A stretch of DNA of 48,382 bases, from assembly GCA_021852055.1 (NCBI GenBank), contig JAJZOD010000001.1, positions 1 through 48,382 of the forward strand, written 5' to 3'. Made by a program: the position numbers and the translations under genes. Positions 1-48,382 of the stretch are shown one piece after another; within the stretch, counting starts at the first letter, position 1; every line of letters starts with the position of its first letter. The notes below the pieces were generated by a model, which did no database searches, was not told the DNA's origin, and saw only the letters and a list, made by a program, of their open reading frames with translations. This stretch comes from Microcaldota archaeon (GTDB lineage Archaea; Micrarchaeota; Micrarchaeia; Micrarchaeales; CABMGC01).

Positions 1-90
1 TGATGTTTTGCATCTGGATAGAGCCTGAATTTGTATGCTCTTGTGACATCCATATTGTTTACATCGTTATTCATGTTTATATACCTTATT

Positions 91-152
91 TATGCAGTTC
101 GCTTTCATCCCACCCATAAATGGTGTGAGATTTCCCACTCACACCAATTAAA
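91..152. repeat. Solo IS200/IS605-like end (hairpin repeat, copy 1)
   Basis: The segment contains GCTTTCATCCC followed by an 8-bp perfect inverted repeat, GGTGTGAG (122-129) and CTCACACC (138-145), around the loop ATTTCCCA, and ends in AATTAAAA. The same plan (GCTTTCATCCC, hairpin, GATTTCCCACT, then GGTTAAA) recurs at 4609-4675 and partly at 22921-22950. Such hairpins resemble the ends of IS200/IS605-family elements. No transposase gene is next to this copy, so it is best read as a solo end or a MITE/PATE-like relic. Confidence 0.5.
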
Positions 153-183
153 AGGACAGGATTAGAGAATCTGTATTAAGCAA

Positions 184-1236
184 TCAGCGCGCTGATGAAG
201 TTTGTTTCTTCGCTGCCACACTAAGAGACGTAGCTTTTCTCATTGCCCTGCGATAGGACAAGAAACCGATTATTACAACGGCAAATATAACTATGAAAAA
301 TCCGATGCCAAGATTGTCTAGGTTGTGCACCTTTATGCCTGTGTTTATGCCAACATTTATCAGGCCGGGATACAGAAGTATAAGAATCCCGCTTATCACA
401 AAAATCGCACCGCCGTATTCTAAGACATCGCTGCTTATGGATCTTGAAACAAATTGGATGCCCTTTGCGCTAAGTTTCTTGATCTTTGACAGCCATGTGC
501 CAAGGGCAGCGCCGAAGATTATCTGCATTGTCATTGTGCCAAGGCCAAAGAGAAGCCCCGGAAGGAAGCCAAAATATGCATTAGGCATTGAAGGCGCAAG
601 GACCGTATAAACTATTATGGCAAATGCACCAAAACCGAATCCGGCTATTATTCCATGAATAAATGCCATTTTTGATGGTATTGCCCGTAGGCTGCTGCCT
701 TCGTCTATCTCTTCTAGCACCGGATTCCTTGTGTGGTGCAGCTCCTTGTTCATTGACGCCTTGCTTTTCCTGTGTATGAAGTAGCTCCCTAGCTTCTCTT
801 CTATAAAATGCCAGTGCAGATAGATGCCGCTTTGTTTTATATATAATCCTGCAGCAAGCATGACCAATCCAACAACTACATATGTTGCACCGAACACCGA
901 TGATGTAAGGAATATCCCTGCAAGGGCAAAATATGCTATCTCGGAAAGGATTGCGCGCTGTATTGTAAAGCCGCTTGAGAATATGAGCCCTGCCTTCATT
1001 CCGCCTTTTGTTGTTCCGCTGCCTACAGCATAAGAGAAGGTTATCGGCCAGGTATGCTCATCAGGTGTAACGCCGTGGACTATCCCGAGAAGGTATGAAA
1101 GCAGAAGCGCAGACGCGAGTCCGACATTTGTAGGATTCCATAAATTGATTCCTGTGAGGGCAGAAACGACAAAAAGCAAGGCTATTATTACAACAAAAAT
1201 TACAGCAATAATCTCCAGGGATACAGTGCGATTCAT
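184..1236 (-). CDS. NicO/RcnA-like membrane protein, putative nickel/cobalt transporter
   Basis: A 350-residue polytopic membrane protein with about eight hydrophobic segments. Near residues 54-63 it has HGVTPDEH in a membrane helix, which recalls the histidine/aspartate signature (H-x4-D) of NiCoT/NicO metal transporters. A second FIHG motif lies near residue 193, followed by glycine-rich helices (GFGFGAF, GLLFGLG). A hydrophilic His-containing loop (about 130-180, HWHFIEE, ELHHTR) could bind metal. It is transcribed divergently from a NikR-like regulator 147 bp away, which supports a metal-responsive transport role. The substrate and direction of transport are inferred, and a UreH/SafE-type permease is an alternative. 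Confidence 0.6.
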   Translation of the reverse strand: MNRTVSLEIIAVIFVVIIALLFVVSALTGINLWNPTNVGLASALLLSYLLGIVHGVTPDEHTWPITFSYAVGSGTTKGGMKAGLIFSSGFTIQRAILSEIAYFALAGIFLTSSVFGATYVVVGLVMLAAGLYIKQSGIYLHWHFIEEKLGSYFIHRKSKASMNKELHHTRNPVLEEIDEGSSLRAIPSKMAFIHGIIAGFGFGAFAIIVYTVLAPSMPNAYFGFLPGLLFGLGTMTMQIIFGAALGTWLSKIKKLSAKGIQFVSRSISSDVLEYGGAIFVISGILILLYPGLINVGINTGIKVHNLDNLGIGFFIVIFAVVIIGFLSYRRAMRKATSLSVAAKKQTSSAR

Positions 1237-1253
1237 GTAATCACAATTTTATG

Positions 1254-1318
1254 GCTTATGATACTGCTTATGATACCAACTAATAATTATTATTGCTTAA
1301 CTTATTAACTTCGTTAAT
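1254..1318. promoter_or_regulatory. Candidate operator between NicO-like and NikR-like genes
   Basis: The divergent intergenic region has a direct repeat GCTTATGATAC (1254-1264 and 1267-1277) and a perfect inverted repeat ATTAAC-TTC-GTTAAT (1304-1318). Ribbon-helix-helix regulators such as NikR bind palindromes in the promoter they control. Assigning these sites to the adjacent regulator is inference. Confidence 0.35.
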
Positions 1319-1383
1319 ATTAATAAACAAAAACATTATTAAGTCTTTGGGTTTAAAATAGATATAGCACGGGGAAACACAGC

Positions 1384-1776
1384 ATGGAGATACTTAGCAT
1401 TTCTATAGACAGCGATTCACTTAAGCAGCTGAACGAGGTGCAGAAAAGGCTTGGTTTTAAATCAAGGTCGAAGATGCTTAGAAGTGCTGTCCTCAGCCTG
1501 CTGAAAAGCTATAATGACATTAATGCGCTGCACGGAAGCATCGAAAGCGTGTTTGTGGTGACTTACACAGAAGGCGAAAAGAACCACGTATCGGATCTTC
1601 TGCACAGATTCGGCGACATAATAAAAACAAGCCTGCACCACCACCAATCCGGCATCGGGGTAGACATATTAAACATAAGCACATCGGCACAGAAGACAAA
1701 GGAACTTTACAGGGCATTGGAAAAGAATAAGTGCGTGCGGTCAGTCACATATGTCTTAGTAAAGGAGACGGAGTAA
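1384..1776 (+). CDS. NikR/CopG-like ribbon-helix-helix regulator with ACT-like C-terminus
   Basis: The 130-residue length and plan match NikR. Residues 1-45 form a ribbon-helix-helix (beta strand EILSISID, then the helices LKQLNEVQKRLG and SRSKMLRSAVLSLL). Residues 53-128 look like the regulatory ACT-type metal-binding domain. NikR proteins normally place His, His and Cys ligands in this domain. Here H85-H87 remain (SLHHHQ), but the region corresponding to the H-x-H...C ligands reads VDILNISTSA with no His or Cys. Metal binding may therefore be altered or use other residues. The neighbour in divergent orientation is a NicO-like permease, the expected target. Confidence 0.65.
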   Translation: MEILSISIDSDSLKQLNEVQKRLGFKSRSKMLRSAVLSLLKSYNDINALHGSIESVFVVTYTEGEKNHVSDLLHRFGDIIKTSLHHHQSGIGVDILNISTSAQKTKELYRALEKNKCVRSVTYVLVKETE

Positions 1777-1838
1777 ATTCGCATTTTGATAGGCTTAGAT
1801 TTTAATATTGTGTGTTTAAGAATTGTATTGTGATTTTT

Positions 1839-2198
1839 ATGGAGATAACGCGTAAAGACATGAAGGAGCTTGTTGTGCACCATATTTATAAAGTTGACAG
1901 CGATGAGCTTGTGCGGCTGTGCATAAGCACATCAAACGGCATGCACCCCGTTTTCTGGCACGATGGCATACTCTTCTTTTTCCACCAGGTGCCGCTGATC
2001 ATGAATCAAGAAGTTACAAAGGACTACATGAATGGCAAAGAGCACTGGGAGGAGGTGTATTATTCAGAATTGGGCACTTATAAGGAAAACATTGAGATAG
2101 AGGATGGAGGCTTCAGGGGCGCCAAAATAAGAGTGATAAACGCATCACGGTTTCCCATGCATAAGGAGTTCGTAGAATGGATCAAGAAACAGAAGTGA
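1839..2198 (+). CDS. Hypothetical protein, about 119 residues
   Basis: I do not recognise this family. The reading frame opens with a GTG at 1812, but the ATG at 1839 (MEITRKDMKELVVHH) gives a more natural hydrophilic N-terminus, so I chose it. The protein is soluble, with no membrane segment or signal peptide. It has an aromatic-rich core (VFWHDGILFFFHQ, then GKEHWEEVYY). It lies 62 bp downstream of the NikR-like gene on the same strand and could share its transcript. No function is proposed. Confidence 0.55.
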   Translation: MEITRKDMKELVVHHIYKVDSDELVRLCISTSNGMHPVFWHDGILFFFHQVPLIMNQEVTKDYMNGKEHWEEVYYSELGTYKENIEIEDGGFRGAKIRVINASRFPMHKEFVEWIKKQK

Positions 2199-2263
2199 AC
2201 ATTAAGTGCGCCTGCCGTATAAAGGCCTTAACAGTCTTCGATTATTAAAGTATGCTCAGCCAG

Positions 2264-3019
2264 TTACCCGACTTCTGTCCTGCTGAAAGCGATCACAGCA
2301 AGAGAGACCATTATGATTGCAGAGATTGTTATTCCAAGAAGGTCAACCCAGATTGAGAGTGTGCCGGTTCCAAGAAGCGCATTCCTGAGCCCATCAACAC
2401 CATATGTAAGCGGATTCAGGTACATTATGAACTGTATTGAAGATGGTAGCGCAGTTATTGGGAATATGCTGTTTGACAGGAAGAACAGCGGCATTGTGAA
2501 AAAGCTTGTTACAAGCTGGAAGCCCTGGAAGTCGTTTATCATTGAACCTAACGTAAGGCCAAGCCCTATAAACGTAGCTGCTATGAGAATCATGAATACT
2601 ATTGCAAGCGCAGTGTAAACGGTTACCTGCATATGGAACCCTACAATCAGTGCTATTATCACAACAAGTATGCTCTGCAGCACAGCAGTTGTACCACCAC
2701 CAAGTATCCTTCCAATCACTATTGATGTTCTTGAATTGGGCGTTACGAGAATCTCTTTGAGGAAGCCGAACTGTCTGTCCCACAGCACTGCAGAGCCAGT
2801 GAATATTGATGTAAACAAAAGTGACATCCCTATTATTCCAGGAACTATGAAATCAAAGTAGCTGCCGCCTGTGCCGAGATTTATGAGTGATCCAAGACCA
2901 AGGCCGAGGCCAAGCAAGAAGAATATCGGCATCATCATCATTCCGATTATCCTTGACTTTGCCCTTATGAAGCGCTTCAGGTCACGCAGCCACAATACGT
3001 AAATTGCATTTGCATCCAT
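2264..3019 (-). CDS. ABC-2 type transporter permease (DrrB-like)
   Basis: A 251-residue integral membrane protein with six predicted helices. Its N-terminal cytoplasmic stretch (LWLRDLKRFIRAKSRI) precedes the first helix, as in ABC-2/DrrB permeases. The loop LWDRQFGFLKEILVTPNSR is the family's typical coupling segment (LxxERexGtleell.sP). It is the last gene of a padR, ATPase, permease operon, 8 bp after the ATPase gene. The pair should form a drug or lipid-type exporter; the substrate is unknown. Confidence 0.85.
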   Translation of the reverse strand: MDANAIYVLWLRDLKRFIRAKSRIIGMMMMPIFFLLGLGLGLGSLINLGTGGSYFDFIVPGIIGMSLLFTSIFTGSAVLWDRQFGFLKEILVTPNSRTSIVIGRILGGGTTAVLQSILVVIIALIVGFHMQVTVYTALAIVFMILIAATFIGLGLTLGSMINDFQGFQLVTSFFTMPLFFLSNSIFPITALPSSIQFIMYLNPLTYGVDGLRNALLGTGTLSIWVDLLGITISAIIMVSLAVIAFSRTEVG

Positions 3020-3027
3020 CTAATCAC

Positions 3028-4032
3028 TCATCTTCTGCCGCTCCATGCCCTTCTATGGGCTCTCATAGCATCCATCGAACTTCCCTCCTCTTCCCGTATG
3101 CTCTTTCCTGTGTAATGTATAAATACGTCTTCCAGGCTTGGCTTGTGAAGCGATACAGAATCAACTTTTACATTGTGTCTTTCCGCTATTGCCATTAGCG
3201 CAGGAATGCGCTTCTCGCCTTCCTCTACCGTAAGATCAAGAGTGCTATCATGGCTTGACATTGAACGAACCCATTTGGTTGATTTGAGCGAGGCGTGCAG
3301 CTTTTCGGTATCGCCGTTTGTACGGAGGGATATGACATCGCCGCCAAGCTTGTCTTTGAGCGCCTTGGGGGTATTCAATGCGACAAGCTTGCCATGATCC
3401 ACTATCGCAACGCGATTGCACAGATAGTCAGCCTCTTCGATATAGTGTGTTGTGAGAATCAGTGTCACCTTACTAGTCTCATTCAGCTTTTTGATATACT
3501 CCCAGATATGGCGCCTGGTTTGGGGATCGAGGCCAACAGTTGGCTCGTCGAGAAACAATACCTTCGGCTCATGAATCAATCCACGACCTATCTCAAGCCT
3601 TCTCTTCATTCCGCCGGAATAGAACTTTACAAGAGTATCTGCCTTATCCTCAAGCTCTACCAGTTTCAAGACCTCGCTTATCTTGCTGTTGCGCTGCTGC
3701 TTGCTTATATTGTACAATATTGCATGAAACTCCAGGTTTTCCCTACCTGTAAGCTCATCGTCGAGTGATGGATCCTGGAACACTATGCCGATACTCTTCC
3801 TGACATTGTTAGGCTCTTTCTTGATGTCATAGCCCGCAACTATAGCGCCGCCGGAGGTAGGCTTCAGAAGAGTGGTAAGCATTTTTATTGTTGTAGTCTT
3901 GCCTGCGCCGTTTGGGCCAAGCAGTCCAAATATCTCCCCTTCTGTAACGTGAAAAGATATGCCTGCAACTGCTTTGAGGCTGCCGAACTCTTTGCTGAGC
4001 TCCTCTACTTTTATCATGTCCATGATTACCAT
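3028..4032 (-). CDS. ABC transporter ATP-binding protein (DrrA family)
   Basis: The 334-residue ATPase has Walker A GPNGAGKTT, the ABC signature YSGGMKRRLEIGR, Walker B VLFLDEPTVGLD and the switch histidine in LILTTHY. The C-terminal domain after about residue 225 and the motif PSLEDVFIHYTG are typical of the daunorubicin-resistance DrrA group. It energises the ABC-2 permease encoded next. Start codons at 4032 and 4023 are both possible; the second gives MDMIKVEE. Expression is probably controlled by the PadR-like gene 12 bp upstream in the same operon. Confidence 0.9.
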   Translation of the reverse strand: MVIMDMIKVEELSKEFGSLKAVAGISFHVTEGEIFGLLGPNGAGKTTTIKMLTTLLKPTSGGAIVAGYDIKKEPNNVRKSIGIVFQDPSLDDELTGRENLEFHAILYNISKQQRNSKISEVLKLVELEDKADTLVKFYSGGMKRRLEIGRGLIHEPKVLFLDEPTVGLDPQTRRHIWEYIKKLNETSKVTLILTTHYIEEADYLCNRVAIVDHGKLVALNTPKALKDKLGGDVISLRTNGDTEKLHASLKSTKWVRSMSSHDSTLDLTVEEGEKRIPALMAIAERHNVKVDSVSLHKPSLEDVFIHYTGKSIREEEGSSMDAMRAHRRAWSGRR

Positions 4033-4044
4033 CTTGCATAGTAT

Positions 4045-4491
4045 CTATTTAAGCTTTGACAGCCTCTGCACTACTTTTTGTATTCTCGTCTTATATTCGG
4101 AGAACTCCTTCCCATCGCTCTGTGCAAGCTCCTCGAGGTAAGATACGCTGCCTTCAAGCTTTGTTATTATGTCATCTGTGTCGTTCAATGGTCCTGCCTC
4201 CTTGCGATATGATGCAGTTAGTTCGTACTTCCCTGATGTATTCTTCTTTACTATGTTCTCGTTTGTCAGCTGCTCCAGTAGAGGGTATATAGAACCTGGA
4301 GAAGGACGCCACCAGCCCCTGCTCATCTCCTGTATCGAGTCCATTATCTCTATGCCATTCTTCGGACCAGACTCAAGCACGCGTAGCACCGTAGGACGTA
4401 TCCATCCTCTTTGACCAAAGTTCATACGCCACTGCTCTGAGTGATGCCAGCCCTGACTTCTCCTGCCAAATTCGCTTTCGTGCCCATGCAT
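4045..4491 (-). CDS. PadR-family transcriptional regulator
   Basis: The winged-helix domain shows the PadR hallmarks: VLRVLESGPKNGIEIMDSI, then WWRPSPGSIYPLLEQL and a wing GKYELT. A C-terminal helical dimerisation segment (about residues 110-148) follows. I start it at the ATG at 4491, preceded by GTGAT. An upstream in-frame TTG at 4512 would lie inside the inverted-repeat operator. As first gene of the padR-ABC operon it most likely represses its own operon until a drug-like ligand binds, as known for PadR/LmrR proteins. Confidence 0.85.
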   Translation of the reverse strand: MHGHESEFGRRSQGWHHSEQWRMNFGQRGWIRPTVLRVLESGPKNGIEIMDSIQEMSRGWWRPSPGSIYPLLEQLTNENIVKKNTSGKYELTASYRKEAGPLNDTDDIITKLEGSVSYLEELAQSDGKEFSEYKTRIQKVVQRLSKLK

Positions 4492-4511
4492 TAAATCACT
4501 TTGTATATACA

Positions 4512-4541
4512 ATATCGTGTATTCAATATTTAGTATACGAT
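4512..4541 (-). promoter_or_regulatory. PadR operator and operon promoter
   Basis: An imperfect inverted repeat, TATCGTGTA (4512-4520) and TATACGATA (4533-4541), matches at 8 of 9 positions. It lies between a TATA-like TTTTTATATTT on the minus strand (about 4541-4552) and the ATG at 4491. This is the expected position for autorepression. The link to the PadR protein is inferred from adjacency. Confidence 0.5.
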
Positions 4542-4608
4542 AAATATAAAAAGATATCTGAGAGACACAGCAATCAACGTAAATTGCTTTTTTGAATTTC
4601 TATGTACT

Positions 4609-4675
4609 TTTTTGTGCAATTAGCTTTCATCCCTTCGCTGAAGCATGTGGGATTTCCCACTATGCACGGTTAAAC
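4609..4675. repeat. Solo IS200/IS605-like end (hairpin repeat, copy 2)
   Basis: It carries GCTTTCATCCC and a long hairpin (GCATGTGGGA at 4643-4652 against TCCCAC-T-ATGC to 4665), then ACGGTTAAAC. The tail from GGATTTCCC to GGTTAAAC matches 22925-22950 at 24 of 26 positions by eye. It sits between the PadR promoter and the 3' end of folK, so it could also act as a transcription terminator. Confidence 0.5.
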
Positions 4676-4699
4676 CGCGCCATTTTGCCAACTGTGTTA

Positions 4700-5206
4700 T
4701 TACCTGCTCGGTTTTAGTCTTTTAGCATGTTTTTTGATAATCGTATGCTTATTAACAGGCAGATTCTTGTATATACTTACAATGGACGTATTTGAAGATG
4801 GATGGTGAAGCCCTCTGTTTAAATCGATAAGAGGCAGTAGAACGAAGTCTCTTTCGATAATTCTTGGATGGGGTATATCCAATCTTTTGCTGTGTAGAGA
4901 CAATTTGCCATAGAATAATATGTCTATGTCTATTTCCCTTGGCCCCCATCTGCGCCTGAATTTCCTGCCGCACTGCCTTTCAGCATTCTTAACAAACTGA
5001 AGCAACTCTTCAGGAGTGAGGTCGGTCCTTCCTTTCACAGCAGCGTTTATAAAATTTCTTTGCTTTGAATATCCGAGAGGCCTTGTTTCATACAACGCAG
5101 ACAGCTGTATGCTGTTTATTTTACTTTTGAGAATGTGCACAGCTTCGGCTATGTGCACCTCCCTGTTTCCGACATTAGAACCAAGCGCAAGATATACTAC
5201 AGCCAT
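4700..5206 (-). CDS. folK: HPPK, 6-hydroxymethyl-7,8-dihydropterin pyrophosphokinase
   Basis: The protein transfers pyrophosphate from ATP to 6-hydroxymethyl-dihydropterin, the step before dihydropteroate synthase. Family landmarks are LALGSNVGNR at the N-terminus, the Arg-rich loop RKFRRRWGPREIDIDILFYG with the metal-binding D-x-D, and PHPRIIERDFVLLPL. I start at the ATG at 5206 (MAVVYLALGSN), which follows the folP stop by one base and has GTGGGT upstream. A GTG at 5215 would overlap folP. The gene is cotranscribed with folP. Confidence 0.9.
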   Translation of the reverse strand: MAVVYLALGSNVGNREVHIAEAVHILKSKINSIQLSALYETRPLGYSKQRNFINAAVKGRTDLTPEELLQFVKNAERQCGRKFRRRWGPREIDIDILFYGKLSLHSKRLDIPHPRIIERDFVLLPLIDLNRGLHHPSSNTSIVSIYKNLPVNKHTIIKKHAKRLKPSR

Positions 5207-5207
5207 T

Positions 5208-6107
5208 TTACCCACGGATTTGAAGGAGATTGTCTATTACTGCAGTAAATTTCTTGGTCTGCAGGACGTCGTGGGTGCGGATTATGTTCGCGCCGTTGTA
5301 TACTGCCATAGATGTTTCTGCAAGAGCAGCCTCGAGACGGTCCGACTCGCTCGGCAGTGCTTTCAACTGCAATGCGCTTTTTAGAACGCTGCCAAGATGC
5401 CTCTTCCTTGAAACGCCGACAACCAAGGGCCTTCCAAGAGATGAAAAAAGGTCTAATTTGCGCAGCAGCCGGAGGTTGTCCCTTGTAGACTTTCCAAAGC
5501 CTATTCCTGGATCAATAAGAAGCTGATTTTCGTAAACGCCTTCGGATTTAGCAACATTTATCTGTGCTCGAAAATACGTCATAACATCCTTTACAACATC
5601 TTTATAGTATGGATTGGACTGCATTGTGCGAGGCACCCCTTTTATGTGGTACATTATTACAGGACACCTGAAATCTTTCACAACAACAGTGATTTTCCTG
5701 TCAAGCTCAAAGCCGGAGAGCGAGTTGACGATATCTGCCCCGTTTTCAAGGGCCTGCCTTGCAACATCAGCCTTATAGGTGTCTATTGATATGAAGAAGT
5801 CGTGTCCCAGATCTTCGCGTATGCGCCTGATCACAGGCACAACCCTGTTGGCTTCTGATGTTTGGGATATAGGAAAGGAGCCAGGTCGCGTTGATTCGCC
5901 GCCGATATCTATTATGTCTGCGCCTTCCTTGAGTAGCTGCTCGGCCTTTTTTACAGCAAAAGATGGCCGGAGGTATAGACCGCCGTCAGAAAAGGAGTCA
6001 GGAGTTATGTTGAGTATTCCCATTATGGCAGTTTTCCTGCCCAGATGCAGCGTTTTGCCATTATATCTGATCTCGAATTGTTTCCTTTCCGGGATTCTCA
6101 CTGGCAT
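5208..6107 (-). CDS. folP: Dihydropteroate synthase
   Basis: A 299-residue TIM-barrel enzyme that condenses p-aminobenzoate with the pterin pyrophosphate made by FolK. Visible signatures are MGILNITPDSFSDGG, GADIIDIGGESTRPGS, the barrel strands DIVNSLSGF and LLIDPGIGFGK, and the late VVGVSRKRHLG. It is first in a two-gene folP-folK operon. A TATA-like GTTATAAAATACC lies about 25 bp before the ATG, so the mRNA may be leaderless. A bacterial-type FolP/FolK pair is not universal in archaea and may have been acquired by transfer. Confidence 0.92.
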   Translation of the reverse strand: MPVRIPERKQFEIRYNGKTLHLGRKTAIMGILNITPDSFSDGGLYLRPSFAVKKAEQLLKEGADIIDIGGESTRPGSFPISQTSEANRVVPVIRRIREDLGHDFFISIDTYKADVARQALENGADIVNSLSGFELDRKITVVVKDFRCPVIMYHIKGVPRTMQSNPYYKDVVKDVMTYFRAQINVAKSEGVYENQLLIDPGIGFGKSTRDNLRLLRKLDLFSSLGRPLVVGVSRKRHLGSVLKSALQLKALPSESDRLEAALAETSMAVYNGANIIRTHDVLQTKKFTAVIDNLLQIRG

Positions 6108-6125
6108 GATTAAATGTCTGACTGG

Positions 6126-6138
6126 GGTATTTTATAAC
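6126..6138 (-). promoter_or_regulatory. folP promoter (TATA box)
   Basis: On the minus strand this reads GTTATAAAATACC, centred about 25 bp upstream of the folP ATG at 6107. Archaeal transcription starts about 25 bp from the TATA centre, so a leaderless transcript is predicted. Confidence 0.5.
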
Positions 6139-6304
6139 TTCCTGTCTTCTGGAGCAAATTCACGATGCAGACTTCATGTGTAGCCTGATGCAGCGCACTT
6201 TCCACCTAAATGATGAACTTTTCTTACTTAACTTCGTCACTTAGAGTAGCGAAATCTCTAGCCTTCTGACTTAAATCAATTCTCCAAATCGACTTTTACC
6301 AGCG

Positions 6305-6364
6305 TAGATTGAAGAAAAAGATAAAAGAAGGGAAGAAGATAGTAACCCCTGCGAAAAAGTGGGG
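6305..6364 (+). repeat. 60-bp perfect direct repeat, left copy
   Basis: Bases 6305-6364 are identical to 7722-7781, with an offset of 1417 bp and no mismatch found by eye. The two copies bracket the truncated reverse transcriptase and its neighbour. In frame the copy reads RLKKKIKEGKKIVTPAKKWG, similar to the short tails described at 7527-8082. The frame here continues to a stop at 6375-6377. Confidence 0.85.
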
Positions 6365-6397
6365 GGATTATATATAACTCAATAATTTTGCACTCCT

Positions 6398-6739
6398 CTA
6401 ACACGTTTTAGGTTTTGATTCAGATAACAAATCATTATACTCGTTCATAAGCATATTTCTAAGATTATATGTGTTGGTAAACTCAGCATAGGCAAACCAA
6501 CCCTCGAAATTTGTAACTGCTTCTTCTTTTTTCATTTTGCTATTATTACACAGTTTTCTAAACTTCTCAAAGCGTTTGGCTATTCTTCTTGCATTACTTC
6601 TCTTGAGAAGTCTATGGTAGTGGAACACTCTGAAACCAAGTAGAGTAATGCCTTCTTCTAAAGCCACAATCCGAATTTTGTCAGGATGAGGCTCTACTTT
6701 CAATGAATCTTTGAGGAATTGATCTATGCTACTTCCCAT
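6398..6739 (-). pseudogene. Truncated reverse transcriptase, C-terminal part (DGR type)
   Basis: The 113 residues match only the thumb/C-terminal region of retroelement reverse transcriptases. FLKDSLKVEPHPDKIRI is followed by GITLLGFRVFHYHRLLKRSN, the typical 'G-x-x-F-L-G-[FY]-x-x-[FY]' tail of diversity-generating retroelement (DGR) enzymes, and later NFEGWFAYAEFTNTYNLR. The palm domain with the catalytic YxDD box is missing, so the product cannot be an active polymerase. The gene lies 77 bp downstream of a probable DGR variable protein. The missing 5' part and the template repeat were apparently deleted between them. Confidence 0.75.
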
Positions 6740-6816
6740 GTTTCAAGGGTGTTTTCCTATCTCTATGTTGGTGGCAATGGTTATCCACCTTAACCTAGGA
6801 AGAAAAAGATGGTATT

Positions 6817-7464
6817 TTACTCTTTTATTCTTAACGCTTCTACCAGCATCCTCGTCTTAGGAAGGCTCTCAGAGCCAAAGGCCTCTGCAACCTTGAATAG
6901 TTCTTGAGCAGAATCCCTTTGAAGTGTAATCAGTTGTTTGGTTGTAACGCCAGCAAGTTTAACGCCTTCCTCCGTTGGAGATACCTCAATTTCCGGCGTG
7001 ACCACTTCGTGGCCAGCTCGAACCCCAACCACCACCAGAGCAGCATCGTCAGGCGAATTGTCCGCATCGAGGACGTAACGCCCCTCGCTCCTACGGGCAT
7101 TGTCGTTCGCAAGCACGTCGAGCGACAACGGTTGTGAGCCTTTGTAAACACAAACGGTCTTCTCTATATCTCCTTTTCCTTGTGTAAGCTCTCCTTTCTC
7201 ATTGAATGTATAGTATCCTGACGGCACCTGAGAGCCTTTTCCATCGAGATAGAACCATGTTTTCTTAAGCTGCTCCTTAAGTTTTGGATTCTGATCTAAC
7301 ATAACTATTGCTTCTTGATAAGTAAGTGGCCTGAGTCCATTCCGTTTAAGTAATGCCATTGAGTTTCTGCGATTTGCTTCTGTGTTAGCGAAAAATATGC
7401 CTGTTTGACTAACCTCTCTAGGCTCTACTTGTACTGTTTTTTTAGCGCTTATTCTAAATGCCAT
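6817..7464 (-). CDS. Probable DGR variable (target) protein, 215 residues
   Basis: The N-terminal half is hydrophilic (WFYLDGKGSQVPSGYYTF, then GSQPLSLDVL). It is followed by an unusually GC-rich stretch (about 7000-7135) encoding ARRSEGRYVLDADNSPDD and VVVGVRAGHEV. The order, a variable protein followed by a reverse transcriptase on the same strand, is that of a DGR cassette. The GC-rich block before VVVGVR is where I would place the variable region. A C-type-lectin or Ig-like fold cannot be confirmed by eye, and no template repeat is visible nearby, so the sequence is now presumably frozen. No signal peptide is evident. The assignment rests on context and recalled similarity to DPANN cassettes. 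Confidence 0.5.
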   Translation of the reverse strand: MAFRISAKKTVQVEPREVSQTGIFFANTEANRRNSMALLKRNGLRPLTYQEAIVMLDQNPKLKEQLKKTWFYLDGKGSQVPSGYYTFNEKGELTQGKGDIEKTVCVYKGSQPLSLDVLANDNARRSEGRYVLDADNSPDDAALVVVGVRAGHEVVTPEIEVSPTEEGVKLAGVTTKQLITLQRDSAQELFKVAEAFGSESLPKTRMLVEALRIKE

Positions 7465-7526
7465 TTTACCACGGTGTAATTGCGTCTTGGATGATATAAA
7501 AAGGTAGCGGTTAGTCGTGCAAAAGT

Positions 7527-7688
7527 TTATAAAGGGTTATTTAAGAGTCTCTTTCTAGTCTTTTTCTTCAGTATTATCTTCTTACCCTCTTTCACTTTTT
7601 TTCTCAGATAACGCATATTCCTCTTAGAAATTACTATTGCCTTTGCCTGCTTTGGCGTTAGTTTCTTGATAACATGGCAACGAAAACG
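7527..7688 (-). pseudogene. Cas1-C-terminus-like tail remnant A
   Basis: An open frame of about 53 codons without a good start, bounded upstream by a stop at 7689-7691. It encodes KLTPKQAKAIVISKRN followed by MRYLRKKVKEGKKI and a basic end. The pattern 'x-G/V-I-S-K-x-x-[LM]-x-Y-x-[KR]-K-x-x-x-G-K' resembles the helix-turn-helix-like tail of archaeal Cas1 proteins (LGFSKGTLHYMKK type). Only the tail is present, so it is at best a gene fragment. The identification is tentative. Confidence 0.35.
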
Positions 7689-7692
7689 CTAA

Positions 7693-7791
7693 CGCATCGG
7701 ATTATCTAAAATGCAGATGTTTAGATTGAAGAAAAAGATAAAAGAAGGGAAGAAGATAGTAACCCCTGCGAAAAAGTGGGGAGTCCGCTAA
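7693..7791 (+). pseudogene. Cas1-C-terminus-like tail remnant B (includes right 60-bp repeat)
   Basis: Between an in-frame stop at 7690-7692 and a stop at 7789-7791 the frame reads RIGLSKMQMFRLKKKIKEGK and ends in a basic stretch. It shares I-x-[SN]-K-x5-[RQ]-x4-KEGK with the fragments at 7527-7688 and 7921-8082. It overlaps the right copy of the 60-bp direct repeat (7722-7781). There is no start or upstream domain, so this is a relic. Confidence 0.3.
7722..7781 (+). repeat. 60-bp perfect direct repeat, right copy
   Basis: Identical over 60 bases to 6305-6364. Together the copies flank the DGR remnant (6398-7464). Identity is lost immediately on the right (position 7782 is A against G at 6365), so the edge is sharp. 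The repeat could be a recombination scar or a duplicated gene tail. Confidence 0.85.
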
Positions 7792-7920
7792 TCGCCTGTA
7801 AAATAAGTGTTGTGGAATGTATATCACTTACTATATTTCGTTATACAATTCTGTGTGCTTATTGTACTGATTATTATCTACTTATCAAGCTTCAATTTAA
7901 CATGCCAGAACTCTAGATAA

Positions 7921-8082
7921 ATTGAGGATAACATATATGTTCTTAGTAAGGTGCTAAGCTTAATGCCACAAGACCGCAAGAGGCTAGGCATAAATAAGTC
8001 AACTCTGTGGTATATGCAGAATCATATAAAAGAAGGAAAGAGAATCAAGGTTTATGGTAAGGTTATAGGTAAAATCAAGTAG
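7921..8082 (+). pseudogene. Cas1-C-terminus-like tail remnant C
   Basis: The frame opens after a stop at 7918-7920 and ends at 8080-8082. It encodes RKRLGINKSTLWYMQNHIKE followed by GKRIKVYGKVIGKIK. LGxxKSTLWYM closely recalls the C-terminal LGFSKGTLHYMKK of type I-B Cas1 proteins. A possible internal ATG would give only about 39 residues. The body of the protein is absent. It directly precedes, and nearly overlaps, the truncated restriction-enzyme gene. Confidence 0.4.
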
Positions 8083-8090
8083 TGTTGTTT

Positions 8091-8279
8091 ATGGATAAAG
8101 AGCAAATGAAGAGTGAAATAACAAAGCTCATCGAGAAGTATAATTGTGAGAAGGGCAAAAGGTACAACGAAGAGGCTACGAAAAACGATTTTATACTGCC
8201 TTTATTCAAGATACTGGGCTGGGATGTAGAAGATTCAAACGAGGTATCGAAAGAAGAGAACGCACCAGTTAGAACTTAA
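8091..8279 (+). pseudogene. Truncated restriction enzyme N-terminus (type I/IIG-like)
   Basis: The 62 residues from the ATG at 8091 (MDKEQMKSEITKLIEKY) run into YNEEATKNDFILPLFKILGW, then DVEDSNEVSKEE. This is the N-terminal signature of HsdR_N-like or Eco57I-type restriction-modification proteins (Y-x-E-x-x-T-x-x-D-F-I-x-P-L-x-x-x-L-G-W). Full proteins continue for many hundreds of residues with nuclease and methylase motifs. Here the frame stops six residues after the match, so this is a broken gene fragment. Confidence 0.7.
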
Positions 8280-8284
8280 TTACA

Positions 8285-8557
8285 TCAACAAACCTTTTTA
8301 TCAGAATCTTGGGTTACTGATTGTCCACTGGCTTTGCTTGATAGTCCCAAGTCACGTACGGTGGGGAGCCTGCCAGTTGCCTTTTTTGAATATATGGTTA
8401 TGCCGTCTTTCATCACTTCGAATGATCCTGATTGACCTGGAATAAGCTTTAAAGAAAATTCTTCATTGTGAGCATTGCTTTCCAAAACCTTTTGGGCCAT
8501 TTCTATAGCAACTGGGAGATAGCAGCCAACACAGAATCGCATTTCGTATTTCATCAA
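8285..8557 (-). CDS. SelW/Rdx-family thioredoxin-like redox protein
   Basis: The 90-residue protein has the family's N-terminal CxxC (MRFCVGCYLPVAIEMAQKVL). The C-terminal strand-helix FEVMKDGITIYSKKATGRLP is the Rdx signature 'F-E-V-x-x-[ND]-G-x-x-[IV]-x-S-K'. Cysteine is used in place of selenocysteine. Rdx proteins are small thioredoxin-fold redox or metal-handling proteins. It is divergent from an HxlR regulator across a 69-bp operator region and was probably gained with it. The extended tail after residue 70 ends in Cys. Confidence 0.75.
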   Translation of the reverse strand: MMKYEMRFCVGCYLPVAIEMAQKVLESNAHNEEFSLKLIPGQSGSFEVMKDGITIYSKKATGRLPTVRDLGLSSKASGQSVTQDSDKKVC

Positions 8558-8560
8558 TTC

Positions 8561-8621
8561 ACCTTTATATAAATACTACAAAAGATAAAGTATTTATACT
8601 ACAATGTTCAAACTATTGTAG
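8561..8621. promoter_or_regulatory. Divergent promoter with paired HxlR operators
   Basis: Two inverted repeats lie between the SelW-like and HxlR genes: AAATACT/AGTATTT (8571-8577 and 8589-8595) and CTACAAT/ATTGTAG (8599-8605 and 8615-8621). TACTACA is repeated at 8574-8580 and 8597-8603. A TATA-like TTTATATAAAT (about 8562-8573) can serve the leftward gene. The repeats would let one regulator control both genes. Confidence 0.5.
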
Positions 8622-8626
8622 ATACT

Positions 8627-9016
8627 ATGAAGAATCAAAGTAGTGAAGCTAAGACTTATTGTTTTTGTGCTCTCGATGGTACCATGAATCTTTTAGGAAA
8701 GAAGTGGGTCCTTTTCACGATAAATGTGATTGGGAATCATGGAACTGTTAGGTTTACTGATCTTTCTAGAGAACTGCAAGGTATTTCGCAGTCAACGCTC
8801 GCTTGGATACTTAAAAACCTCGAGCATGTAGGCATTGTTGAGAGGAAATCATTTGCAGAAATACCTCCAAGGGTCGAGTATTCGCTAACAAGAAAGGGCA
8901 GCGAGCTGCGAAAAGCGTTAGTACCCCTGCTTTTCTGGGCTGCAAAGCAAGATGATTACTCAAAGAAGGTTGAGAAGTGTGATCAAAACCAGTACGTCAG
9001 AGTCAATATAATTTAA
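8627..9016 (+). CDS. HxlR-family winged-helix regulator
   Basis: The 129-residue protein has the HxlR domain. LLGKKWVLFTINVIGNHG is followed by VRFTDLSRELQGISQSTLAW, then LKNLEHVGIVERK and PPRVEYSLTRKGSEL. The N-terminal Cys residues (CFCA at about 13-16) match the redox- or electrophile-sensing cysteine that many HxlR proteins carry. It is divergent from a CxxC redox protein and 11 bp upstream of a phosphatase/ArsC-like gene, so a redox or metalloid response is plausible. Confidence 0.85.
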   Translation: MKNQSSEAKTYCFCALDGTMNLLGKKWVLFTINVIGNHGTVRFTDLSRELQGISQSTLAWILKNLEHVGIVERKSFAEIPPRVEYSLTRKGSELRKALVPLLFWAAKQDDYSKKVEKCDQNQYVRVNII

Positions 9017-9027
9017 GATTAGCTATT

Positions 9028-9435
9028 GTGGGTTATACGGTGTCAAATATACTTTTTGTTTGCAAAGAAAACAAATACAGAAGCCAGATAGCAGAAGTAT
9101 TATTCAATAGTATGACGGCAAAACATCATGCCACAAGTGCGTCAGGCAAAGAGCCAGCTAAAGAAGTAAGTAAAGATGCGATATCATTGTTAAAAATAAT
9201 ATATGATATAGACATGAACCAGCAGAAACCCAAAAGGCTTACTAAATCATTGCTTGATAACGCCGACAAGATAATAATATTATGCGATCCTAAAGACTGC
9301 GTCCTTATACCTAAAAGTTATGCCACAGAACATTGGGATATACCAAAAATGGAAACTTTGGACGAAGGAAGTAAAATTAAGGCGTTAGGCAAGCTTCGTC
9401 AAAAAATAGCAGAATTAATAGTCGAGTTGGATTGA
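9028..9435 (+). CDS. Low-molecular-weight phosphatase / arsenate reductase-like protein
   Basis: The N-terminal strand and P-loop read ILFVCKENKYRSQIAE, a C-x5-R-S active site as in low-molecular-weight tyrosine phosphatases and thioredoxin-linked ArsC. The typical loop is CxGNxxRS; here it is CKENKYRS. The general-acid region is replaced by EHWDIPKM with an Asp in W-D-I-P. Start is GTG at 9028, with another GTG at 9040. It follows the HxlR gene by 11 bp and is probably cotranscribed. Phosphatase versus arsenate reductase cannot be decided from sequence alone. Confidence 0.75.
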   Translation: MGYTVSNILFVCKENKYRSQIAEVLFNSMTAKHHATSASGKEPAKEVSKDAISLLKIIYDIDMNQQKPKRLTKSLLDNADKIIILCDPKDCVLIPKSYATEHWDIPKMETLDEGSKIKALGKLRQKIAELIVELD

Positions 9436-9534
9436 TAAGAGACGCAACACCTCTCTTTCTCAGCCTCTCCATGCTAAAACTATGTTAGAGAAGGGGGACA
9501 TTTGAACGAGTTATATATAACCCCACATAAAGGA

Positions 9535-9607
9535 TGGGGAGTTCGAGATTTGAACTCGAGTCTTCAGGTCCCAAACCTGAAAGCCTACCAAGCTAGCCTA
9601 ACTCCCC
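9535..9607 (-). tRNA. tRNA-Pro (anticodon UGG)
   Basis: On the minus strand the acceptor arms GGGGAGT (from 9607) and ACTCCCC pair fully. The anticodon stem TCAGG/CCTGA encloses the loop TTTGGGA, giving anticodon TGG. The T arm is TCGAG-TTCAAAT-CTCGA. The discriminator is A and CCA is not encoded. There is no intron; length is 73 nt. Confidence 0.93.
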
Positions 9608-9633
9608 GTGATAAACATATAATTGCAGTTGAA

Positions 9634-9646
9634 GGTTTTTATATGG
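9634..9646 (-). promoter_or_regulatory. tRNA-Pro promoter
   Basis: On the minus strand this reads CCATATAAAAACC, a strong archaeal BRE/TATA combination. It is about 30 bp upstream of the tRNA 5' end at 9607. Confidence 0.6.
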
Positions 9647-9724
9647 GTGCTATGCCTTTTTAACTTGGACAGTCTGTGCTCAGGTTTCTTATAATTCAAT
9701 TAGCAGTATTCAGAAGAAAATATC

Positions 9725-10168
9725 TCACTGCTTCGGCTTCCTGCCTGGCGGCTTCGGCATCTTTAGATAAGAATATGCCTTGCTCAGCATCTCCTGGTTT
9801 ATGTCAGTGTCGAACTTCAGGCTCTGCAGCGTTCTGCGTATCAGGTAGGTATTTGCAATCTCCTTTAGCTCCTCCTTGGATTTTATTGCCTTGTCCACTG
9901 TTGCCTTAGCACCCGGAGTTCCGAGTTCCTGTATGGCAGCTGCAAGATCGTTGTAGCGCTTCGCCTTGCCTTTTGTTATGGATTCTACATACGCGTCAAG
10001 AACGGCAAGATCTATTCCGAGAAATTCGAATGCCTTCTTGTCGAGTGTCTGGCGTATTGATGCAAGTGCAAAGGCCACTTCTTCTGGTTTTGTATCCTCC
10101 TGCACCGATGCCTTCTTTATGACTACCCAATCCCTGTATTTCGCTGAAAACTCGATAGAATCTGACAT
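9725..10168 (-). CDS. Conserved archaeal-type hypothetical protein (possibly DUF2666-like)
   Basis: A 147-residue soluble helical protein starting MSDSIEFSAKYRDWVVIKK. The opening 'I-x-F-x-A-K-Y-x-D-W' is reminiscent of the archaeal DUF2666 family, but I cannot verify this. The C-terminus is basic and proline-rich (KMPKPPGRKPKQ), which suggests nucleic-acid or ribosome association. It lies 22 bp after the winged-helix gene at 10191-10406 and not far from eL40, so all three may be one operon. No enzymatic motif is visible. Confidence 0.6.
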   Translation of the reverse strand: MSDSIEFSAKYRDWVVIKKASVQEDTKPEEVAFALASIRQTLDKKAFEFLGIDLAVLDAYVESITKGKAKRYNDLAAAIQELGTPGAKATVDKAIKSKEELKEIANTYLIRRTLQSLKFDTDINQEMLSKAYSYLKMPKPPGRKPKQ

Positions 10169-10190
10169 GCAAAATACCTTTTATCTGATT

Positions 10191-10406
10191 TTATCCTATA
10201 ACGTAATAGCCAGATGCCTTCTCGCGCACAACGCGTTTTATGGCGCCCTTCTGCACCAGCGATATGAGCGTATTTGTAACAATGCCTTTCGGCCTGTTGC
10301 ACTTCTTTGCTATGTCATCTGCAGTCTTCTTCTTCTCCTCGTTGGTCGCACCGATATCCTTCATAGCCTGTACGACCAGGCTTTCTATAGGCGTAAATTC
10401 TACCAT
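10191..10406 (-). CDS. Small winged-helix DNA-binding protein
   Basis: The 71-residue protein is a single winged-helix domain. A first helix FTPIESLVVQAMKDIG is followed by KKTADDIAKKCNRPKGIVTN as helix-turn-helix, LISLVQKGAIKRV and a wing ending in SGYYVIG. Stand-alone domains of this size are common archaeal chromatin or regulatory proteins. It sits between eL40 (77 bp upstream) and a hypothetical gene in the same direction. Confidence 0.7.
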   Translation of the reverse strand: MVEFTPIESLVVQAMKDIGATNEEKKKTADDIAKKCNRPKGIVTNTLISLVQKGAIKRVVREKASGYYVIG

Positions 10407-10482
10407 TCTATTACCTTTTGTTTGTTCTTTATACGTTTTTGACTTCTAAGCATTGATTTGTTTACTCGGCAGTATTTCTTAT

Positions 10483-10635
10483 CTATTTCTTTACGCGGCT
10501 CTCTTTGCGCTTTACTCTCAGATATATGCTGCCGCATTTTCTGCACTTCTTTACGCCTGCGCGGTTTCTGGCCTTGCACCTTCTGCATACCCATATTTGC
10601 GTCAGAGCCTCATCTGCCAATGCAAACTTTCCCAT
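10483..10635 (-). CDS. rpl40e: Ribosomal protein eL40 (L40e)
   Basis: A 50-residue gene beginning MGKFALADEALTQIWVCRRC and continuing with KARNRAGVKKCRKCG before a short basic tail (LRVKRKESRVKK). The two CxxC pairs (WVCRRC and KKCRKC) form the zinc ribbon of eL40, and the size fits archaeal L40e. The ATG at 10635 and TAG at 10483-10485 delimit it. A longer overlapping frame in this stretch is a shadow. A minus-strand TATA-like GAATAAATATC lies upstream near 10670. Confidence 0.92.
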   Translation of the reverse strand: MGKFALADEALTQIWVCRRCKARNRAGVKKCRKCGSIYLRVKRKESRVKK

Positions 10636-10702
10636 TAGGATCACGATTGTACAACATATTGCACAGAAAGATATTTATTCTGTTGTTTTTAGCGCCTGAG
10701 CA

Positions 10703-10737
10703 GTCCTGCCCTAAGGAACAGGGCATTATTTCAGGAC
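10703..10737 (+). other. Two-part hairpin in the eL40-cdc48 divergent gap
   Basis: GTCCT/AGGAC (10703-10707 and 10733-10737) and GCCCT/AGGGC (10708-10712 and 10720-10724) form a stem with an asymmetric internal loop on the 3' side. It lies upstream of the cdc48 TATA box and outside any gene. It may be a small structured RNA or a regulatory palindrome; nothing further supports either. Confidence 0.25.
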
Positions 10738-10763
10738 ATTACCGCAGGCATTTTCATCGCAAG

Positions 10764-10772
10764 TTATATATA
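10764..10772 (+). promoter_or_regulatory. cdc48 operon promoter
   Basis: TTATATATA lies about 55-60 bp upstream of the cdc48 ATG, with a GGTG ribosome-binding motif seven bases before the ATG. It should drive cdc48 and possibly eS6 and aIF2-gamma. Confidence 0.55.
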
Positions 10773-10824
10773 AGTTTTACCGACAAATAGTAGATGCAGA
10801 TTACATTTAGTTTTTGGTGCACTT

Positions 10825-12978
10825 ATGACTAACAGCATTGAGCTTACTGTTGCGGATGCGCTTGTTACGGATTCAGGGCGCAGCATAGCTAGGATAGACA
10901 GCAAGTCAAGAAAGCTCCTTGACGTTGTTTCAGGGGACATTATAGAGATAAAAGGCAAGATAAAAAGCACAGCTGCCGTTGTTTGGCAGTCCCATCCGAG
11001 CGATGAAGGGCTTGGATTTGTGCGCATAGATGGGTACCTGCGCCAGAACTTGGGCGTAGGCATAGGAGACAAGATATTTGCATCAAAGGCGGAGGTAAAA
11101 GACGCTGAGAAGGTCGTGCTTGCGCCTCCGCCTAATCAGCGTGCGCCGCTCACGTCCGACTTTGTAGGCTATGCCAAGAAGAGGCTTGAAGGCAAACCCA
11201 TAGCAAAGGGGGATTCAATACCGATACCTATGTTCGGCTTTGTTTTCAACTTTTTGGTAGTGCAGGTTGTACCGCACGGTATTACAAAAATCACAAGCAA
11301 TACAAATCTGCTTATAAAGGATGAGCCTGTTTCTGAATCGCTGGTCAGGATAGGCGATGTCCATTATGAGGACATAGGAGGCCTTGATGATGCAAAGCAG
11401 AAGATACGCGAAATGGTAGAGCTGCCTATAAGATATCCGGAGCTGTTTGAGAGGCTTGGCATAGACCCACCGAAGGGCGTGCTTCTTTACGGGCCGCCAG
11501 GAACCGGAAAGACGCTTCTGGCGAAGGCAGTTGCAAATGAGAGCGAAGCGCATTTTATAACTATATCTGGACCGGAGCTCGTAAGCAAGTTCGTAGGAGA
11601 AAGCGAGGAGAAGCTGCGAGAGATATTCAAGCAGGCGAACGAGAAGGCTCCGACAATAATATTCATGGACGAGATAGATGCCATAGCACCTAAGCGCGAA
11701 GAGGCAACAAATGAGGTTGAGAGGCGCATGGTATCGCAGCTGCTGACATTGATGGACGGCATGCCTCCGAGAGGCCAGGTGATAATACTAGCAGCAACAA
11801 ACAGGCCAGATGCCATAGACCAGGCTTTAAGGAGACCCGGGCGCTTTGACCGTGAGATAGAGATAGGGGTGCCAAACAGGAATGACAGAAAGGTCATACT
11901 TCAGATACATACTAGGAACATGCCTCTTGCAAAAGACGTAAGCATAGAGGAGCTTGCAAACATTACACACGGGTACACAGGCGCAGATTTGAATGCGTTA
12001 GTAAGGGAGGCGGCTATGGCTACCCTCAGAGGAATACTGCCGGATATAGTTGGCAAGCCAAACATACCCACGGACATACTTACCAATTTGTCGGTCAGCA
12101 GGGAAGACTTCATGGAGGCCATGAGAAACATACAGCCTAGCGCATTGCGCGAGGTTTTTGTTGAGAGGCCTAATGTACATTGGACGGACATAGGCGATCT
12201 TGAGAAGGTGAAGGAGGAGCTGCGCGAAGCAGTTGAACTGCCGCTTAAGAAACCGGAGGCGTTCGAGAAGATGGGCATACGCCCAATACGCGGTGTCCTG
12301 CTTGTAGGAGCCCCTGGTACGGGAAAAACAATGCTTGCGCGCGCAGTTGCAACAGAGCGCGAATCCAACTTCATATCAATTAAGGGCCCCGAAGTGCTTA
12401 GCAAATGGGTAGGCGAGAGCGAGAAAACCGTGCGCGAGATATTCAGGAAGGCAAGGCTTGCGGCACCGTGCATAATATTTATAGACGAGATAGATGCCAT
12501 AGCGCATTCAAGGGAAGGCGGCGATGATTCGCGTGTAACTGAACGGGTGGTCGATACGCTGCTTACGGAGATGGATGGATTGCAGGAGCTCAAGAACGTA
12601 GTTGTCATAGGCGCTACCAACAAGCCTGAATATGTAGATCCGGCACTTCTCCGCCCCGGGCGCTTCGACAAGATAGTAGACATACCGATGCCTGGTGCAG
12701 AAGCCAGGCTTGAGATCCTCAAGGTGCATACGCGCAAGATGCCGCTTGACAAGGATGTTGTGCTTGAAGACCTTGCAAACGTTGCTGAAAATTACACCGG
12801 AGCAGAGATAGAAAATATATGCCGCGAAGCAGGAATGAACGCCATAAGGTCAAAGAGAGATGTTGTAAAGAAAGAGGATTTCACAAAGGCATTCAGGGAG
12901 GTAAGGCCTGCAGTGCCGAAGGAGGTTGCTGAGCGCATAAGCAGGTTCAAGGATGAACCTGAGAGCATGTACAGGTAG
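10825..12978 (+). CDS. CDC48/VCP-type AAA+ ATPase
   Basis: A 717-residue protein with an N-terminal double-psi barrel and CDC48_2 region (1-165) and two AAA+ modules. D1 has Walker A GPPGTGKT (223-230) and Walker B IIFMDEIDAI. D2 has GAPGTGKT (495-502) and IIFIDEIDAI. The D2 P-loop has Ala in place of the common first Pro. The hexamer unfolds or extracts proteins for degradation. The C-terminus (ESMYR) lacks the aromatic HbYX proteasome-docking motif. The gene precedes eS6 and aIF2-gamma on the same strand. Confidence 0.95.
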   Translation: MTNSIELTVADALVTDSGRSIARIDSKSRKLLDVVSGDIIEIKGKIKSTAAVVWQSHPSDEGLGFVRIDGYLRQNLGVGIGDKIFASKAEVKDAEKVVLAPPPNQRAPLTSDFVGYAKKRLEGKPIAKGDSIPIPMFGFVFNFLVVQVVPHGITKITSNTNLLIKDEPVSESLVRIGDVHYEDIGGLDDAKQKIREMVELPIRYPELFERLGIDPPKGVLLYGPPGTGKTLLAKAVANESEAHFITISGPELVSKFVGESEEKLREIFKQANEKAPTIIFMDEIDAIAPKREEATNEVERRMVSQLLTLMDGMPPRGQVIILAATNRPDAIDQALRRPGRFDREIEIGVPNRNDRKVILQIHTRNMPLAKDVSIEELANITHGYTGADLNALVREAAMATLRGILPDIVGKPNIPTDILTNLSVSREDFMEAMRNIQPSALREVFVERPNVHWTDIGDLEKVKEELREAVELPLKKPEAFEKMGIRPIRGVLLVGAPGTGKTMLARAVATERESNFISIKGPEVLSKWVGESEKTVREIFRKARLAAPCIIFIDEIDAIAHSREGGDDSRVTERVVDTLLTEMDGLQELKNVVVIGATNKPEYVDPALLRPGRFDKIVDIPMPGAEARLEILKVHTRKMPLDKDVVLEDLANVAENYTGAEIENICREAGMNAIRSKRDVVKKEDFTKAFREVRPAVPKEVAERISRFKDEPESMYR

Positions 12979-13023
12979 GTTGCTGAGACCTGGCTGTCTT
13001 TACAGTTATAATTGAGTGAGTTT

Positions 13024-13419
13024 ATGCAGATTGTTTACTCTGATAGGAAAACAGGAAAAACAGGACAAGCAGATGTGCCTAAGGATAGGGAAGCGCAGCT
13101 CGTGGGCAAGCGCATGGGCGACATTATTGATGGAGCAATTGCAGGGCTTGATGGCTTCAAGCTCAAGCTTACCGGGATGAGCGACAGTGCAGGAGCACCA
13201 TCAAGAAGCGAGATAGAGGGCACGAGGAAGGCTACACCGCTGCTGGGCTATGGCGTAGGCATGCGCTACAGGGGCAAGGGGTTCAGATCAAGAAGGTCTG
13301 TTCGCGGAAACACCGTAAGCAACGACACAGTACAGTTGAATACTGTAATAGAGGAGTACGGGAGCAAGCCATTAGAAGAGCTGTTCAAGGTCAAGGAGAA
13401 GAAGGATGAGAAGTCATGA
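13024..13419 (+). CDS. rps6e: Ribosomal protein eS6
   Basis: The ATG at 13024 gives MQIVYSDRKTGKTGQADV, matching the family start (M-x-x-V-x-x-D-x-K-T-G-K-T). An upstream TTG at 13012 is less likely. The core GKRMGDIIDG, LTGMSDSAGAPSR and the basic block MRYRGKGFRSRRSVRGN are characteristic. It is part of the 30S subunit. Its stop overlaps the aIF2-gamma start by four bases, so the two are translationally coupled. Confidence 0.93.
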   Translation: MQIVYSDRKTGKTGQADVPKDREAQLVGKRMGDIIDGAIAGLDGFKLKLTGMSDSAGAPSRSEIEGTRKATPLLGYGVGMRYRGKGFRSRRSVRGNTVSNDTVQLNTVIEEYGSKPLEELFKVKEKKDEKS

Positions 13420-14627
13420 TGAAGCAAAGCGAACTGAACATAGGCACGCTGGGGCACGTTGACCATGGCAAGACAACCGTTGTGTCTGCAATAACGCACA
13501 CATGGACGGATGTTCATAGCGAGAGCCTGAAAAGAAGCATGACCATAAAATTGGGCTATGCAGACGCAGTAATAAGAAGATGCGATGATAGCAGAGAGTT
13601 TCCGTATACTGTAAACGAGAAGTGCAGCAATGGCACAGATTCGGCGCCATTTCGTAAGGTGTCACTTCTTGATGCGCCTGGGCACGAAACGCTTATGGCA
13701 ACGGCAATAGCAAGCTCAAGCATAATAGACTGCGCACTTTTTGTTATATCTGCATCGGAGCAGTGCCCTATGCCCCAGACAAGGGAGCATCTTATGATAA
13801 TAAGCGCACTTGGGATAAAAAACATAATCGTCGCGCAGACAAAGATAGATGTTGTGGGAAAGGAGCGCGCTCAGAAAAATTACGAACAGATAATGGCGTT
13901 TCTGAAAGGCAGCATTGCACAGGATTCGCCTGTTGTGCCTTTAATGGCAAACAAAGGCATAAACATTGATGCACTTCTTAGAGAAATAGCCAATATAAAG
14001 ATACCAGACAGGGATACAGGCGCAGACCCCCTCATGTATGCAGCAAGATCATTTGACGTAAACAGGCCGGGAACAGGGATAAAGGATGTTGTAGGCGGAG
14101 TCATAGGGGGTTCTATAATAAGAGGCACCTTCAAGGTAGGGGATGAGATAGAGATACGCCCCGGGGTCAACTTTTCCGGAGACAAGTCTAAACGCGATGC
14201 CTATGAGCCGTTGATAAGCAAGATAAGCAGTCTTTCAGCAGGTGGCGAGCACCTTGACAAAGCAATAGCCGGAGGCTTGATAGCTGTTGGTACAGAAACA
14301 GACCCTTCTTTCACAAAAGCAGACGGCCTTGTCGGCCAGATGATAGGCAGGGTCGGGAAACTGCCAGAGGCATCAAATAGCATAACGATAAACTACAGCT
14401 CTTTGAATAGGAATGACATACCAAAGCAGGGCTTCAGAAAAGGCGAGCAGATGCTTCTTGGTATAGGTACAGGCACTTTTGTCGGAACCATAACAAACAT
14501 TAAGAAGAACAGGCTTGAGATACAGTTGAACAGACCTGCATGCGTTGACAAATCAGCGAAAATATCAGTGCTCAGGAACTTCGGCCAGCGGTGGAAGCTC
14601 TCTGGGTTCGGAGTGCTTATGTCGTAA
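13416..14627 (+). CDS. eif2g: Translation initiation factor aIF2 gamma subunit
   Basis: This GTPase carries initiator tRNA to the ribosome. G1 is GHVDHGKTT (13-21) and G3 is DAPGHE (86-91). It continues through an EF-Tu-like beta barrel to residue 403. Two oddities are visible. G4 reads TKID (142-145) where the family has NKID/NKIE. The zinc-knuckle region (about 52-72) keeps only C56 and C70 where most aIF2-gamma proteins have two CxxC pairs. Placement next to eS6 is a usual archaeal arrangement. Confidence 0.93.
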   Translation: MMKQSELNIGTLGHVDHGKTTVVSAITHTWTDVHSESLKRSMTIKLGYADAVIRRCDDSREFPYTVNEKCSNGTDSAPFRKVSLLDAPGHETLMATAIASSSIIDCALFVISASEQCPMPQTREHLMIISALGIKNIIVAQTKIDVVGKERAQKNYEQIMAFLKGSIAQDSPVVPLMANKGINIDALLREIANIKIPDRDTGADPLMYAARSFDVNRPGTGIKDVVGGVIGGSIIRGTFKVGDEIEIRPGVNFSGDKSKRDAYEPLISKISSLSAGGEHLDKAIAGGLIAVGTETDPSFTKADGLVGQMIGRVGKLPEASNSITINYSSLNRNDIPKQGFRKGEQMLLGIGTGTFVGTITNIKKNRLEIQLNRPACVDKSAKISVLRNFGQRWKLSGFGVLMS

Positions 14628-14759
14628 ACGCAGCAATAATGAAGCGCGCCATGCTTCTAGGCAAATCAGGCTCTTATTAGGCAAATTTTAACAATGCCGA
14701 AGGCTATTTATTAGATTAGGGTCGTATGCACCTAAATTAGGCAGCTGATGCATCTGCCA

Positions 14760-15722
14760 TCAGTAAATCGCTGCAGCAACAGATATTATCTCTTTAGCCA
14801 GCTTGCTTCTTCCTTTTTTAGTTCGCATATTGTATTTCTTTGTTGAGAAATCGAAGCCCGATGCGTGTGGATGCCCTCCGCCGCCGAACTTCCCCGCAAG
14901 GAGTGAACAGTCGTTCTTTATGCTGCGGAAATGCGCCTTTCCGGAATCGGTGTTTATGTAACATCCTATGTCGCTGCCGGTTTCTTTTATTATTAGGTTG
15001 CATGCATCGTTTGTCGATACTATCGGCGTAAATGCAACAGATACTATGCCACCTTTGATCACTGTCTGTATCATCTTCTTCAGTCGCTTTTTGTTTAGGC
15101 TGGTGAATCTGCTAGCTGCCTGCTTGAGAAAAGGAGGGAATATGTCTTCATTGCATATGCTCTCTGTTATGCGTGCAAGCATTTTTTTGTATACCGCATC
15201 GCCTTTCATCCTGTAATATGAAAGCCCAAGCACATAGCCGCCTATGACACTTTTCATATTACTGCTCTTCGGCGTAAGCGCGAAATCCGATATATGGACC
15301 AACTTAAGCAGTGAGTTTGTGAACGGGTCTTTTAATCCAAGTTCCTTTGCCGTTATTTCAGAGGCACAGAATCGCTTGTTCTCTCCTACAACGGCTACAT
15401 TGCAGCGGCTGGCGATTGCCCGGATATTCTTAGCGCTCCACGGATGATGGTCAAACCAGAACACTTTTCCGCGCATAGCCTTGGCATGCGATAATATTCG
15501 CATGAAGACATCCGGGGTCGACTCTGCACTTAAATCAGTTATGAACAGCGTTGCACCTGTTCTGAAAAGCTTTTTGAAGCGCTTTTCGCCGAGCTCTACA
15601 CTGTCACGGCCGTAGTCAACGAAAATCACATTGTCGGAGCTTATGCCATACCTGCGCATTATAAGGGCTGCGCTGACTATGCCATCAAAGTCTGCAGCAT
15701 GGCTGATTATCACGTACTCCAT
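14760..15722 (-). CDS. DHH/DHHA1-family phosphoesterase
   Basis: A 320-residue protein with DHH motif I (SHAADFDGIVSAAL), motif II (FITDLSAE), motif III (FWFDHHPW) and the C-terminal DHHA1 motif GGGGHPHASGF. These supply the metal ligands and the RNA/nucleotide-binding loop of nanoRNase/pAp-phosphatase-type or RecJ-like enzymes. The length and arrangement resemble archaeal DHH phosphoesterases that degrade oligonucleotides or cyclic dinucleotides. The substrate cannot be fixed. A TATA-like TTTATTAAAT lies near 15745 on the minus strand. Confidence 0.85.
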   Translation of the reverse strand: MEYVIISHAADFDGIVSAALIMRRYGISSDNVIFVDYGRDSVELGEKRFKKLFRTGATLFITDLSAESTPDVFMRILSHAKAMRGKVFWFDHHPWSAKNIRAIASRCNVAVVGENKRFCASEITAKELGLKDPFTNSLLKLVHISDFALTPKSSNMKSVIGGYVLGLSYYRMKGDAVYKKMLARITESICNEDIFPPFLKQAASRFTSLNKKRLKKMIQTVIKGGIVSVAFTPIVSTNDACNLIIKETGSDIGCYINTDSGKAHFRSIKNDCSLLAGKFGGGGHPHASGFDFSTKKYNMRTKKGRSKLAKEIISVAAAIY

Positions 15723-15870
15723 GCATTAGATAGGATATGCATTTAATAAATACCTTTTGCAAAGGTTTGGTCGTACTGATTTCAGTAATAGCTCGAAATA
15801 TGCTTGAAGCTCACTTTATGACAAAAATAAAGGAATAGACAGGCCTGCCAGCAAAGGCAGGCCCGCTCAC

Positions 15871-16380
15871 TTATTGTGGAGGTGATATAATGAGTATATC
15901 AGTCGCCCTGCCAGCATCATATTTGTAGTAAACTTTGTGACCAAGTTGGAATCTCTCTATTATGCCCTGCTTATAAAGCTTGTTTAACCTGCTGCATGCA
16001 GCATTTCTGCCCTTGTAGCCCATGGCGTCGCGAACCTGATCAGCGCAGACCATATCCTTGGTTTGTATAAAGTTAAGTATTTTGGCATCAAGGCCAGATA
16101 CAGGCACCTGCCGCCTTCCAGCTGTTTCGTAAGCTGAGCTTTCTTCAGTATAAGTGCTGCGCAGCTCCTCTTCTAAGTTGGATATCTTTGATGTGATGCT
16201 TGCAAGTATCTTATTGGTGCGCTCGCGCTCCTCTGTCATGTATTTGAGCAGTGCTGAGATACCGGCATCACTGTTTGGCATTGGTGCATCCTTCTTCGAT
16301 ATTAGGGCACTTGTAATGCTGCTCAGCTCCTGTTTAAGGGCCTGAACCTCATTTTCTATTTTCTTGGTTGATTTCGACAT
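15871..16380 (-). CDS. Coiled-coil plus winged-helix DNA-binding protein
   Basis: Residues 1-85 form a coiled coil (ENEVQALKQELSSITSALI and KILASITSKISNLEEELR). Residues 95-165 form a winged helix beginning SGLDAKILNFIQTKDMV and continuing with GRNAACSRLNKLYKQGIIER and a wing VYYKYD. It is probably a dimeric transcription regulator. It is divergent from the KH-protein/top6B operon with about 250 bp between. No ligand domain is visible. Confidence 0.65.
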   Translation of the reverse strand: MSKSTKKIENEVQALKQELSSITSALISKKDAPMPNSDAGISALLKYMTEERERTNKILASITSKISNLEEELRSTYTEESSAYETAGRRQVPVSGLDAKILNFIQTKDMVCADQVRDAMGYKGRNAACSRLNKLYKQGIIERFQLGHKVYYKYDAGRATDILIISPPQ

Positions 16381-16582
16381 TTTTACTTCCTCGTCAAATA
16401 TGTGAATATCGTGAATCCAGTATACCGGGTTCGCGAAACAATCACGATTGAATCATAATATAAAAGAAAAGGTATTTAAAGCTTCTCTATTAGTGGCATG
16501 AGTAGTATATACTGCATACAGCCAATCCAGGCAGCAAATGCACATGATTTTATATGCAATGGTGCAAAAGGCCATACAACAA

Positions 16583-16590
16583 GTATAAAA
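16583..16590 (+). promoter_or_regulatory. Promoter of KH-protein/top6B operon
   Basis: GTATAAAA sits about 45 bp upstream of the ATG at 16630, predicting a transcription start near 16612. The rest of the 16381-16629 gap shows no further feature that I can support. Confidence 0.45.
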
Positions 16591-16629
16591 TAACTTTTCA
16601 TCCATATACATCGTGCTTGTCCTGATTGC

Positions 16630-17130
16630 ATGGAGCACATACTGATACCACAGAAGAGGGCTGTAATACTACAAAGGATAAAAGCGAAGGTAGCTGAAGC
16701 TTTGGTATGCTCCATTGAAGTAAAAGACGACAATGAGGTAGTTATTGAAGGCGATTCTTATGCAGAGTATAATGCAAAGAACGTGATACAGGCTTTCGGC
16801 AGGGGCTTCCCGATGAGCACTGCATACAGGCTTCTTGACGAAAATTATTTTTTCAAGTACATAAATCTGAAGGATGTTCTAAGAAATGACGACCAGATAA
16901 AAAGGATAAAAGCTAGGATAATAGGCAGGAACGGCAAAACAAAGGAGTACATACGTGACGTGAGCGGAGTTGACATATCTATATACGGCAATACGGTAGG
17001 GATAATAGGCACAAACGAGCAGATAGACACTGCAATTGGTGCACTTAGGGTTTTAATTGAAGGGGGAACACATAAAAAGGCGTACAGGATAATGGAAACA
17101 TTAAGAAGAAGGCATAGAGAGGCGACGTAA
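16630..17130 (+). CDS. KH-domain rRNA-processing protein (Dim2/PNO1-like)
   Basis: A 166-residue protein with two KH domains. KH1 lies at about 1-65 with the degenerate loop VIQAFGRGFP. KH2 lies at about 85-150 with RIIGRNGKTKEYIRDVSGVD, a canonical GxxG-type KH loop. The arrangement and the linker ENYFFKYINLKDV match archaeal Dim2/PNO1 homologues, which assist small-subunit maturation and interact with aIF2-alpha. Its stop overlaps the top6B start (TAATG), a common archaeal neighbour relation. Confidence 0.88.
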   Translation: MEHILIPQKRAVILQRIKAKVAEALVCSIEVKDDNEVVIEGDSYAEYNAKNVIQAFGRGFPMSTAYRLLDENYFFKYINLKDVLRNDDQIKRIKARIIGRNGKTKEYIRDVSGVDISIYGNTVGIIGTNEQIDTAIGALRVLIEGGTHKKAYRIMETLRRRHREAT

Positions 17131-18776
17131 TGGCGGCTACGCTTAGCGCAGATGAGATATTCCATGAATTCAAGGAGCATTCGATAGCTGAGTTCTTCAG
17201 GAAGAACAGCCAGATGCTCGGTTATTCCGGCAAGGTGCGCTCGCTTACTACAATAGTGCATGAGTACGTTACCAATTCCCTTGATGCAGTTGAAGAGGCA
17301 GGCGTTCTCCCGGACATACGCGTAGACATAAAGGAGATAGGGGAGAGCAGGTACACAGTCTGCGTATCGGATAACGGCCCGGGAATACCTTCAAAACATG
17401 TAGGGAAAGTCTTCGCGACTGTTCTTGCAGGGACCAAGTTCCACAGATATGTTCAGCAAAGAGGGCAACAGGGAATAGGAGCTGCAGGCTGCACTTTATT
17501 CTCAAGGATAACTACGGGGAAACCCGTGCATGTTAAATCTGCCACAAGCAAGGAGAGATATGAGTGTGATATAGACATAGACATAAAATCAAACAAGCCG
17601 CTGGTTAAGAATATGGCAACAATATTGGCTGGTGGCGTTGCAGGCACAACCGTGTGCGGCGAGTTTGCCGAGGTAAAGTATGAGAACAGCGATCATGGCG
17701 TATATGAGTACATAAAGAGAACTGCACTATCAAATCCGCATGCCAGCATAACACTTGTAGAGCCTACAGGAAAAGAGGTTGTGTTCTTAAGATCAGTTAC
17801 AGAACTTCCGAAAAGACCGAAGGCGATAAAACCGCACCCGTTAGGCATAGATGTAAATGATTTTGTTGAATTCGCGCACAGGAGCCAGAGCAGGAAACTG
17901 TCTGCATTCCTTGTAGAGGCATTTTCTAGGATGACATCGGGCAAGATAGCAGAACTGAAGGATGTGTCTCATGATATCGATCTTGATGCAGACCCCACAA
18001 AGATTACATGGTCAGACGCAGAGAGGGTTGTCAAGGCATTCAAGCAGATTAAATGGATGGCTCCGGAGCTGGATTCGCTTTCAACAATAGGCGAAAAACA
18101 GATAGAGATAGCAATAAAAAACATACTCGCACCGAAGTTTATGAGCGTCGTTGAGAGGAAACCAAAAGTATTCAGAGGTGGGATTCCTTTTGTTGTAGAA
18201 GCCGGCATAGCATATGGGGGTGAGTCGGGCAAGAAGGTTGATGAAAACGCAAAGGATGGCTCTGTGGTAGAAGCCGAAGGCAATGTCCTTAGATTTGCAA
18301 ATAAAGTGCCGTTGCTTTTCGACGCATCGAACTGTGCGATAACAGAAGCTGTAAAAGGCATACAATGGAAAAGATATGGGATAGCCAATTTTGAGGAGGA
18401 GCCTGTCAGTATTTTTGTCAATGTGTCTAGCGTTTATGTGCCCTATTCAGGACCTGGGAAGCAGGCCGTTGCAAAGGAGGATGACATAATAGAGGAGATA
18501 CGGCTGGCCGTAATGGACTGCGGCCGTATACTGCAGAGATACCTTAGCGGAGTCAGGAGCCTGCAGCTCCAGGAATCCAGGTACAAGACAATTATGCGAT
18601 ATGTAGAGCAGCTTTCAAAGGATCTTGGCGAGATAACAGGAGTAGACAGCAAGACGCTTGAGGCCTCGCTTAAATCAACAATAGAAAAGAAGTACAATAA
18701 GCTTTTCGCAGATCCGGAAAAGGAGGATGCAAGCATTGCAGAAGAAGAGAGTGAGACAGAGGAAGCCGAAGGATAG
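17130..18776 (+). CDS. top6B: DNA topoisomerase VI subunit B
   Basis: A 548-residue GHKL ATPase that powers double-strand passage with the Spo11-like A subunit. The ATP site is visible as EYVTNSLDAVEEAG (N-box), VCVSDNGPGIP (G1) and QRGQQGIGAAG (G2 lid). The transducer domain with its switch lysine lies in the C-terminal half, ending in an acidic tail (EEESETEEAEG). Top6A is often the next gene but is not in this window: the following locus is on the other strand. It overlaps the KH-protein gene by one base. Confidence 0.94.
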   Translation: MAATLSADEIFHEFKEHSIAEFFRKNSQMLGYSGKVRSLTTIVHEYVTNSLDAVEEAGVLPDIRVDIKEIGESRYTVCVSDNGPGIPSKHVGKVFATVLAGTKFHRYVQQRGQQGIGAAGCTLFSRITTGKPVHVKSATSKERYECDIDIDIKSNKPLVKNMATILAGGVAGTTVCGEFAEVKYENSDHGVYEYIKRTALSNPHASITLVEPTGKEVVFLRSVTELPKRPKAIKPHPLGIDVNDFVEFAHRSQSRKLSAFLVEAFSRMTSGKIAELKDVSHDIDLDADPTKITWSDAERVVKAFKQIKWMAPELDSLSTIGEKQIEIAIKNILAPKFMSVVERKPKVFRGGIPFVVEAGIAYGGESGKKVDENAKDGSVVEAEGNVLRFANKVPLLFDASNCAITEAVKGIQWKRYGIANFEEEPVSIFVNVSSVYVPYSGPGKQAVAKEDDIIEEIRLAVMDCGRILQRYLSGVRSLQLQESRYKTIMRYVEQLSKDLGEITGVDSKTLEASLKSTIEKKYNKLFADPEKEDASIAEEESETEEAEG

Positions 18777-18825
18777 CAAGCGCTGTTTAGGCACAGTGCT
18801 ATATGTTATGTGCTGTCTTGCTTTA

Positions 18826-21207
18826 TCAAGGGATTATTTCGCGTAGGTTGTTGGTGTCTACGAGCACTATTGATCCCGATTCTATTGAAAGCCGCGTCAG
18901 TTCTGCAGCTTTTCCGTATGTTTTGTACAGCTTATCTACAAATGCAGATCTTGCCTCGCTATTAAGAAATACTATGAACGCCTTCCTGCCTGGAAGTATC
19001 TTCATCTTGCGAATTCCGGAGATAGATGAGAATATGAACAGCTGTGTTTGCTTGTCCTTTGCAGTGAATACCATGTCTGCTTCGTTGCTTTGGTCTAGAT
19101 CGGTGAAAATTGCTGCATGTTTCACGAGATAATCGCGCAACCTTCTGAATATTACCAGATACTCCACATCATGCTTCGAGGTTAATTCCCAACGCTTTGG
19201 CATGTAGTAGTCAGCAACTGATGATAGCTTGTTTGTCGAGACAAGCGTGTACAGTATCTCATTCATATTCTGCAAAGTTATTGATACAGGGGTGTTGTTT
19301 ACATGTATGACGGAACTTACCCCAAACTTCACTTCGTCAGGGGTAAGAGGCATGTACTTCCAGTAATGGCTGTAGTTTATAGCATCAAATAAGTTAACTA
19401 TCTGGTCTGATGTGACATTGACATTGTCCATCTTTACAGGCGGCGACTCCGGAAGGTCTATGTAATACTCATCGCGATTTGGAGCGCGCAGGAATATGTT
19501 CAATAAAAGTATTACAATGCCTGCTATGCCGAACTCTATGTAAAGTGACGGTATCGCAGGAGGGCTCTGATAATAGGCTGGTATTATGTACTCGCGGTTA
19601 AGGACGTGTATGCTTAGGTTGTGCAGACCGTAGCCTATAACAGCGCCATTTGGCAGTGTGTAGTTTATAACGCCATTGTGTATTGTTCCGGACTCATTGT
19701 ATGTGCCGTTTATTGTTGCTGCGTATGATACATTTGAAAGCTCTTGGCCGTCGCTTAAAACATTAAACAAGAATACATCTGTTTTAAAGTTTGATACTGT
19801 GAGCGTTATATTTAAATCGGGCACATAGAACAAGGCATAGCCGTAGTGTCTGCCAGTTATGTCTATGAGTGATGCAATGTAGTACTGGCCTGTTGGCAGA
19901 TTTCCGAACAAATAGTACTCGACAGTAGGCAGGGTTGTATTGAAAACGCCAAGTGGCAGGCCGTATGTGTACTCGAGGCTGCGATTCAGTACATCAATGC
20001 TAAAGGCCGTTTTTGATAGTATGGGATTTACTTTTATCTGCACAGGGGCCTTTATGCCGTAACCTATTACAGAAGGGAGGTCAAGAGTGCCGTTTGCATT
20101 GAAATTCGTCCTAAAAGGGAACTGCCTGTCGAGCCAGGTATCGGTGTTTGATGCATTAACGCTTATCAAAGAGTATGAATTATTTATTTCGGCAGGAGCC
20201 GATGGCGTATTGTTTATAATAAGATTTGTAGTAAGCATTGTTACATTTCCTTTAGTGTTTAGCGAGGGACCTGTTGGCAGATAGGAGTTGTTTATAGCAT
20301 AAGTGCCGTATGCTATAACACTCATCCAGAACCTCGATGCTATTATCTTTGATATGTCGTTTGCAGCGTAGTTTGTGCTGTTCCATATCAAAGAAGGATA
20401 ATTGCTCAGTGCTATGAATGTGCCGTTATATGAGTAGGCATATGACAGCGGTCCGTGCATTGTCCCATTGGAAAACTCAAAGGTTGGCTTCTTGAAATAT
20501 AAGGATGAGTTTGATGTTTTATAGTAAGGGACTGTGTTTAGGTTGGCAGTGGCGAGGGCAGCAAGCGTTGTATTTGGCATCGTATATACCTCGCTCGCCT
20601 GTACTGCATGCGAAAAGTTGTATCCTACGTATACTATGTAGTCGCCTCTGGCAAGAAGGGTTAGGATTGACGTATTTGGATAACCGGGAGGCGGTGCAAG
20701 GCCGGTATCTGGCATAAGGCTAGCCGGTATCAGACCAGTTGGCAGTATGATTACCGAATCATTAACTGTGGAATTTATGTCTCTGAGGTTTATGCCCTGA
20801 AAGCTTGATGAGTTACGCACAAGGCCATATTGGTTAAGGCGCGAATATAGACTCGAGTACAGGGAGGAGTAGTTTAGGCATTTGTAACATGAATAGGTCG
20901 AATTTACAAGATATATGCGAAATATTGGATTCTTACTGAACATGTCCAGGGTAAGATTGGCTGCAGTTGCGTTTGATAGCTGATAATTAAATTGGGCAAA
21001 CTGTACAAGGCCAGTAGCCTGCGAGTAAGTAGCTATGCCCCGGTTTATAACTGCGCCGTATACCGAGATATTGGAGTTTATTATTGGTGCTGCAGGTCTT
21101 ATGTTGTTAAGCGCGTTTGTGAGCACAACATATATTATAATTATAAAAGCCAAAACTACGACTATTAAGGCCGCACCGATTTTAATAATTTTTTTTTTAG
21201 AAGGCAT
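18826..21207 (-). CDS. Large surface-anchored membrane protein of the VirB-like locus, 793 residues
   Basis: I do not recognise a family. An N-terminal helix (about 6-32, IGAALIVVVLAFIIIIYVVL) is followed by about 520 residues rich in N-x-S/T sequons and beta-prone strands, which are probably extracytoplasmic. A second helix (about 555-580, LYIEFGIAGIVILLLNIFL) leads to a 200-residue cytoplasmic part (from RAPNRDEYYIDLPESPP) with an alpha/beta look and no Walker motif. A CxxC pair (YSCYKCLN) occurs near residue 105. It is the last gene of the leftward locus after the ATPase genes. The topology would let it link an outer receptor or adhesin to the cytoplasmic ATPase; this is inference. Confidence 0.6.
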   Translation of the reverse strand: MPSKKKIIKIGAALIVVVLAFIIIIYVVLTNALNNIRPAAPIINSNISVYGAVINRGIATYSQATGLVQFAQFNYQLSNATAANLTLDMFSKNPIFRIYLVNSTYSCYKCLNYSSLYSSLYSRLNQYGLVRNSSSFQGINLRDINSTVNDSVIILPTGLIPASLMPDTGLAPPPGYPNTSILTLLARGDYIVYVGYNFSHAVQASEVYTMPNTTLAALATANLNTVPYYKTSNSSLYFKKPTFEFSNGTMHGPLSYAYSYNGTFIALSNYPSLIWNSTNYAANDISKIIASRFWMSVIAYGTYAINNSYLPTGPSLNTKGNVTMLTTNLIINNTPSAPAEINNSYSLISVNASNTDTWLDRQFPFRTNFNANGTLDLPSVIGYGIKAPVQIKVNPILSKTAFSIDVLNRSLEYTYGLPLGVFNTTLPTVEYYLFGNLPTGQYYIASLIDITGRHYGYALFYVPDLNITLTVSNFKTDVFLFNVLSDGQELSNVSYAATINGTYNESGTIHNGVINYTLPNGAVIGYGLHNLSIHVLNREYIIPAYYQSPPAIPSLYIEFGIAGIVILLLNIFLRAPNRDEYYIDLPESPPVKMDNVNVTSDQIVNLFDAINYSHYWKYMPLTPDEVKFGVSSVIHVNNTPVSITLQNMNEILYTLVSTNKLSSVADYYMPKRWELTSKHDVEYLVIFRRLRDYLVKHAAIFTDLDQSNEADMVFTAKDKQTQLFIFSSISGIRKMKILPGRKAFIVFLNSEARSAFVDKLYKTYGKAAELTRLSIESGSIVLVDTNNLREIIP

Positions 21208-21216
21208 GCAAACCAG

Positions 21217-21363
21217 TTAGATATTTTGCCGCTTTAGGAGGTATTTGTCAAGGAGCTTCTGCACGTACCTTGACACAACATTCGAATTTCCTTTTGCTGT
21301 TTTCAGTATTTTGTAACTCCTTACATAAGAAAACTTCTTGTTTATCGCTACTTCATACTTCAT
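21217..21363 (-). CDS. Small basic protein, 48 residues
   Basis: An ATG at 21363 (preceded by GGTG) opens MKYEVAINKKFSYVRSYKIL, continues with basic residues and ends at the TAA at 21217-21219. It fits exactly between two genes of the locus, with 14 bp to the upstream stop and 9 bp to the downstream start, which supports a real gene. There is no membrane segment. Function unknown. Confidence 0.5.
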   Translation of the reverse strand: MKYEVAINKKFSYVRSYKILKTAKGNSNVVSRYVQKLLDKYLLKRQNI

Positions 21364-21377
21364 ATAAATGCACCACT

Positions 21378-22085
21378 TCAGCCTCTTACCTCAAGGTATC
21401 CCATAGACACCATCTTATCCAGAATCTGCTCAACCCGCGGCGCTGTTATGTTGTAGGTTTTAGAGACTAGATCTATATCTATAGTGTTGTTATGGACCTC
21501 TATCCAGTCTTCTATTATCGACATTAAAGATTCATCCGAGTATTTCTGCAGCTTTTCTAGGCTGTCTTTAAGCGTTTTATTTTCGTTTTCTAGCTGTGAC
21601 GCCTGCAGTGTGAGGTTTCTGTTTGATGCCGACAACTCTATATTGAGCCTTTTGAGCGCCCTATACTCTTCAAGCATAGCATCGTACTTGTTGTATAATG
21701 AACTATAGCTCTGCGAGATCCCGGAGAGGAGCTTGTCTATTGTTGAATCAACATACTGCATGAGCTCTGACGTGTTTACAGTATAGTCTTCTGAAATCAT
21801 CGACAGCGCTGACGCTACATTTTTTAAAACAGACGCGCGGCGCAGCGATTCGCTTGTATCCGGAGGTATCGAGTATATTACCTCCAGGCCCGAAGCAGTG
21901 AAATTCATAAGATAAAAAAGGTATGGCATCTTATGTATGTTTCGGCTTTCAATAACACCGACAAAAAAAGAATCGTTTTCTATGCCTGTGGAGTAAAAAG
22001 GCACAGAGGCAAGCTTTGACTTCATCATATCGAAATTCGAGAGGAGCTTACCCTCGAGTTTCAGTTTTTCGACTTTTGGAGCCAT
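21378..22085 (-). CDS. Coiled-coil protein with C-terminal winged helix, VirB-like locus
   Basis: I chose the ATG at 22085 (MAPKVEKLKLEGK) because GGAGA lies seven bases upstream; a GTG at 22127 would add 14 residues. Residues 20-110 look like a small alpha/beta domain (FFVGVIES, YLFYLMNF). Residues 115-185 form a long coiled coil (LLSGISQSYSSLYNKYDAML and LQASQLENENKTLKDSLEKL). The last 50 residues form a winged-helix-like fold (VSKTYNITAPRVEQILDKMV, GYLEVRG). It may be an adaptor or a regulator of the secretion-like locus. Confidence 0.6.
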   Translation of the reverse strand: MAPKVEKLKLEGKLLSNFDMMKSKLASVPFYSTGIENDSFFVGVIESRNIHKMPYLFYLMNFTASGLEVIYSIPPDTSESLRRASVLKNVASALSMISEDYTVNTSELMQYVDSTIDKLLSGISQSYSSLYNKYDAMLEEYRALKRLNIELSASNRNLTLQASQLENENKTLKDSLEKLQKYSDESLMSIIEDWIEVHNNTIDIDLVSKTYNITAPRVEQILDKMVSMGYLEVRG

Positions 22086-22197
22086 TGAGTTGTCTCCGTT
22101 TTTGTTTTCTTCTGCCACAAGAACCACTTACAGATAAGATAAACAAATCTAATGTATATATGGCTTGCGTTTCAGCTGCATGCCACACCCGTACGCC

Positions 22198-22614
22198 TTA
22201 TTTCTTGTTATACACCATTGAGGCTTTGCTAGGTTTTGGATTTATTTTGAGTTCAGGCATATAATTGAGAAGGGAAAGCAGGTAAAGCAGTATAAGAACT
22301 CCGATGCCGAATGACAGAGCGTATAGGAACGAGTATATTGTTGGAGACGATGAGGAGCTTATAAGCAACAGCATTATGAGGAATATGACTCCCAGCGCTA
22401 CGTACATTGCCTGCCTTCTGACGTATCTCTTCCTGTATTTTTTGTATTTCTCATAGCACTCCTTGCACACGACTATTCTATTATTCTTGACAGAGTTAAA
22501 GACTTTTTTCTTTATGAACCTGATGCTGCGTATAACGTTGTCTTCCTTTATTTCTATGCCATCGCGCTCCTGCCCACACACTATGCAGTAGCTTTTTTGC
22601 TTTTCATGTTTCAT
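22198..22614 (-). CDS. Zinc-ribbon protein with two membrane helices
   Basis: The N-terminal 60 residues contain two CxxC pairs (YCIVCGQE and VVCKECYEK), a zinc ribbon. A very basic linker (KYKKYRKRYVRRQ) and two hydrophobic helices follow (YVALGVIFLIMLLLI and FGIGVLILLYLLSLL). The ribbon should face the cytoplasm by the positive-inside rule. Its ATG overlaps the upstream gene's stop (TAATG), tying it to the VirB4-like cluster. Family not recognised. Confidence 0.65.
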   Translation of the reverse strand: MKHEKQKSYCIVCGQERDGIEIKEDNVIRSIRFIKKKVFNSVKNNRIVVCKECYEKYKKYRKRYVRRQAMYVALGVIFLIMLLLISSSSSPTIYSFLYALSFGIGVLILLYLLSLLNYMPELKINPKPSKASMVYNKK

Positions 22615-22922
22615 TAGTCCACCAAATTAAGCTTAGATACCTTGCCATATGTCTCTTTTATCTTCTCCTCATCAAGCGTATTAAAGACCCTAGTTATGCT
22701 TGTATCACCAAAGCCTATCCTACGGAGTATGTTTGTTATGTCCTGCGGATTTATCCCGAGCTTCTCCAGCATACCGACAAATGCCACAGCATCAACATGC
22801 TTGTGCTCCTTGTCCAGCCTGCTTAGCATGACTTCTACACTGCCGTCGCTTATTCCAAGAGAAGTTATCATTTTTTTGAGGTCGATCTTGCTTACCACAA
22901 AACTGTTTTTCAATGAATTCAC
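22614..22922 (-). CDS. Stand-alone copy of the VirB4-like ATPase C-terminal domain
   Basis: This 102-residue protein aligns without gaps over 69 residues (15-83) with the last 69 residues of the adjacent ATPase (432-500). I count 17 identities by eye, including the shared ends RRIGFGDTSITRVF and RGMGLKDELVSRVF. The domain is all-helical with two internal half repeats (GI/GV starts). Start is GTG at 22922, with a TTG at 22913 after GGTGA as alternative. A solo repeat lies exactly at the junction with the ATPase gene, so the two may once have been one reading frame or a tandem domain pair. Confidence 0.65.
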   Translation of the reverse strand: MNSLKNSFVVSKIDLKKMITSLGISDGSVEVMLSRLDKEHKHVDAVAFVGMLEKLGINPQDITNILRRIGFGDTSITRVFNTLDEEKIKETYGKVSKLNLVD

Positions 22923-22950
22923 CCGGATTTCCCGCTATACACGGTTAAAC
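22921..22950. repeat. Solo IS200/IS605-like end (partial copy 3) at ATPase stop codon
   Basis: GGATTTCCC (from 22925) through ACGGTTAAAC (22950) matches the copy at 4650-4675 at 24 of 26 positions. The minus-strand TAA inside GGTTAAAC (22945-22947) is the ATPase stop codon. The left half of the hairpin present in other copies is missing. Confidence 0.5.
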
Positions 22951-24450
22951 GAAATTTTTGAAGACCCTTGAAACTAACTCATCCTTCAAGCCCATGCCCC
23001 TGAGGAGACTTATTACACTGTCGCGGCTTACACCTTCGCCCAGCAGTAGCTTGATGAATGTGATTATATCGATGTTGTTGCCTTGGTCGCCAAGCTTTGA
23101 GATAAATTTAAGCACCACATCGGAACCAATGCCGCTTTCTATGAGTTTGGAGCTCAGGCTCATTTTATCAAATGAATACTCCTTTTGTATGGTATTGTCC
23201 TCTATCTCGTCCTGGTTTAGTATTTTAGATATTGAGACAAGGTATGTATCAAGAGGCAGCTCGCCAACTATCTTGTCTATCATGAAGATGTTTGGGAACT
23301 GAACACCAGTGTTAAATGCCATGTCTACGGCTGCTTGACCGACACCTAACTTGCTTATCTCGCTGCGTATGAAATCGGAAAAGTTGAGCGAGCCCTGAAG
23401 ATAGTTCATGAATTTTTCAAATCGGATTCTTAACATGAACGTCGTGCCTGCATTTGAGAATATGGCCTCGTTTACGTCTGTAGGGTTCTGCGATGCGACT
23501 ATCAAGCCGAAGTGATACTTCCTGCCTTCCCTGATTATTGTGACTGCGTCGCTTCTCTCGTCGCTTGCAACTTTCCACGCCTCGTCCAGAACCACAAAGG
23601 TCTTTATGCCTGCAGATGCGGACCAGCCCTCCATGCGCATCTTTTCCTTGAGGGTCTGCAGTATGAACAGCGCTGCCATTGCCCTGAAACGCTCGTCCGG
23701 AAGGCTTGACAAATCGATGTCTATGAGCCCCGATGACGCCAGTTTGCCTATGTCTACTGTGCTCTTGTTTGCAAAATAGTCTTCGCCCTCTCTTGAGAAC
23801 TGCCTCAGCCGGTATATTGTATTCTCTAGTTCAGCAGGATATTCATAAGTGCCTTCCTGCAACTTCTCGTCAAGAAGCGAGGTTACATCTTTCAGTGTAG
23901 GAGGCTCCTTGTCAGGCGGAGGAGGAGAAGCAAGTATAAATCCTGCATTCACATAAGACTGCTCTATGGCCTCTTCAGTAAGTCTGCGCTGTTCTGGATA
24001 CTCGGCTATGTCGGTAAGTATATCAAGTGAATTCATTATCTGCTTTGTGCGGTCTATAGGCTTCATGCCTGACAAATCCATGAGATTCAGATAGTCCCCT
24101 TTTGAGAAGGATATAGTCTTGCCGCCGCTCTGCTTTACCCATGAAATGTATTCGCCTGCCCAGTCTATTATTATGGCGTTGGTGTTCCATACATAGCTTG
24201 CCCTTGTAAGAAAAGTTTTTACAAAGAAGCTCTTTCCGGCGCCTGTTATTCCAACTACTGACACATGTGGGTTTGTAAGCATGGAGAACGTCCAAGTGAA
24301 CGGCACCTTAAACACTTTTGTAGTGCCTATGAATATAGAATCTGTAGGATCGTTAAGCAAAAACTCGTGCGGCGGTTCTGGAGGCCTTGTGATGAACAGC
24401 CTTTTTGATATCTCATTGCTCATTGTAGTTTGAATGCGTACGAGTGTCAT
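22945..24450 (-). CDS. VirB4/HerA-type secretion ATPase
   Basis: A 501-residue FtsK-HerA-superfamily ATPase. IFIGTTKVFKVPFTW precedes Walker A GITGAGKS (67-74). Then come IIIDWAGEY (93-101), Walker B TFVVLDEAW (284-292) and the sensor-like VASQNPTDV (318-326). This layout is that of the C-terminal motor of VirB4/TraC and of archaeal CedB/TedB. The usual VirB4 N-terminal domain is missing here; similar domains appear on the two preceding genes. Residues about 430-501 are an extra helical domain repeated in the next gene. It should power assembly or transport by the VirB6-like proteins encoded upstream. Confidence 0.85.
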   Translation of the reverse strand: MTLVRIQTTMSNEISKRLFITRPPEPPHEFLLNDPTDSIFIGTTKVFKVPFTWTFSMLTNPHVSVVGITGAGKSFFVKTFLTRASYVWNTNAIIIDWAGEYISWVKQSGGKTISFSKGDYLNLMDLSGMKPIDRTKQIMNSLDILTDIAEYPEQRRLTEEAIEQSYVNAGFILASPPPPDKEPPTLKDVTSLLDEKLQEGTYEYPAELENTIYRLRQFSREGEDYFANKSTVDIGKLASSGLIDIDLSSLPDERFRAMAALFILQTLKEKMRMEGWSASAGIKTFVVLDEAWKVASDERSDAVTIIREGRKYHFGLIVASQNPTDVNEAIFSNAGTTFMLRIRFEKFMNYLQGSLNFSDFIRSEISKLGVGQAAVDMAFNTGVQFPNIFMIDKIVGELPLDTYLVSISKILNQDEIEDNTIQKEYSFDKMSLSSKLIESGIGSDVVLKFISKLGDQGNNIDIITFIKLLLGEGVSRDSVISLLRGMGLKDELVSRVFKNFV

Positions 24451-24500
24451 GATAATGCCACACTAAGCTATTTGGTATTGCAGTTTATATGCGTTGTGTT

Positions 24501-24575
24501 TGTGACATCCTCCAGCATGTAAACAGCGCTGGCTTCCTTTGCGTCATGAATTCCCCGCTCGCGTTTTTAATGAAA
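24501..24575. repeat. Solo IS200/IS605-like end (right-end type) inside the VirB-like locus
   Basis: TGACATCCTCC is followed by a hairpin CCAGC/GCTGG (24512-24516 and 24528-24532) around TGTAAACA, then GGCTTCCT, TG-GTCATGAA and CCCCGCTCGCG. The block from GTAAAC to GTCATG resembles that beside the tnpB remnant at 34984-35014. The phrase 'GACATCCTCC, hairpin, GGCTTCC' is familiar from IS605/TnpB element ends. It occupies the gap between the ATPase gene and the VirB4-N-like gene. Confidence 0.55.
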
Positions 24576-24576
24576 G

Positions 24577-25401
24577 TCAGGACTGTGAGTCGAAAAGCTT
24601 CTGCATCAGTGCGCCTTCATACAGCACATAGTTCAGCTTGAACAGCGTATGTATCTCTCTGCCTGTGACCCGTGTGACACCTAAGTCAAGAGAACTGAAA
24701 AGCGTTTCTAGCCTTTCAAGCTGGTTTCTGAGTGCGTCTGCAGCTGCCTTATCGCTTACCCCGACTGCTGTTGTCTCCACGTACATTATGCTGTTGAGAG
24801 GCAGCTCACCTGTTGATATCCTGTCTATGCGTGCCTGAAGTATGTTCATCTTCCTTTGGATTGCCTGCATTGTCATCGAATTTGGAGCTTCCCTCTCCGA
24901 CTCCTTTGACATCTGGAACTCGAGGAAGCCGCGCCTGCCTTCAAGGTCTTCCCTATACTTCTGTATGTCCTTTGGATTTGAGATTATATTAAATTTGAAT
25001 GGAAAATCTGCATTGATTATTATGCGCTCCCATTTTTCAGGGGCGCCTGCAAGGGCCTGTTCGTCCTCGCCCATTATCGCCTCTTCGCGGAATACGTATT
25101 TGTATATGTTTGCCGTAAGATAGCCGGTGGCGTAGTACAAACCATTTACGTACTTCACAATCCTGTCCTGCTCTTTAGGGGCCATATTGCCCTTTGCAAG
25201 AGTTATGCTGATGCCAAGCAGTTTTGTAATTACAGGGAATATAAGAAAATCTGCGTAGTTCAGCACGAGTATTATGCCGACAGTAGCAAGCGATAGTATA
25301 ACCATTAAAAACCCGAATACGCCGAAGTTTGAAAGGCCTATGAGAAGCAAAAATACGGCGAGTATTGAGAAACCCAAGTACACTATAGATTCTTCATCCA
25401 T
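24577..25401 (-). CDS. Membrane protein with VirB4 N-terminal-like domain (1)
   Basis: Residues 5-65 hold two or three close hydrophobic helices (LGFSILAVFLLLIGLSNFG and GFLMVILSLATVGIILVLN). From about 75 the protein is soluble, with an alpha/beta segment IIINADFPFKFNIISNP, a helical stretch KMNILQARIDRISTGELPLN, SIMYVETTAVG, and LRNQLERLETLFSSLDLGVT. This order (strand, paired helices, 'x-Y-V-x-x-x-A', helix, 'L-G-V-x-x-x-x-L') resembles the N-terminal domain of VirB4/TraC, preceded by VirB3-like helices. The ATG at 25401 has GGTG upstream. It lies just before the ATPase gene and probably forms a bipartite VirB4 with it. Confidence 0.6.
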   Translation of the reverse strand: MDEESIVYLGFSILAVFLLLIGLSNFGVFGFLMVILSLATVGIILVLNYADFLIFPVITKLLGISITLAKGNMAPKEQDRIVKYVNGLYYATGYLTANIYKYVFREEAIMGEDEQALAGAPEKWERIIINADFPFKFNIISNPKDIQKYREDLEGRRGFLEFQMSKESEREAPNSMTMQAIQRKMNILQARIDRISTGELPLNSIMYVETTAVGVSDKAAADALRNQLERLETLFSSLDLGVTRVTGREIHTLFKLNYVLYEGALMQKLFDSQS

Positions 25402-25413
25402 AACAAAGCACCC

Positions 25414-26268
25414 TCATATGCCCTCTTCTACTGTCTTTTGGTGAATAAGCTCATTTACAGTTTCAACAGGTATCATGCGATCCGGCTCAATGAAATTAAG
25501 TATCTCTTCGCCATCGGCAACATAGGCGCTTATGCCCAGTATTGCACTTATTCCTGAGGCGACTTCCTCTGCATGCTGATATGCTATGCTTGATGCCTCT
25601 TCCTCATTGCCACCGTTTGCGCTGACCATTGCATAGGTTATGAGCGCCTCTGATTTAGATGCGCTTATGTTGTTAAGCAGATTATGCCACATTGTAACCT
25701 CTCCCTTGGCCCTGTCTGTTATCTGTGTGCCTGAACCTGCCTGCTGCAACACAGATCTGAGCTTTGATTCGGACTCGTCAAGCTTGTTCCTTATTTTTGC
25801 TATGTATTTGTCTTTGTTGACGATATAAAGCTGTGATGATATTTTGATGGTGCTCTTTGAAACGGTGAGGATCCTGCTGAATAGCCTTGCTATGTCCAAG
25901 CGCTCCTGATCAGACATCTCAGTCCCTGACTTGTATATTGGTATTGTTATAAATGACGAGGCATAAGTCCCATTTTCATCGCTTGTTATTATTGAGGTGC
26001 CTGAAGGCGAAAGGAGATATGGTTCAGCAGAACTGATGGCGATGTTTTTGTTTTTCATCCTCATTGCAGGTATGTACAGGTACATATAATATTTTGTAGA
26101 GAATGCAACTACTGCAAGTATAAGCGCCAACACCCCGAGCAGGAATGCTAAAAGCGAGTTTCCTACAGTATAAGTCAGCACTGCGCACACCATTGATGCT
26201 CCTGCAAATACTATAAACAGAAGCATCTGGGATTTAAGCGCCAACAAAACACCGATTATGAAATACAA
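25414..26268 (-). CDS. Membrane protein with VirB4 N-terminal-like domain (2)
   Basis: It has two helices (MLLFIVFAGASMVCAVLTYT and LLAFLLGVLALILAVVAF), then a soluble domain of about 210 residues. SSFITIPIYKSGTEMSDQER is followed by LFSRILTVSKSTIKISSQLY, a helical hairpin and LITYAMVSANGGNEEEASSI. It ends like VirB4 N-domains, with a small-residue helix and 'GEEILNFIEP'. It is a second, diverged partner of the gene at 24577-25401. The frame opens with TTG at 26268. A strong TATA at 26269-26281 makes a start at the TTG 26244 (after GGTG) or the ATG 26226 more likely. Confidence 0.55.
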   Translation of the reverse strand: MYFIIGVLLALKSQMLLFIVFAGASMVCAVLTYTVGNSLLAFLLGVLALILAVVAFSTKYYMYLYIPAMRMKNKNIAISSAEPYLLSPSGTSIITSDENGTYASSFITIPIYKSGTEMSDQERLDIARLFSRILTVSKSTIKISSQLYIVNKDKYIAKIRNKLDESESKLRSVLQQAGSGTQITDRAKGEVTMWHNLLNNISASKSEALITYAMVSANGGNEEEASSIAYQHAEEVASGISAILGISAYVADGEEILNFIEPDRMIPVETVNELIHQKTVEEGI

Positions 26269-26281
26269 GTATATATATTTA
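26269..26281 (-). promoter_or_regulatory. Internal promoter of the VirB-like locus
   Basis: On the minus strand this reads as TAAATATATATAC, a strong TATA box between the last VirB6-like gene and the first VirB4-N-like gene. Transcription would start near 26248. It would let the ATPase half be expressed independently of the six channel-like genes. Confidence 0.5.
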
Positions 26282-26317
26282 GACTTTTTTTACAGTTGCC
26301 ATGCCCTTTTATGGTAT

Positions 26318-27571
26318 TCATATTATCTTGAATTTGCCGGACATGCTTGTCATGTTACCCAGGAACTGGGCAATCTGTACTATCATTGCATAAGTAATTG
26401 CGAATATAAGGACAGGATAGAACAGCACCGACATCCAGTATGAGCCAAGCCCCTGCCTTAGAAGGTTAAGCTCCTGTGGCAGCGGAGACTGAGGGCTAAC
26501 AGCATTGAGCTGTGCTCCAGGGCCGTTGCCGTAAGATGCAAGAGCAGACGTTACCCCAAGCAGCTGCTGCGTCATTGATTGGTTTGTGAAGTAGTATGCG
26601 ACAGAGAACAATGTCGGCATTATTATGTATGTGCCTATTGCTATGGCTATCATCATGCCGCCTAGGCCGCGGAGCGGCAGAATTGAACGAAGTATAATTC
26701 CGGGTATCAGAAACACAGGTATAGCTGCATACATAAATATCATTATCATGTAAAACTCGCCGTATAGCAGTGCTATGGCATCGCTCTGCAGGCTTATGTA
26801 CGCCATTGCAGGTATGTAGAAGAATACGGTTATTGCAGGCTCGAGGTAATCTGCAATGTCATCGCTGCACCACTGTGTGCCGCTGACACTACCGATTTGC
26901 GCAGCTCCGGAGTATATCGGAAGTGAAGACGAGGCACCACTGGCGGCTGACTGCGATGCTATGCCTGAAGCTGCAATATTCGGAAGTTCAGGAGTTGGTG
27001 GCGCACCTATCTGTGCCGCACCTGTGCTTGCACCGCCGCTATTGAACCCGGTGCACACGGCAATGTGCGTAGTCATTAGCTGCTTATCAGCTACGGCTAT
27101 GTTGAACAGCTCCGTGAGCATGTTCTGCGTGCTGTTTATTGTATTGCTTACGTAATTCAGAGAGCTGACATAAGGGTTTGTGCCGATTATCAGAGAAGGA
27201 ATAAGGCCGACCATCACAGCAGTAAGGAATAGGAATCCTGCCACTATTATTGTAGTCGCTATTGCCTCGTAATACTCGCCTATTGCAAAATTGCGTATCT
27301 TGCCATTGTTCAGTATCTGAGCTGCGATGAACAGTATTGTTGCTAATGTGAATGAGAAGAGTATCGCAATTACAGCTATCGGTTCCCATGTACTCCACTG
27401 GCTTGCTATGGCCTGGTCTGCCTGAGTGCAGTACCACGGCGCAGCACCTTGGATTATGCCGGGATTTGCGCCGCCTACACAGTAGCTGTTGGTGCTGCTC
27501 GCAGACAGCATTCCGGAAGCTGCAACAAGCAGAAGGAATGCAGCGAGAGCAATAAACCTTTTTCTTAACAT
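26318..27571 (-). CDS. VirB6/TrbL-like polytopic membrane protein (6 of 6)
   Basis: A 417-residue protein with an N-terminal signal sequence (1-26). A helix pair flanks FAIGEYYEAIAT (about 64-128). A Cys-containing, Ala/Gly/Ser-rich extracellular loop of about 110 residues follows, then four helices. The shared family motif is PGIILRS (290-296) with RGLGG (301-305) and a Pro at 319, ending the 'IAIAIGTYIIMP' helix. The plan matches VirB6/TrbL/CedA-type inner-membrane channel proteins, although the sequence link is inferred. GGTG precedes the ATG. It is the last of six consecutive paralogues. Confidence 0.7.
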   Translation of the reverse strand: MLRKRFIALAAFLLLVAASGMLSASSTNSYCVGGANPGIIQGAAPWYCTQADQAIASQWSTWEPIAVIAILFSFTLATILFIAAQILNNGKIRNFAIGEYYEAIATTIIVAGFLFLTAVMVGLIPSLIIGTNPYVSSLNYVSNTINSTQNMLTELFNIAVADKQLMTTHIAVCTGFNSGGASTGAAQIGAPPTPELPNIAASGIASQSAASGASSSLPIYSGAAQIGSVSGTQWCSDDIADYLEPAITVFFYIPAMAYISLQSDAIALLYGEFYMIMIFMYAAIPVFLIPGIILRSILPLRGLGGMMIAIAIGTYIIMPTLFSVAYYFTNQSMTQQLLGVTSALASYGNGPGAQLNAVSPQSPLPQELNLLRQGLGSYWMSVLFYPVLIFAITYAMIVQIAQFLGNMTSMSGKFKII

Positions 27572-27581
27572 TGCTGCACCA

Positions 27582-28721
27582 CTATATCACATTTGTCAGA
27601 AGCGAGATGAAGCTCATCCGCTCCCCTATCGCTGAAGAGAAATCGGATATGAACGCATCCAGTATCATAAAATTGAGTATGTTTATGAAAGTTACGCCTA
27701 TAACTATTATGCCTATGTATACAAACAGCTGCTCTGTAAGAATTGTAGTGCCTAAGGTGTTGTTTGTCAGATAGCCCAGCAGGAAAGTCATGTCTGTAAT
27801 TACAGGGGACACCGCAGGGATTGCAAGGGCGCCATATGTAGCAGCAGGCGATACATGTTCAAGCGCATGGTCGAGAAAGCCGTAGTTCAGCCCGATAAGC
27901 ACTGGGTATATGAAGCCGATCCCAAGCCCGAATGCTATCATAGCCCCTCCGAAAGTCCTTGTAACCCCGAAAGCGCGCGCTATGAGCCCTATTGCCATGA
28001 AGAAAGCGAAAAGATATGGAGATGCTCCAAGGAGTATCAGCTGCAGCTGGTTTATCAGTTCAAACGTATACATGGCCGGTATTATGAAATTCTCGAACGT
28101 ATTCGCCTTTGCAAGAGGCGACAGTTCTACAGGCCCAAGATCTGCAGTTATTATAAGGCCTGCAGAGCCAAAGGGATTTATCTGCTGGCCGTAGGTTGAG
28201 CCGCTGAATGCAGCGGTGCCCGGAGTAAGTGGTAAACCTGCTATCAGGATGTTTGGCGCTATGGCGAATGTTACCAAAGTGTAGTAGATATAAAGATTAA
28301 ATGAATCGACATGCCCGTTGAACTGGTACATGTTGCACATGGCAAGCGAGTAGATGTTTTCAACAGGCATGGCACCTGACGCAGACGTGCACTGCGAGGA
28401 GATAAGCCCGGCGCTGTTGAATATGTTGACAGGGTTTTCTGTGCAGAGCGCAGTTGCTATGCTTCCGAATATTGCTATCAGGACTATAGAAAGAAGAAGC
28501 TCGTATATCTTCACTTTTACCCAGGGCCTTATCGAACTTATGCTGCCTATCAGCGGTGCAAGTGCGTATATCACGGAGAGTATGCTTATTATTGCAAGGA
28601 CAGCAAGGATTACAATAGGGAACCATGCAGTGTACGGAGCCGTAAGGAAGGAGCTTATGCTGCTTACGCAGCTGCTTATGATGAGCATGAAGCCTGTATA
28701 CAAAAGTGTTATGTCCATCAT
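27582..28721 (-). CDS. VirB6/TrbL-like polytopic membrane protein (5 of 6)
   Basis: A 379-residue protein with about seven helices and no cleavable signal. The early pair surrounds WVKVKIYELLLSIVLI (about 67-82). A loop with Cys93, Cys111 and Cys129 follows. The family motif is GLIARAFGVTRTFGG (245-259), then MIAFGLGIGFIYP with the conserved Pro at 273. Its start overlaps the preceding gene's stop by four bases (ATGA), indicating translational coupling with the neighbouring paralogue. It is separated from the next paralogue by 10 bp. Confidence 0.7.
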   Translation of the reverse strand: MMDITLLYTGFMLIISSCVSSISSFLTAPYTAWFPIVILAVLAIISILSVIYALAPLIGSISSIRPWVKVKIYELLLSIVLIAIFGSIATALCTENPVNIFNSAGLISSQCTSASGAMPVENIYSLAMCNMYQFNGHVDSFNLYIYYTLVTFAIAPNILIAGLPLTPGTAAFSGSTYGQQINPFGSAGLIITADLGPVELSPLAKANTFENFIIPAMYTFELINQLQLILLGASPYLFAFFMAIGLIARAFGVTRTFGGAMIAFGLGIGFIYPVLIGLNYGFLDHALEHVSPAATYGALAIPAVSPVITDMTFLLGYLTNNTLGTTILTEQLFVYIGIIVIGVTFINILNFMILDAFISDFSSAIGERMSFISLLTNVI

Positions 28722-29857
28722 AGTACAGCCTGCATTATCCTGCCTGCATTGAGCGAAGGCGCGCCAAGCACCCTTGCCAGCACTGAAACAAGATCAAATG
28801 ATATCAGAAATGCTATAAACACGCCTATTAAAAGCATTACAAAATAGGATACCTCTAGCGCGTATAGAGATGAATTTGATTCTAGAGGGCTGAATATCTG
28901 CGAGATTCCGGTATCAGACTGGTATATTGGCAGTATAGTACTCTGGAAGTATGAGATTATATCTGTATTCTGCTGTATACTTGGCAGCGAAGAGGCTGCA
29001 CCGGTATTTATTGAGGAGAGAGCTGATGGCGCGGCTTCTATGGGATACAACAGTGCAGGGAAAACTATATAGAAGGATATAAACAGCGCTAGGAATGTGC
29101 CTCCTGCAGCTCTTGTCCATGGCAGCGCACGGAAGAGTATACCGAGGTAAAGGAATACAGGAAACAGGAAGTAGATGGCAAAGAACAAAAATATCAAGGT
29201 TATGCTTATTGCAAGCATTAGTATGGATGCTGACTTCTCAAGGCCTATTATGTTGCTTATAAAGCCGATGCCCTGCAGCGGCGATATCATAAAGCTTGGG
29301 ATCACAGAGGCGATAGTGCCGCTTATGAACACATGTATCTCTGTACCGGACAAGAATGTGTATACCATGTTAAGCAGCGTAAAAGACACAAACGCCTTTC
29401 CTGCAGGTATTATCTGATTATTGAATATGTTTGTGCATAAACTTGTGTACAGCGACTGCATGCCTATTGGACCCTGCACCTGCGCGCTTGACGTAGATGT
29501 TGCAACGCCGGTGAAGAAGTTTGTTACTCCATTAAGGGAGGCCATGCCCGACCATATAAGCATTATAAGCAGTATGTTGAATACTGACTCCATGTACTCC
29601 GACTTGACAAATGTTACCAGTTTGCTTATGCCGAATCCTGCGCCTATGCCGTACAGAAGGGCAAGGACAAGCAGTACAGCAAACACTATCAGAAGCGATA
29701 CAGACAGAAGGCTGTAAAATGTTGTAGCACTGTATATCGAACTGCTGACTACACTGTTGGTGTTCCCGAATATGTCATTGCAGTAGGCTGCGCCTGCAGC
29801 GCTTGCGCTTGCTATAGAGACAAGAAGCAGAGCCAATACAATAAATCTTGCTTTCAT
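28718..29857 (-). CDS. VirB6/TrbL-like polytopic membrane protein (4 of 6)
   Basis: A 379-residue protein with signal sequence 1-22 (FIVLALLLVSIASASAA). The early helix pair surrounds FVKSEYMESVFNILL (about 83-97). A central loop contains Cys141, and a further hydrophobic segment lies near 180-205. The family motif is LGILFRALPWTRAAGG (238-253), followed by a helix that ends at Pro267. A loop of about 60 residues and a final helix near 335-360 close the protein. It overlaps the next paralogue by four bases and follows the previous one after 7 bp. Confidence 0.7.
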   Translation of the reverse strand: MKARFIVLALLLVSIASASAAGAAYCNDIFGNTNSVVSSSIYSATTFYSLLSVSLLIVFAVLLVLALLYGIGAGFGISKLVTFVKSEYMESVFNILLIMLIWSGMASLNGVTNFFTGVATSTSSAQVQGPIGMQSLYTSLCTNIFNNQIIPAGKAFVSFTLLNMVYTFLSGTEIHVFISGTIASVIPSFMISPLQGIGFISNIIGLEKSASILMLAISITLIFLFFAIYFLFPVFLYLGILFRALPWTRAAGGTFLALFISFYIVFPALLYPIEAAPSALSSINTGAASSLPSIQQNTDIISYFQSTILPIYQSDTGISQIFSPLESNSSLYALEVSYFVMLLIGVFIAFLISFDLVSVLARVLGAPSLNAGRIMQAVL

Positions 29858-29864
29858 AAAGACA

Positions 29865-31430
29865 CTACACCAGACGCTCTATGCCGAACAACCTCGTATC
29901 TCCGCCGAGAAGCGAGGATATGCTAAATAGTGCGGCAAGGACTAAAAGCGCATTAATCAGAGGGAATATCAGCCCTATGATGGACATAAGGCCATACAGG
30001 TTGTATAAGGAGAATGTAGTATTTATTGCATTGTAGCTGTTGCAGGTAAAACCAAGGTGCAGAAGCTGCGATGAGACTGAAGGCCCGCTTGTAGCTGTTT
30101 GCCCGGTGTTGGTAAATAGGTTAAGAGCGCCGTTTAGAAGCCCCAGAAGAGGAGTGCCGTATGCGCCTATGACCTGAAGTTCTCCTGTTATAAGGTTGCC
30201 TCCTGCAGGCCAGCAGCCATCATGATAGATTATGTAATCTGCGCGCGGGAATACAAAGAAATTCAATTTTTCATCGTAGTTTATAGTGTATGAAGATGGC
30301 TGTGATACAAGGGATGCGAGAGCAGATGAAAGGCTTGCCGGAGGCGGTTGCGAGCCTATGAGCTGCAATGTTGGAAGAGAGGTTGCGCCTATGGGCTGGC
30401 TTCCTACAGTGTTAAGCGAGTTGTACTGCATCAGGAATATTGCAGGATACACAAGTAGGCCAACAACAGCTATAGCTATCAGCAGGCCGCCGACCTTGCG
30501 CGTAAGGAATGAGGCGCGCAGTATTATTCCAGCAGCGAGTATGTACGGCCATGAATGCAGAAGCACTATTATTATCATCAGTTGCAATATAAACAAATAG
30601 AACATCAGCGTCGACTGCTGCGTAAGCAGGTTTGCCGAATCGAGGAGTATGTCGTATCCGGCAAATGGCTGGAAGGTATACTTTACTTCTAAAGCACCAT
30701 AGCCTGCCGGCGTGCTGCCGGATACTGAACCGGCCAGATTGCCCAGTAGACCGGTGCCGCCCGTTGCAACGCTGAGGCCAACACATGTAAGCGCAGGCCA
30801 GCACATGGAGTCTGTTGAGTTGAAGGTAGAGAGGAAACTCATATAGCCGCGGTAGATATAGTAGCCGTTCAGGTTTGTGGCTGTCTGGTTTGTAAGGTTT
30901 GCCAGTACAAGATATGTAGAGGCAAGGCCGTAATCAAGGTTGGCAGTTGCCTGCTGCTGGTTCGGATTATTGCCGCCATTGCCTGCGCTTGGTATGAGAT
31001 TGGTGCATATCTGATTAGTTGGGGTCTGCTGTAGTCCATTTATAAAGTTAAGATTCGCACCATTCAGGGTAGTGCAAAGATTATTGGCATTGGAACGCGA
31101 CATTAGGAGTGACGGATAAAAGCCGCTTCCGAATAATTCGAACACAGCTATAAGAATTACAACGACCAAAGCTGTGCCTATGGCATTTTCAAATTCTGAT
31201 AACGCAGCCGACTTTATTGTGCGGTTGTTAAGTAGCGTACCTATTATATAGTACACCATCACTATACCTACACTTGCGATTATGGCGAGAACAACTATTG
31301 GCAGCCATTCAGTAAATGCCGATATGCTTGTTGTTATGCTCGGAGGCGTTGTCGCAGCGTATGCAGTGAACGAAGTAAGCACAGTAGCAAAGACGATTGA
31401 AAGCATTAATTTTGACAACTTAATATGCAT
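29865..31430 (-). CDS. VirB6/TrbL-like polytopic membrane protein (3 of 6), largest
   Basis: The largest paralogue at 521 residues. A signal sequence (1-26) is followed by the early helix pair around ALSEFENAIGTALVV (about 76-90). A 150-residue extracellular loop rich in Asn, Thr and Gly with four Cys (119, 142, 210, 216) comes next. The family motif is GIILRASFLTRKVGG (301-315), then LLIAIAVVGLLVYP. A further 130-residue loop with Cys precedes the final hydrophobic segments. Size variation between the paralogues lies almost entirely in the extracytoplasmic loops. Confidence 0.7.
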   Translation of the reverse strand: MHIKLSKLMLSIVFATVLTSFTAYAATTPPSITTSISAFTEWLPIVVLAIIASVGIVMVYYIIGTLLNNRTIKSAALSEFENAIGTALVVVILIAVFELFGSGFYPSLLMSRSNANNLCTTLNGANLNFINGLQQTPTNQICTNLIPSAGNGGNNPNQQQATANLDYGLASTYLVLANLTNQTATNLNGYYIYRGYMSFLSTFNSTDSMCWPALTCVGLSVATGGTGLLGNLAGSVSGSTPAGYGALEVKYTFQPFAGYDILLDSANLLTQQSTLMFYLFILQLMIIIVLLHSWPYILAAGIILRASFLTRKVGGLLIAIAVVGLLVYPAIFLMQYNSLNTVGSQPIGATSLPTLQLIGSQPPPASLSSALASLVSQPSSYTINYDEKLNFFVFPRADYIIYHDGCWPAGGNLITGELQVIGAYGTPLLGLLNGALNLFTNTGQTATSGPSVSSQLLHLGFTCNSYNAINTTFSLYNLYGLMSIIGLIFPLINALLVLAALFSISSLLGGDTRLFGIERLV

Positions 31431-31431
31431 C

Positions 31432-32658
31432 TCAACTACCCCAGAACGGCCCGCTGTTTCCCATTATGGATGGTATTGCATTAAGCCCTTTATAAAGACC
31501 CTGCGCAAACCCCATTGTTATTGCGAAATCTATTGCTATCAGCACTATACCCTCAAATACGTACTGTGCAACTTCTGCAGTCATGTTATTAACCTGATTG
31601 GGAAGCAGGATAAGACCTTCGATAAGATTCATTATATAACTCCCATAGCCTCCGCTGCCTGATGCAGTAGTGGCAAGGTAAAAGCTTACTGGAAGCGTGA
31701 GCGGCACTCCTCCGGCATTACCAAAATTTGCAGTCTGAGGCGTCAGAAGGTATGCAAGGGGTATGTTGCCAAGGTCGTAGCTGCCCAGGTATGTAGTGTA
31801 GGGGTTGCATGATGTTGTGCCGTTGGCGCAGTAAAGCCAGTTCATTATTCCCTGATTCACTGATATAGTGAGCGGAAATACAAAAAACAGCGCTACGCCA
31901 AGTGCTATCAATGCATTTGACGCCTCGCGGAGCTTAGGCCCTGCAAATGATATAGAGCGCATCAGTATGGCAACTGGAACCAGCAGATTCAGTGCAAGCG
32001 CGCTTATAAGGGGCAAGAGGAAGTATAGTATAAACAAGGCTCCGAACGTCACTACTATGAAGCCGGAATATACAACGTAAGTGTTAGAATACGAGGAGTA
32101 AACATTTGATATGCGCCCCGTATAGTTTATTATGACATAATTGGAAAGGAACTGCACGGATTTGATTGGTATCTTGCTGAGGATGCCGCTGCCTGTAATT
32201 TTGCCTACGCTTGAGGACAAGCTAAAAAATATATTGTTCGAGAACGCAGAATCTATCGAAAGTATCATGCCTTGCGCTATAAGCTGGGTTGTTATGCTTG
32301 TGCCTTTTACAAACAGCAATGAGGTTATGTAATAGCTGTCTGACTGGAAGATGTTTTGATAATCGCCGCTTGGAAGGCCCGAAAGCGCAGCGCCTGCACC
32401 GCATGCCGCATATGCCATTGATACAAGTGAGGCTATAAGCACTATACTGAAGAATCCCTCGGTATACTCTATCCTTACTGCACCTTTAAGCCTGTCACGC
32501 ATAGGATTAGGCAAAAGGCCTGAGAGTGAGTATATGATTGCGCCTACGCTCAGCGTGGCTAGCACTATCAGCGCATCGACGCCTATCCAGTTGTTTATGT
32601 TGATTGTAGCTAAAGTACAGGAATTCTGTGCACTAAGCAAAAACGCAGGCAGGTACAT
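31432..32658 (-). CDS. VirB6/TrbL-like polytopic membrane protein (2 of 6)
   Basis: I use the ATG at 32658 (MYLPAFLLSAQNS), which overlaps the previous stop as TGATG; a TTG one codon earlier is possible. The early pair surrounds AVRIEYTEGFFSIVLI (about 60-76). The family motif is diverged: PVAILMRSISFAGPKLREAS occurs where others end in R-x-x-GG, so the double glycine is lost, but the following helix LIALGVALFFVFP keeps the Pro. This loss marks it as the most divergent channel-like subunit. It has about seven helices and ends with a C-terminal GPFWGS. Confidence 0.68.
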   Translation of the reverse strand: MYLPAFLLSAQNSCTLATININNWIGVDALIVLATLSVGAIIYSLSGLLPNPMRDRLKGAVRIEYTEGFFSIVLIASLVSMAYAACGAGAALSGLPSGDYQNIFQSDSYYITSLLFVKGTSITTQLIAQGMILSIDSAFSNNIFFSLSSSVGKITGSGILSKIPIKSVQFLSNYVIINYTGRISNVYSSYSNTYVVYSGFIVVTFGALFILYFLLPLISALALNLLVPVAILMRSISFAGPKLREASNALIALGVALFFVFPLTISVNQGIMNWLYCANGTTSCNPYTTYLGSYDLGNIPLAYLLTPQTANFGNAGGVPLTLPVSFYLATTASGSGGYGSYIMNLIEGLILLPNQVNNMTAEVAQYVFEGIVLIAIDFAITMGFAQGLYKGLNAIPSIMGNSGPFWGS

Positions 32659-33911
32659 CAAATCAACTTCAATCTTCTGCCGAAGGAGAGGCGTATAGTG
32701 CCTCCCAGCAGCCTTGCTATATTGTCAGTTATAGAGTATGCAAGAATAATGTCTATAATAAACAGGAACCAGAACTGGAAAATTAGGAAAAGATTATAAA
32801 AAAGTATATAGTTGAGCGCTGGATATGCCGAGTATACGGAAGACATAGCAACTCCGATTACGCTTATGGCGCCGCCCCCCGGATTGCTTACAGTGCCTGA
32901 TAGAAAAGACATGCCCACAACTGCAGAACACACTGTAGATACAAGACCTAGCCCGCTGCATGGATTTGAAGAGCCAGATAGCTGCGTTGCGAAAACAGAC
33001 GTGAAGTAGTTTGACAGTGGAGCATTGAAAAGCACCAGTATTGAGGGCCAGATTATACCAAGACCTATGCCCAAGGCTATGAGCGTGCCGCCTATGCCCC
33101 TTACAAGAGGCACGGCCCTGAATATAAGGCCGATTGGCACAAGAAGCATGAGGCCTACTGCAATAAACAGAGGGAGCAGGTACAGCTGCGAGGTGTAAGT
33201 GGTAAGCATTGGAATCTCTACGAAATTTACCACATCATTGAACATTGACGAGTATTGAGGCGACCCGAGACCGAGGACATCATTGCTAAAAGGCGTGAAT
33301 CCCACTCCGGATTTGAATACAGGAAGCAGTGCAATCACAATCGCAGACACAGGCGTTGATGCCAGGCCAAGCAGGTACTTCTCAGGAGGTATTGATATTC
33401 CCGGCCAGATTATCTTAAGGCTGTGAAGGGCACCGTAAGCTATCTGAAGATCAAGCATGCTGCTCATGCTGTTTGTGAGCTGGGAGTTGACGCTGCAGAG
33501 ATAGACCTCTGATTGGTATGTAAGCTGGGATACATTGGCTGAATAGTTACCAGTGGGTGACCCTGTGAGTGTAAGCGCTATGCCGCTGAGTATTGCAAGA
33601 ACCGAGAATATTACAACTACCAGAATGAATGATTTGATTATCTCTTTGTACTCATTCTCAAGCCAGCGCCCTAGATTTATCCCCGGAAGCAGTTTTGAGA
33701 TTATGTAAATTATGCCTATAATAATGAGGGATACAAGCAGCGCAAGAACCGAGAGGTCTATTGCAGTGCTAGTTACGTTTGTATTGCTTACTCCGGCACC
33801 TATGCCATTGCCGAGTACAGCGCTTGTTGGACAAGGCGTCAGGCCTGAATAGGCAAGGCTGAGAAATAGCAGTGAAAACAGCAACGAAGCCCTAACAGCG
33901 CTCCCTCTCAT
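32658..33911 (-). CDS. VirB6/TrbL-like polytopic membrane protein (1 of 6)
   Basis: A 417-residue protein with signal sequence 1-22. The early pair is well conserved (SLIIIGIIYIISKLLP, then WLENEYKEIIKSFILV at about 83-98). It resembles CedA/TrbL-like proteins in having an acidic/aromatic motif between the first helices. The family motif is GLIFRAVPLVRGIGG (261-275), followed by TLIALGIGLGIIWP. Later helices near 330-400 end in the basic tail LSFGRRLKLI. It is the first of six tandem paralogues and follows the basic single-helix protein gene by 68 bp. Confidence 0.7.
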   Translation of the reverse strand: MRGSAVRASLLFSLLFLSLAYSGLTPCPTSAVLGNGIGAGVSNTNVTSTAIDLSVLALLVSLIIIGIIYIISKLLPGINLGRWLENEYKEIIKSFILVVVIFSVLAILSGIALTLTGSPTGNYSANVSQLTYQSEVYLCSVNSQLTNSMSSMLDLQIAYGALHSLKIIWPGISIPPEKYLLGLASTPVSAIVIALLPVFKSGVGFTPFSNDVLGLGSPQYSSMFNDVVNFVEIPMLTTYTSQLYLLPLFIAVGLMLLVPIGLIFRAVPLVRGIGGTLIALGIGLGIIWPSILVLFNAPLSNYFTSVFATQLSGSSNPCSGLGLVSTVCSAVVGMSFLSGTVSNPGGGAISVIGVAMSSVYSAYPALNYILFYNLFLIFQFWFLFIIDIILAYSITDNIARLLGGTIRLSFGRRLKLI

Positions 33912-33979
33912 GCTTTATCTCTTGAAGTACACTTATAAAGAGCTTGCCGTAGCCAATAGATGCAACGCATTGAGAAGCG

Positions 33980-34930
33980 TTAAGTGTTCTTTCCGAGCTT
34001 GCCGCGATGGGTTTTTGCGCCTGTCCTTACTGCTCCTAGGTCAACAAGCTTCTCGGAAGCAAACACAATCCGATTGGTAGATCTGCTGTAAACGCTTTTG
34101 TTGTATATATCCTTAAACTCCTTCGAATACTTCTTATCAAGCTCCTTCTGTGATTTACGTATGGCCTTTTCCCTCTCTACAGGATCTGCTATATTTGAAT
34201 GCTTAGTTTGTATATCTTGAAGCTCGCGATGGTGGCGCGCTATGAGACCGGTATTGGGATGGTATATATCTTCTTTTGCTTTTTTGAGTTTTTCGTAGTT
34301 TTTGCGGAGGTTTTTTTGGCCTAGAATCGGAAATGGAAGCGTAAGCGGATTCTTTCTTTTTAAAAGTTCCTCGTGAAGGGCTATTCTATCTTCAAGCGCA
34401 GTTGTTACAGGAACGCCGGGTTTCTTGCTGGGTGTCTTGTAGCCCATGCCTCTTGACCTATATACAGCATTTCTAACCGACTTTGCGGTAGACAGCACAG
34501 GCGCTGCTACAGAAGTTACGCTTTTACGAAATGGTGACCTAAACACGGCTTTAGATGCTAGAACACCACTGGTTGTAGCAAACTTGACAAATTTTGATTT
34601 CTCTGGCGCCTGATACATTACATTATAATAATCCTCTTTTGTATTTGCTTTCTTTGCTTTGCTCATACTGCGCCTTCGTTTAAGCGCAGGAACAATCTGC
34701 TTTTTTGTAAGTGTCTGTGTTGTTGTAGAGAGTTGCCTGTTGAATCCGGACCTTGCAAGAGATGCTTTTGCACTTTTGCCAGAACCCATGCCCATGAATG
34801 TGCCTATTGAAAACAAATCCAGAAACGAGAATCCGCGCGTCAGGCCTGCGGCTGCGCCTATCAGTATTATTATCACAAGTATAGGCACCAGTGCGTTTAT
34901 GGCCCCTATTGATAGTATGAAAAGTACCAT
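33980..34930 (-). CDS. Very basic single-helix protein at head of the VirB-like locus
   Basis: I start at the ATG at 34930 (MVLFILSIGAINALVPILVI). The frame extends 29 codons upstream, but that part lies in the end of a degenerate insertion sequence. One membrane helix (1-28) is followed by GFSFLDLF and about 270 highly basic, soluble residues rich in Lys, Arg and Ser, with a long helical segment (about 205-290) of charged heptad character. The tail could bind nucleic acid or the ATPase. A minus-strand TATA (GGATATAACGG, about 34966-34976) lies beside the insertion-sequence hairpin. No family recognised. Confidence 0.6.
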   Translation of the reverse strand: MVLFILSIGAINALVPILVIIILIGAAAGLTRGFSFLDLFSIGTFMGMGSGKSAKASLARSGFNRQLSTTTQTLTKKQIVPALKRRRSMSKAKKANTKEDYYNVMYQAPEKSKFVKFATTSGVLASKAVFRSPFRKSVTSVAAPVLSTAKSVRNAVYRSRGMGYKTPSKKPGVPVTTALEDRIALHEELLKRKNPLTLPFPILGQKNLRKNYEKLKKAKEDIYHPNTGLIARHHRELQDIQTKHSNIADPVEREKAIRKSQKELDKKYSKEFKDIYNKSVYSRSTNRIVFASEKLVDLGAVRTGAKTHRGKLGKNT

Positions 34931-34977
34931 GTTTATTTCATGGACGGGAGAGCTTAAAATCCTATCCGTTATATCCT

Positions 34978-34996
34978 CACGCAAGTAAACTGCGTG
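34978..34996. repeat. IS200/IS605-like end hairpin next to tnpB remnant
   Basis: CACGCA (34978-34983), loop AGTAAAC and TGCGTG (34991-34996) form a perfect stem, followed by GGCTTCCTC. Compare the related block at 24512-24548. It lies just after the tnpB remnant, where an IS605-family right end would be. Confidence 0.6.
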
Positions 34997-35009
34997 GGCT
35001 TCCTCTGAG

Positions 35010-35246
35010 TCATGCAATCATTGCATCCTGCGAAGGATGTGTTTTATCGGTTCTCATTTCTTCGATGCGGCTTTTCGATGCCTGTTGCACCGCAGAGGCC
35101 ATATCTCCCTGAGCGTGACTTCACCTCTGTCCAAGGGTAGTTGCTCTGTGCAATATGTTTATTGATGCATTTATATCTCTGTCCAACTGCATACTGCATA
35201 CCGCATCTGTTGCAAATGTATGCTCTTTCAGAAAGTGGCACCATGA
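35010..35246 (-). pseudogene. tnpB: Degenerate tnpB (IS200/IS605 family) C-terminal remnant
   Basis: Reading the minus strand, VPLSERAYICNRCGMQ gives the first half of the TnpB zinc finger. After a frame change QLDRDINASINILHRA gives the second half with the 'D-R-D-x-N-A-S-x-N-I' RuvC-III-type signature. It continues as TTLGQR, a stop, then SHAQGDMASAVQQ. The frameshift, the in-frame stop and the absence of the N-terminal 300 or so residues show it is dead. The second CxxC of the finger is also disturbed. It carries a right-end hairpin on its downstream side. Confidence 0.75.
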
Positions 35247-35264
35247 GAATCTGAATTAAAAATG

Positions 35265-35288
35265 AGTGGCGTGGGTTTTGCACCCACT
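35265..35288. terminator. Hairpin downstream of the small membrane gene
   Basis: AGTGG (35265-35269) pairs with CCACT (35284-35288), with an inner GTG/CAC, around GGTTTTG. It lies 60 bp after the stop of the gene at 35349-35732 and just before the tnpB remnant. It may terminate that gene's transcript or be another insertion-sequence hairpin. Confidence 0.35.
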
Positions 35289-35348
35289 TAAAATAAAAAT
35301 AAAGAAAAAAGACAATGGCAGCTTTTATCGGCCTGGCAGTTTAGCAGG

Positions 35349-35732
35349 TTATAACAGATAGGCTGCACTGCTGCCAATAAACGTCAACACAAAACCAGTT
35401 ACAGTAAGTATAAACGGAACTATGTTGCTGTTGACCTCCCATGTTCCAAGCGACAGAGCCACAAGACCGAACGTAGTTGCTATAGTGACTTTTAGTATTG
35501 ACGAAGTAAATATATGCCCTGCACCGCCAAGATTTCCGAAGTTCATCATGAAGAGTATCAGTGACCCTAGTATTGCGCCTGCAAACAGCAAAGGCTGCCA
35601 TATTCCAGTCGAATTCGTTAGCAGCTCGCTGCTGCCTGCGAAACTCAAAAATAGGAAGATAAGGCTCCCTATAAATATAAGCCAGAAGGATAGACTCCTC
35701 AGGTTACTGCTTTTTTTTGCTGATTTAGCCAT
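35349..35732 (-). CDS. Four-helix membrane protein, unknown function
   Basis: From the ATG at 35732 (MAKSAKKSSNLRSLSFW, preceded by GTGAT) the protein has a basic N-terminus and four hydrophobic helices (FWLIFIGSLIFLFLSF, IWQPLLFAGAILGSLILFMM, TIATTFGLVALSLGTW, FILTVTGFVLTFIGSSAAY). An upstream in-frame start at 35753 is less convincing. It is small, lacks charged motifs and sits between tRNA-His and a tnpB remnant. It could be an accessory of the VirB-like locus, but nothing shows that. Confidence 0.6.
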   Translation of the reverse strand: MAKSAKKSSNLRSLSFWLIFIGSLIFLFLSFAGSSELLTNSTGIWQPLLFAGAILGSLILFMMNFGNLGGAGHIFTSSILKVTIATTFGLVALSLGTWEVNSNIVPFILTVTGFVLTFIGSSAAYLL

Positions 35733-35813
35733 TTTATCACAGTTTACATACAATAAGCAAATTTAAAAGCTTTGTGTTAGCAGCTTACATTTCAGATGCG
35801 ATGAAACTTAGCA

Positions 35814-35884
35814 GGCCTTGGCCGGGGGTCGAACCCGGACCTAGGGATCCACAGTCCCTTATGCTACCGCTACACCACCAAGGC
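35814..35884 (-). tRNA. tRNA-His (anticodon GUG)
   Basis: Acceptor arms GCCTTGG (from 35884) and CCAAGGC pair. The anticodon stem AGGGA/TCCCT encloses CTGTGGA, giving GTG. The T arm has GGTTCGA with a GC-rich stem. The discriminator is C, as expected for histidine, and CCA is not encoded. The base before position 1 is T on this strand, so the obligatory G-1 is not encoded and must be added after transcription. Confidence 0.93.
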
Positions 35885-35914
35885 ATTGCATATTACAGCA
35901 ACTTACCAACTTAC

Positions 35915-35946
35915 GGAAAACCCACAGGTTTTAGCCGTGGGTAGTT
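35915..35946. repeat. IS200/IS605-like hairpin near tRNA-His
   Basis: CCCAC-A-GG (35921-35928) pairs with CC-GTGGG (ending at 35941) around TTTTA, preceded by GGAAAA and followed by TAGTTTACGA. This resembles the hairpin ends of IS605-type elements. The rest of the 35947-36159 gap shows no gene or RNA that I can support. Confidence 0.4.
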
Positions 35947-36159
35947 TACGATGATACTTAAACAAAGAAGGGATATATAGGTTGTGTTTTGCCTTGGCAG
36001 ATAGGCATTTGAATCGCATTCAGTGCATATATTGCATAATTAGTTTTGATCAGTTTTGATTCATATAAGATGACTGATGCACTAATGCTTTATTAGTATA
36101 CGCTTTTAGGCTTCGACGATATGGAAGACTGAGATCGCAGAGCATCTTCAAGATGTTTT

Positions 36160-36801
36160 TCACTGCAGGGCTTTCAGAGACTGCATATTCTTTACTTCAG
36201 TGACCTTCTTAAGCGCAGAATATGTTGCTATTGCAACATTGTAAACATTCCTTGTCCTTCCGCGTGAATATGTCCATACGTCTTTTACTCCTGCAAGCTC
36301 AAGCACAGAACGCATAGTTTCTGCAGCGACTATGCCTACGCCCCTAGGCGCTGGCTTTAATGTTACAAGAGAGCTGCCGCACTTTGCAGTTTCTGTGAGA
36401 GGCAGCGTATGTTGTGTTCCGCAGTTGCATTCCCAGGAGCCGCAGCCAAGCCGTATCGATATTATATTCTTCTTGGCATCGCGTATTGCTGTTTCTATTG
36501 CAGGCTTAACTTCGACATCCTTGCCTACACCTATGCCAACGTGCCCGTTTCTGTCGCCTACAACCACAGTTACCCTGAATTTCTGGCGCCTGTTGTTCTT
36601 AGTCATTCTCTGGACTGATGCTATTTCAAGCACCTTGTCTTCTAATTTTGGTATAAGGGCGTCAACTATGCCTACTTCTTTTATTATCTTGCCGCTTGCA
36701 AATATCTCTTCAATATTTTTAATGTCGCCCCTTTTGACCTGAACGCCAACTTTTGTTTTAGGCGTCCATGTGCTCTCGTCAGTATATTCATCTAAATCCA
36801 A
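36160..36801 (-). CDS. rpsE: Ribosomal protein uS5
   Basis: 213 residues. The double-stranded RNA-binding N-domain is marked by RMTKNNRRQKFRVTVVVGDR and GHVGIGVGKDVEVKPAI. The C-domain has APRGVGIVAAETMRSVLELA and GVKDVWTYSRGRTRN. A four-Cys-containing insert (GCGSWECNCG) is normal for archaeal uS5. It is the last gene of the ribosomal cluster; uL30, uL15 and secY, which usually follow in archaea, are not here. Confidence 0.95.
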   Translation of the reverse strand: MDLDEYTDESTWTPKTKVGVQVKRGDIKNIEEIFASGKIIKEVGIVDALIPKLEDKVLEIASVQRMTKNNRRQKFRVTVVVGDRNGHVGIGVGKDVEVKPAIETAIRDAKKNIISIRLGCGSWECNCGTQHTLPLTETAKCGSSLVTLKPAPRGVGIVAAETMRSVLELAGVKDVWTYSRGRTRNVYNVAIATYSALKKVTEVKNMQSLKALQ

Positions 36802-36805
36802 TGCA

Positions 36806-37369
36806 TCACTCCTTCAATATCTTTTCCTTGACATCATTCAAAAGCGTATTTAACGACGCTGGTTCGAACCCGCCTTTCAGATAGCCTCCGAACTGCTTTA
36901 AGTATGTGGCTTCATTCTCCTTTTTAAGTTTTTGGGCATACTCGCTTGTAAGGCCGAAGACTTTTTCATCCACCTCTATACCAGACCTTAGTTTTAAGCC
37001 GCCGTCAGTACAGCCCTTTGCAAACATGAAAGGTATAGAGTTTTTCACAGGTGAGCTCAGCCCTATGTCAAGGATGTACTCACTTTTGTTGCCAGCTGTT
37101 TTTGATAAAGTTTTTGCAAGAAGTATGCCTACAAGATACGCAGTTGCGCGGTTGCTGCGTGGAGGCCACTTGTATGCTGCAAGTGCTGAAGAGTCCAGGT
37201 ACTTGATTACCCTGTCGCCTTTTTCCTCGTAGTGAACAACCTCGGCTATTATGCGCCTGTTTGTCTTCCTTATCACTATGCGGTCAAGGCTGCTTTTTAC
37301 AAGAGCCAACCTGTGCTTGTAATTTGTAAGTGCAGTGCGCCTTCGTTTAAAACCTATTTTTACTGCCAT
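36806..37369 (-). CDS. rplR: Ribosomal protein uL18
   Basis: 187 residues starting MAVKIGFKRRRTALTNYKHR, with LALVKSSLDRIVIRKTNRRI and the core YKWPPRSNRATAYLVGILLA typical of archaeal uL18. It binds 5S rRNA. The gene starts immediately after the eL19 stop with no gap and is followed by uS5 after 4 bp. Confidence 0.94.
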   Translation of the reverse strand: MAVKIGFKRRRTALTNYKHRLALVKSSLDRIVIRKTNRRIIAEVVHYEEKGDRVIKYLDSSALAAYKWPPRSNRATAYLVGILLAKTLSKTAGNKSEYILDIGLSSPVKNSIPFMFAKGCTDGGLKLRSGIEVDEKVFGLTSEYAQKLKKENEATYLKQFGGYLKGGFEPASLNTLLNDVKEKILKE

Positions 37370-37873
37370 CTAACCACGCCTCTTCTCATAACTGCTCTTT
37401 GCAAACTCGGCTATCTGCTTCTTTTCCTCATCTGTTACAGTTATTCCGTCTTCTTTCAAGTGCAGGAGTATTGAGCCTTTATCTGCAAACGTTCCTCCTT
37501 TTATGAGCATATAGTACTTATTGAAAACCTGCCTGTCTATCTTTCCCATGCTTCTTAATTTTTTAAGCAGCAGCCGCTGCGATCTTGAACGTTTAATCCA
37601 TAGCGTGCCCTGCCTTGTTTTTCTTGTCCCCTTTCTTTTTCCTGGACCGCGGCTCCTGCCCTTTGCGCGCCTTATCTTGAGCTTCTTTGAACTGAGGCTA
37701 AGGTTATGCTTGGGCTTGAGGGCATAGATGGCGCCGTCTTTAAGCAGCTTTCTTACGTCTTCGCGGGTCATCGCTTTTTTGACCTCTTCCATTGAAACAG
37801 GATTTATACGTATTGTGCTCTCGCCTCTTTTTGAAAGCTGTGCTGCAACTCTTTTAGCAAACTTTACTGTCAT
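37370..37873 (-). CDS. rpl19e: Ribosomal protein eL19
   Basis: 167 residues. Landmarks are RVAAQLSKRGESTIRINP, LKDGAIYALKPKHN, the basic KGRSRGPGKRKGTRKTRQGT and NKYYMLIKGGTFADKGS. It is a large-subunit protein found only in archaea and eukaryotes, which supports the archaeal assignment. Its ATG overlaps the eL32 stop by four bases. Confidence 0.95.
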   Translation of the reverse strand: MTVKFAKRVAAQLSKRGESTIRINPVSMEEVKKAMTREDVRKLLKDGAIYALKPKHNLSLSSKKLKIRRAKGRSRGPGKRKGTRKTRQGTLWIKRSRSQRLLLKKLRSMGKIDRQVFNKYYMLIKGGTFADKGSILLHLKEDGITVTDEEKKQIAEFAKSSYEKRRG

Positions 37874-38238
37874 TTAACCACCACAGATTTAGAGCCGTTA
37901 ACAACCTTTATGCCCCTTCCTTCTGCAATCCTCTGCAGTGCAGCCTTCTTCCTTATAGACAGGCTGTGCGAAAGTATAACTGAAGCGTCTGGCACGTGCA
38001 TCGCATCAATCAGCTCGCGCTCATTGTGTACAAGTATTCGTTGCATGCCGTCAGGCCCTGCGTGGCGCGCAATTTTATGATTTTTGTATCCTATCTTAGG
38101 AACTTCGCCGTAGCCTTTCCGCATTACGCGCTTGTGATTATCCATACCTCTCTGCTTGCGCCACCTGCTCTTAACACCTTTCCTACTTTTGGCGCCGAAA
38201 TTTGGCACTGTGAACCTTACTTTCTTCTTTACGTTCAT
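37870..38238 (-). CDS. rpl32e: Ribosomal protein eL32
   Basis: I start at the ATG at 38238 (MNVKKKVRFTVPNFGAKSRK), one base after the uL6 stop; longer frames would overlap uL6. The core is KSRWRKQRGMDNHKRVMRKG, then PKIGYKNHKIARHAGPDG and the end IAEGRGIKVVNGSK, all typical of eL32. GGATG lies eight bases upstream as ribosome-binding site. The resulting length is 122 residues. Confidence 0.92.
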   Translation of the reverse strand: MNVKKKVRFTVPNFGAKSRKGVKSRWRKQRGMDNHKRVMRKGYGEVPKIGYKNHKIARHAGPDGMQRILVHNERELIDAMHVPDASVILSHSLSIRKKAALQRIAEGRGIKVVNGSKSVVVK

Positions 38239-38239
38239 C

Positions 38240-38764
38240 TTATTCATCCTTTGTTTTATAAACTCCGTCCTGGAACACGCGCGTGTCGTTTCCGCGTGCG
38301 AAGCATATCTTGCGTATGTTCGCAACCGTCTGGCCGACATCATAGCGGTCTACGCCTTTTACTATAACATCGTGACCCTTTACGTCGACTTTTGTGTCGC
38401 CGACTATGCTTGTTTCACGTGGTGCCCTCTCGCCGAATATGTTCTTTACCATTATCTTGCTGCCTTTTATCTCTATTGTCATAGGGAAATGTGCAAAGAA
38501 TATTACCATCTTCTGCGATATGCCTTCCTGAACACCGGACACTGACGTGCCAAGCTCGGAACTGAACGCCATGGCAGCATAACCTGAGCGCTTAAGCAGC
38601 TTCTTGTTGCCCGCTTCTGTAACTATTATCTTGCCTCCTTCTGTTTTTACCGCAATCATGCGCCTGTTGAACTGCTTTGATGTTGAGCCGAGTTTGCCCT
38701 TTATTTTAACTGTTGACCCTTCTACAGTAACTGCAACTCCGCTTGGTATATTTATTTCGTGCAT
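38240..38764 (-). CDS. rplF: Ribosomal protein uL6
   Basis: 174 residues. The first fold begins INIPSGVAVTVEGSTVKIKG. The second holds FFAHFPMTIEIKGSKIMVKN with NIFGERAPR, and the C-terminus VGQTVANIRKICFARGNDTR with FQDGVY is characteristic of archaeal uL6. It lies between uS8 and eL32 in canonical order. Confidence 0.94.
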   Translation of the reverse strand: MHEINIPSGVAVTVEGSTVKIKGKLGSTSKQFNRRMIAVKTEGGKIIVTEAGNKKLLKRSGYAAMAFSSELGTSVSGVQEGISQKMVIFFAHFPMTIEIKGSKIMVKNIFGERAPRETSIVGDTKVDVKGHDVIVKGVDRYDVGQTVANIRKICFARGNDTRVFQDGVYKTKDE

Positions 38765-38781
38765 CTAAATCGCCGTTTAAC

Positions 38782-39162
38782 TCAGTACATATAGGCTATA
38801 AGCCTCCCTCCTGTATGCAGCTCGCGTGCCTCCCTATTAGTCATTATGCCTTTCGGCGTAGATACTATTATTATTCCGAAGTCCTTGCTTGGTATAAACC
38901 TTGTTTCGTACTTCTGATACTCCCTTGCACTGATAGCATATCTTGGCTTTATTATTCCAATGTCATTGATTTTTTTTGAGAGAAGTATCTTTATGCTCTT
39001 GAACTTGCCGTCTTTAAATTCAGTATAGTCGGATATATACCCGTGCTTTTTCATTGACTCCAGGACAGACCGCACAAGCTTTGTTGATGTTACTGTACAC
39101 TCGTAGTTGCCTCTTGACTCTGATACTTTTATTTTATTTAGAACATCTGCCAGAACATCCAT
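38782..39162 (-). CDS. rpsH: Ribosomal protein uS8
   Basis: From the ATG at 39162 (MDVLADVLNKIKVSESRG, with GTGATAAC before it) the protein is 126 residues, the family's usual size. A longer frame would overlap uS14. It ends STPKGIMTNREARELHTGGR, the conserved 'S-T-x-x-G-[IV]-M-[TS]-x-x-x-A' rRNA-binding signature. Confidence 0.93.
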   Translation of the reverse strand: MDVLADVLNKIKVSESRGNYECTVTSTKLVRSVLESMKKHGYISDYTEFKDGKFKSIKILLSKKINDIGIIKPRYAISAREYQKYETRFIPSKDFGIIIVSTPKGIMTNREARELHTGGRLIAYMY

Positions 39163-39169
39163 GTTATCA

Positions 39170-39325
39170 CTAATATTTTTCAAAGCCAAAGTCTCTTGCA
39201 GCCTCGCGGAAGCAGCGCCTGCATACGTGAAGACCATAGCTGCTTATAAGGCCCCTGGATGAGCCGCATATCCTGCACTTTCTTGTGCCGCGGCCCTTGA
39301 ATTTGCTTTCATAACTTATTTTCAT
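39170..39325 (-). CDS. rpsN: Ribosomal protein uS14 (zinc type)
   Basis: A 51-residue gene between uL5 and uS8. It starts [20 protein letters not shown] and continues [20 protein letters not shown], with CxxC...CxxC zinc binding and the family end [16 protein letters not shown] at 39325, TAG at 39170-39172. It is only 7 bp from the uS8 ATG. Confidence 0.93.
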
Positions 39326-39332
39326 TGCATCA

Positions 39333-39848
39333 TCACTCCTGCAGCTTTACCTTGAAATTGCTCTCAAGATACTGCATTATCTCATCTTTTTTAATATGGC
39401 TATGCCTCTTGTTAGGAGCTGAGGCTTTTCTCTTTCTGTTAGACACCCTTGCGCCTTTTCTTGCAAATGCCGCATTTACGTTCATTCCAAGAATTCCTAT
39501 CTTAGGATCATACTTTACTCCTGTAAAGTATATATACTCTTTTACGCCGAAATTAAGGGAGTTTCCTGCTATTGAAGTGCGAGTTATTATGTTGCTATTT
39601 GCGTCTAGAGCTCTTTTAAGGAAATCGTACGCCTCTTTTTTCCTGAGAGTTGACATTGCCCCTATCTCCTGGCCCTTTTTCAGCTTTAGCTCCGGATCCC
39701 TCCTCTTTGACAATGTAGTCCCTGCGCTGTGATTTGTAAGCTTTTTGATTAGTGCTTTTGCATTTTCTACCATGTTCTCGTTCTGCCCTACGCCCAAGTT
39801 TATGACTACCTTATCAAGAAATATCTGACGCATTGGATTGTCTGCCAT
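39333..39848 (-). CDS. rplE: Ribosomal protein uL5
   Basis: I use the ATG at 39848 ([20 protein letters not shown]); a TTG at 39857 would overlap the S4e stop. The 5S-rRNA-binding core [20 protein letters not shown], the [20 protein letters not shown] segment and [20 protein letters not shown] are typical of archaeal uL5. It sits between eS4 and uS14 in the standard order. Confidence 0.94.
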
Positions 39849-39853
39849 TAAAA

Positions 39854-40522
39854 TCAACTGATTACCATTATATTATCTAGAAGGGTCTCGAACATGCCTG
39901 TGCTGCCCTCTATGCTTACAAGCGGATCCCTCTGTGCACTGCCCTGCTTTATCTCTTTTATGGTGCCGCGCTCTGATGCGTGCGTTCCGGTTATCACAAG
40001 GCACTTTCTGCCAGGTTCCATTTTTATGACTGTTTTCTTGCCCTCATGCAATTCTATAGTATCGTTGGTCTTCACTCCGCTTTCTGCGGGTAGTATTATG
40101 CCGTTATTGAGCCTCATCATTATTTTCCCGTTCTTTGCCATGTACTTTCCAACTACCTTAAACATCTGCTTTGATGTGCTTTCCTCTATGGCAAAGGCGC
40201 CGAATCTGTCGATGTTTATAATATAACGTTTGTTGCTTGGCACCAACTCTATTACATCTCCGAAACCGACAGGGTACCTCTGCTCTTTTATAGCCTTGCC
40301 GTTCACCTTTACTGCTCCTGTCCTTAATATCGCCTCTGCTTCTGAGATGGAGTTGACTATGCCCAGTTTTTCCTTTAGCACAGTGCCGAGCGCTATGCTG
40401 CTGTCCAGAGTGTGCCTTCCAGGCATAGGCTTTGTGACATATGCTGAAGTTTTTTTGCCTACCTTCATGTATTTGCTTGAAGCAAGCCTGTTTATGTGCC
40501 GTCTGCCTCCTTTGTTAGCCAT
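39854..40522 (-). CDS. rps4e: Ribosomal protein eS4
   Basis: 222 residues. MANKGGRRHINRLASSKYMK begins the family, followed by an S4-like RNA-binding stretch (KEKLGIVNSISEAEAILRTG, VKVNGK) and a KOW motif near the C-terminus (VITGTHASERGTIKEIKQGS). It is restricted to archaea and eukaryotes. Confidence 0.95.
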   Translation of the reverse strand: MANKGGRRHINRLASSKYMKVGKKTSAYVTKPMPGRHTLDSSIALGTVLKEKLGIVNSISEAEAILRTGAVKVNGKAIKEQRYPVGFGDVIELVPSNKRYIINIDRFGAFAIEESTSKQMFKVVGKYMAKNGKIMMRLNNGIILPAESGVKTNDTIELHEGKKTVIKMEPGRKCLVITGTHASERGTIKEIKQGSAQRDPLVSIEGSTGMFETLLDNIMVIS

Positions 40523-40526
40523 ATTA

Positions 40527-40892
40527 TCACTGTTTTATACCTAATATCTGTTTCCTTATCTTATCTTCAGCATTTATTTCAGTAATATATACATTTGAAG
40601 TCCTTATCGGTATCTGCAGCTCTTTCCCCTTTGCATTCTTCTTTACTATGCCTTCTATTGTAAGGGTCCCTAACTTCATGTTAACAGAGCTGACCTTTCC
40701 GGCCTTGCCTTTGTTTTTGCCTACCATTATCTTTACTGTATCGCCGGAGTGTATCTGTGCTGTCCTTTTCTTTATTCCGAGCTTCTGCTTCAGTTCCTTT
40801 GATATATGTACATGGACAAACTTCTGCCGTACATGCATAGGTGCATTAAAGCGAAAGCGCCTCTGTTTCCTTCTCTGAGAGCTTTGTATCAT
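40527..40892 (-). CDS. rplX: Ribosomal protein uL24
   Basis: 121 residues. The archaeal N-terminal extension RRKQRRFRFNAPMHVRQKFV precedes the KOW motif (IHSGDTVKIMVGKNKGKAGK). The order uL14, uL24, eS4 is canonical. The gene is 4 bp from each neighbour. Confidence 0.93.
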   Translation of the reverse strand: MIQSSQRRKQRRFRFNAPMHVRQKFVHVHISKELKQKLGIKKRTAQIHSGDTVKIMVGKNKGKAGKVSSVNMKLGTLTIEGIVKKNAKGKELQIPIRTSNVYITEINAEDKIRKQILGIKQ

Positions 40893-40896
40893 TGAA

Positions 40897-41301
40897 TCAC
40901 ACTATTCTTGAAGCTATGCCGCCTATTTTTACAAAACGCTCTATGACTTCCCTTGCTATTGCTCCCTTGACTTCTGTCCCTATTGGAAGATTTTCCTCAT
41001 TTACCATTATTGCAGCGTTATCCTCAAATCTGACGCGCATGCCATTGGCCCTGCGTATCGGCGCTCGCTGCCTGATTACGACTACGCGAACAGGCTTCTT
41101 CAGATACGCCGGCGTTCCTTTTCTTACGCTTGCAGACACTATATCGCCTATGCCTACTGCTGCAAGCTTGCCGTGCCTTCCTCCGCCGCCTTTTCCTATT
41201 ATATGTATCATTCGTAGTTGGTACGCACCGCTGTTGTCAGCACATGTAAATACGCCGCCCGGAACGATGGTTTTCATTATTTTTGAAGGTATTGCTTTCA
41301 T
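40897..41301 (-). CDS. rplN: Ribosomal protein uL14
   Basis: 134 residues. VFTCADNSGAYQLRMIHIIG and AAVGIGDIVSASVRKGTPAY, then VVVIRQRAPIRRANGMRVRF and FEDNAAIMVN, are the uL14 signatures. It contacts the small subunit near the factor-binding region. A 63-bp gap to uS17 holds nothing recognisable. Confidence 0.95.
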   Translation of the reverse strand: MKAIPSKIMKTIVPGGVFTCADNSGAYQLRMIHIIGKGGGGRHGKLAAVGIGDIVSASVRKGTPAYLKKPVRVVVIRQRAPIRRANGMRVRFEDNAAIMVNEENLPIGTEVKGAIAREVIERFVKIGGIASRIV

Positions 41302-41364
41302 TTATAGCACCATTGTTGTATTTTGATTGTTTGGATCTTTCGATTTTGGTTTTATTTCACGGTT

Positions 41365-41658
41365 TTATTTTATTATGCCTGTAACTACAAAGGATTTCGT
41401 CTTGCTTAGTCGTCTGGTTTCTGCAATGTCTACCACGTTGCCCTCCTTTGCATTTATGCACTCGGGATTATAGGCAGGTATGCGCGATCTTTTCCTTAGA
41501 TACCGCTCGTATTTGTATATGTACCTGGTGTAGTCTATCTCGACTATTGCTGTCTTCTTTGCTTTTGCGCTTACAACCTTTCCAGATAGTTTTGCGCCTC
41601 TTGTACTCAGCTGTCCGTGTATAGGGCATTTGATGTCTTTGCATTCCAAAATATTCAC
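41365..41658 (-). CDS. rpsQ: Ribosomal protein uS17
   Basis: 97 residues. It opens with CKDIKCPIHGQLSTRGAKLS, the archaeal form with two Cys, and has the OB-fold core GKVVSAKAKKTAIVEIDYTR with YERYLRKRSRIPAYNP and the ending GNVVDIAETRRLSKTKSFVV. It follows Rpp29 by 19 bp. Confidence 0.94.
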   Translation of the reverse strand: MNILECKDIKCPIHGQLSTRGAKLSGKVVSAKAKKTAIVEIDYTRYIYKYERYLRKRSRIPAYNPECINAKEGNVVDIAETRRLSKTKSFVVTGIIK

Positions 41659-41677
41659 CGTGCCAAACTTCTGATTT

Positions 41678-41968
41678 TTACCTTCTTTGCCTGTAGTACT
41701 TCATTGCCTTCTCAATGCGCTCGTCCGGCCTGAAGTTTATCTCCTTGCCGTCCACGTCAAAGGTCTCATGGCCTACATAGAACCTGAAAACGCATGCTTT
41801 CTTGACGATGCGCCTTCTTCCTTCCTTAGCCTCAAGCAACAGCGTATTTTTTGTCTCATCTATCACGATGCCGGAAGCACCGCGCTGTTTCTTGTCGAGG
41901 GAGCTTAACACCCTCGCTTTGAGACCAATAAGCTCATTGAGAACAATATTTTTGTTATTATACTCCAT
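41678..41968 (-). CDS. rnp1: RNase P protein subunit Rpp29 (POP4)
   Basis: 96 residues. An Sm-like barrel begins NELIGLKARVLSSLDKKQRG, and ASGIVIDETKNTLLLEA matches 'G-x-x-G-x-V-x-x-E-T-x-x-T-L'. It is the classical companion of uS17 in archaeal ribosomal operons. Here it is the first gene of the cluster: uL29, uL22 and the others that normally precede it are not in the window, because a divergent MFS gene lies upstream. Confidence 0.92.
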   Translation of the reverse strand: MEYNNKNIVLNELIGLKARVLSSLDKKQRGASGIVIDETKNTLLLEAKEGRRRIVKKACVFRFYVGHETFDVDGKEINFRPDERIEKAMKYYRQRR

Positions 41969-42004
41969 GCCTATTGTTACGTAGTGTAGATTTATATCTG
42001 TAAG

Positions 42005-42012
42005 GTATTTAA
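42005..42012 (-). promoter_or_regulatory. Promoter of the ribosomal cluster
   Basis: On the minus strand GGGTTAAATACC forms a BRE/TATA-like element about 37-44 bp upstream of the Rpp29 ATG. Transcription would start near 41981 with a short leader. This supports the cluster starting at Rpp29 rather than being cut from a longer operon in the immediate neighbourhood. Confidence 0.45.
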
Positions 42013-42177
42013 CCCTTTCGCGATTAGCCTGCTATGCAGCAACAAGAGCTTTTGCTGCTGCAGCGAGATTATGGCTTTGCTGCATGAACACATCGCCATT
42101 GAAAGTGCTGCAAAGCGGACATAACACACATTTTATATCTTTCTGAATAATATATAGGACAACATATATGTGATACA

Positions 42178-43896
42178 GTGACGGAAGAGCAGATGCCAGA
42201 TTCGGAATATGATAAGCTTGAGCTAGAGCGGGAGAAAAAATTCGGCCCGCGCTATAAGTGGACAGCCTTATCCAACACTACGTTGGGGGTGCTTATGGCA
42301 ACCATAGACAGCTCGATACTGATAATCTCACTTCCAGCTATATTCAACGGCCTTGGTGTTAATCCGCTCACTCCTGGAAATATAGGCCTGCTGCTGTGGC
42401 TGCTGATGGGCTACATAATAATGTCCTCTGTTGTAGTGGTGACAATAGGCCGTTTGTCGGATATGTACGGAAGGGTGCGCCTTTACAACCTTGGCTTTGC
42501 CATATTTGCCATAGGCTCCACATTATTGTACATTGTGTCTTACGCCTTCAGTGGAACTACTGCAGTGATCCTTCTTATAGTATTCAGGCTGGTGCAGGGT
42601 TTCGGAGGAGGTTTCCTGTTTGCAAACAGCACTGCCATACTTACCGATGCATTCCCTAAGAACCAGAGGGGCATGGCTATGGGCATTAACCAGATTGCTG
42701 CCATAATCGGCAGCGTAATCGGCCTCATAGTTGGCGGAGTGCTATCTGCTATAGACTGGCACCTTATATTCATGATAAGCGTTCCTGTCGGAGTTATCGG
42801 TGCAATATGGTCGTATATAGCCCTGCGTGAGATAGCACTTATACGAAAAAACCAGAGGATAGACATATGGGGCAACATCACTTTCGCAGGCGCACTTGCA
42901 GCATTGCTACTCTCTATGACCTATGCTCTGCTACCGTATGGCACTAACTCATCCGGATGGTCAAGCCCTTATGTAATTACGGGGTTCATAACTGGCTTCG
43001 TACTCCTGTTTGCTTTCATAATTATAGAGATAAAGGCGAAGGATCCGATGTTTCATTTGGGGCTCTTCAAGATACGCGCATTCGCTGCAGGCATATTGAG
43101 CCTGTTTCTTGCAGGCATAGCACGTGGTGGCCTGCAGTTTATGCTTATAATATGGCTGCAGGGCATATGGCTGCCTCTTCACGGGGTAAACTTCGTGAAT
43201 ACACCCCTACAGGCAGGCATAGACATGATACCTTTGCTTCTGGGATTCCTAGTAATGGGTCCGATATCCGGAAAACTCTCTGACAAATATGGCGCGCGCA
43301 TATTGTCTACGACAGGAATGACCATAAACGTAATAGGATTTATTTGGCTGGCAACCCTTCCAGTAAACTTCAATTTCGTCGAGTTTGCGGCAGTTATATT
43401 CACATTGGGAATCGGCCAAGGCATGTTTGCAGCGCCTAACACCACCTCGGTAATGAATGCAGTGCCTCCTGAACAGAGAGGCGCCACTTCGGGAATGCGC
43501 GCGACTTTCACAAATATGTCATTTATGTTCAGCATAATAATATTTTTTACTTTGCTCGTTGTCGGCTTCGGGAATGCGCTTCCGAATACTTTGTATAATG
43601 GGCTTGTTTCGCAGAGTGTGCCGTCCTCTGTTGCGCACTCCATATCTGAGCTGCCACCGACATCTGCTTTGTTTGCGGCACTTCTTGGGTACAATCCTAT
43701 GCAAATATTGCTCCCGGCAAACGTAACAAAAACCATACCTGCTGCAAACCTCAGCGTTATAACTGGAACTCACTTCTTCCCGAGCCTTATAGCACAGCCT
43801 TTCAACGACGGCATGCATACAGTGCTGATAGTTGCTGCAATAATGGCTGGCATAGCCGCAGTAGCCTCTGCACTACGAGGCAAACGCCACGCTTAG
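42178..43896 (+). CDS. MFS drug/H+ antiporter, DHA2 (14-helix) family
   Basis: A 572-residue transporter with about 14 helices. MATIDSSILIISLPAIF in helix 1 corresponds to the DHA2 'L-D-x-T-I-V-N-V-A-L-P' motif. IGRLSDMYGRVRLYN is motif A, FRLVQGFGGGFLF is motif B and GPISGKLSDKYGARI is the second motif A. A large loop between the last helices (about 465-535) is unusual. Start is GTG at 42178, with GTGAT eight bases upstream. It is a probable multidrug or lipid exporter. Confidence 0.88.
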   Translation: MTEEQMPDSEYDKLELEREKKFGPRYKWTALSNTTLGVLMATIDSSILIISLPAIFNGLGVNPLTPGNIGLLLWLLMGYIIMSSVVVVTIGRLSDMYGRVRLYNLGFAIFAIGSTLLYIVSYAFSGTTAVILLIVFRLVQGFGGGFLFANSTAILTDAFPKNQRGMAMGINQIAAIIGSVIGLIVGGVLSAIDWHLIFMISVPVGVIGAIWSYIALREIALIRKNQRIDIWGNITFAGALAALLLSMTYALLPYGTNSSGWSSPYVITGFITGFVLLFAFIIIEIKAKDPMFHLGLFKIRAFAAGILSLFLAGIARGGLQFMLIIWLQGIWLPLHGVNFVNTPLQAGIDMIPLLLGFLVMGPISGKLSDKYGARILSTTGMTINVIGFIWLATLPVNFNFVEFAAVIFTLGIGQGMFAAPNTTSVMNAVPPEQRGATSGMRATFTNMSFMFSIIIFFTLLVVGFGNALPNTLYNGLVSQSVPSSVAHSISELPPTSALFAALLGYNPMQILLPANVTKTIPAANLSVITGTHFFPSLIAQPFNDGMHTVLIVAAIMAGIAAVASALRGKRHA

Positions 43897-43924
43897 GAAA
43901 GCACATGACTGCAGTTATAGCACT

Positions 43925-44581
43925 TCAGGATTTCTCCTTTTCCCATATTATCTTGTAGTTGAAAAGCTCGTTGGGGCGTTTTTTCGACAGGTGTATCCAT
44001 AGCAGAAGCAGCGCCTCCATGCCGCGGGATGCCTTAATGCCACCGATGTCCACCACTGATTTCCAGCCAAAATGCTTGAGCAGCTTTGCTACCCTTGACT
44101 TTGCATCATCGTCGTTGCCACATATGAAGAGGTCATGGTCGCCCCTCAGCCTTGATGGATTTACCTGAAGTTCAGTGCTCGCAGTATTAAGCGCCTTTAC
44201 GACCTTTGCTTTTGGAAAAGCGCGCTGTATCTGCTTGCCGAGAGAATCGGTGTTTGACACGAGAAGTTCTAGCTCCCCATTCTCAAATTTTATTGGATTT
44301 GCAACATCTACCAGTATCTTTCCCTCGAGATTTTTCTCTCCGGCGCTTTTTAGTGCTTCCATAGAGTGCTCTCCACTTGTGCAGTTGAATACGATCTCTC
44401 CAAACGCAGCAGCATCTGCGAATGTTCCGTAAGATGCATTTGACCCATTTTTCTGCGCCCAGGACATCGCATTGATATTGTCTGGTGTCCTAGAACCCAT
44501 CTTTACCTGATGGCCTATCTCGACAAGCTTTGACGCCAGATTCACACCGACTGTGCCGGTACCAAGTACGCCTATTTTCAT
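43925..44581 (-). CDS. NADPH:F420-reductase-like Rossmann oxidoreductase
   Basis: The 218-residue protein starts MKIGVLGTGTVGVNLASKLV, a clean GxGxxG dinucleotide site, followed by GHQVKMGSRTPDN, whose Arg favours NADP. VVKALNTASTEL matches the 'K-A-F-N-T' active region of the NADP-oxidoreductase/F420-dependent group (PF03807). The same family includes proteins that do not use F420, so the cofactor is uncertain. It is convergent with the MFS gene. Confidence 0.75.
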   Translation of the reverse strand: MKIGVLGTGTVGVNLASKLVEIGHQVKMGSRTPDNINAMSWAQKNGSNASYGTFADAAAFGEIVFNCTSGEHSMEALKSAGEKNLEGKILVDVANPIKFENGELELLVSNTDSLGKQIQRAFPKAKVVKALNTASTELQVNPSRLRGDHDLFICGNDDDAKSRVAKLLKHFGWKSVVDIGGIKASRGMEALLLLWIHLSKKRPNELFNYKIIWEKEKS

Positions 44582-44720
44582 TTTTCCACCAAAAATGATA
44601 GGAGTAATGCATTATAAAATACGGCAATTTATTTTCAGCGATTTAGGTATAAACTAATTAAAGAGCCGAACCATTTACTTGGGCGCACTGCATAGTGCTG
44701 CGCTAGGCCTTGTTCATTGT

Positions 44721-46397
44721 TCATGTAAGTAATGTGCCAATTTGCTGATAAATGCATCCTGTGTTATTATAGAACCCGCAGAAACTTGACGCGTTCTTGT
44801 TATAAGCAATCCATATCTCACCAGGTATGTCAGTGAAATTTGTATCGGTGTTGATGCTTAGGGCAAAAGTGCCTCCTGAATTCATATCAAAGGTGCTGTT
44901 CCCGACATAGGAAATAGGAGCATCTTTTGGCACTACAGGACTTGATTCTGATTGAAATTCCTGAGCCGCTGTATTATTCAGGAAGAACACAAACGTATTC
45001 CTCATTGTTGCAGTTGTTAATTGACCTATCTCGGCATTCAAATATCCGTTTGAGTATGAGGTTACATCACATATGAATCCCGACTTTGCTACGCATGAGA
45101 ACGAGGTCTGTGCTATTGTTGTAGTTGGTCCCGAACCGAAGGAACCTTGTGAAGACGATATATTAACCAGAGGATATGGAAGCACTGACACATCCTGTTG
45201 CATTACTTCATTGTTGATGTAATTTGAATTCAGAAGCAAAGATATTGAAAGCGTGGCGTTCTGCACTGCAGATGAACTGCTTTGCTGAGATGATGGAGAT
45301 GATGAAGGAATAATTATATCAGGCATGGTTATATTCATGCTGTAAGGCATGCCATAATACGAGTTTGACAGGCAGGTGTTTATGTTAATAGGAAAGCTTG
45401 GCAGGGATGGAGCTGAGCTTGCTGATCCGCCGAGTAAACTTGATATCATGCCCAGATTTATATCAGACTTTACCTTTTCTGAAAGCTGGCTGCATGAGTT
45501 TCCTGAATAAGTGCTCTGGACTAGCGAGTAATTAAGTACTGAGATGTTTAGTATTTTATTGAGAGTCGGGAGAAGAATATCGCCAATGCTTGCATAGCTT
45601 TGTACTGTAGAAGTTTCATTTGCCTTTATGCAACCTGCGGACGTATATGTGGAATAGCCGTTGGTAAGGATAGATGATGCAATGGAATTTGCAGGAACGC
45701 ATAGGTAATAATTATTATTTATATCGTAAGTGCTTAGGCTCAACGTGGAGTTGTACTGTGAACCCAGCGTTTGGATTCCCGGAAAGCTAGACAGAAGACT
45801 TGAAAGCGGTATCGATATGTGTTCGCTGCTGTCATTGCCATATTTTTGCATTGTCAAAGTAAATGGCAGATTTATATTATATAAAAGATAGGATATGGAG
45901 ATTGTGCCTCTGTAACTTGCATTTAATGCCTGCTGGCTGCTGTATCCCTGTTTTATCACGCTTGCAAGCGCAAATATACTTTGATTATGGACAAGTACAG
46001 AATATGAGCCTGCACTGCCGCCTGCGATACCACTGCTGTTCCTTAAAAATAGAAAATACACAGCAACAGCGAGTACTGCAAGAACCACGATTATTATTGC
46101 AGCGTATTTTATTGTAGCAGAGCCATTCTTTGCCTGTGTAGGCCGCACCGGCCCAGACGCTTCTGGAGCAGCAGAATTTTGTTTATTATCTGGATTATTA
46201 TCTAGATTATTATCTGGACTTTCAGGAACATTGTCATATTCGGAGTAGGCCTGTGTAGTTTTGGTAGGTATAAAAACACCCTTTTGTTTTTTATCTTCAG
46301 TTGCCGCAGTTGTACTTTTAGTACATGCGGTAATATATACATAGTAAGATTTAAGAACTTTGGTATCCTTCGAATCTTCGCTGTGAGGAAGAAACAC
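44721..46397 (-). CDS. Membrane-anchored Ser/Asn-rich surface protein
   Basis: The 558-residue frame begins with GTG at 46397. About 98 hydrophilic residues, including a repeat DNNLDNNPDNKQN, precede a single helix (about 98-118, YAAIIIVVLAVLAVAVYFLF). Roughly 440 residues of Ser/Asn/Tyr-rich, sequon-rich extracellular sequence with several Cys follow. There is no known domain. The start is uncertain: a TATA-like ATGTATATATTACC lies within the first 30 codons on the same strand (about 46331-46344), but no good downstream start codon follows it. It may be a substrate-binding or adhesion protein. Confidence 0.6.
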   Translation of the reverse strand: MFLPHSEDSKDTKVLKSYYVYITACTKSTTAATEDKKQKGVFIPTKTTQAYSEYDNVPESPDNNLDNNPDNKQNSAAPEASGPVRPTQAKNGSATIKYAAIIIVVLAVLAVAVYFLFLRNSSGIAGGSAGSYSVLVHNQSIFALASVIKQGYSSQQALNASYRGTISISYLLYNINLPFTLTMQKYGNDSSEHISIPLSSLLSSFPGIQTLGSQYNSTLSLSTYDINNNYYLCVPANSIASSILTNGYSTYTSAGCIKANETSTVQSYASIGDILLPTLNKILNISVLNYSLVQSTYSGNSCSQLSEKVKSDINLGMISSLLGGSASSAPSLPSFPININTCLSNSYYGMPYSMNITMPDIIIPSSSPSSQQSSSSAVQNATLSISLLLNSNYINNEVMQQDVSVLPYPLVNISSSQGSFGSGPTTTIAQTSFSCVAKSGFICDVTSYSNGYLNAEIGQLTTATMRNTFVFFLNNTAAQEFQSESSPVVPKDAPISYVGNSTFDMNSGGTFALSINTDTNFTDIPGEIWIAYNKNASSFCGFYNNTGCIYQQIGTLLT

Positions 46398-46495
46398 AGG
46401 AGATTTGCATATTATATTTGAGAGATATTTATGTCAACATATGGCATACATTTGTGTATTTTGAGATCGACTGGCTGATGCCAAAATGCCAAACA

Positions 46496-46503
46496 ATATA
46501 TAT
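46496..46503 (+). promoter_or_regulatory. Promoter of the 46526 gene
   Basis: TATATATC-type TATA box (AACAATATATATC context) about 25-30 bp before the ATG at 46526. The spacing predicts transcription starting at or beside the ATG, so a leaderless mRNA. Confidence 0.45.
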
Positions 46504-46525
46504 CAAAATGCATGCAGTATAGAAT

Positions 46526-47260
46526 ATGCCAAAAGGAAATAATTACAAGATAAATCTTTGGAAGAGCATCTCACTTGAAAATTTTGAATTTGTTGCAGAA
46601 AAAAGGTTTAATTCAGTTCAGGAGAGGTTCTTTTTAAGAGGAGCCGACCTTGGAAGAATGCAGAACCTGCACAGGGATCGGCAAGGCCCAGACAGCATTC
46701 TGCATCTGGAAAACAACGAATTCAGCATTCTGCTCAGGGATATGGCTGCTGGCAGCGCAGCGTCAGGGAAGGAAAGAGGGATTAAAGGCAGGGGGGATTT
46801 GACAGCGGAGGAGCTTGAGGAGTACAACAAAACATGCTTTAATACGCATCTTGATTATCAGCTTAATGTTTTCTGGGACAGCTTTGAAGTGCTTAAAGAC
46901 GCCATTCCTAGGTATGTGCGCATGATCTATTTCAATATGGATTTATTGGAAAAGCTAGTCAATGAATTAAATTCTGAAGGTATGAATCCAGGTTTGGGAG
47001 AGAGGTATGGCAGATTTTTTAGCCATAACCTGAGGATTTCAGAAACAGCCGTAAACGCAGCGGTAGAGCGTTCTGTAGAAGTAATTGACATGATATCTGA
47101 AGAAACGGGCCACACAAGAACCTATCAGGATATCCTGAAGATTTTTGAAAGGCATATGTCGAGAGGGCACGCTTATAAATATATAACAAACGAATTGGAA
47201 CCGGCATTTAATCTAGTATGCGAGGAGTATTTCAACGTTAAAAAAGGATATGGAATTTAA
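46526..47260 (+). CDS. Hypothetical soluble helical protein, 244 residues
   Basis: Not recognised. It is largely alpha-helical with no membrane segment, Cys pair or nucleotide motif. Notable stretches are RFNSVQERFFLRGADLGRMQ near the N-terminus and YVRMIYFNMDLLEKLVNELN in the middle. It lies between the surface-protein gene (divergent) and the 23S promoter. There is no ribosome-binding site before the ATG, consistent with the leaderless promoter spacing. Confidence 0.6.
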   Translation: MPKGNNYKINLWKSISLENFEFVAEKRFNSVQERFFLRGADLGRMQNLHRDRQGPDSILHLENNEFSILLRDMAAGSAASGKERGIKGRGDLTAEELEEYNKTCFNTHLDYQLNVFWDSFEVLKDAIPRYVRMIYFNMDLLEKLVNELNSEGMNPGLGERYGRFFSHNLRISETAVNAAVERSVEVIDMISEETGHTRTYQDILKIFERHMSRGHAYKYITNELEPAFNLVCEEYFNVKKGYGI

Positions 47261-47365
47261 CTGCTGATACTTATTCTTTTATCTACAGGCTATTGTTTAT
47301 GCGCAGACCATAGCACCGCAACTGGAGCGTATCCTTTAGGTACTGTGTTTTGAAATTATGAAAAG

Positions 47366-47373
47366 TATATAAA
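47366..47373 (+). promoter_or_regulatory. 23S rRNA promoter
   Basis: GAAAAG followed by TATATAAA is a strong archaeal BRE/TATA pair, predicting transcription from about 47397. It lies between a protein gene and the 23S sequence with no 16S in between. The 13-base phrase TACTGTGTTTTGA occurs both just upstream (47341-47353) and in the leader (47432-47444). Confidence 0.65.
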
Positions 47374-47396
47374 CCTTTTCTGCATATATATAGCCC

Positions 47397-47557
47397 GGTG
47401 CTTTTATGGCAGCCGTTAGCTTTTGATAGGCTACTGTGTTTTGAGAGCTAATTTTTGCTTGATGAGATACAAAGTATCTTGCTAGAGCTAATGCGCCATG
47501 ATACCGTGTGAGATTGCCAGTAGGCAATTGATTTGAGGAGAAGCAAGCTTGAAAGAA
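47397..47557 (+). other. Pre-23S leader with processing hairpins
   Basis: Between the promoter and mature 23S lie hairpins such as GATAC-AAA-GTATC (near 47465-47480) and ATTGCC-AGTA-GGCAAT (near 47512-47528). No tRNA-Ala or 16S 3' end is visible. It probably contains the 5' strand of the 23S processing stem; the other strand is beyond the window. Confidence 0.5.
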
Positions 47558-48382
47558 AATTTTTAAGCCACCTAGAGGATGGCTTGGCTCTAATAGCGTT
47601 AAAGGCCGTGGCAAGCTGCGATAAGCCTGGGGTAGTTGCAAGTCGAACGTTGAACCCAGGATAGCCGATTGCACCATGAATAGTGGTGCATGCGTACGCG
47701 GGGAACTGAAAGATCTTAGTACCCGCAGGAAAAGAAAGCATATGCGATGCCGTTAATAATGCGAATGAAAGCGGCGAAGGGCAAACCGAATGCGGCTGCG
47801 CAAGCAGCCGTAGATGTGGTGCAGCGCCTGACCGGTTTCTCGAGGTGAACATCTTGGAAAAGATGGCCATAGAGAGTGACAGCCTCGTAGTCGGAGAGAG
47901 ATCGGCCACTGCTGCAGAAGAGTAGTCCAGCTTAGTTATGCTGAACGAATACGGGGGCATTAAACCCCAACCCTAAATATTGATTAGAGACCGATAGTGA
48001 ACAAGTAGCGCGAGCGAAAGCTGAAAAGCACCCACACGCGTGGGAGTGAAATGATCTGAAACTAGGTGGTTACGAGAAGATATGGCATGAAAGGAATGAT
48101 GCGCACCAAGCGAAGCTGGGAAACCAGCCAGCAAAATGCGCGGATCAGTGTCATGTCCTTCTTCTCGAAGCAAGAGCCAGGGAGTGTATGGGTGTGGCAA
48201 GGCGAAAGCCGAAGTGAAAGCGAGTGCGCGCAGGAAACGAGGCGCAGGATGTGAAAACATCTAAGTCACCTTCATACGACCCGAAGCCATTGTGATCTAC
48301 GCGCGGCCAGGACGAAGTCTGGTTTGTACCGGATGGAGGTCCGCAACCAATCCTAGTATATCTGGCTGCTTCTGAGCCTACC
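47558..48382 (+). rRNA. rrl: 23S ribosomal RNA, 5' part (cut by window edge)
   Basis: Conserved large-subunit segments appear in order: TTAAGCCACCTAGAGGATGG, GTGGCAAGCTGCGATAAGCC, GGGGAACTGAAAGATCTTAG with AGTACCCGCAGGAAAAGAAA, AATGCGAATGAAAGCGGCGA, CCGATAGTGAACAAGTAGCG, then GAAAAGCACCC and CGACCCGAAGCCATTGTGAT. This covers domain I and part of II. The exact 5' end is approximate. Protein-like frames here are spurious. After about 48340 the sequence departs from the expected rRNA. Confidence 0.93.

Follow-up and report, generated by a model that had tools for sequence, protein, structure and literature searches.

Does an archaeal retroelement that has lost the means of rewriting its target protein leave that protein behind, still readable as the last variant it wrote? 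The question is raised by a locus in the window analysed here, a stretch of 48,382 nucleotides that makes up nearly all of contig C9 (49,457 bases) of a Micrarchaeota MAG (1.02 Mb, 14 contigs, 90% complete). The original prediction, made from sequence alone, described an ORF for a probable 215-residue variable protein (VP) of a diversity-generating retroelement (DGR), followed by an ORF for the last 113 residues of a reverse transcriptase (RT), and proposed that a deletion had frozen the VP. Our analysis makes it very likely (roughly 0.92) that the cassette is a former Micrarchaeota DGR from which an internal deletion took out the template repeat (TR) together with the RT core, the VP being kept.

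Anatomy of the cassette and of the deletion junction

The locus can be read against relatives recovered through the RT family, which are mostly Candidatus Micrarchaeota MAGs. Twelve of these related genomes hold complete DGRs, with RT, TR and variable region (VR), and in their 13 TR/VR pairs 210 of 213 VR mismatches lie at template adenines, so that RT, TR, VR and adenine-directed substitution, as required of a DGR, are all found in the relatives. The cassette order is VP-TR-RT in G040, G054, G036, G047, G066, G093, G106, G127 and others, with about 220 bp between VP and TR in G093. Homologues of the window VP (6817..7464, minus strand) adjoin RTs in G093, G106, G040 and G066, the G093 and G106 proteins, both from complete cassettes, sharing 70.7% and 62% amino acid identity with it. 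Because the VPs of these four complete cassettes are homologous to it, the window protein is a DGR target.

Aligned to G093, the window cassette forms two colinear arms. The left arm, comprising the sequence upstream of the VP, the VP itself and 49 bp of spacer, matches at 77% over 776 columns (E 1.6e-173), and the right arm, which runs from just after the YVDD box of the RT onward, at 75% over 328 columns (E 1.9e-58); arms of such length and with such E values exclude chance as the source of the colinearity. The first 49 bases past the VP stop (6768..6816, minus strand) are the remaining piece of the VP-TR spacer, in continuous homology with that of G093, and RT homology restarts directly beside them, in a C-terminal RT remnant at 6398..6767 (minus strand). 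The alignment places the deletion junction at about 6767..6768, with about 1.03 kb missing relative to G093: the rest of the spacer, the TR, and the RT from its start through YVDD. Small indels at the start of the remnant shift its frame; its ORF is limited to 6398-6739 (minus strand, 113 residues), which leaves 77 bp between the two ORFs. An alternative in which this gap held a frameshifted YVDD remnant (VDNHCHQHRDRK) was dropped, since the G093 alignment identifies 6768-6816 as spacer.

The RT tail is 73% identical in amino acids to the G093 RT, and its top PHROG is a reverse transcriptase (5.5e-19), a phage RT family. Against solved structures it finds first 8ub7, annotated 'Reverse transcriptase' and which we take to be part of the Bordetella phage DGR complex, at 1.2e-5, with a group II maturase at 0.35; the RT profile scores 2e-33 against 8ub7 and 7.5e-21 against a group II RT. 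A group II intron RT or maturase identity was rejected, as 8ub7 scores better with both the profile and the window tail. The catalytic YxDD expected of a DGR is lacking, YVDD having been deleted and only the C-terminal part of the RT being left, and no A-biased repeat pair exists in window positions 4001-11000, so a template near the target is lacking as well. With a DGR-type RT remnant but no YVDD, the cassette is a DGR derivative and not a functional DGR. Relative to G093, the RT tail has a dN of 0.11 at saturated dS, which points to long constraint before a recent deletion; this recency is inferred from the conservation that the tail still shows.

In the reading we favour, the ancestral cassette would have been arranged like that of the related G093, with the VP (a C-type lectin with its VR) followed by the TR and then the RT. 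A single internal deletion of about 1.03 kb would have brought the VP-TR spacer up against the RT gene immediately past the YVDD box; template and catalytic core would have gone with it, the RT 3' end would have stayed, and the VP would display the last variant written by adenine mutagenesis. That a single event was responsible is likewise an inference. Most of what had been predicted held: the two ORFs and the 77 bp between them are as described, neither a YxDD nor a template repeat lies between VP and RT tail, the tail is of DGR type, and a deletion that froze the VP is supported by the two-arm alignment and its gap. Complete cassettes with a homologous VP, which the prediction called for as a check, were found in the four genomes named above. 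The two outcomes that would have refuted it, VP homologues that never neighbour DGR RTs and an RT tail closer to group II introns, were not met.

The cassette is flanked by two copies of a perfect 60-bp direct repeat, at 6305..6364 and 7722..7781 (both plus strand), which the original prediction had not noted and which do not coincide with the deletion junction. One frame of the repeat reads RLKKKIKEGKKIVTPAKKWG, resembling the C-terminus of a protein beside the DGR of G040 (L052:5738-6208, minus strand), and a related stretch, at window positions 7584-7752, recurs at C3:49837-50006. A tRNA-Pro gene lies at 9516-9609, 2 kb from the VP, and the same tRNA-Pro adjoins a distant VP of the congener G002 (L047, G002:C4, 4956-5048); it could be a tRNA-linked integration hot spot. 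Between the two, at 8082-8279, a 65-residue ORF matches the start of the type I restriction HsdR N-domain (PF04313, 4.5e-6) and is likely to be a truncated remnant.

The variable protein and its fate

The VR, 101 bp at 7031..7131 (minus strand), is defined by its ungapped alignment to the G093 TR. Over these 101 bp, 13 of 27 template adenines are changed, compared with 7 of 74 other bases (p=6e-5), and the adenine-biased VR of a DGR is thereby present when judged against the G093 template. The VR had been expected at about 7000-7135, which proved correct to within a few tens of bases, and the prediction's second check, whether differences fall at template adenines, was answered positively. Divergence from G093 at non-adenine positions is 9.5% in the VR, below the 24% of the N-terminal part of the VP, the 17% of its C-terminal part and the 26% of the RT tail, a pattern suggesting that a well-conserved template was used to rewrite the VR once the two lineages had separated. 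The corresponding dN/dS values against G093 are 0.14 for the N-terminal part of the VP, 0.34 for the C-terminal part and 2.3 for the VR. The VP is open and, as the value of 0.14 indicates, under purifying selection; that it is still used is our inference.

No Pfam or NCBIfam family was found for the window VP. Its AlphaFold2 model (pLDDT 85) has a predicted C-type lectin domain at residues 16-154, followed by C-terminal helices. The leading Foldseek matches of the model are C-type lectins with weak scores (best E 4e-3), and in VIA-align C-type lectin domains dominate over residues 16-154, with Z up to 8.8. The fold is therefore a prediction by the model, resting on structural matches that are each weak and agree with one another, and on these terms the cassette also has the C-type lectin target protein of a DGR. 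AvpA and Mtd are not among the leading matches of either search. The VR lies at the C-terminal end of the predicted lectin domain, which is also where known DGR targets carry it. Searching viral contigs and phage records with the VP returned no related sequence, and the RT search and tract pattern search of the viral contigs found nothing related either; RTs in phage records were rejected as close kin, being only remote (about 31% identity or less).

Elsewhere in its own genome, 90% complete, no RVT_1 match was found and, at BLAST sensitivity, no template other than the VR itself and a relic of 63 bp. This orphan TR relic (G000:C7:49734-49796, L110) is 78% identical to the G093 TR and has neither VP nor RT beside it. 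It covers only the 3' part of the TR and differs from the window VR at many non-adenine positions, and is thus not the template of that VR. The search for a template or a trans-acting RT, also called for in the original prediction, accordingly yielded only this unusable relic. A second VP-like lectin domain on the same contig (C7:104085-104513) is fused C-terminally to an NHL-like repeat protein (L034:4132-5538, plus strand; G000:C7, about 103131-104537).

When compared with the templates at hand, neither the C7 paralogue nor the RT-less VPs of G016, G007, G033, G002 and G003 show adenine bias; this would be expected after long decay, and it neither supports nor contradicts our reading. Among 60 relatives, a VP is found in 23 and RVT_1 in 7. 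Five genomes in which no RT was found, G011 (L004), G031 (L005), G009 (L007), G010 (L008) and G046 (L013), keep an adenine fingerprint against the templates of other species, and frozen or remotely served VPs therefore look common. In the window's own genus, the RTs of G004 (L067) and G005 (L065) are broken, with a damaged N-terminus, a stop after the tract described below, and a premature end. Within the genus the deletion cannot be polarised: the search turned up no sister species carrying this cassette in this position, the neighbouring gene folP being without a match in the six congeners.

Since neither an RT nor a template was found in the genome, the VP is likely to be frozen; because the genome is a 90%-complete MAG, however, an RT or template on the missing DNA cannot be excluded. 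The better of two rival explanations, which we consider unlikely, takes this possibility further: an RT and a template on the unassembled 10% would still diversify the VP in trans, and the RT stump would be a decayed second copy. In its favour are the incomplete genome, the TR-like relic on C7, which shows DGR parts occupying separate places in the genome, and the lower divergence of the VR than of the rest of the VP at non-adenine sites. Against it, the assembly has no RT, the relic is only a partial TR that did not serve as the template of the VR, and the congeners G004 and G005 likewise have broken RTs. The other rival, an assembly artefact (a chimera or collapsed variants) masking a whole cassette in the living cell, is not ruled out by reads and could appeal to the MAG origin, to the two identical 60-bp repeats around the cassette and to related assemblies that break at the RT tract (L166), but it is very unlikely, as the junction does not lie at a repeat, the RT remnant is also frameshifted beside it and other broken RTs exist in the same genus.

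A simple-sequence tract in the reverse transcriptases of relatives

The description of the window RT as gutted undersells the wider picture, in which the RT of live relatives is usually frame-broken too, by a seemingly reversible tract. Most of these RTs are split into two ORFs at one site, in the RT2-RT3 linker between the FANQ block and LKADI. A profile-based survey of 50 distinct RT linkers, from which a duplicate row (L065) and an unrelated RT (L088) were excluded, found a simple-sequence tract at this site in 24 of 31 Micrarchaeota DGR RTs and in one RT labelled Woesearchaeota (L011, L028, L030, L031, L065, L067, L091, L094-L097, L113-L115, L117, L119, L123, L126, L166, L168, L174-L176, L178 and L181). 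Eighteen of the 25 tracts are poly-G (8-11), one is poly-C (9) and six are (GA)n. Across the linker the reading frame is offset by 0 in 4 of them, by 1 in 12 and by 2 in 9, leaving 21 of 25 out of frame, and one of the four that are in frame by arithmetic, G005, still meets a stop. By comparison, all 25 tract-free linkers (7 Micrarchaeota, 18 from other lineages) are in frame (Fisher p=4e-10). Within the genus g31, the tract is present in G040, G054 and G127, whereas G125 and G133 have an interrupted tract or none and an open frame.

In 594 kb of retrieved Micrarchaeota DNA, in which some loci overlap, 11 of 11 distinct long tracts (G or C of at least 8, GA or TC of at least 6 units) sit in the RT2-RT3 linker, and the genomes of G040, G047, G054, G066, G085, G106 and G127 contain no G/C run of at least 9 other than the RT tract. 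Other rare poly-G tracts were seen in methyltransferase-like ORFs, identified by eye only, at L215 (G008), L223 (G007) and L213 (G036); methyltransferase-like genes are often phase-variable. Tract length differs between the near relatives G004 (G10) and G005 (G8), which are identical at 573 of 600 downstream positions, and one assembly (L166) holds G9 and G11 versions around a single scaffold gap. This evidence of length variation rests on few cases, in assemblies without reads. The RTs of the relatives show two features of a phase-variable contingency locus, a repeat within the ORF that sets the frame and a repeat length that varies among close relatives.

Where the assembly has the RT out of frame, in eight cassettes, 129 of 130 TR/VR mismatches fall at adenine, as against 81 of 83 with open RTs. 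Because these pairs are as clean as those of open RTs, the RT must have worked recently, and the conservation of both halves of the out-of-frame RTs, in which dN lies far below a dS that is high or saturated, means that they are not simply pseudogenes. A bolder reading, and on this evidence the best one, which we regard as likely, is that the Micrarchaeota DGR RT is phase-variable: slipped-strand mispairing at the poly-G, poly-C or (GA)n tract would switch lectin hypermutation on and off, making it rare and reversible. The window would then be one endpoint, in which switch and enzyme were deleted and the last variant was retained. The switching itself is inferred, without reads or culture, and against it stand the small number of length-variant pairs and an in-frame share among tract RTs slightly below one third (p=0.046).

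A rival explanation, in our judgement improbable, is that full-length RT is made whatever the tract length, by transcriptional slippage on the tract or by programmed ribosomal frameshifting there, so that there is no switch. It would account for 21 of 25 tract RTs being out of frame with clean VR/TR pairs and both halves conserved, and the slight deficit of in-frame copies also favours it. However, both offsets exist, 12 copies needing one correction and 9 the other, and the (GA)n repeat found in six of the tracts is not known to be slippery; the need for both corrections and the (GA)n tracts weigh against programmed frameshifting. Four copies moreover keep the frame through the linker, and tracts of different length occur in near relatives and in a single assembly.

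Comparison with known systems

RT-inactivated DGRs and RT-less VP remnants are already known, and the tract in the RTs of the relatives is the more surprising result. DGRs with an inactivated RT and intact VR and TR have been described (Schillinger et al. 2012, PMC3521204). They resemble the window in having a variable protein with an adenine fingerprint beside a broken RT gene, and differ from it in that nonsense mutations, insertion elements or frameshifts broke the RT and the TR is present, whereas TR and catalytic core are both deleted here. In a cyanobacterial case (PMC7517822), a VP paralogue with a remnant of TR-VR homology and without a neighbouring RT was similarly kept after loss of the diversification components; the window is archaeal, however, retains an RT stump, and has an intact relative, G093, that gives the breakpoints. 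It is a fossil in which a targeted-mutation system was lost and its product retained, and several stages of such decay can be seen in one archaeal lineage.

Complete DGRs of DPANN archaea were surveyed in PMC8144416, which cites Paul et al. 2017. The relatives of the window share with them the VP-TR-RT order and adenine mutagenesis, but most Micrarchaeota RTs differ in carrying a frame-breaking tract between RT2 and RT3. The literature that we searched, judged partly by titles and the beginnings of abstracts, contained no paper that connects DGRs with phase variation of the RT, whether slipped-strand or homopolymer.

In bacterial poly-G contingency loci, for example those of Campylobacter, length-variable G8-G11 tracts within an ORF toggle its frame. 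The RT tract of the relatives is like these in lying within an ORF, in differing in length between relatives and in its effect on the frame. It is unlike them in that the switched gene would be a DGR mutator, in that the single conserved site may hold poly-G, poly-C or (GA)n, and in being archaeal. If the tract does act as a switch, a contingency locus would control a DGR, bringing together two classic diversity mechanisms so far considered apart, and this could explain how a dedicated mutator is carried without constantly rewriting the binding protein. Existing metagenome reads offer a test of the idea, through the tract lengths and VR variants present in the same samples.

What the first reader, a model, noticed from the sequence alone, without database searches (positions are those of the whole stretch)
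24577..26268. Possible split VirB4: two membrane proteins carrying VirB4 N-terminal-like domains
The ATPase at 22945-24450 starts only about 65 residues before its P-loop, so it lacks the VirB4 N-terminal domain. The two preceding genes each have two membrane helices followed by about 200 residues whose strand/helix order resembles a VirB4/TraC N-domain. A VirB3-VirB4-N fusion separated from its motor, and in duplicate, would be a new architecture and could give a two-flavoured hexamer.
Basis: inference. Interest (0 to 1): 0.75.

Follow-up and report, generated by a model that had tools for sequence, protein, structure and literature searches.

The report
Split VirB4 motor in Micrarchaeota
In tiny archaea (Micrarchaeota), the ATPase that should power a type IV secretion-like machine lacks its front half, and two neighbouring membrane proteins appear to carry that missing half instead, so one familiar protein has been taken apart into separate genes and one piece then duplicated.

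Summary
The ATPase (22945-24450) has a VirB4-type motor (Walker A at about residue 67, Walker B DEAW), an in-frame stop five codons upstream and no N-domain; complete homologues across Micrarchaeota look the same. N1 (24577-25401) and N2 (25414-26268) each have a two-helix membrane hairpin plus about 200 soluble residues and are paralogues. AlphaFold models of both have R388 VirB4/TrwK as best solved match, over the same TrwK region (220-385). A family profile independently aligns with the first N-domain of ordinary fused VirB4s of the same phylum (score 51.4; highest of 101 scrambled or reversed controls 24.8). Two ordinary Micrarchaeota VirB4s are naturally split into [PrgI-like hairpin + N-domain] and [motor]. 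So N1/N2 are best read as membrane-anchored VirB4 N-domain subunits of a bare motor. The VirB3 part rests on topology only. Duplication is lineage-specific (most families have one N) and arose more than once. Close precedents exist: TrsD (Gram-positive plasmids, Patescibacteria) and CedB/CedD (Sulfolobales). I rate it a new variant of a known kind: a motor with no N-domain left, one or two anchored N-subunits, six VirB6/CedA-like paralogues. Hetero-oligomer and cargo are untested.

The parts
24577..25401 (-). N1: two-helix membrane hairpin + VirB4 N-domain-like soluble part (about residues 69-274)
   Evidence: AF2 model; Foldseek best hit TrwK/VirB4; VIA Z 10.6 over 155 residues to 8rtd_g 221-385; CedB model 150-221 match, weak
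25414..26268 (-). N2: paralogue of N1, same architecture (true start probably about 26244-26247)
   Evidence: hhalign to N1 E 2.7e-11; AF2 model; Foldseek best hits TrwK/VirB4; VIA Z 10.1 to 8rtd_O 220-378
22945..24450 (-). VirB4-type motor ATPase without any N-domain, with an extra C-terminal helical tail
   Evidence: Pfam, closest plasmid relatives include VirB4/TraC ATPases, DEAW Walker B, in-frame stop just upstream
22614..22922 (-). small helical protein, paralogue of the ATPase C-terminal tail
   Evidence: match to ATPase residues 414-498, conserved position
26318..33911 (-). six paralogous polytopic membrane proteins (26318-27571, 27582-28721, 28718-29857, 29865-31430, 31432-32661, 32658-33911), VirB6/CedA-like by position and a short shared motif
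   Evidence: mutual matches and fixed order; weak local profile match to VirB6-like proteins upstream of fused VirB4s
22198..22614 (-). zinc-ribbon protein with two membrane helices, conserved in the cluster
21378..22127 (-). coiled-coil protein, conserved in the cluster
18826..21207 (-). 793-aa protein with N-terminal and internal membrane helices and a large probably external region, conserved in the cluster

Best explanation
N1 and N2 are membrane-anchored VirB4 N-domain subunits encoded apart from their motor. The ATPase is a VirB4 motor domain stripped of its N-domains. The three proteins would reassemble at the cytoplasmic membrane: the hairpins anchor the N-domains (the role VirB3 and the VirB4 N-domain share in R388), the N-domains sit on the ATPase ring, and the ring is coupled to the VirB6/CedA-like membrane proteins of the same operon to move a substrate or to build a VirB2-like filament. 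Shown here: separate genes, predicted-fold and profile similarity to VirB4 N-domains, homology of N1 with N2, conserved gene neighbourhood, natural split of ordinary VirB4s at a comparable point. Inferred: physical association, membrane topology, function of the hairpin as VirB3, and transport itself.
For: Structure: both independently modelled proteins (pLDDT 78.7 and 84.1) have TrwK/VirB4 as first Foldseek hit (prob 0.99 and 0.90), and VIA gives Z 10.6 and 10.1 to TrwK 220-385, the next unrelated rows being 8.2-8.3. That TrwK stretch lies mostly in Pfam's VirB4 N-domain (PF03135, 178-382). Sequence: profile of 96 N proteins vs N-terminal parts of 12 VirB4-type proteins of the same phylum: prob 86.9, score 51.4, N columns 144-296 on 137-276, the first N-domain just behind the PrgI-like hairpin; reversed control 24.8, 100 column-shuffled controls at most 24.1; five unrelated families of the operon at most 25.0, a sixth (21 columns on a membrane helix) 32.5. 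NCBIfam CedB model: N1 falls on 150-221 and the ATPase on 251-536, colinear (weak, E 0.02; 10 of 77 members, best 0.005). Context: the ATPase lacks an N-domain in all complete homologues and an N gene lies directly upstream in 73 of 80 loci and in most of 20 class-level genomes. Rosetta case: in L204 and L205 an ordinary VirB4 is split into [PrgI-like + N-domain 1] of 358/314 aa and [N-domain 2 + motor] of 798/806 aa, directly behind a polytopic VirB6-like gene, the same order as membrane protein-N-motor in the second cluster.
Against: Foldseek E-values are 0.04-0.1, not significant alone. The structure points to TrwK's second N-domain, the profile to the first N-domain of monoderm-type VirB4 (N vs NTD2 only 0.8%), so which N-domain this is stays open. 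The profile match is lost when only N1, only N2 or only the class-level rows are used. No sequence match of the hairpin to PrgI/VirB3 and none to TrsD alone. A few genomes keep N and motor apart (G048, G035; second copies in G073/G074).
Confidence: 0.8

Rival explanations
1. N1/N2 share the VirB4 N-domain fold by chance of a common alpha/beta arrangement and are unrelated membrane scaffold proteins of the machine (for example VirB8-like or adaptor proteins).
For: Foldseek E-values are weak; middling Z values are common for such models (notes); no significant hit in Pfam or the PDB sequences.
Against: Two separate models and an independent profile comparison converge on VirB4 N-domains, and the motor next door lacks exactly that domain.
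Confidence: 0.12
2. The ATPase is a HerA/DUF87-type DNA translocase that never had a VirB4 N-domain; N1/N2 are its private membrane adaptors.
For: Best Pfam hit is DUF87 and most PDB hits are HerA-like; in the motor tree the A and B lineages stand apart from fused VirB4s on long branches.
Against: Walker B DEAW as in VirB4 rather than a HerA-type motif (motif knowledge is my own); plasmid relatives include VirB4/TraC; profile match to a clostridial VirB4 motor 96.8%; VirB6-like and pilin-like neighbours.
Confidence: 0.12
3. N2 and N1 stand for the two different N-domains (NTD1 and NTD2) of ordinary VirB4, each on its own hairpin, so that the pair restores one full N-terminal half.
For: Gene order N2-N1-motor copies the order NTD1-NTD2-motor; in Sulfolobales CedB and CedD are reported to cover different parts of the VirB4 N-domain (PMC11868833).
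Against: Both models match the same TrwK region; most Micrarchaeota families have one N only; the tree shows N1, N2 and single N as one family with later, repeated duplication.
Confidence: 0.1

Closest known systems
Ced system of Sulfolobales, CedB and CedD (PMC11868833)
   Same: Membrane-anchored VirB4 N-domain-like regions, two complementary proteins, VirB6-like (CedA/CedE) and VirB2-like (CedA1) partners; the authors propose that CedB and CedD form a hexamer of dimers like VirB4.
   Different: CedB and CedD each keep their own ATPase domain; here the N-proteins have none and share one bare motor.
TrsC/TrsD/TrsE of pSK41/pGO1 and TrsD of Patescibacteria (PMC12102498)
   Same: VirB4 N-terminal homology encoded as a separate gene (TrsD) directly before the VirB4 gene.
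   Different: TrsD (227 aa) is preceded by a separate small membrane protein (TrsC), and TrsE still carries the second N-domain (Walker A at 266; hhalign 97.8% to NTD2); here hairpin and N-domain are one chain and the motor has no N-domain.
R388 VirB4/TrwK with VirB3/TrwM (PMC9259494; 7o41, 8rtd)
   Same: Predicted fold of the N-domain; membrane anchoring by a two-helix element; R388 has two non-equivalent VirB4 positions (central and outside), only the central one bound to VirB3.
   Different: One polypeptide with N-domains and motor, separate VirB3.
Fused PrgI-VirB4 proteins of Micrarchaeota (L197-L203, L206-L208) and the split forms L204, L205
   Same: PrgI-like hairpin followed by an N-domain; in L204/L205 these form a separate protein before the motor.
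   Different: The motor chain keeps a second N-domain; the motor lineage is distinct.

Membership tests
VirB4 (type IV secretion ATPase) | RecA-like motor with Walker A/B of the VirB4/TraG type | tested here: met
   Pfam AAA_10, P-loop_TraG, DUF87; DEAW; VirB4/TraC among nearest in plasmids
VirB4 (type IV secretion ATPase) | N-terminal domain(s) in the same chain as the motor | tested here: not met
   motor starts about 65 residues before Walker A, in-frame stop upstream; same in relatives
VirB4 N-domain (N1, N2) | VirB4 N-domain fold | tested here: met
   Foldseek and VIA best hits are TrwK for both models; significance moderate, predicted models only
VirB4 N-domain (N1, N2) | sequence-profile relation to VirB4 N-domains | tested here: met
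   score 51.4 against at most 24.8 in 101 controls; only with the broad family profile
VirB3/PrgI | two-helix hairpin next to VirB4 | tested here: met
   two hydrophobic segments at the N-terminus of N1, N2 and most N proteins of the second cluster
VirB3/PrgI | sequence-profile relation to PrgI/VirB3 | tested here: inconclusive
   hhalign N vs PrgI-like hairpin 3.9%; short membrane helices carry little signal
TrsD | sequence relation to TrsD | tested here: inconclusive
   a single TrsD sequence gave no match; even fused VirB4 NTD1 matched it only at 27.6%
CedB | membership by NCBIfam equivalog cut-off (700 bits) | tested here: not met
   all matches at most 50.1 bits
HerA | N-terminal HAS-barrel-type domain in front of the motor | tested here: not met
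   no N-terminal domain at all; the motor tree is not decisive
type IV secretion system | transport of DNA or protein, or pilus formation | not testable with these tools
   needs experiment

The most novel reading that the evidence does not exclude
N1 and N2 are non-equivalent N-domain subunits that sit on one common motor, so that the two VirB4 positions seen in R388 (central, bound to VirB3, and outside) are here specified by two genes, and six different VirB6-like proteins replace the homomeric VirB6 ring: a VirB4/VirB6 machine in which symmetric homo-oligomers have become fixed hetero-oligomers.
Probability: 0.3. Interest if true: 0.8.

Novelty: new variant of a known kind. Interest (0 to 1): 0.58.

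Why it matters
It suggests that VirB4, the signature protein of type IV secretion, can be dismantled to a bare motor with its membrane-anchored N-domain in separate genes, and that this machine belongs to the conserved chromosomal core of most genomes of a whole archaeal phylum, where standard annotation sees only an ATPase and unknown membrane proteins. [quoted passage not shown] It also gives a candidate machine for Micrarchaeota-host contact or DNA exchange.

Tried and rejected
Pfam, NCBIfam and PDB sequence searches with N1/N2: nothing significant. Direct comparison of N profiles with single TrsD, TrsE and clostridial VirB4 sequences: no signal. Direct HMM search of fused VirB4 N-terminal regions with N profiles: nothing significant. 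Frameshift or misassembly as cause of the split: rejected, since the gene boundary recurs in scores of genomes from many metagenomes. Mobile-element origin of the window cluster: no relative of N1 in viral contigs, only noise in plasmids; the cluster abuts the ribosomal protein operon. N duplication as a general feature: rejected, most families have one N. Motor-domain tree to settle VirB4 against HerA: long branches, not decisive. VirB6 identity of the six membrane proteins: only a 28-column local match (score 33.5), left as a lead.

Full report
What is there. The window is a contig of a Micrarchaeota genome (G000:C9; phylum from the record titles of relatives). On the minus strand lies a block of thirteen genes: six polytopic membrane proteins (33911 down to 26318), N2 (25414-26268), N1 (24577-25401), an ATPase (22945-24450), a 102-aa helical protein, a zinc-ribbon membrane protein, a coiled-coil protein and a 793-aa membrane-anchored protein. 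On the far side of the membrane genes lies a ribosomal protein operon (36160-41968; identified by reading the translations).

The ATPase. Its motor belongs to the VirB4/TraG/DUF87 group. Plasmid relatives by tblastn with the N-terminal 161 residues of a relative's ATPase include VirB4-like and TraC ATPases; profile comparison with a clostridial VirB4 gives 96.8%. The Walker B is VVLDEAWK. There is no room for an N-domain: the Walker A begins near residue 67 and a TAG stop lies five codons upstream of the ATG. All 60 relatives searched have a match to the ATPase, and complete ones begin at the same residue; class-level relatives have open frames of about 480-540 aa.

N1 and N2. Each has a two-helix hairpin and a soluble part. 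They are homologous (E 2.7e-11) and both are homologous to the single N protein of a second, smaller cluster found in the same genomes. In the window's own genome that second cluster reads: 128-aa pilin-like protein, membrane protein of the six-paralogue family, N (256 aa), motor (373 aa) (pilin by looks only, Pfam T4SS_pilin E 0.88).

Fold. AF2 models used 77 sequences each. N1: first Foldseek hits in the PDB are three TrwK/VirB4 chains (prob 0.98-0.99, E about 0.1); VIA-align Z 10.6, 155 residues, rmsd 3.1 A, model 70-274 on TrwK 221-385. N2: first two Foldseek hits TrwK; VIA Z 10.1, 152 residues, rmsd 6.3, model 81-266 on TrwK 220-378. Unrelated chains follow at 8.2-8.3 in both lists. E-values alone would not carry the claim; that two models of proteins about 20% identical pick the same stretch of the same protein adds weight. 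TrwK 178-382 is Pfam's VirB4 N-domain CagE_TrbE_VirB.

Profile evidence. Micrarchaeota also carry ordinary VirB4s of 884-1138 aa: PrgI-like hairpin, N-domain 1, N-domain 2, motor. A broad N profile (96 sequences) aligns with their first N-domain at score 51.4, prob 86.9. One hundred column-shuffled versions and the reversed alignment reached at most 24.8; the other families of the operon stayed at or below 32.5. Against N-domain 2 the probability is 0.8%. The CedB model of NCBIfam gives a weak but colinear picture: N1 on 150-221, ATPase on 251-536.

A natural parallel. In L204 and L205, from two families, an ordinary VirB4 is itself split: one gene with PrgI-like hairpin plus N-domain 1 (358 and 314 aa as first-start ORFs), the next with N-domain 2 plus motor (798 and 806 aa), behind a VirB6-like polytopic gene. 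The gene order VirB6-like, [hairpin + N-domain], motor is the order of the second cluster.

Distribution and history. An N1 profile finds matches in 254 of 301 genomes of the phylum (88 of 96 good ones). In 80 named loci N2-N1 is always present and the motor follows in 73, typically 5-60 bases on. Exceptions exist (G035, G048, second copies in G073 and G074). Most other families have one N and none of the six large membrane genes detectable next to it; f15 shares the full arrangement; f6 and f21 have two N. In the tree the two N of the f6 genome are sisters (SH-aLRT 99), apart from the f1/f2/f15 pair, so duplication happened more than once; N2 of f1/f2 sits on a long branch and its exact origin is unsure.

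Mechanism proposed. In R388 six protomers each contain one VirB3 and two VirB4; VirB3 wraps the N-domain of the central VirB4 only (PMC9259494). By analogy, N proteins supply both the membrane hairpin and the N-domain to a bare motor ring. Where N is doubled, the two may occupy different positions. For Sulfolobales it was proposed that CedB and CedD together make up a full VirB4 N-domain and a hexamer of dimers (PMC11868833). These steps are inference.

Novelty. Separately coded VirB4-N (TrsD) is published for Gram-positive plasmids and Patescibacteria (PMC12102498), and the two-protein N-domain for CedB/CedD. What I did not find described in the papers searched is a VirB4 motor without any N-domain served by hairpin-N proteins, or this system in Micrarchaeota; the paper library is incomplete. 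Hence new variant of a known kind.

Limits. No co-fold was possible; the VirB3 role of the hairpin is topology only; NTD1 or NTD2 is open; cargo is unknown.

Noticed in passing
window 26318-33911: Six paralogous polytopic membrane proteins in fixed order in families f1, f2 and f15, where the second cluster has one; they share a motif like LLPxGIxLRxxPxTRxxGG. Could be a fixed hetero-oligomeric VirB6/CedA-like channel.
   Followed up: partly
window 22614-22922: Stand-alone small protein that repeats the C-terminal tail of the ATPase (residues 414-498); kept next to the motor in many but not all families.
   Followed up: partly
L204:1295-4544, L205:1033-4378: Ordinary Micrarchaeota VirB4 split into [PrgI + N-domain 1] and [N-domain 2 + motor] in two families.
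   Followed up: yes
L197-L201, L208 (G073): One Micrarchaeota genome carries six fused PrgI-VirB4 proteins of about 1020-1140 aa, perhaps several conjugative elements.
   Followed up: no
L066:9876-13176: Second minimal cluster in the window's own genome: pilin-like 128 aa, membrane protein, N (256 aa), shorter motor (373 aa).
   Followed up: partly
L220:6822-8050: Three consecutive small VirB2/TrbC-pilin-like proteins (PF18895, PF04956; only one above the Pfam cut-off) directly upstream of the single N in a one-N family.
   Followed up: partly
window 18826-21207: 793-aa protein with an N-terminal and an internal membrane helix and a large Asn/Ser/Thr-rich, probably external region, conserved at the end of the block; candidate surface contact protein.
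   Followed up: no

Follow-up and report, generated by a model that had tools for sequence, protein, structure and literature searches.

A conserved array of six CedA/VirB6-like paralogues in Micrarchaeota suggests a type IV secretion-like channel with six specialised parts

Few core components of type IV secretion systems (T4SS) are as poorly understood as the VirB6-type proteins, and outside R388 neither the number nor the equivalence of the subunits in their pore is settled. Such a pore is usually pictured as an assembly of identical copies of a single protein. In the conjugative T4SS of R388, TrwI/VirB6 forms a homopentamer and TrwK/VirB4 a hexamer of dimers, alongside TrwM/VirB3 (PMC9259494). 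Among archaea, Sulfolobales and Thermoproteales exchange DNA through the Ced and Ted systems, which comprise CedA/TedA, CedB/CedD/TedB and CedA1/TedC (PMC9905601, PMC11868833). The vir homologue T4SS of Rickettsiales has tandem, conserved VirB6 paralogues (RvhB6a-e; virB6-1 to -4), whose operon also contains virB3 and virB4 (PMC2653234, PMC7648143). These paralogues had been overlooked in the preliminary description of the DNA analysed here, which knew of no account of such an arrangement; our literature search found none for archaea or for six genes.

The window is a stretch of 48,382 nucleotides from a Microcaldota archaeon of the order Micrarchaeales (contig JAJZOD010000001.1). Six of its genes, M1 to M6, share an operon with D1, D2, a VirB4/HerA-like ATPase and accessory genes:

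33980..35017, minus strand: U, 345 aa, one N-terminal transmembrane (TM) stretch and a basic tail; accessory gene
32658..33911, minus strand: M1, 417 aa, CedA/VirB6-like channel paralogue, position 1
31432..32661, minus strand: M2, 409 aa, position 2; [AS][ND] in place of the GG motif
29865..31430, minus strand: M3, 521 aa, position 3; the longest of M1-M6
28718..29857, minus strand: M4, 379 aa, position 4
27582..28721, minus strand: M5, 379 aa, position 5; Lys/Gln instead of the loop Glu
26318..27571, minus strand: M6, 417 aa, position 6; the most highly conserved of M1-M6
25414..26268, minus strand: D1, 284 aa, two TM and a cytoplasmic domain; paralogue of D2 (1.7e-12)
24577..25401, minus strand: D2, 274 aa, two TM and a region resembling the VirB4/CedB N-domain
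22945..24450, minus strand: HerA/VirB4-like ATPase, 501 aa
22614..22922, minus strand: Xa, 102 aa, stand-alone paralogue of the C-terminal tail of the ATPase
22198..22614, minus strand: Xb, 138 aa, possible zinc-finger N-terminus and two TM; conserved
21378..22127, minus strand: Xc, 249 aa, coiled-coil-like; conserved
18826..21207, minus strand: Xd, 793 aa, TM at residues 3-37 and 549-577, separated by a large region; conserved but divergent

The six consecutive reading frames first noticed at 26318-33911 agree with ours in coordinates and length, all on the minus strand, and the VirB4-type ATPase reported beside them does lie in the operon; the full locus, at 18826-35017, is larger than these seven genes. 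M1/M2 and M4/M5 overlap by 4 bases, and the other M neighbours lie 1-10 bases apart. Xa aligns with residues 419-498 of the ATPase (phmmer 4.9e-8). In relatives, U is found upstream of M1 or else between M6 and D1.

M1 to M6 are paralogues. All 15 profile-profile pairs among them match (E 1e-10 to 2e-24), whereas control pairings with neighbours outside the family (U, D1, D2 and Xb) give 0.0068 to 0.64. Pairwise BLASTP and phmmer matches are collinear (e.g. M1-M4 1.7e-8, M3-M6 7e-14). The common plan noted earlier is present: two helices flanking a short loop that carries a conserved Glu, a variable extracellular part, G-x-x-x-R-x5-6-R-x-x-G-G and a helix ending in Pro. In M1 numbering, R265, R271, A279, P289 and G403 are invariant in all six. 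The [EF]Y-x-E motif described for the loop fits the general plan but not M5, which lacks it and has Lys or Gln for the Glu in 65/65 Micrarchaeales sequences. The reported loss of the double glycine from the second gene holds across its family: of the 65 M2 orthologues, nearly all have [AS][ND] in the two columns. The extracellular parts are variable and unequal in length; in every lineage the protein at position 3 has the greatest median length, and its extracellular part is the largest.

The nearest named relatives of the M proteins are archaeal. When 100 M proteins were compared with 18,950 NCBIfam models, CedA and CedE were matched most often, though weakly: CedA (NF041796) by 2 of the 100 (best 1.7e-5) and CedE (NF053657) likewise by 2 (best 1.8e-4). 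In a scan of 41 M proteins, one matched CedA, again weakly (9.9e-4). The genomic setting is also that of the CedA family: a polytopic protein shares its operon with a VirB2/CedA1-like pilin and a VirB4/HerA-like ATPase. Pfam TrbL/VirB6 had no match among the window proteins or 141 members of the M family, and an AlphaFold2 model of M6 (pLDDT 80.4) had no significant match among PDB and viral structures; TrwI (VirB6) ranked 30th (E 5.1, prob 0.06) in a comparison to which helical membrane models are poorly suited. The sole yield of profile searches against PDB sequences, matches to ABC transporters and coiled coils, was judged to be an effect of composition. Of the VirB6/CedA-type identity first proposed, the relation to CedA is thus supported by the NCBIfam ranking, whereas, with neither a Pfam TrbL match nor a significant PDB fold match, a place in the bacterial VirB6/TrbL family is unproven.

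The ATPase matches profiles of CedD (1.6e-19), CD1110-family VirB4 (1.1e-18) and CedB (8.1e-17), and in Pfam its P-loop domain, of the DUF87/AAA_10/TraG type, matches PF01935 (DUF87, 7.7e-14), PF12846 (3.4e-11) and PF19044 (9.8e-10). The matched region starts some 55 residues into the protein, and the fused N-terminal domain of the VirB4/CedB/CedD type is absent; the region resembling it sits in the separate genes D1 and D2. The best specific fold matches of D2 are to TrwK/VirB4 but are not significant (prob 0.91, E 0.16). A VirB2-type pilin gene precedes M1 in most relatives. In the genome studied here the pilin lies on contig 7, where it was found with the pilin profile (2.9e-33), and has no Pfam match itself; among 24 pilins, 8 and 5 match PF04956 and PF18895, respectively. 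The pilin at L050:3875-4306 exceeds both cut-offs. Such a match, together with a two-helix plan after a signal sequence, places the family with the VirB2/TrbC pilins. A Pfam scan of the system's genes recognised no relaxase or VirD4 coupling protein.

A contig scan with M1 alone found no relatives, because M proteins diverge too fast, and D2 therefore served as query. The channel family is present in 221 of 245 sampled Micrarchaeota genomes. All 65 non-redundant complete Micrarchaeales arrays contain six M genes (with more than 500 bp of flank on both sides in 55), as do all 30 arrays read from other orders, 29 of which are complete, L182 stopping at a contig edge; none of the 95 has five or seven. 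Seven M genes in L161 and five in L168, each from one automatic pass, were ascribed to a split M5 frame and to the overlap filter, respectively, all six having been seen previously in L168; both loci were excluded from the position tests. Within the order M1-M6-D1-D2-ATPase, all six M genes stand in exact sequence in 91 of 92 loci; in the sole exception, L089, M3-M5 are called twice, which we read as split frames. Certain M1 lengths are short where a contig ends. Large neighbours of the other-order arrays (about 910-1160 aa) proved to be a class-I tRNA synthetase of the leucyl type, SMC and Trm5, unrelated to the system. The six-gene array is the rule and not a local duplication: its conservation in Micrarchaeota and its linkage to the ATPase, on which the preliminary description had staked its claim beforehand, were both found.

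Each position also has its own identity. A tree groups the M members by position, with 11 label changes compared to 190 when labels are shuffled, and a position-2 clade joins three lineages with support 0.997; the backbone linking Micrarchaeales positions 1, 3, 4, 5 and 6 to those of other orders is poorly supported (0.36-0.74). Between family f7 and Micrarchaeales, the best match is to the same position in 22 of 24 cases (shuffle mean 3.5). Substitutions at otherwise invariant residues, such as the GG of M2 and the Glu of M5, are position-specific and fixed.

Outside Micrarchaeales, the M profile mostly finds two tandem groups of about six and one single M (13 genomes), and in three f15 genomes one M only. 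The single copies stand alone, usually in the order pilin-M-D-ATPase; such an operon is present on contig 14 of the same genome as our array and also in L187 of f15, among others. A 325-aa protein with seven TM beside D in L173, first taken for a single M, has no M score. We propose that M expanded from one to six genes from a minimal pilin-M-D-ATPase operon, that D may have expanded from one to two in Micrarchaeales and in f7, and that a version of the ancestral operon probably still coexists in the same genome. The best reading, by analogy, is that the six-subunit channel evolved in the manner of MCM2-7, where the homo-oligomer of archaeal MCM is replaced by six fixed paralogues; the likeness is evolutionary only, as the proteins are unrelated and no common function is claimed.

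Judged from the genes, Micrarchaeota would encode at this locus a trans-envelope machine that is chromosomal and resembles type IV secretion (Ced/Ted-like). M1-M6 would be CedA/VirB6-like polytopic subunits, non-interchangeable and jointly forming one membrane channel, through which the HerA/VirB4-like ATPase would drive a substrate, most likely DNA. D1 and D2 may supply the ATPase with a membrane anchor and the VirB4 N-domain, and the VirB2-type pilin may lengthen the conduit outside the cell. The strict six in fixed order suggests a pore of six specialised parts, and we consider it probable that a CedA/VirB6-like channel of six non-equivalent M subunits works with the ATPase in such a machine. 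That there is one ring of six matching a six-fold ATPase, as well as the substrate and direction, we infer. We give about an even chance to an asymmetric hetero-hexameric ring, with one copy per paralogue on a six-fold motor, fixed across the phylum, duplicated in its entirety in several orders and with its single-subunit ancestral version surviving in the same cells. The six-fold VirB4 of R388 speaks for this motor, while the pentameric VirB6 ring of R388 (PMC9259494) counts against the hetero-hexamer, as do arrays that do not adjoin the ATPase in several lineages and the single main ATPase locus seen in many genomes with two arrays. The few and weak CedA/CedE matches, the missing TrbL and fold matches and the poorly supported tree backbone likewise weigh against the reading as a CedA/VirB6-like channel of six subunits.

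The preliminary description had left the choice between a hetero-oligomer and six alternative gates. If each M formed its own homo-oligomeric pore, exchanged according to partner cell or substrate with ATPase and pilin shared, the variable extracellular parts of differing length and the two six-gene arrays in many other-order genomes would find a natural place, and pilin arrays in the T4SS of Patescibacteria have been explained as diversification for different hosts (PMC12102498). Such modules normally vary in number, however, and alternative gates fit poorly because the copy number is invariant, at six in 95 of 95 arrays in fixed order. Overlapping or nearly abutting genes in one operon favour equal synthesis, and the fixed, position-specific changes of core residues suggest that the subunits divide the work of a single assembly, so that we regard six alternative channels as quite unlikely and the hetero-oligomer as the better reading.

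It is doubtful, too, that only some M proteins line a classical homo-oligomeric pore and the rest surround it as structural or surface-exposed subunits, as may be the case for the extended VirB6 paralogues of Rickettsiales: all six retain one common transmembrane core, including R265, R271 and P289, and no member is singled out as the canonical pore subunit, even though position 3 is the longest, with so large an extracellular part, and in Anaplasma VirB6-3 and VirB6-4 are exposed at the surface (PMC7648143). That the M proteins are another polytopic family merely adjoining a HerA-like ATPase is highly improbable. Their lack of a Pfam family or significant fold match and isolated weak matches to ABC-transporter membrane regions would agree with it, but CedA and CedE are their top NCBIfam matches, single-copy operons are ordered pilin-M-D-ATPase and the associated pilin belongs to the VirB2 family.

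Six non-equivalent subunits, together with a sister system that has one subunit and shares the genome, would offer a direct handle on the VirB6-type pore: its stoichiometry may be readable from gene number, and the position-specific residues may show which contacts matter. A channel family in most of the phylum, apparently undescribed in the literature searched, is also a candidate route for exchange of DNA or nutrients in host-dependent Micrarchaeota.

Tandem VirB6-type paralogues conserved in a T4SS operon are already known from Rickettsiales; the Micrarchaeota array is therefore a variant of an existing theme and not the first of its type, and what appears new, against the literature searched, is the archaeal six-gene form. 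Rickettsiales have four VirB6 genes in Anaplasmataceae and five in Rickettsiaceae, with virB6e lost in R. massiliae, compared to six without exception in Micrarchaeota. The Rickettsiales proteins are bacterial and carry a TrbL/VirB6 domain with large extensions, whereas M proteins have no Pfam TrbL/VirB6 match, and Micrarchaeota add a co-resident single-copy system. The Patescibacteria T4SS (PMC12102498) resembles ours in being chromosomal, in tiny host-dependent cells, and in having VirB2 pilins and VirB4, but there the pilin and not the channel protein forms the array, within a bacterial VirB6/VirB8/VirD4 set. With R388, the likeness lies in the fold of D2, closest to the ATPase N-domain of TrwK/VirB4 (a match that is not significant), and the difference in the lack of any sequence match of M to TrwI.

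The Ced and Ted systems share a VirB6/CedA-like polytopic protein, a VirB4/HerA-like ATPase and a VirB2-like pilin, and likewise have no outer-membrane parts; among named proteins, M is closest to CedA and CedE, and CedD and CedB are among the nearest to the ATPase. They belong to a different phylum, and the VirB4 N-domain is fused to the ATPase in CedB and CedD, whereas here the region resembling it is found in the separate D1 and D2. Ced/Ted have one CedA, with an extra paralogue, CedE, only in Saccharolobus, against six M genes in every complete Micrarchaeota array; their single channel gene is matched here only by the second, minimal single-M system.

The contig is number 9 of a genome of 1.02 Mb (completeness 90%), and the six tandem paralogues, M1-M6, belong to an operon comprising:

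18826-35017, minus strand: whole operon, in the order U, M1-M6, D1, D2, ATPase, Xa, Xb, Xc, Xd
33980-35017, minus strand: U, accessory gene, first of the operon
33911 down to 26318, minus strand: M1-M6, CedA/VirB6-like putative membrane-channel proteins
after M6, down to 18826, minus strand: D1 and D2 (membrane proteins with a VirB4-N-domain-like region), ATPase, and the accessory genes Xa, Xb, Xc and Xd
22945-24450: ATPase
22614-22922: Xa

Four-base overlaps join M1 to M2 and M4 to M5; the remaining M genes are spaced by 1-10 bases. Xa, a free-standing paralogue of the C-terminal 80 ATPase residues (phmmer, 4.9e-8), adjoins the ATPase here and in most loci, and might cap or regulate the motor. 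Upstream of the operon lies an ORF (36160-36801) that we read as a putative ribosomal protein S5 gene; similar genes precede U in the same genus (L052-L054), which is not so in most relatives.

M1-M6 can be aligned end to end, with 19-24% identity to M1. BLASTP and phmmer linked M1 directly to M4 (1.7e-8) and M3 to M6 (7e-14). In profile-profile comparisons, with profiles built from 35-41 orthologues each, all 15 M pairs gave E-values between 1e-10 and 2e-24, whereas the controls, non-family neighbours, reached only 0.0068-0.64. The operon contains another pair of paralogues, D1 and D2 (1.7e-12).

Searched singly, M1-M6 had no match at a meaningful level in Pfam or NCBIfam. An unbiased scan of 100 M members against 18,950 NCBIfam models placed CedA on top (2 members, 1.7e-5), together with CedE (2 members, 1.8e-4), and one of a further 41 members matched CedA. 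Because these matches are sparse and weak, Pfam TrbL was never matched in scans of family members, an M6 model (pLDDT 80) had no significant match in the PDB, and the kinship of CedA/TedA with VirB6 is itself known by profile comparison only (PMC9905601), we call the family 'CedA/VirB6-like', a label short of proven VirB6. The ATPase resembles VirB4/HerA, its closest matches being CedD, CD1110-type VirB4 and CedB; the linked pilin belongs to the VirB2/TrbC family. The D2 model (pLDDT 79) has an N-terminal transmembrane helix and an α/β domain, whose best specific PDB matches were to R388 TrwK/VirB4 (probability 0.91, E 0.16, not significant); in NCBIfam, CedB was the most frequent match of D2 relatives (7/56, best 0.0054). 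As the N-domains of Sulfolobales CedB and CedD correspond to different portions of the VirB4 N-domain (PMC11868833), it is plausible that D1 and D2 are a split VirB4 N-domain.

Within Micrarchaeales, the ATPase was found at ≥60% identity in 56 of 60 genomes, own genome counted. Across the loci compared, which came from these genomes and from 80 named records identified through D2, the order M1-M2-M3-M4-M5-M6-D1-D2-ATPase-Xa-Xb-Xc-Xd is kept, and 91 of the 92 loci having all six M genes show the exact M order. The sole deviating locus, L089, has M3, M4 and M5 each called twice, most simply explained by split frames. Duplicates removed, 65 complete arrays remain, 55 of them with >500 bp past both ends; most loci with fewer than six M genes are cut by a contig edge. 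In some of the latter D1-D2-ATPase is relocated away from the array. Median orthologue identity is only 28-39% for M, against 67% for the ATPase, and the M frames are nevertheless intact, which implies selection on each of the six.

Beyond the order, 251 of 295 genomes in the class contain D2 relatives, and 221 of 245 in the phylum contain M relatives. Families f5, f9, f11, f21, f24 and part of f15 had no M match, many of their assemblies being 80-91% complete; some Micrarchaeota lineages have possibly lost the system. Family f7 has the operon pilin-M1..M6-D1-D2-ATPase, as in Micrarchaeales relatives, while in many other families the M genes are separated from the ATPase, each genome typically having two tandem groups and one single M. 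All 30 arrays read outside Micrarchaeales hold six M genes (29 complete, L182 touching a contig edge), and none holds five or seven, two miscounts in f7 having been resolved. A much enlarged third member (~660-1400 aa) tends to occur in one of the six-gene arrays of other orders (L196, L198, L200, L202, L204, L206, L208, L209, L212, L213, L224), which suggests a lineage-specific large extracellular domain.

The six positions are distinct. A tree of 310 M cores required 11 changes of position label, whereas permuting the labels within arrays gave 190 on average (minimum 182). Positions 1, 3 and 6 each form one clade joining f7 and other-order arrays (support 0.976-0.999), position 5 nearly does so, and position 4 is split over two groups. 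The position 2 clade unites f7, other orders and Micrarchaeales (0.997). Matching by mean identity paired the same positions in 22/24 cases between f7 and Micrarchaeales (shuffle mean 3.5), 138/180 between other orders and f7 (31), and 91/180 between other orders and Micrarchaeales (30). The Micrarchaeales positions 1, 3, 4, 5 and 6 are each monophyletic (support 1.0), with their attachment to the rest supported at 0.36-0.74 only, and the M genes of this order may have undergone an independent partial re-expansion. The most economical history is a single origin of the hexad before the lineages split, followed by whole-array duplication in some. Loss of otherwise invariant core residues is also position-specific: M2 has [AS][ND] in place of the double glycine, the loop Glu of M5 is replaced by Lys/Gln (by Gln in f7), and position 3, of greatest median length, has lost the LPxG proline in each of the three lineages. 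Of the single M proteins, 16/16 retain the Glu, the Pro, the two Arg and the first Gly.

Single M genes are usually part of a minimal pilin-M-D-ATPase operon (L187, L216, L220-L222, L226, L230-L232); others have just a pilin gene close by, and the layout of L218 and L227 is less certain. The own genome harbors such a second system on contig 14 (L178, G000:C14:19000-34000, at 2054-9176), with a pilin, M7 (354 aa), a single D (256 aa) and a 373-aa ATPase. It also encodes a 226-aa protein, a small membrane protein and, separately, a P-loop ATPase of 753 aa that weakly resembles VirB4-like (CD1110) proteins. Contig 7 carries the main-system pilin and P244, which in most relatives precede M1. P244 (L179:5338-6066, with homologues in many loci) lies between pilin and M1, has ~245 aa, 6-7 transmembrane stretches and a median identity of 45%, and matched no Pfam family. 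The VirB2-type pilin hairpin also forms the C-terminus of 472-687 aa proteins with large secreted N-terminal regions (L031:15870-17933, L037:721-2139, L037:2155-4188), possibly tip adhesins; L037 has four consecutive pilin-domain genes.

In the working we propose, a VirB2-type pilus would touch another cell, the hexad would make the membrane pore, and D1/D2 would link it to a six-fold ATPase. The strict number of six fits a ring having each subunit once. R388 VirB4 assembles as a hexamer of dimers, linked through N-domains, but R388 VirB6 forms a pentamer (PMC9259494), so the pairing of six M with six ATPase subunits is one that we infer. DNA as the substrate, and the direction of transport, are likewise inferred by analogy to Ced/Ted.

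Our literature search, which was incomplete, found no account of a Micrarchaeota type IV secretion system or of a six-member array. Tandem VirB6 paralogues are known in Rickettsiales, with four in Anaplasmataceae and five in Rickettsiaceae (PMC2653234, PMC7648143); notable here are the constant count of six and the single-subunit relative resident in the same genome.
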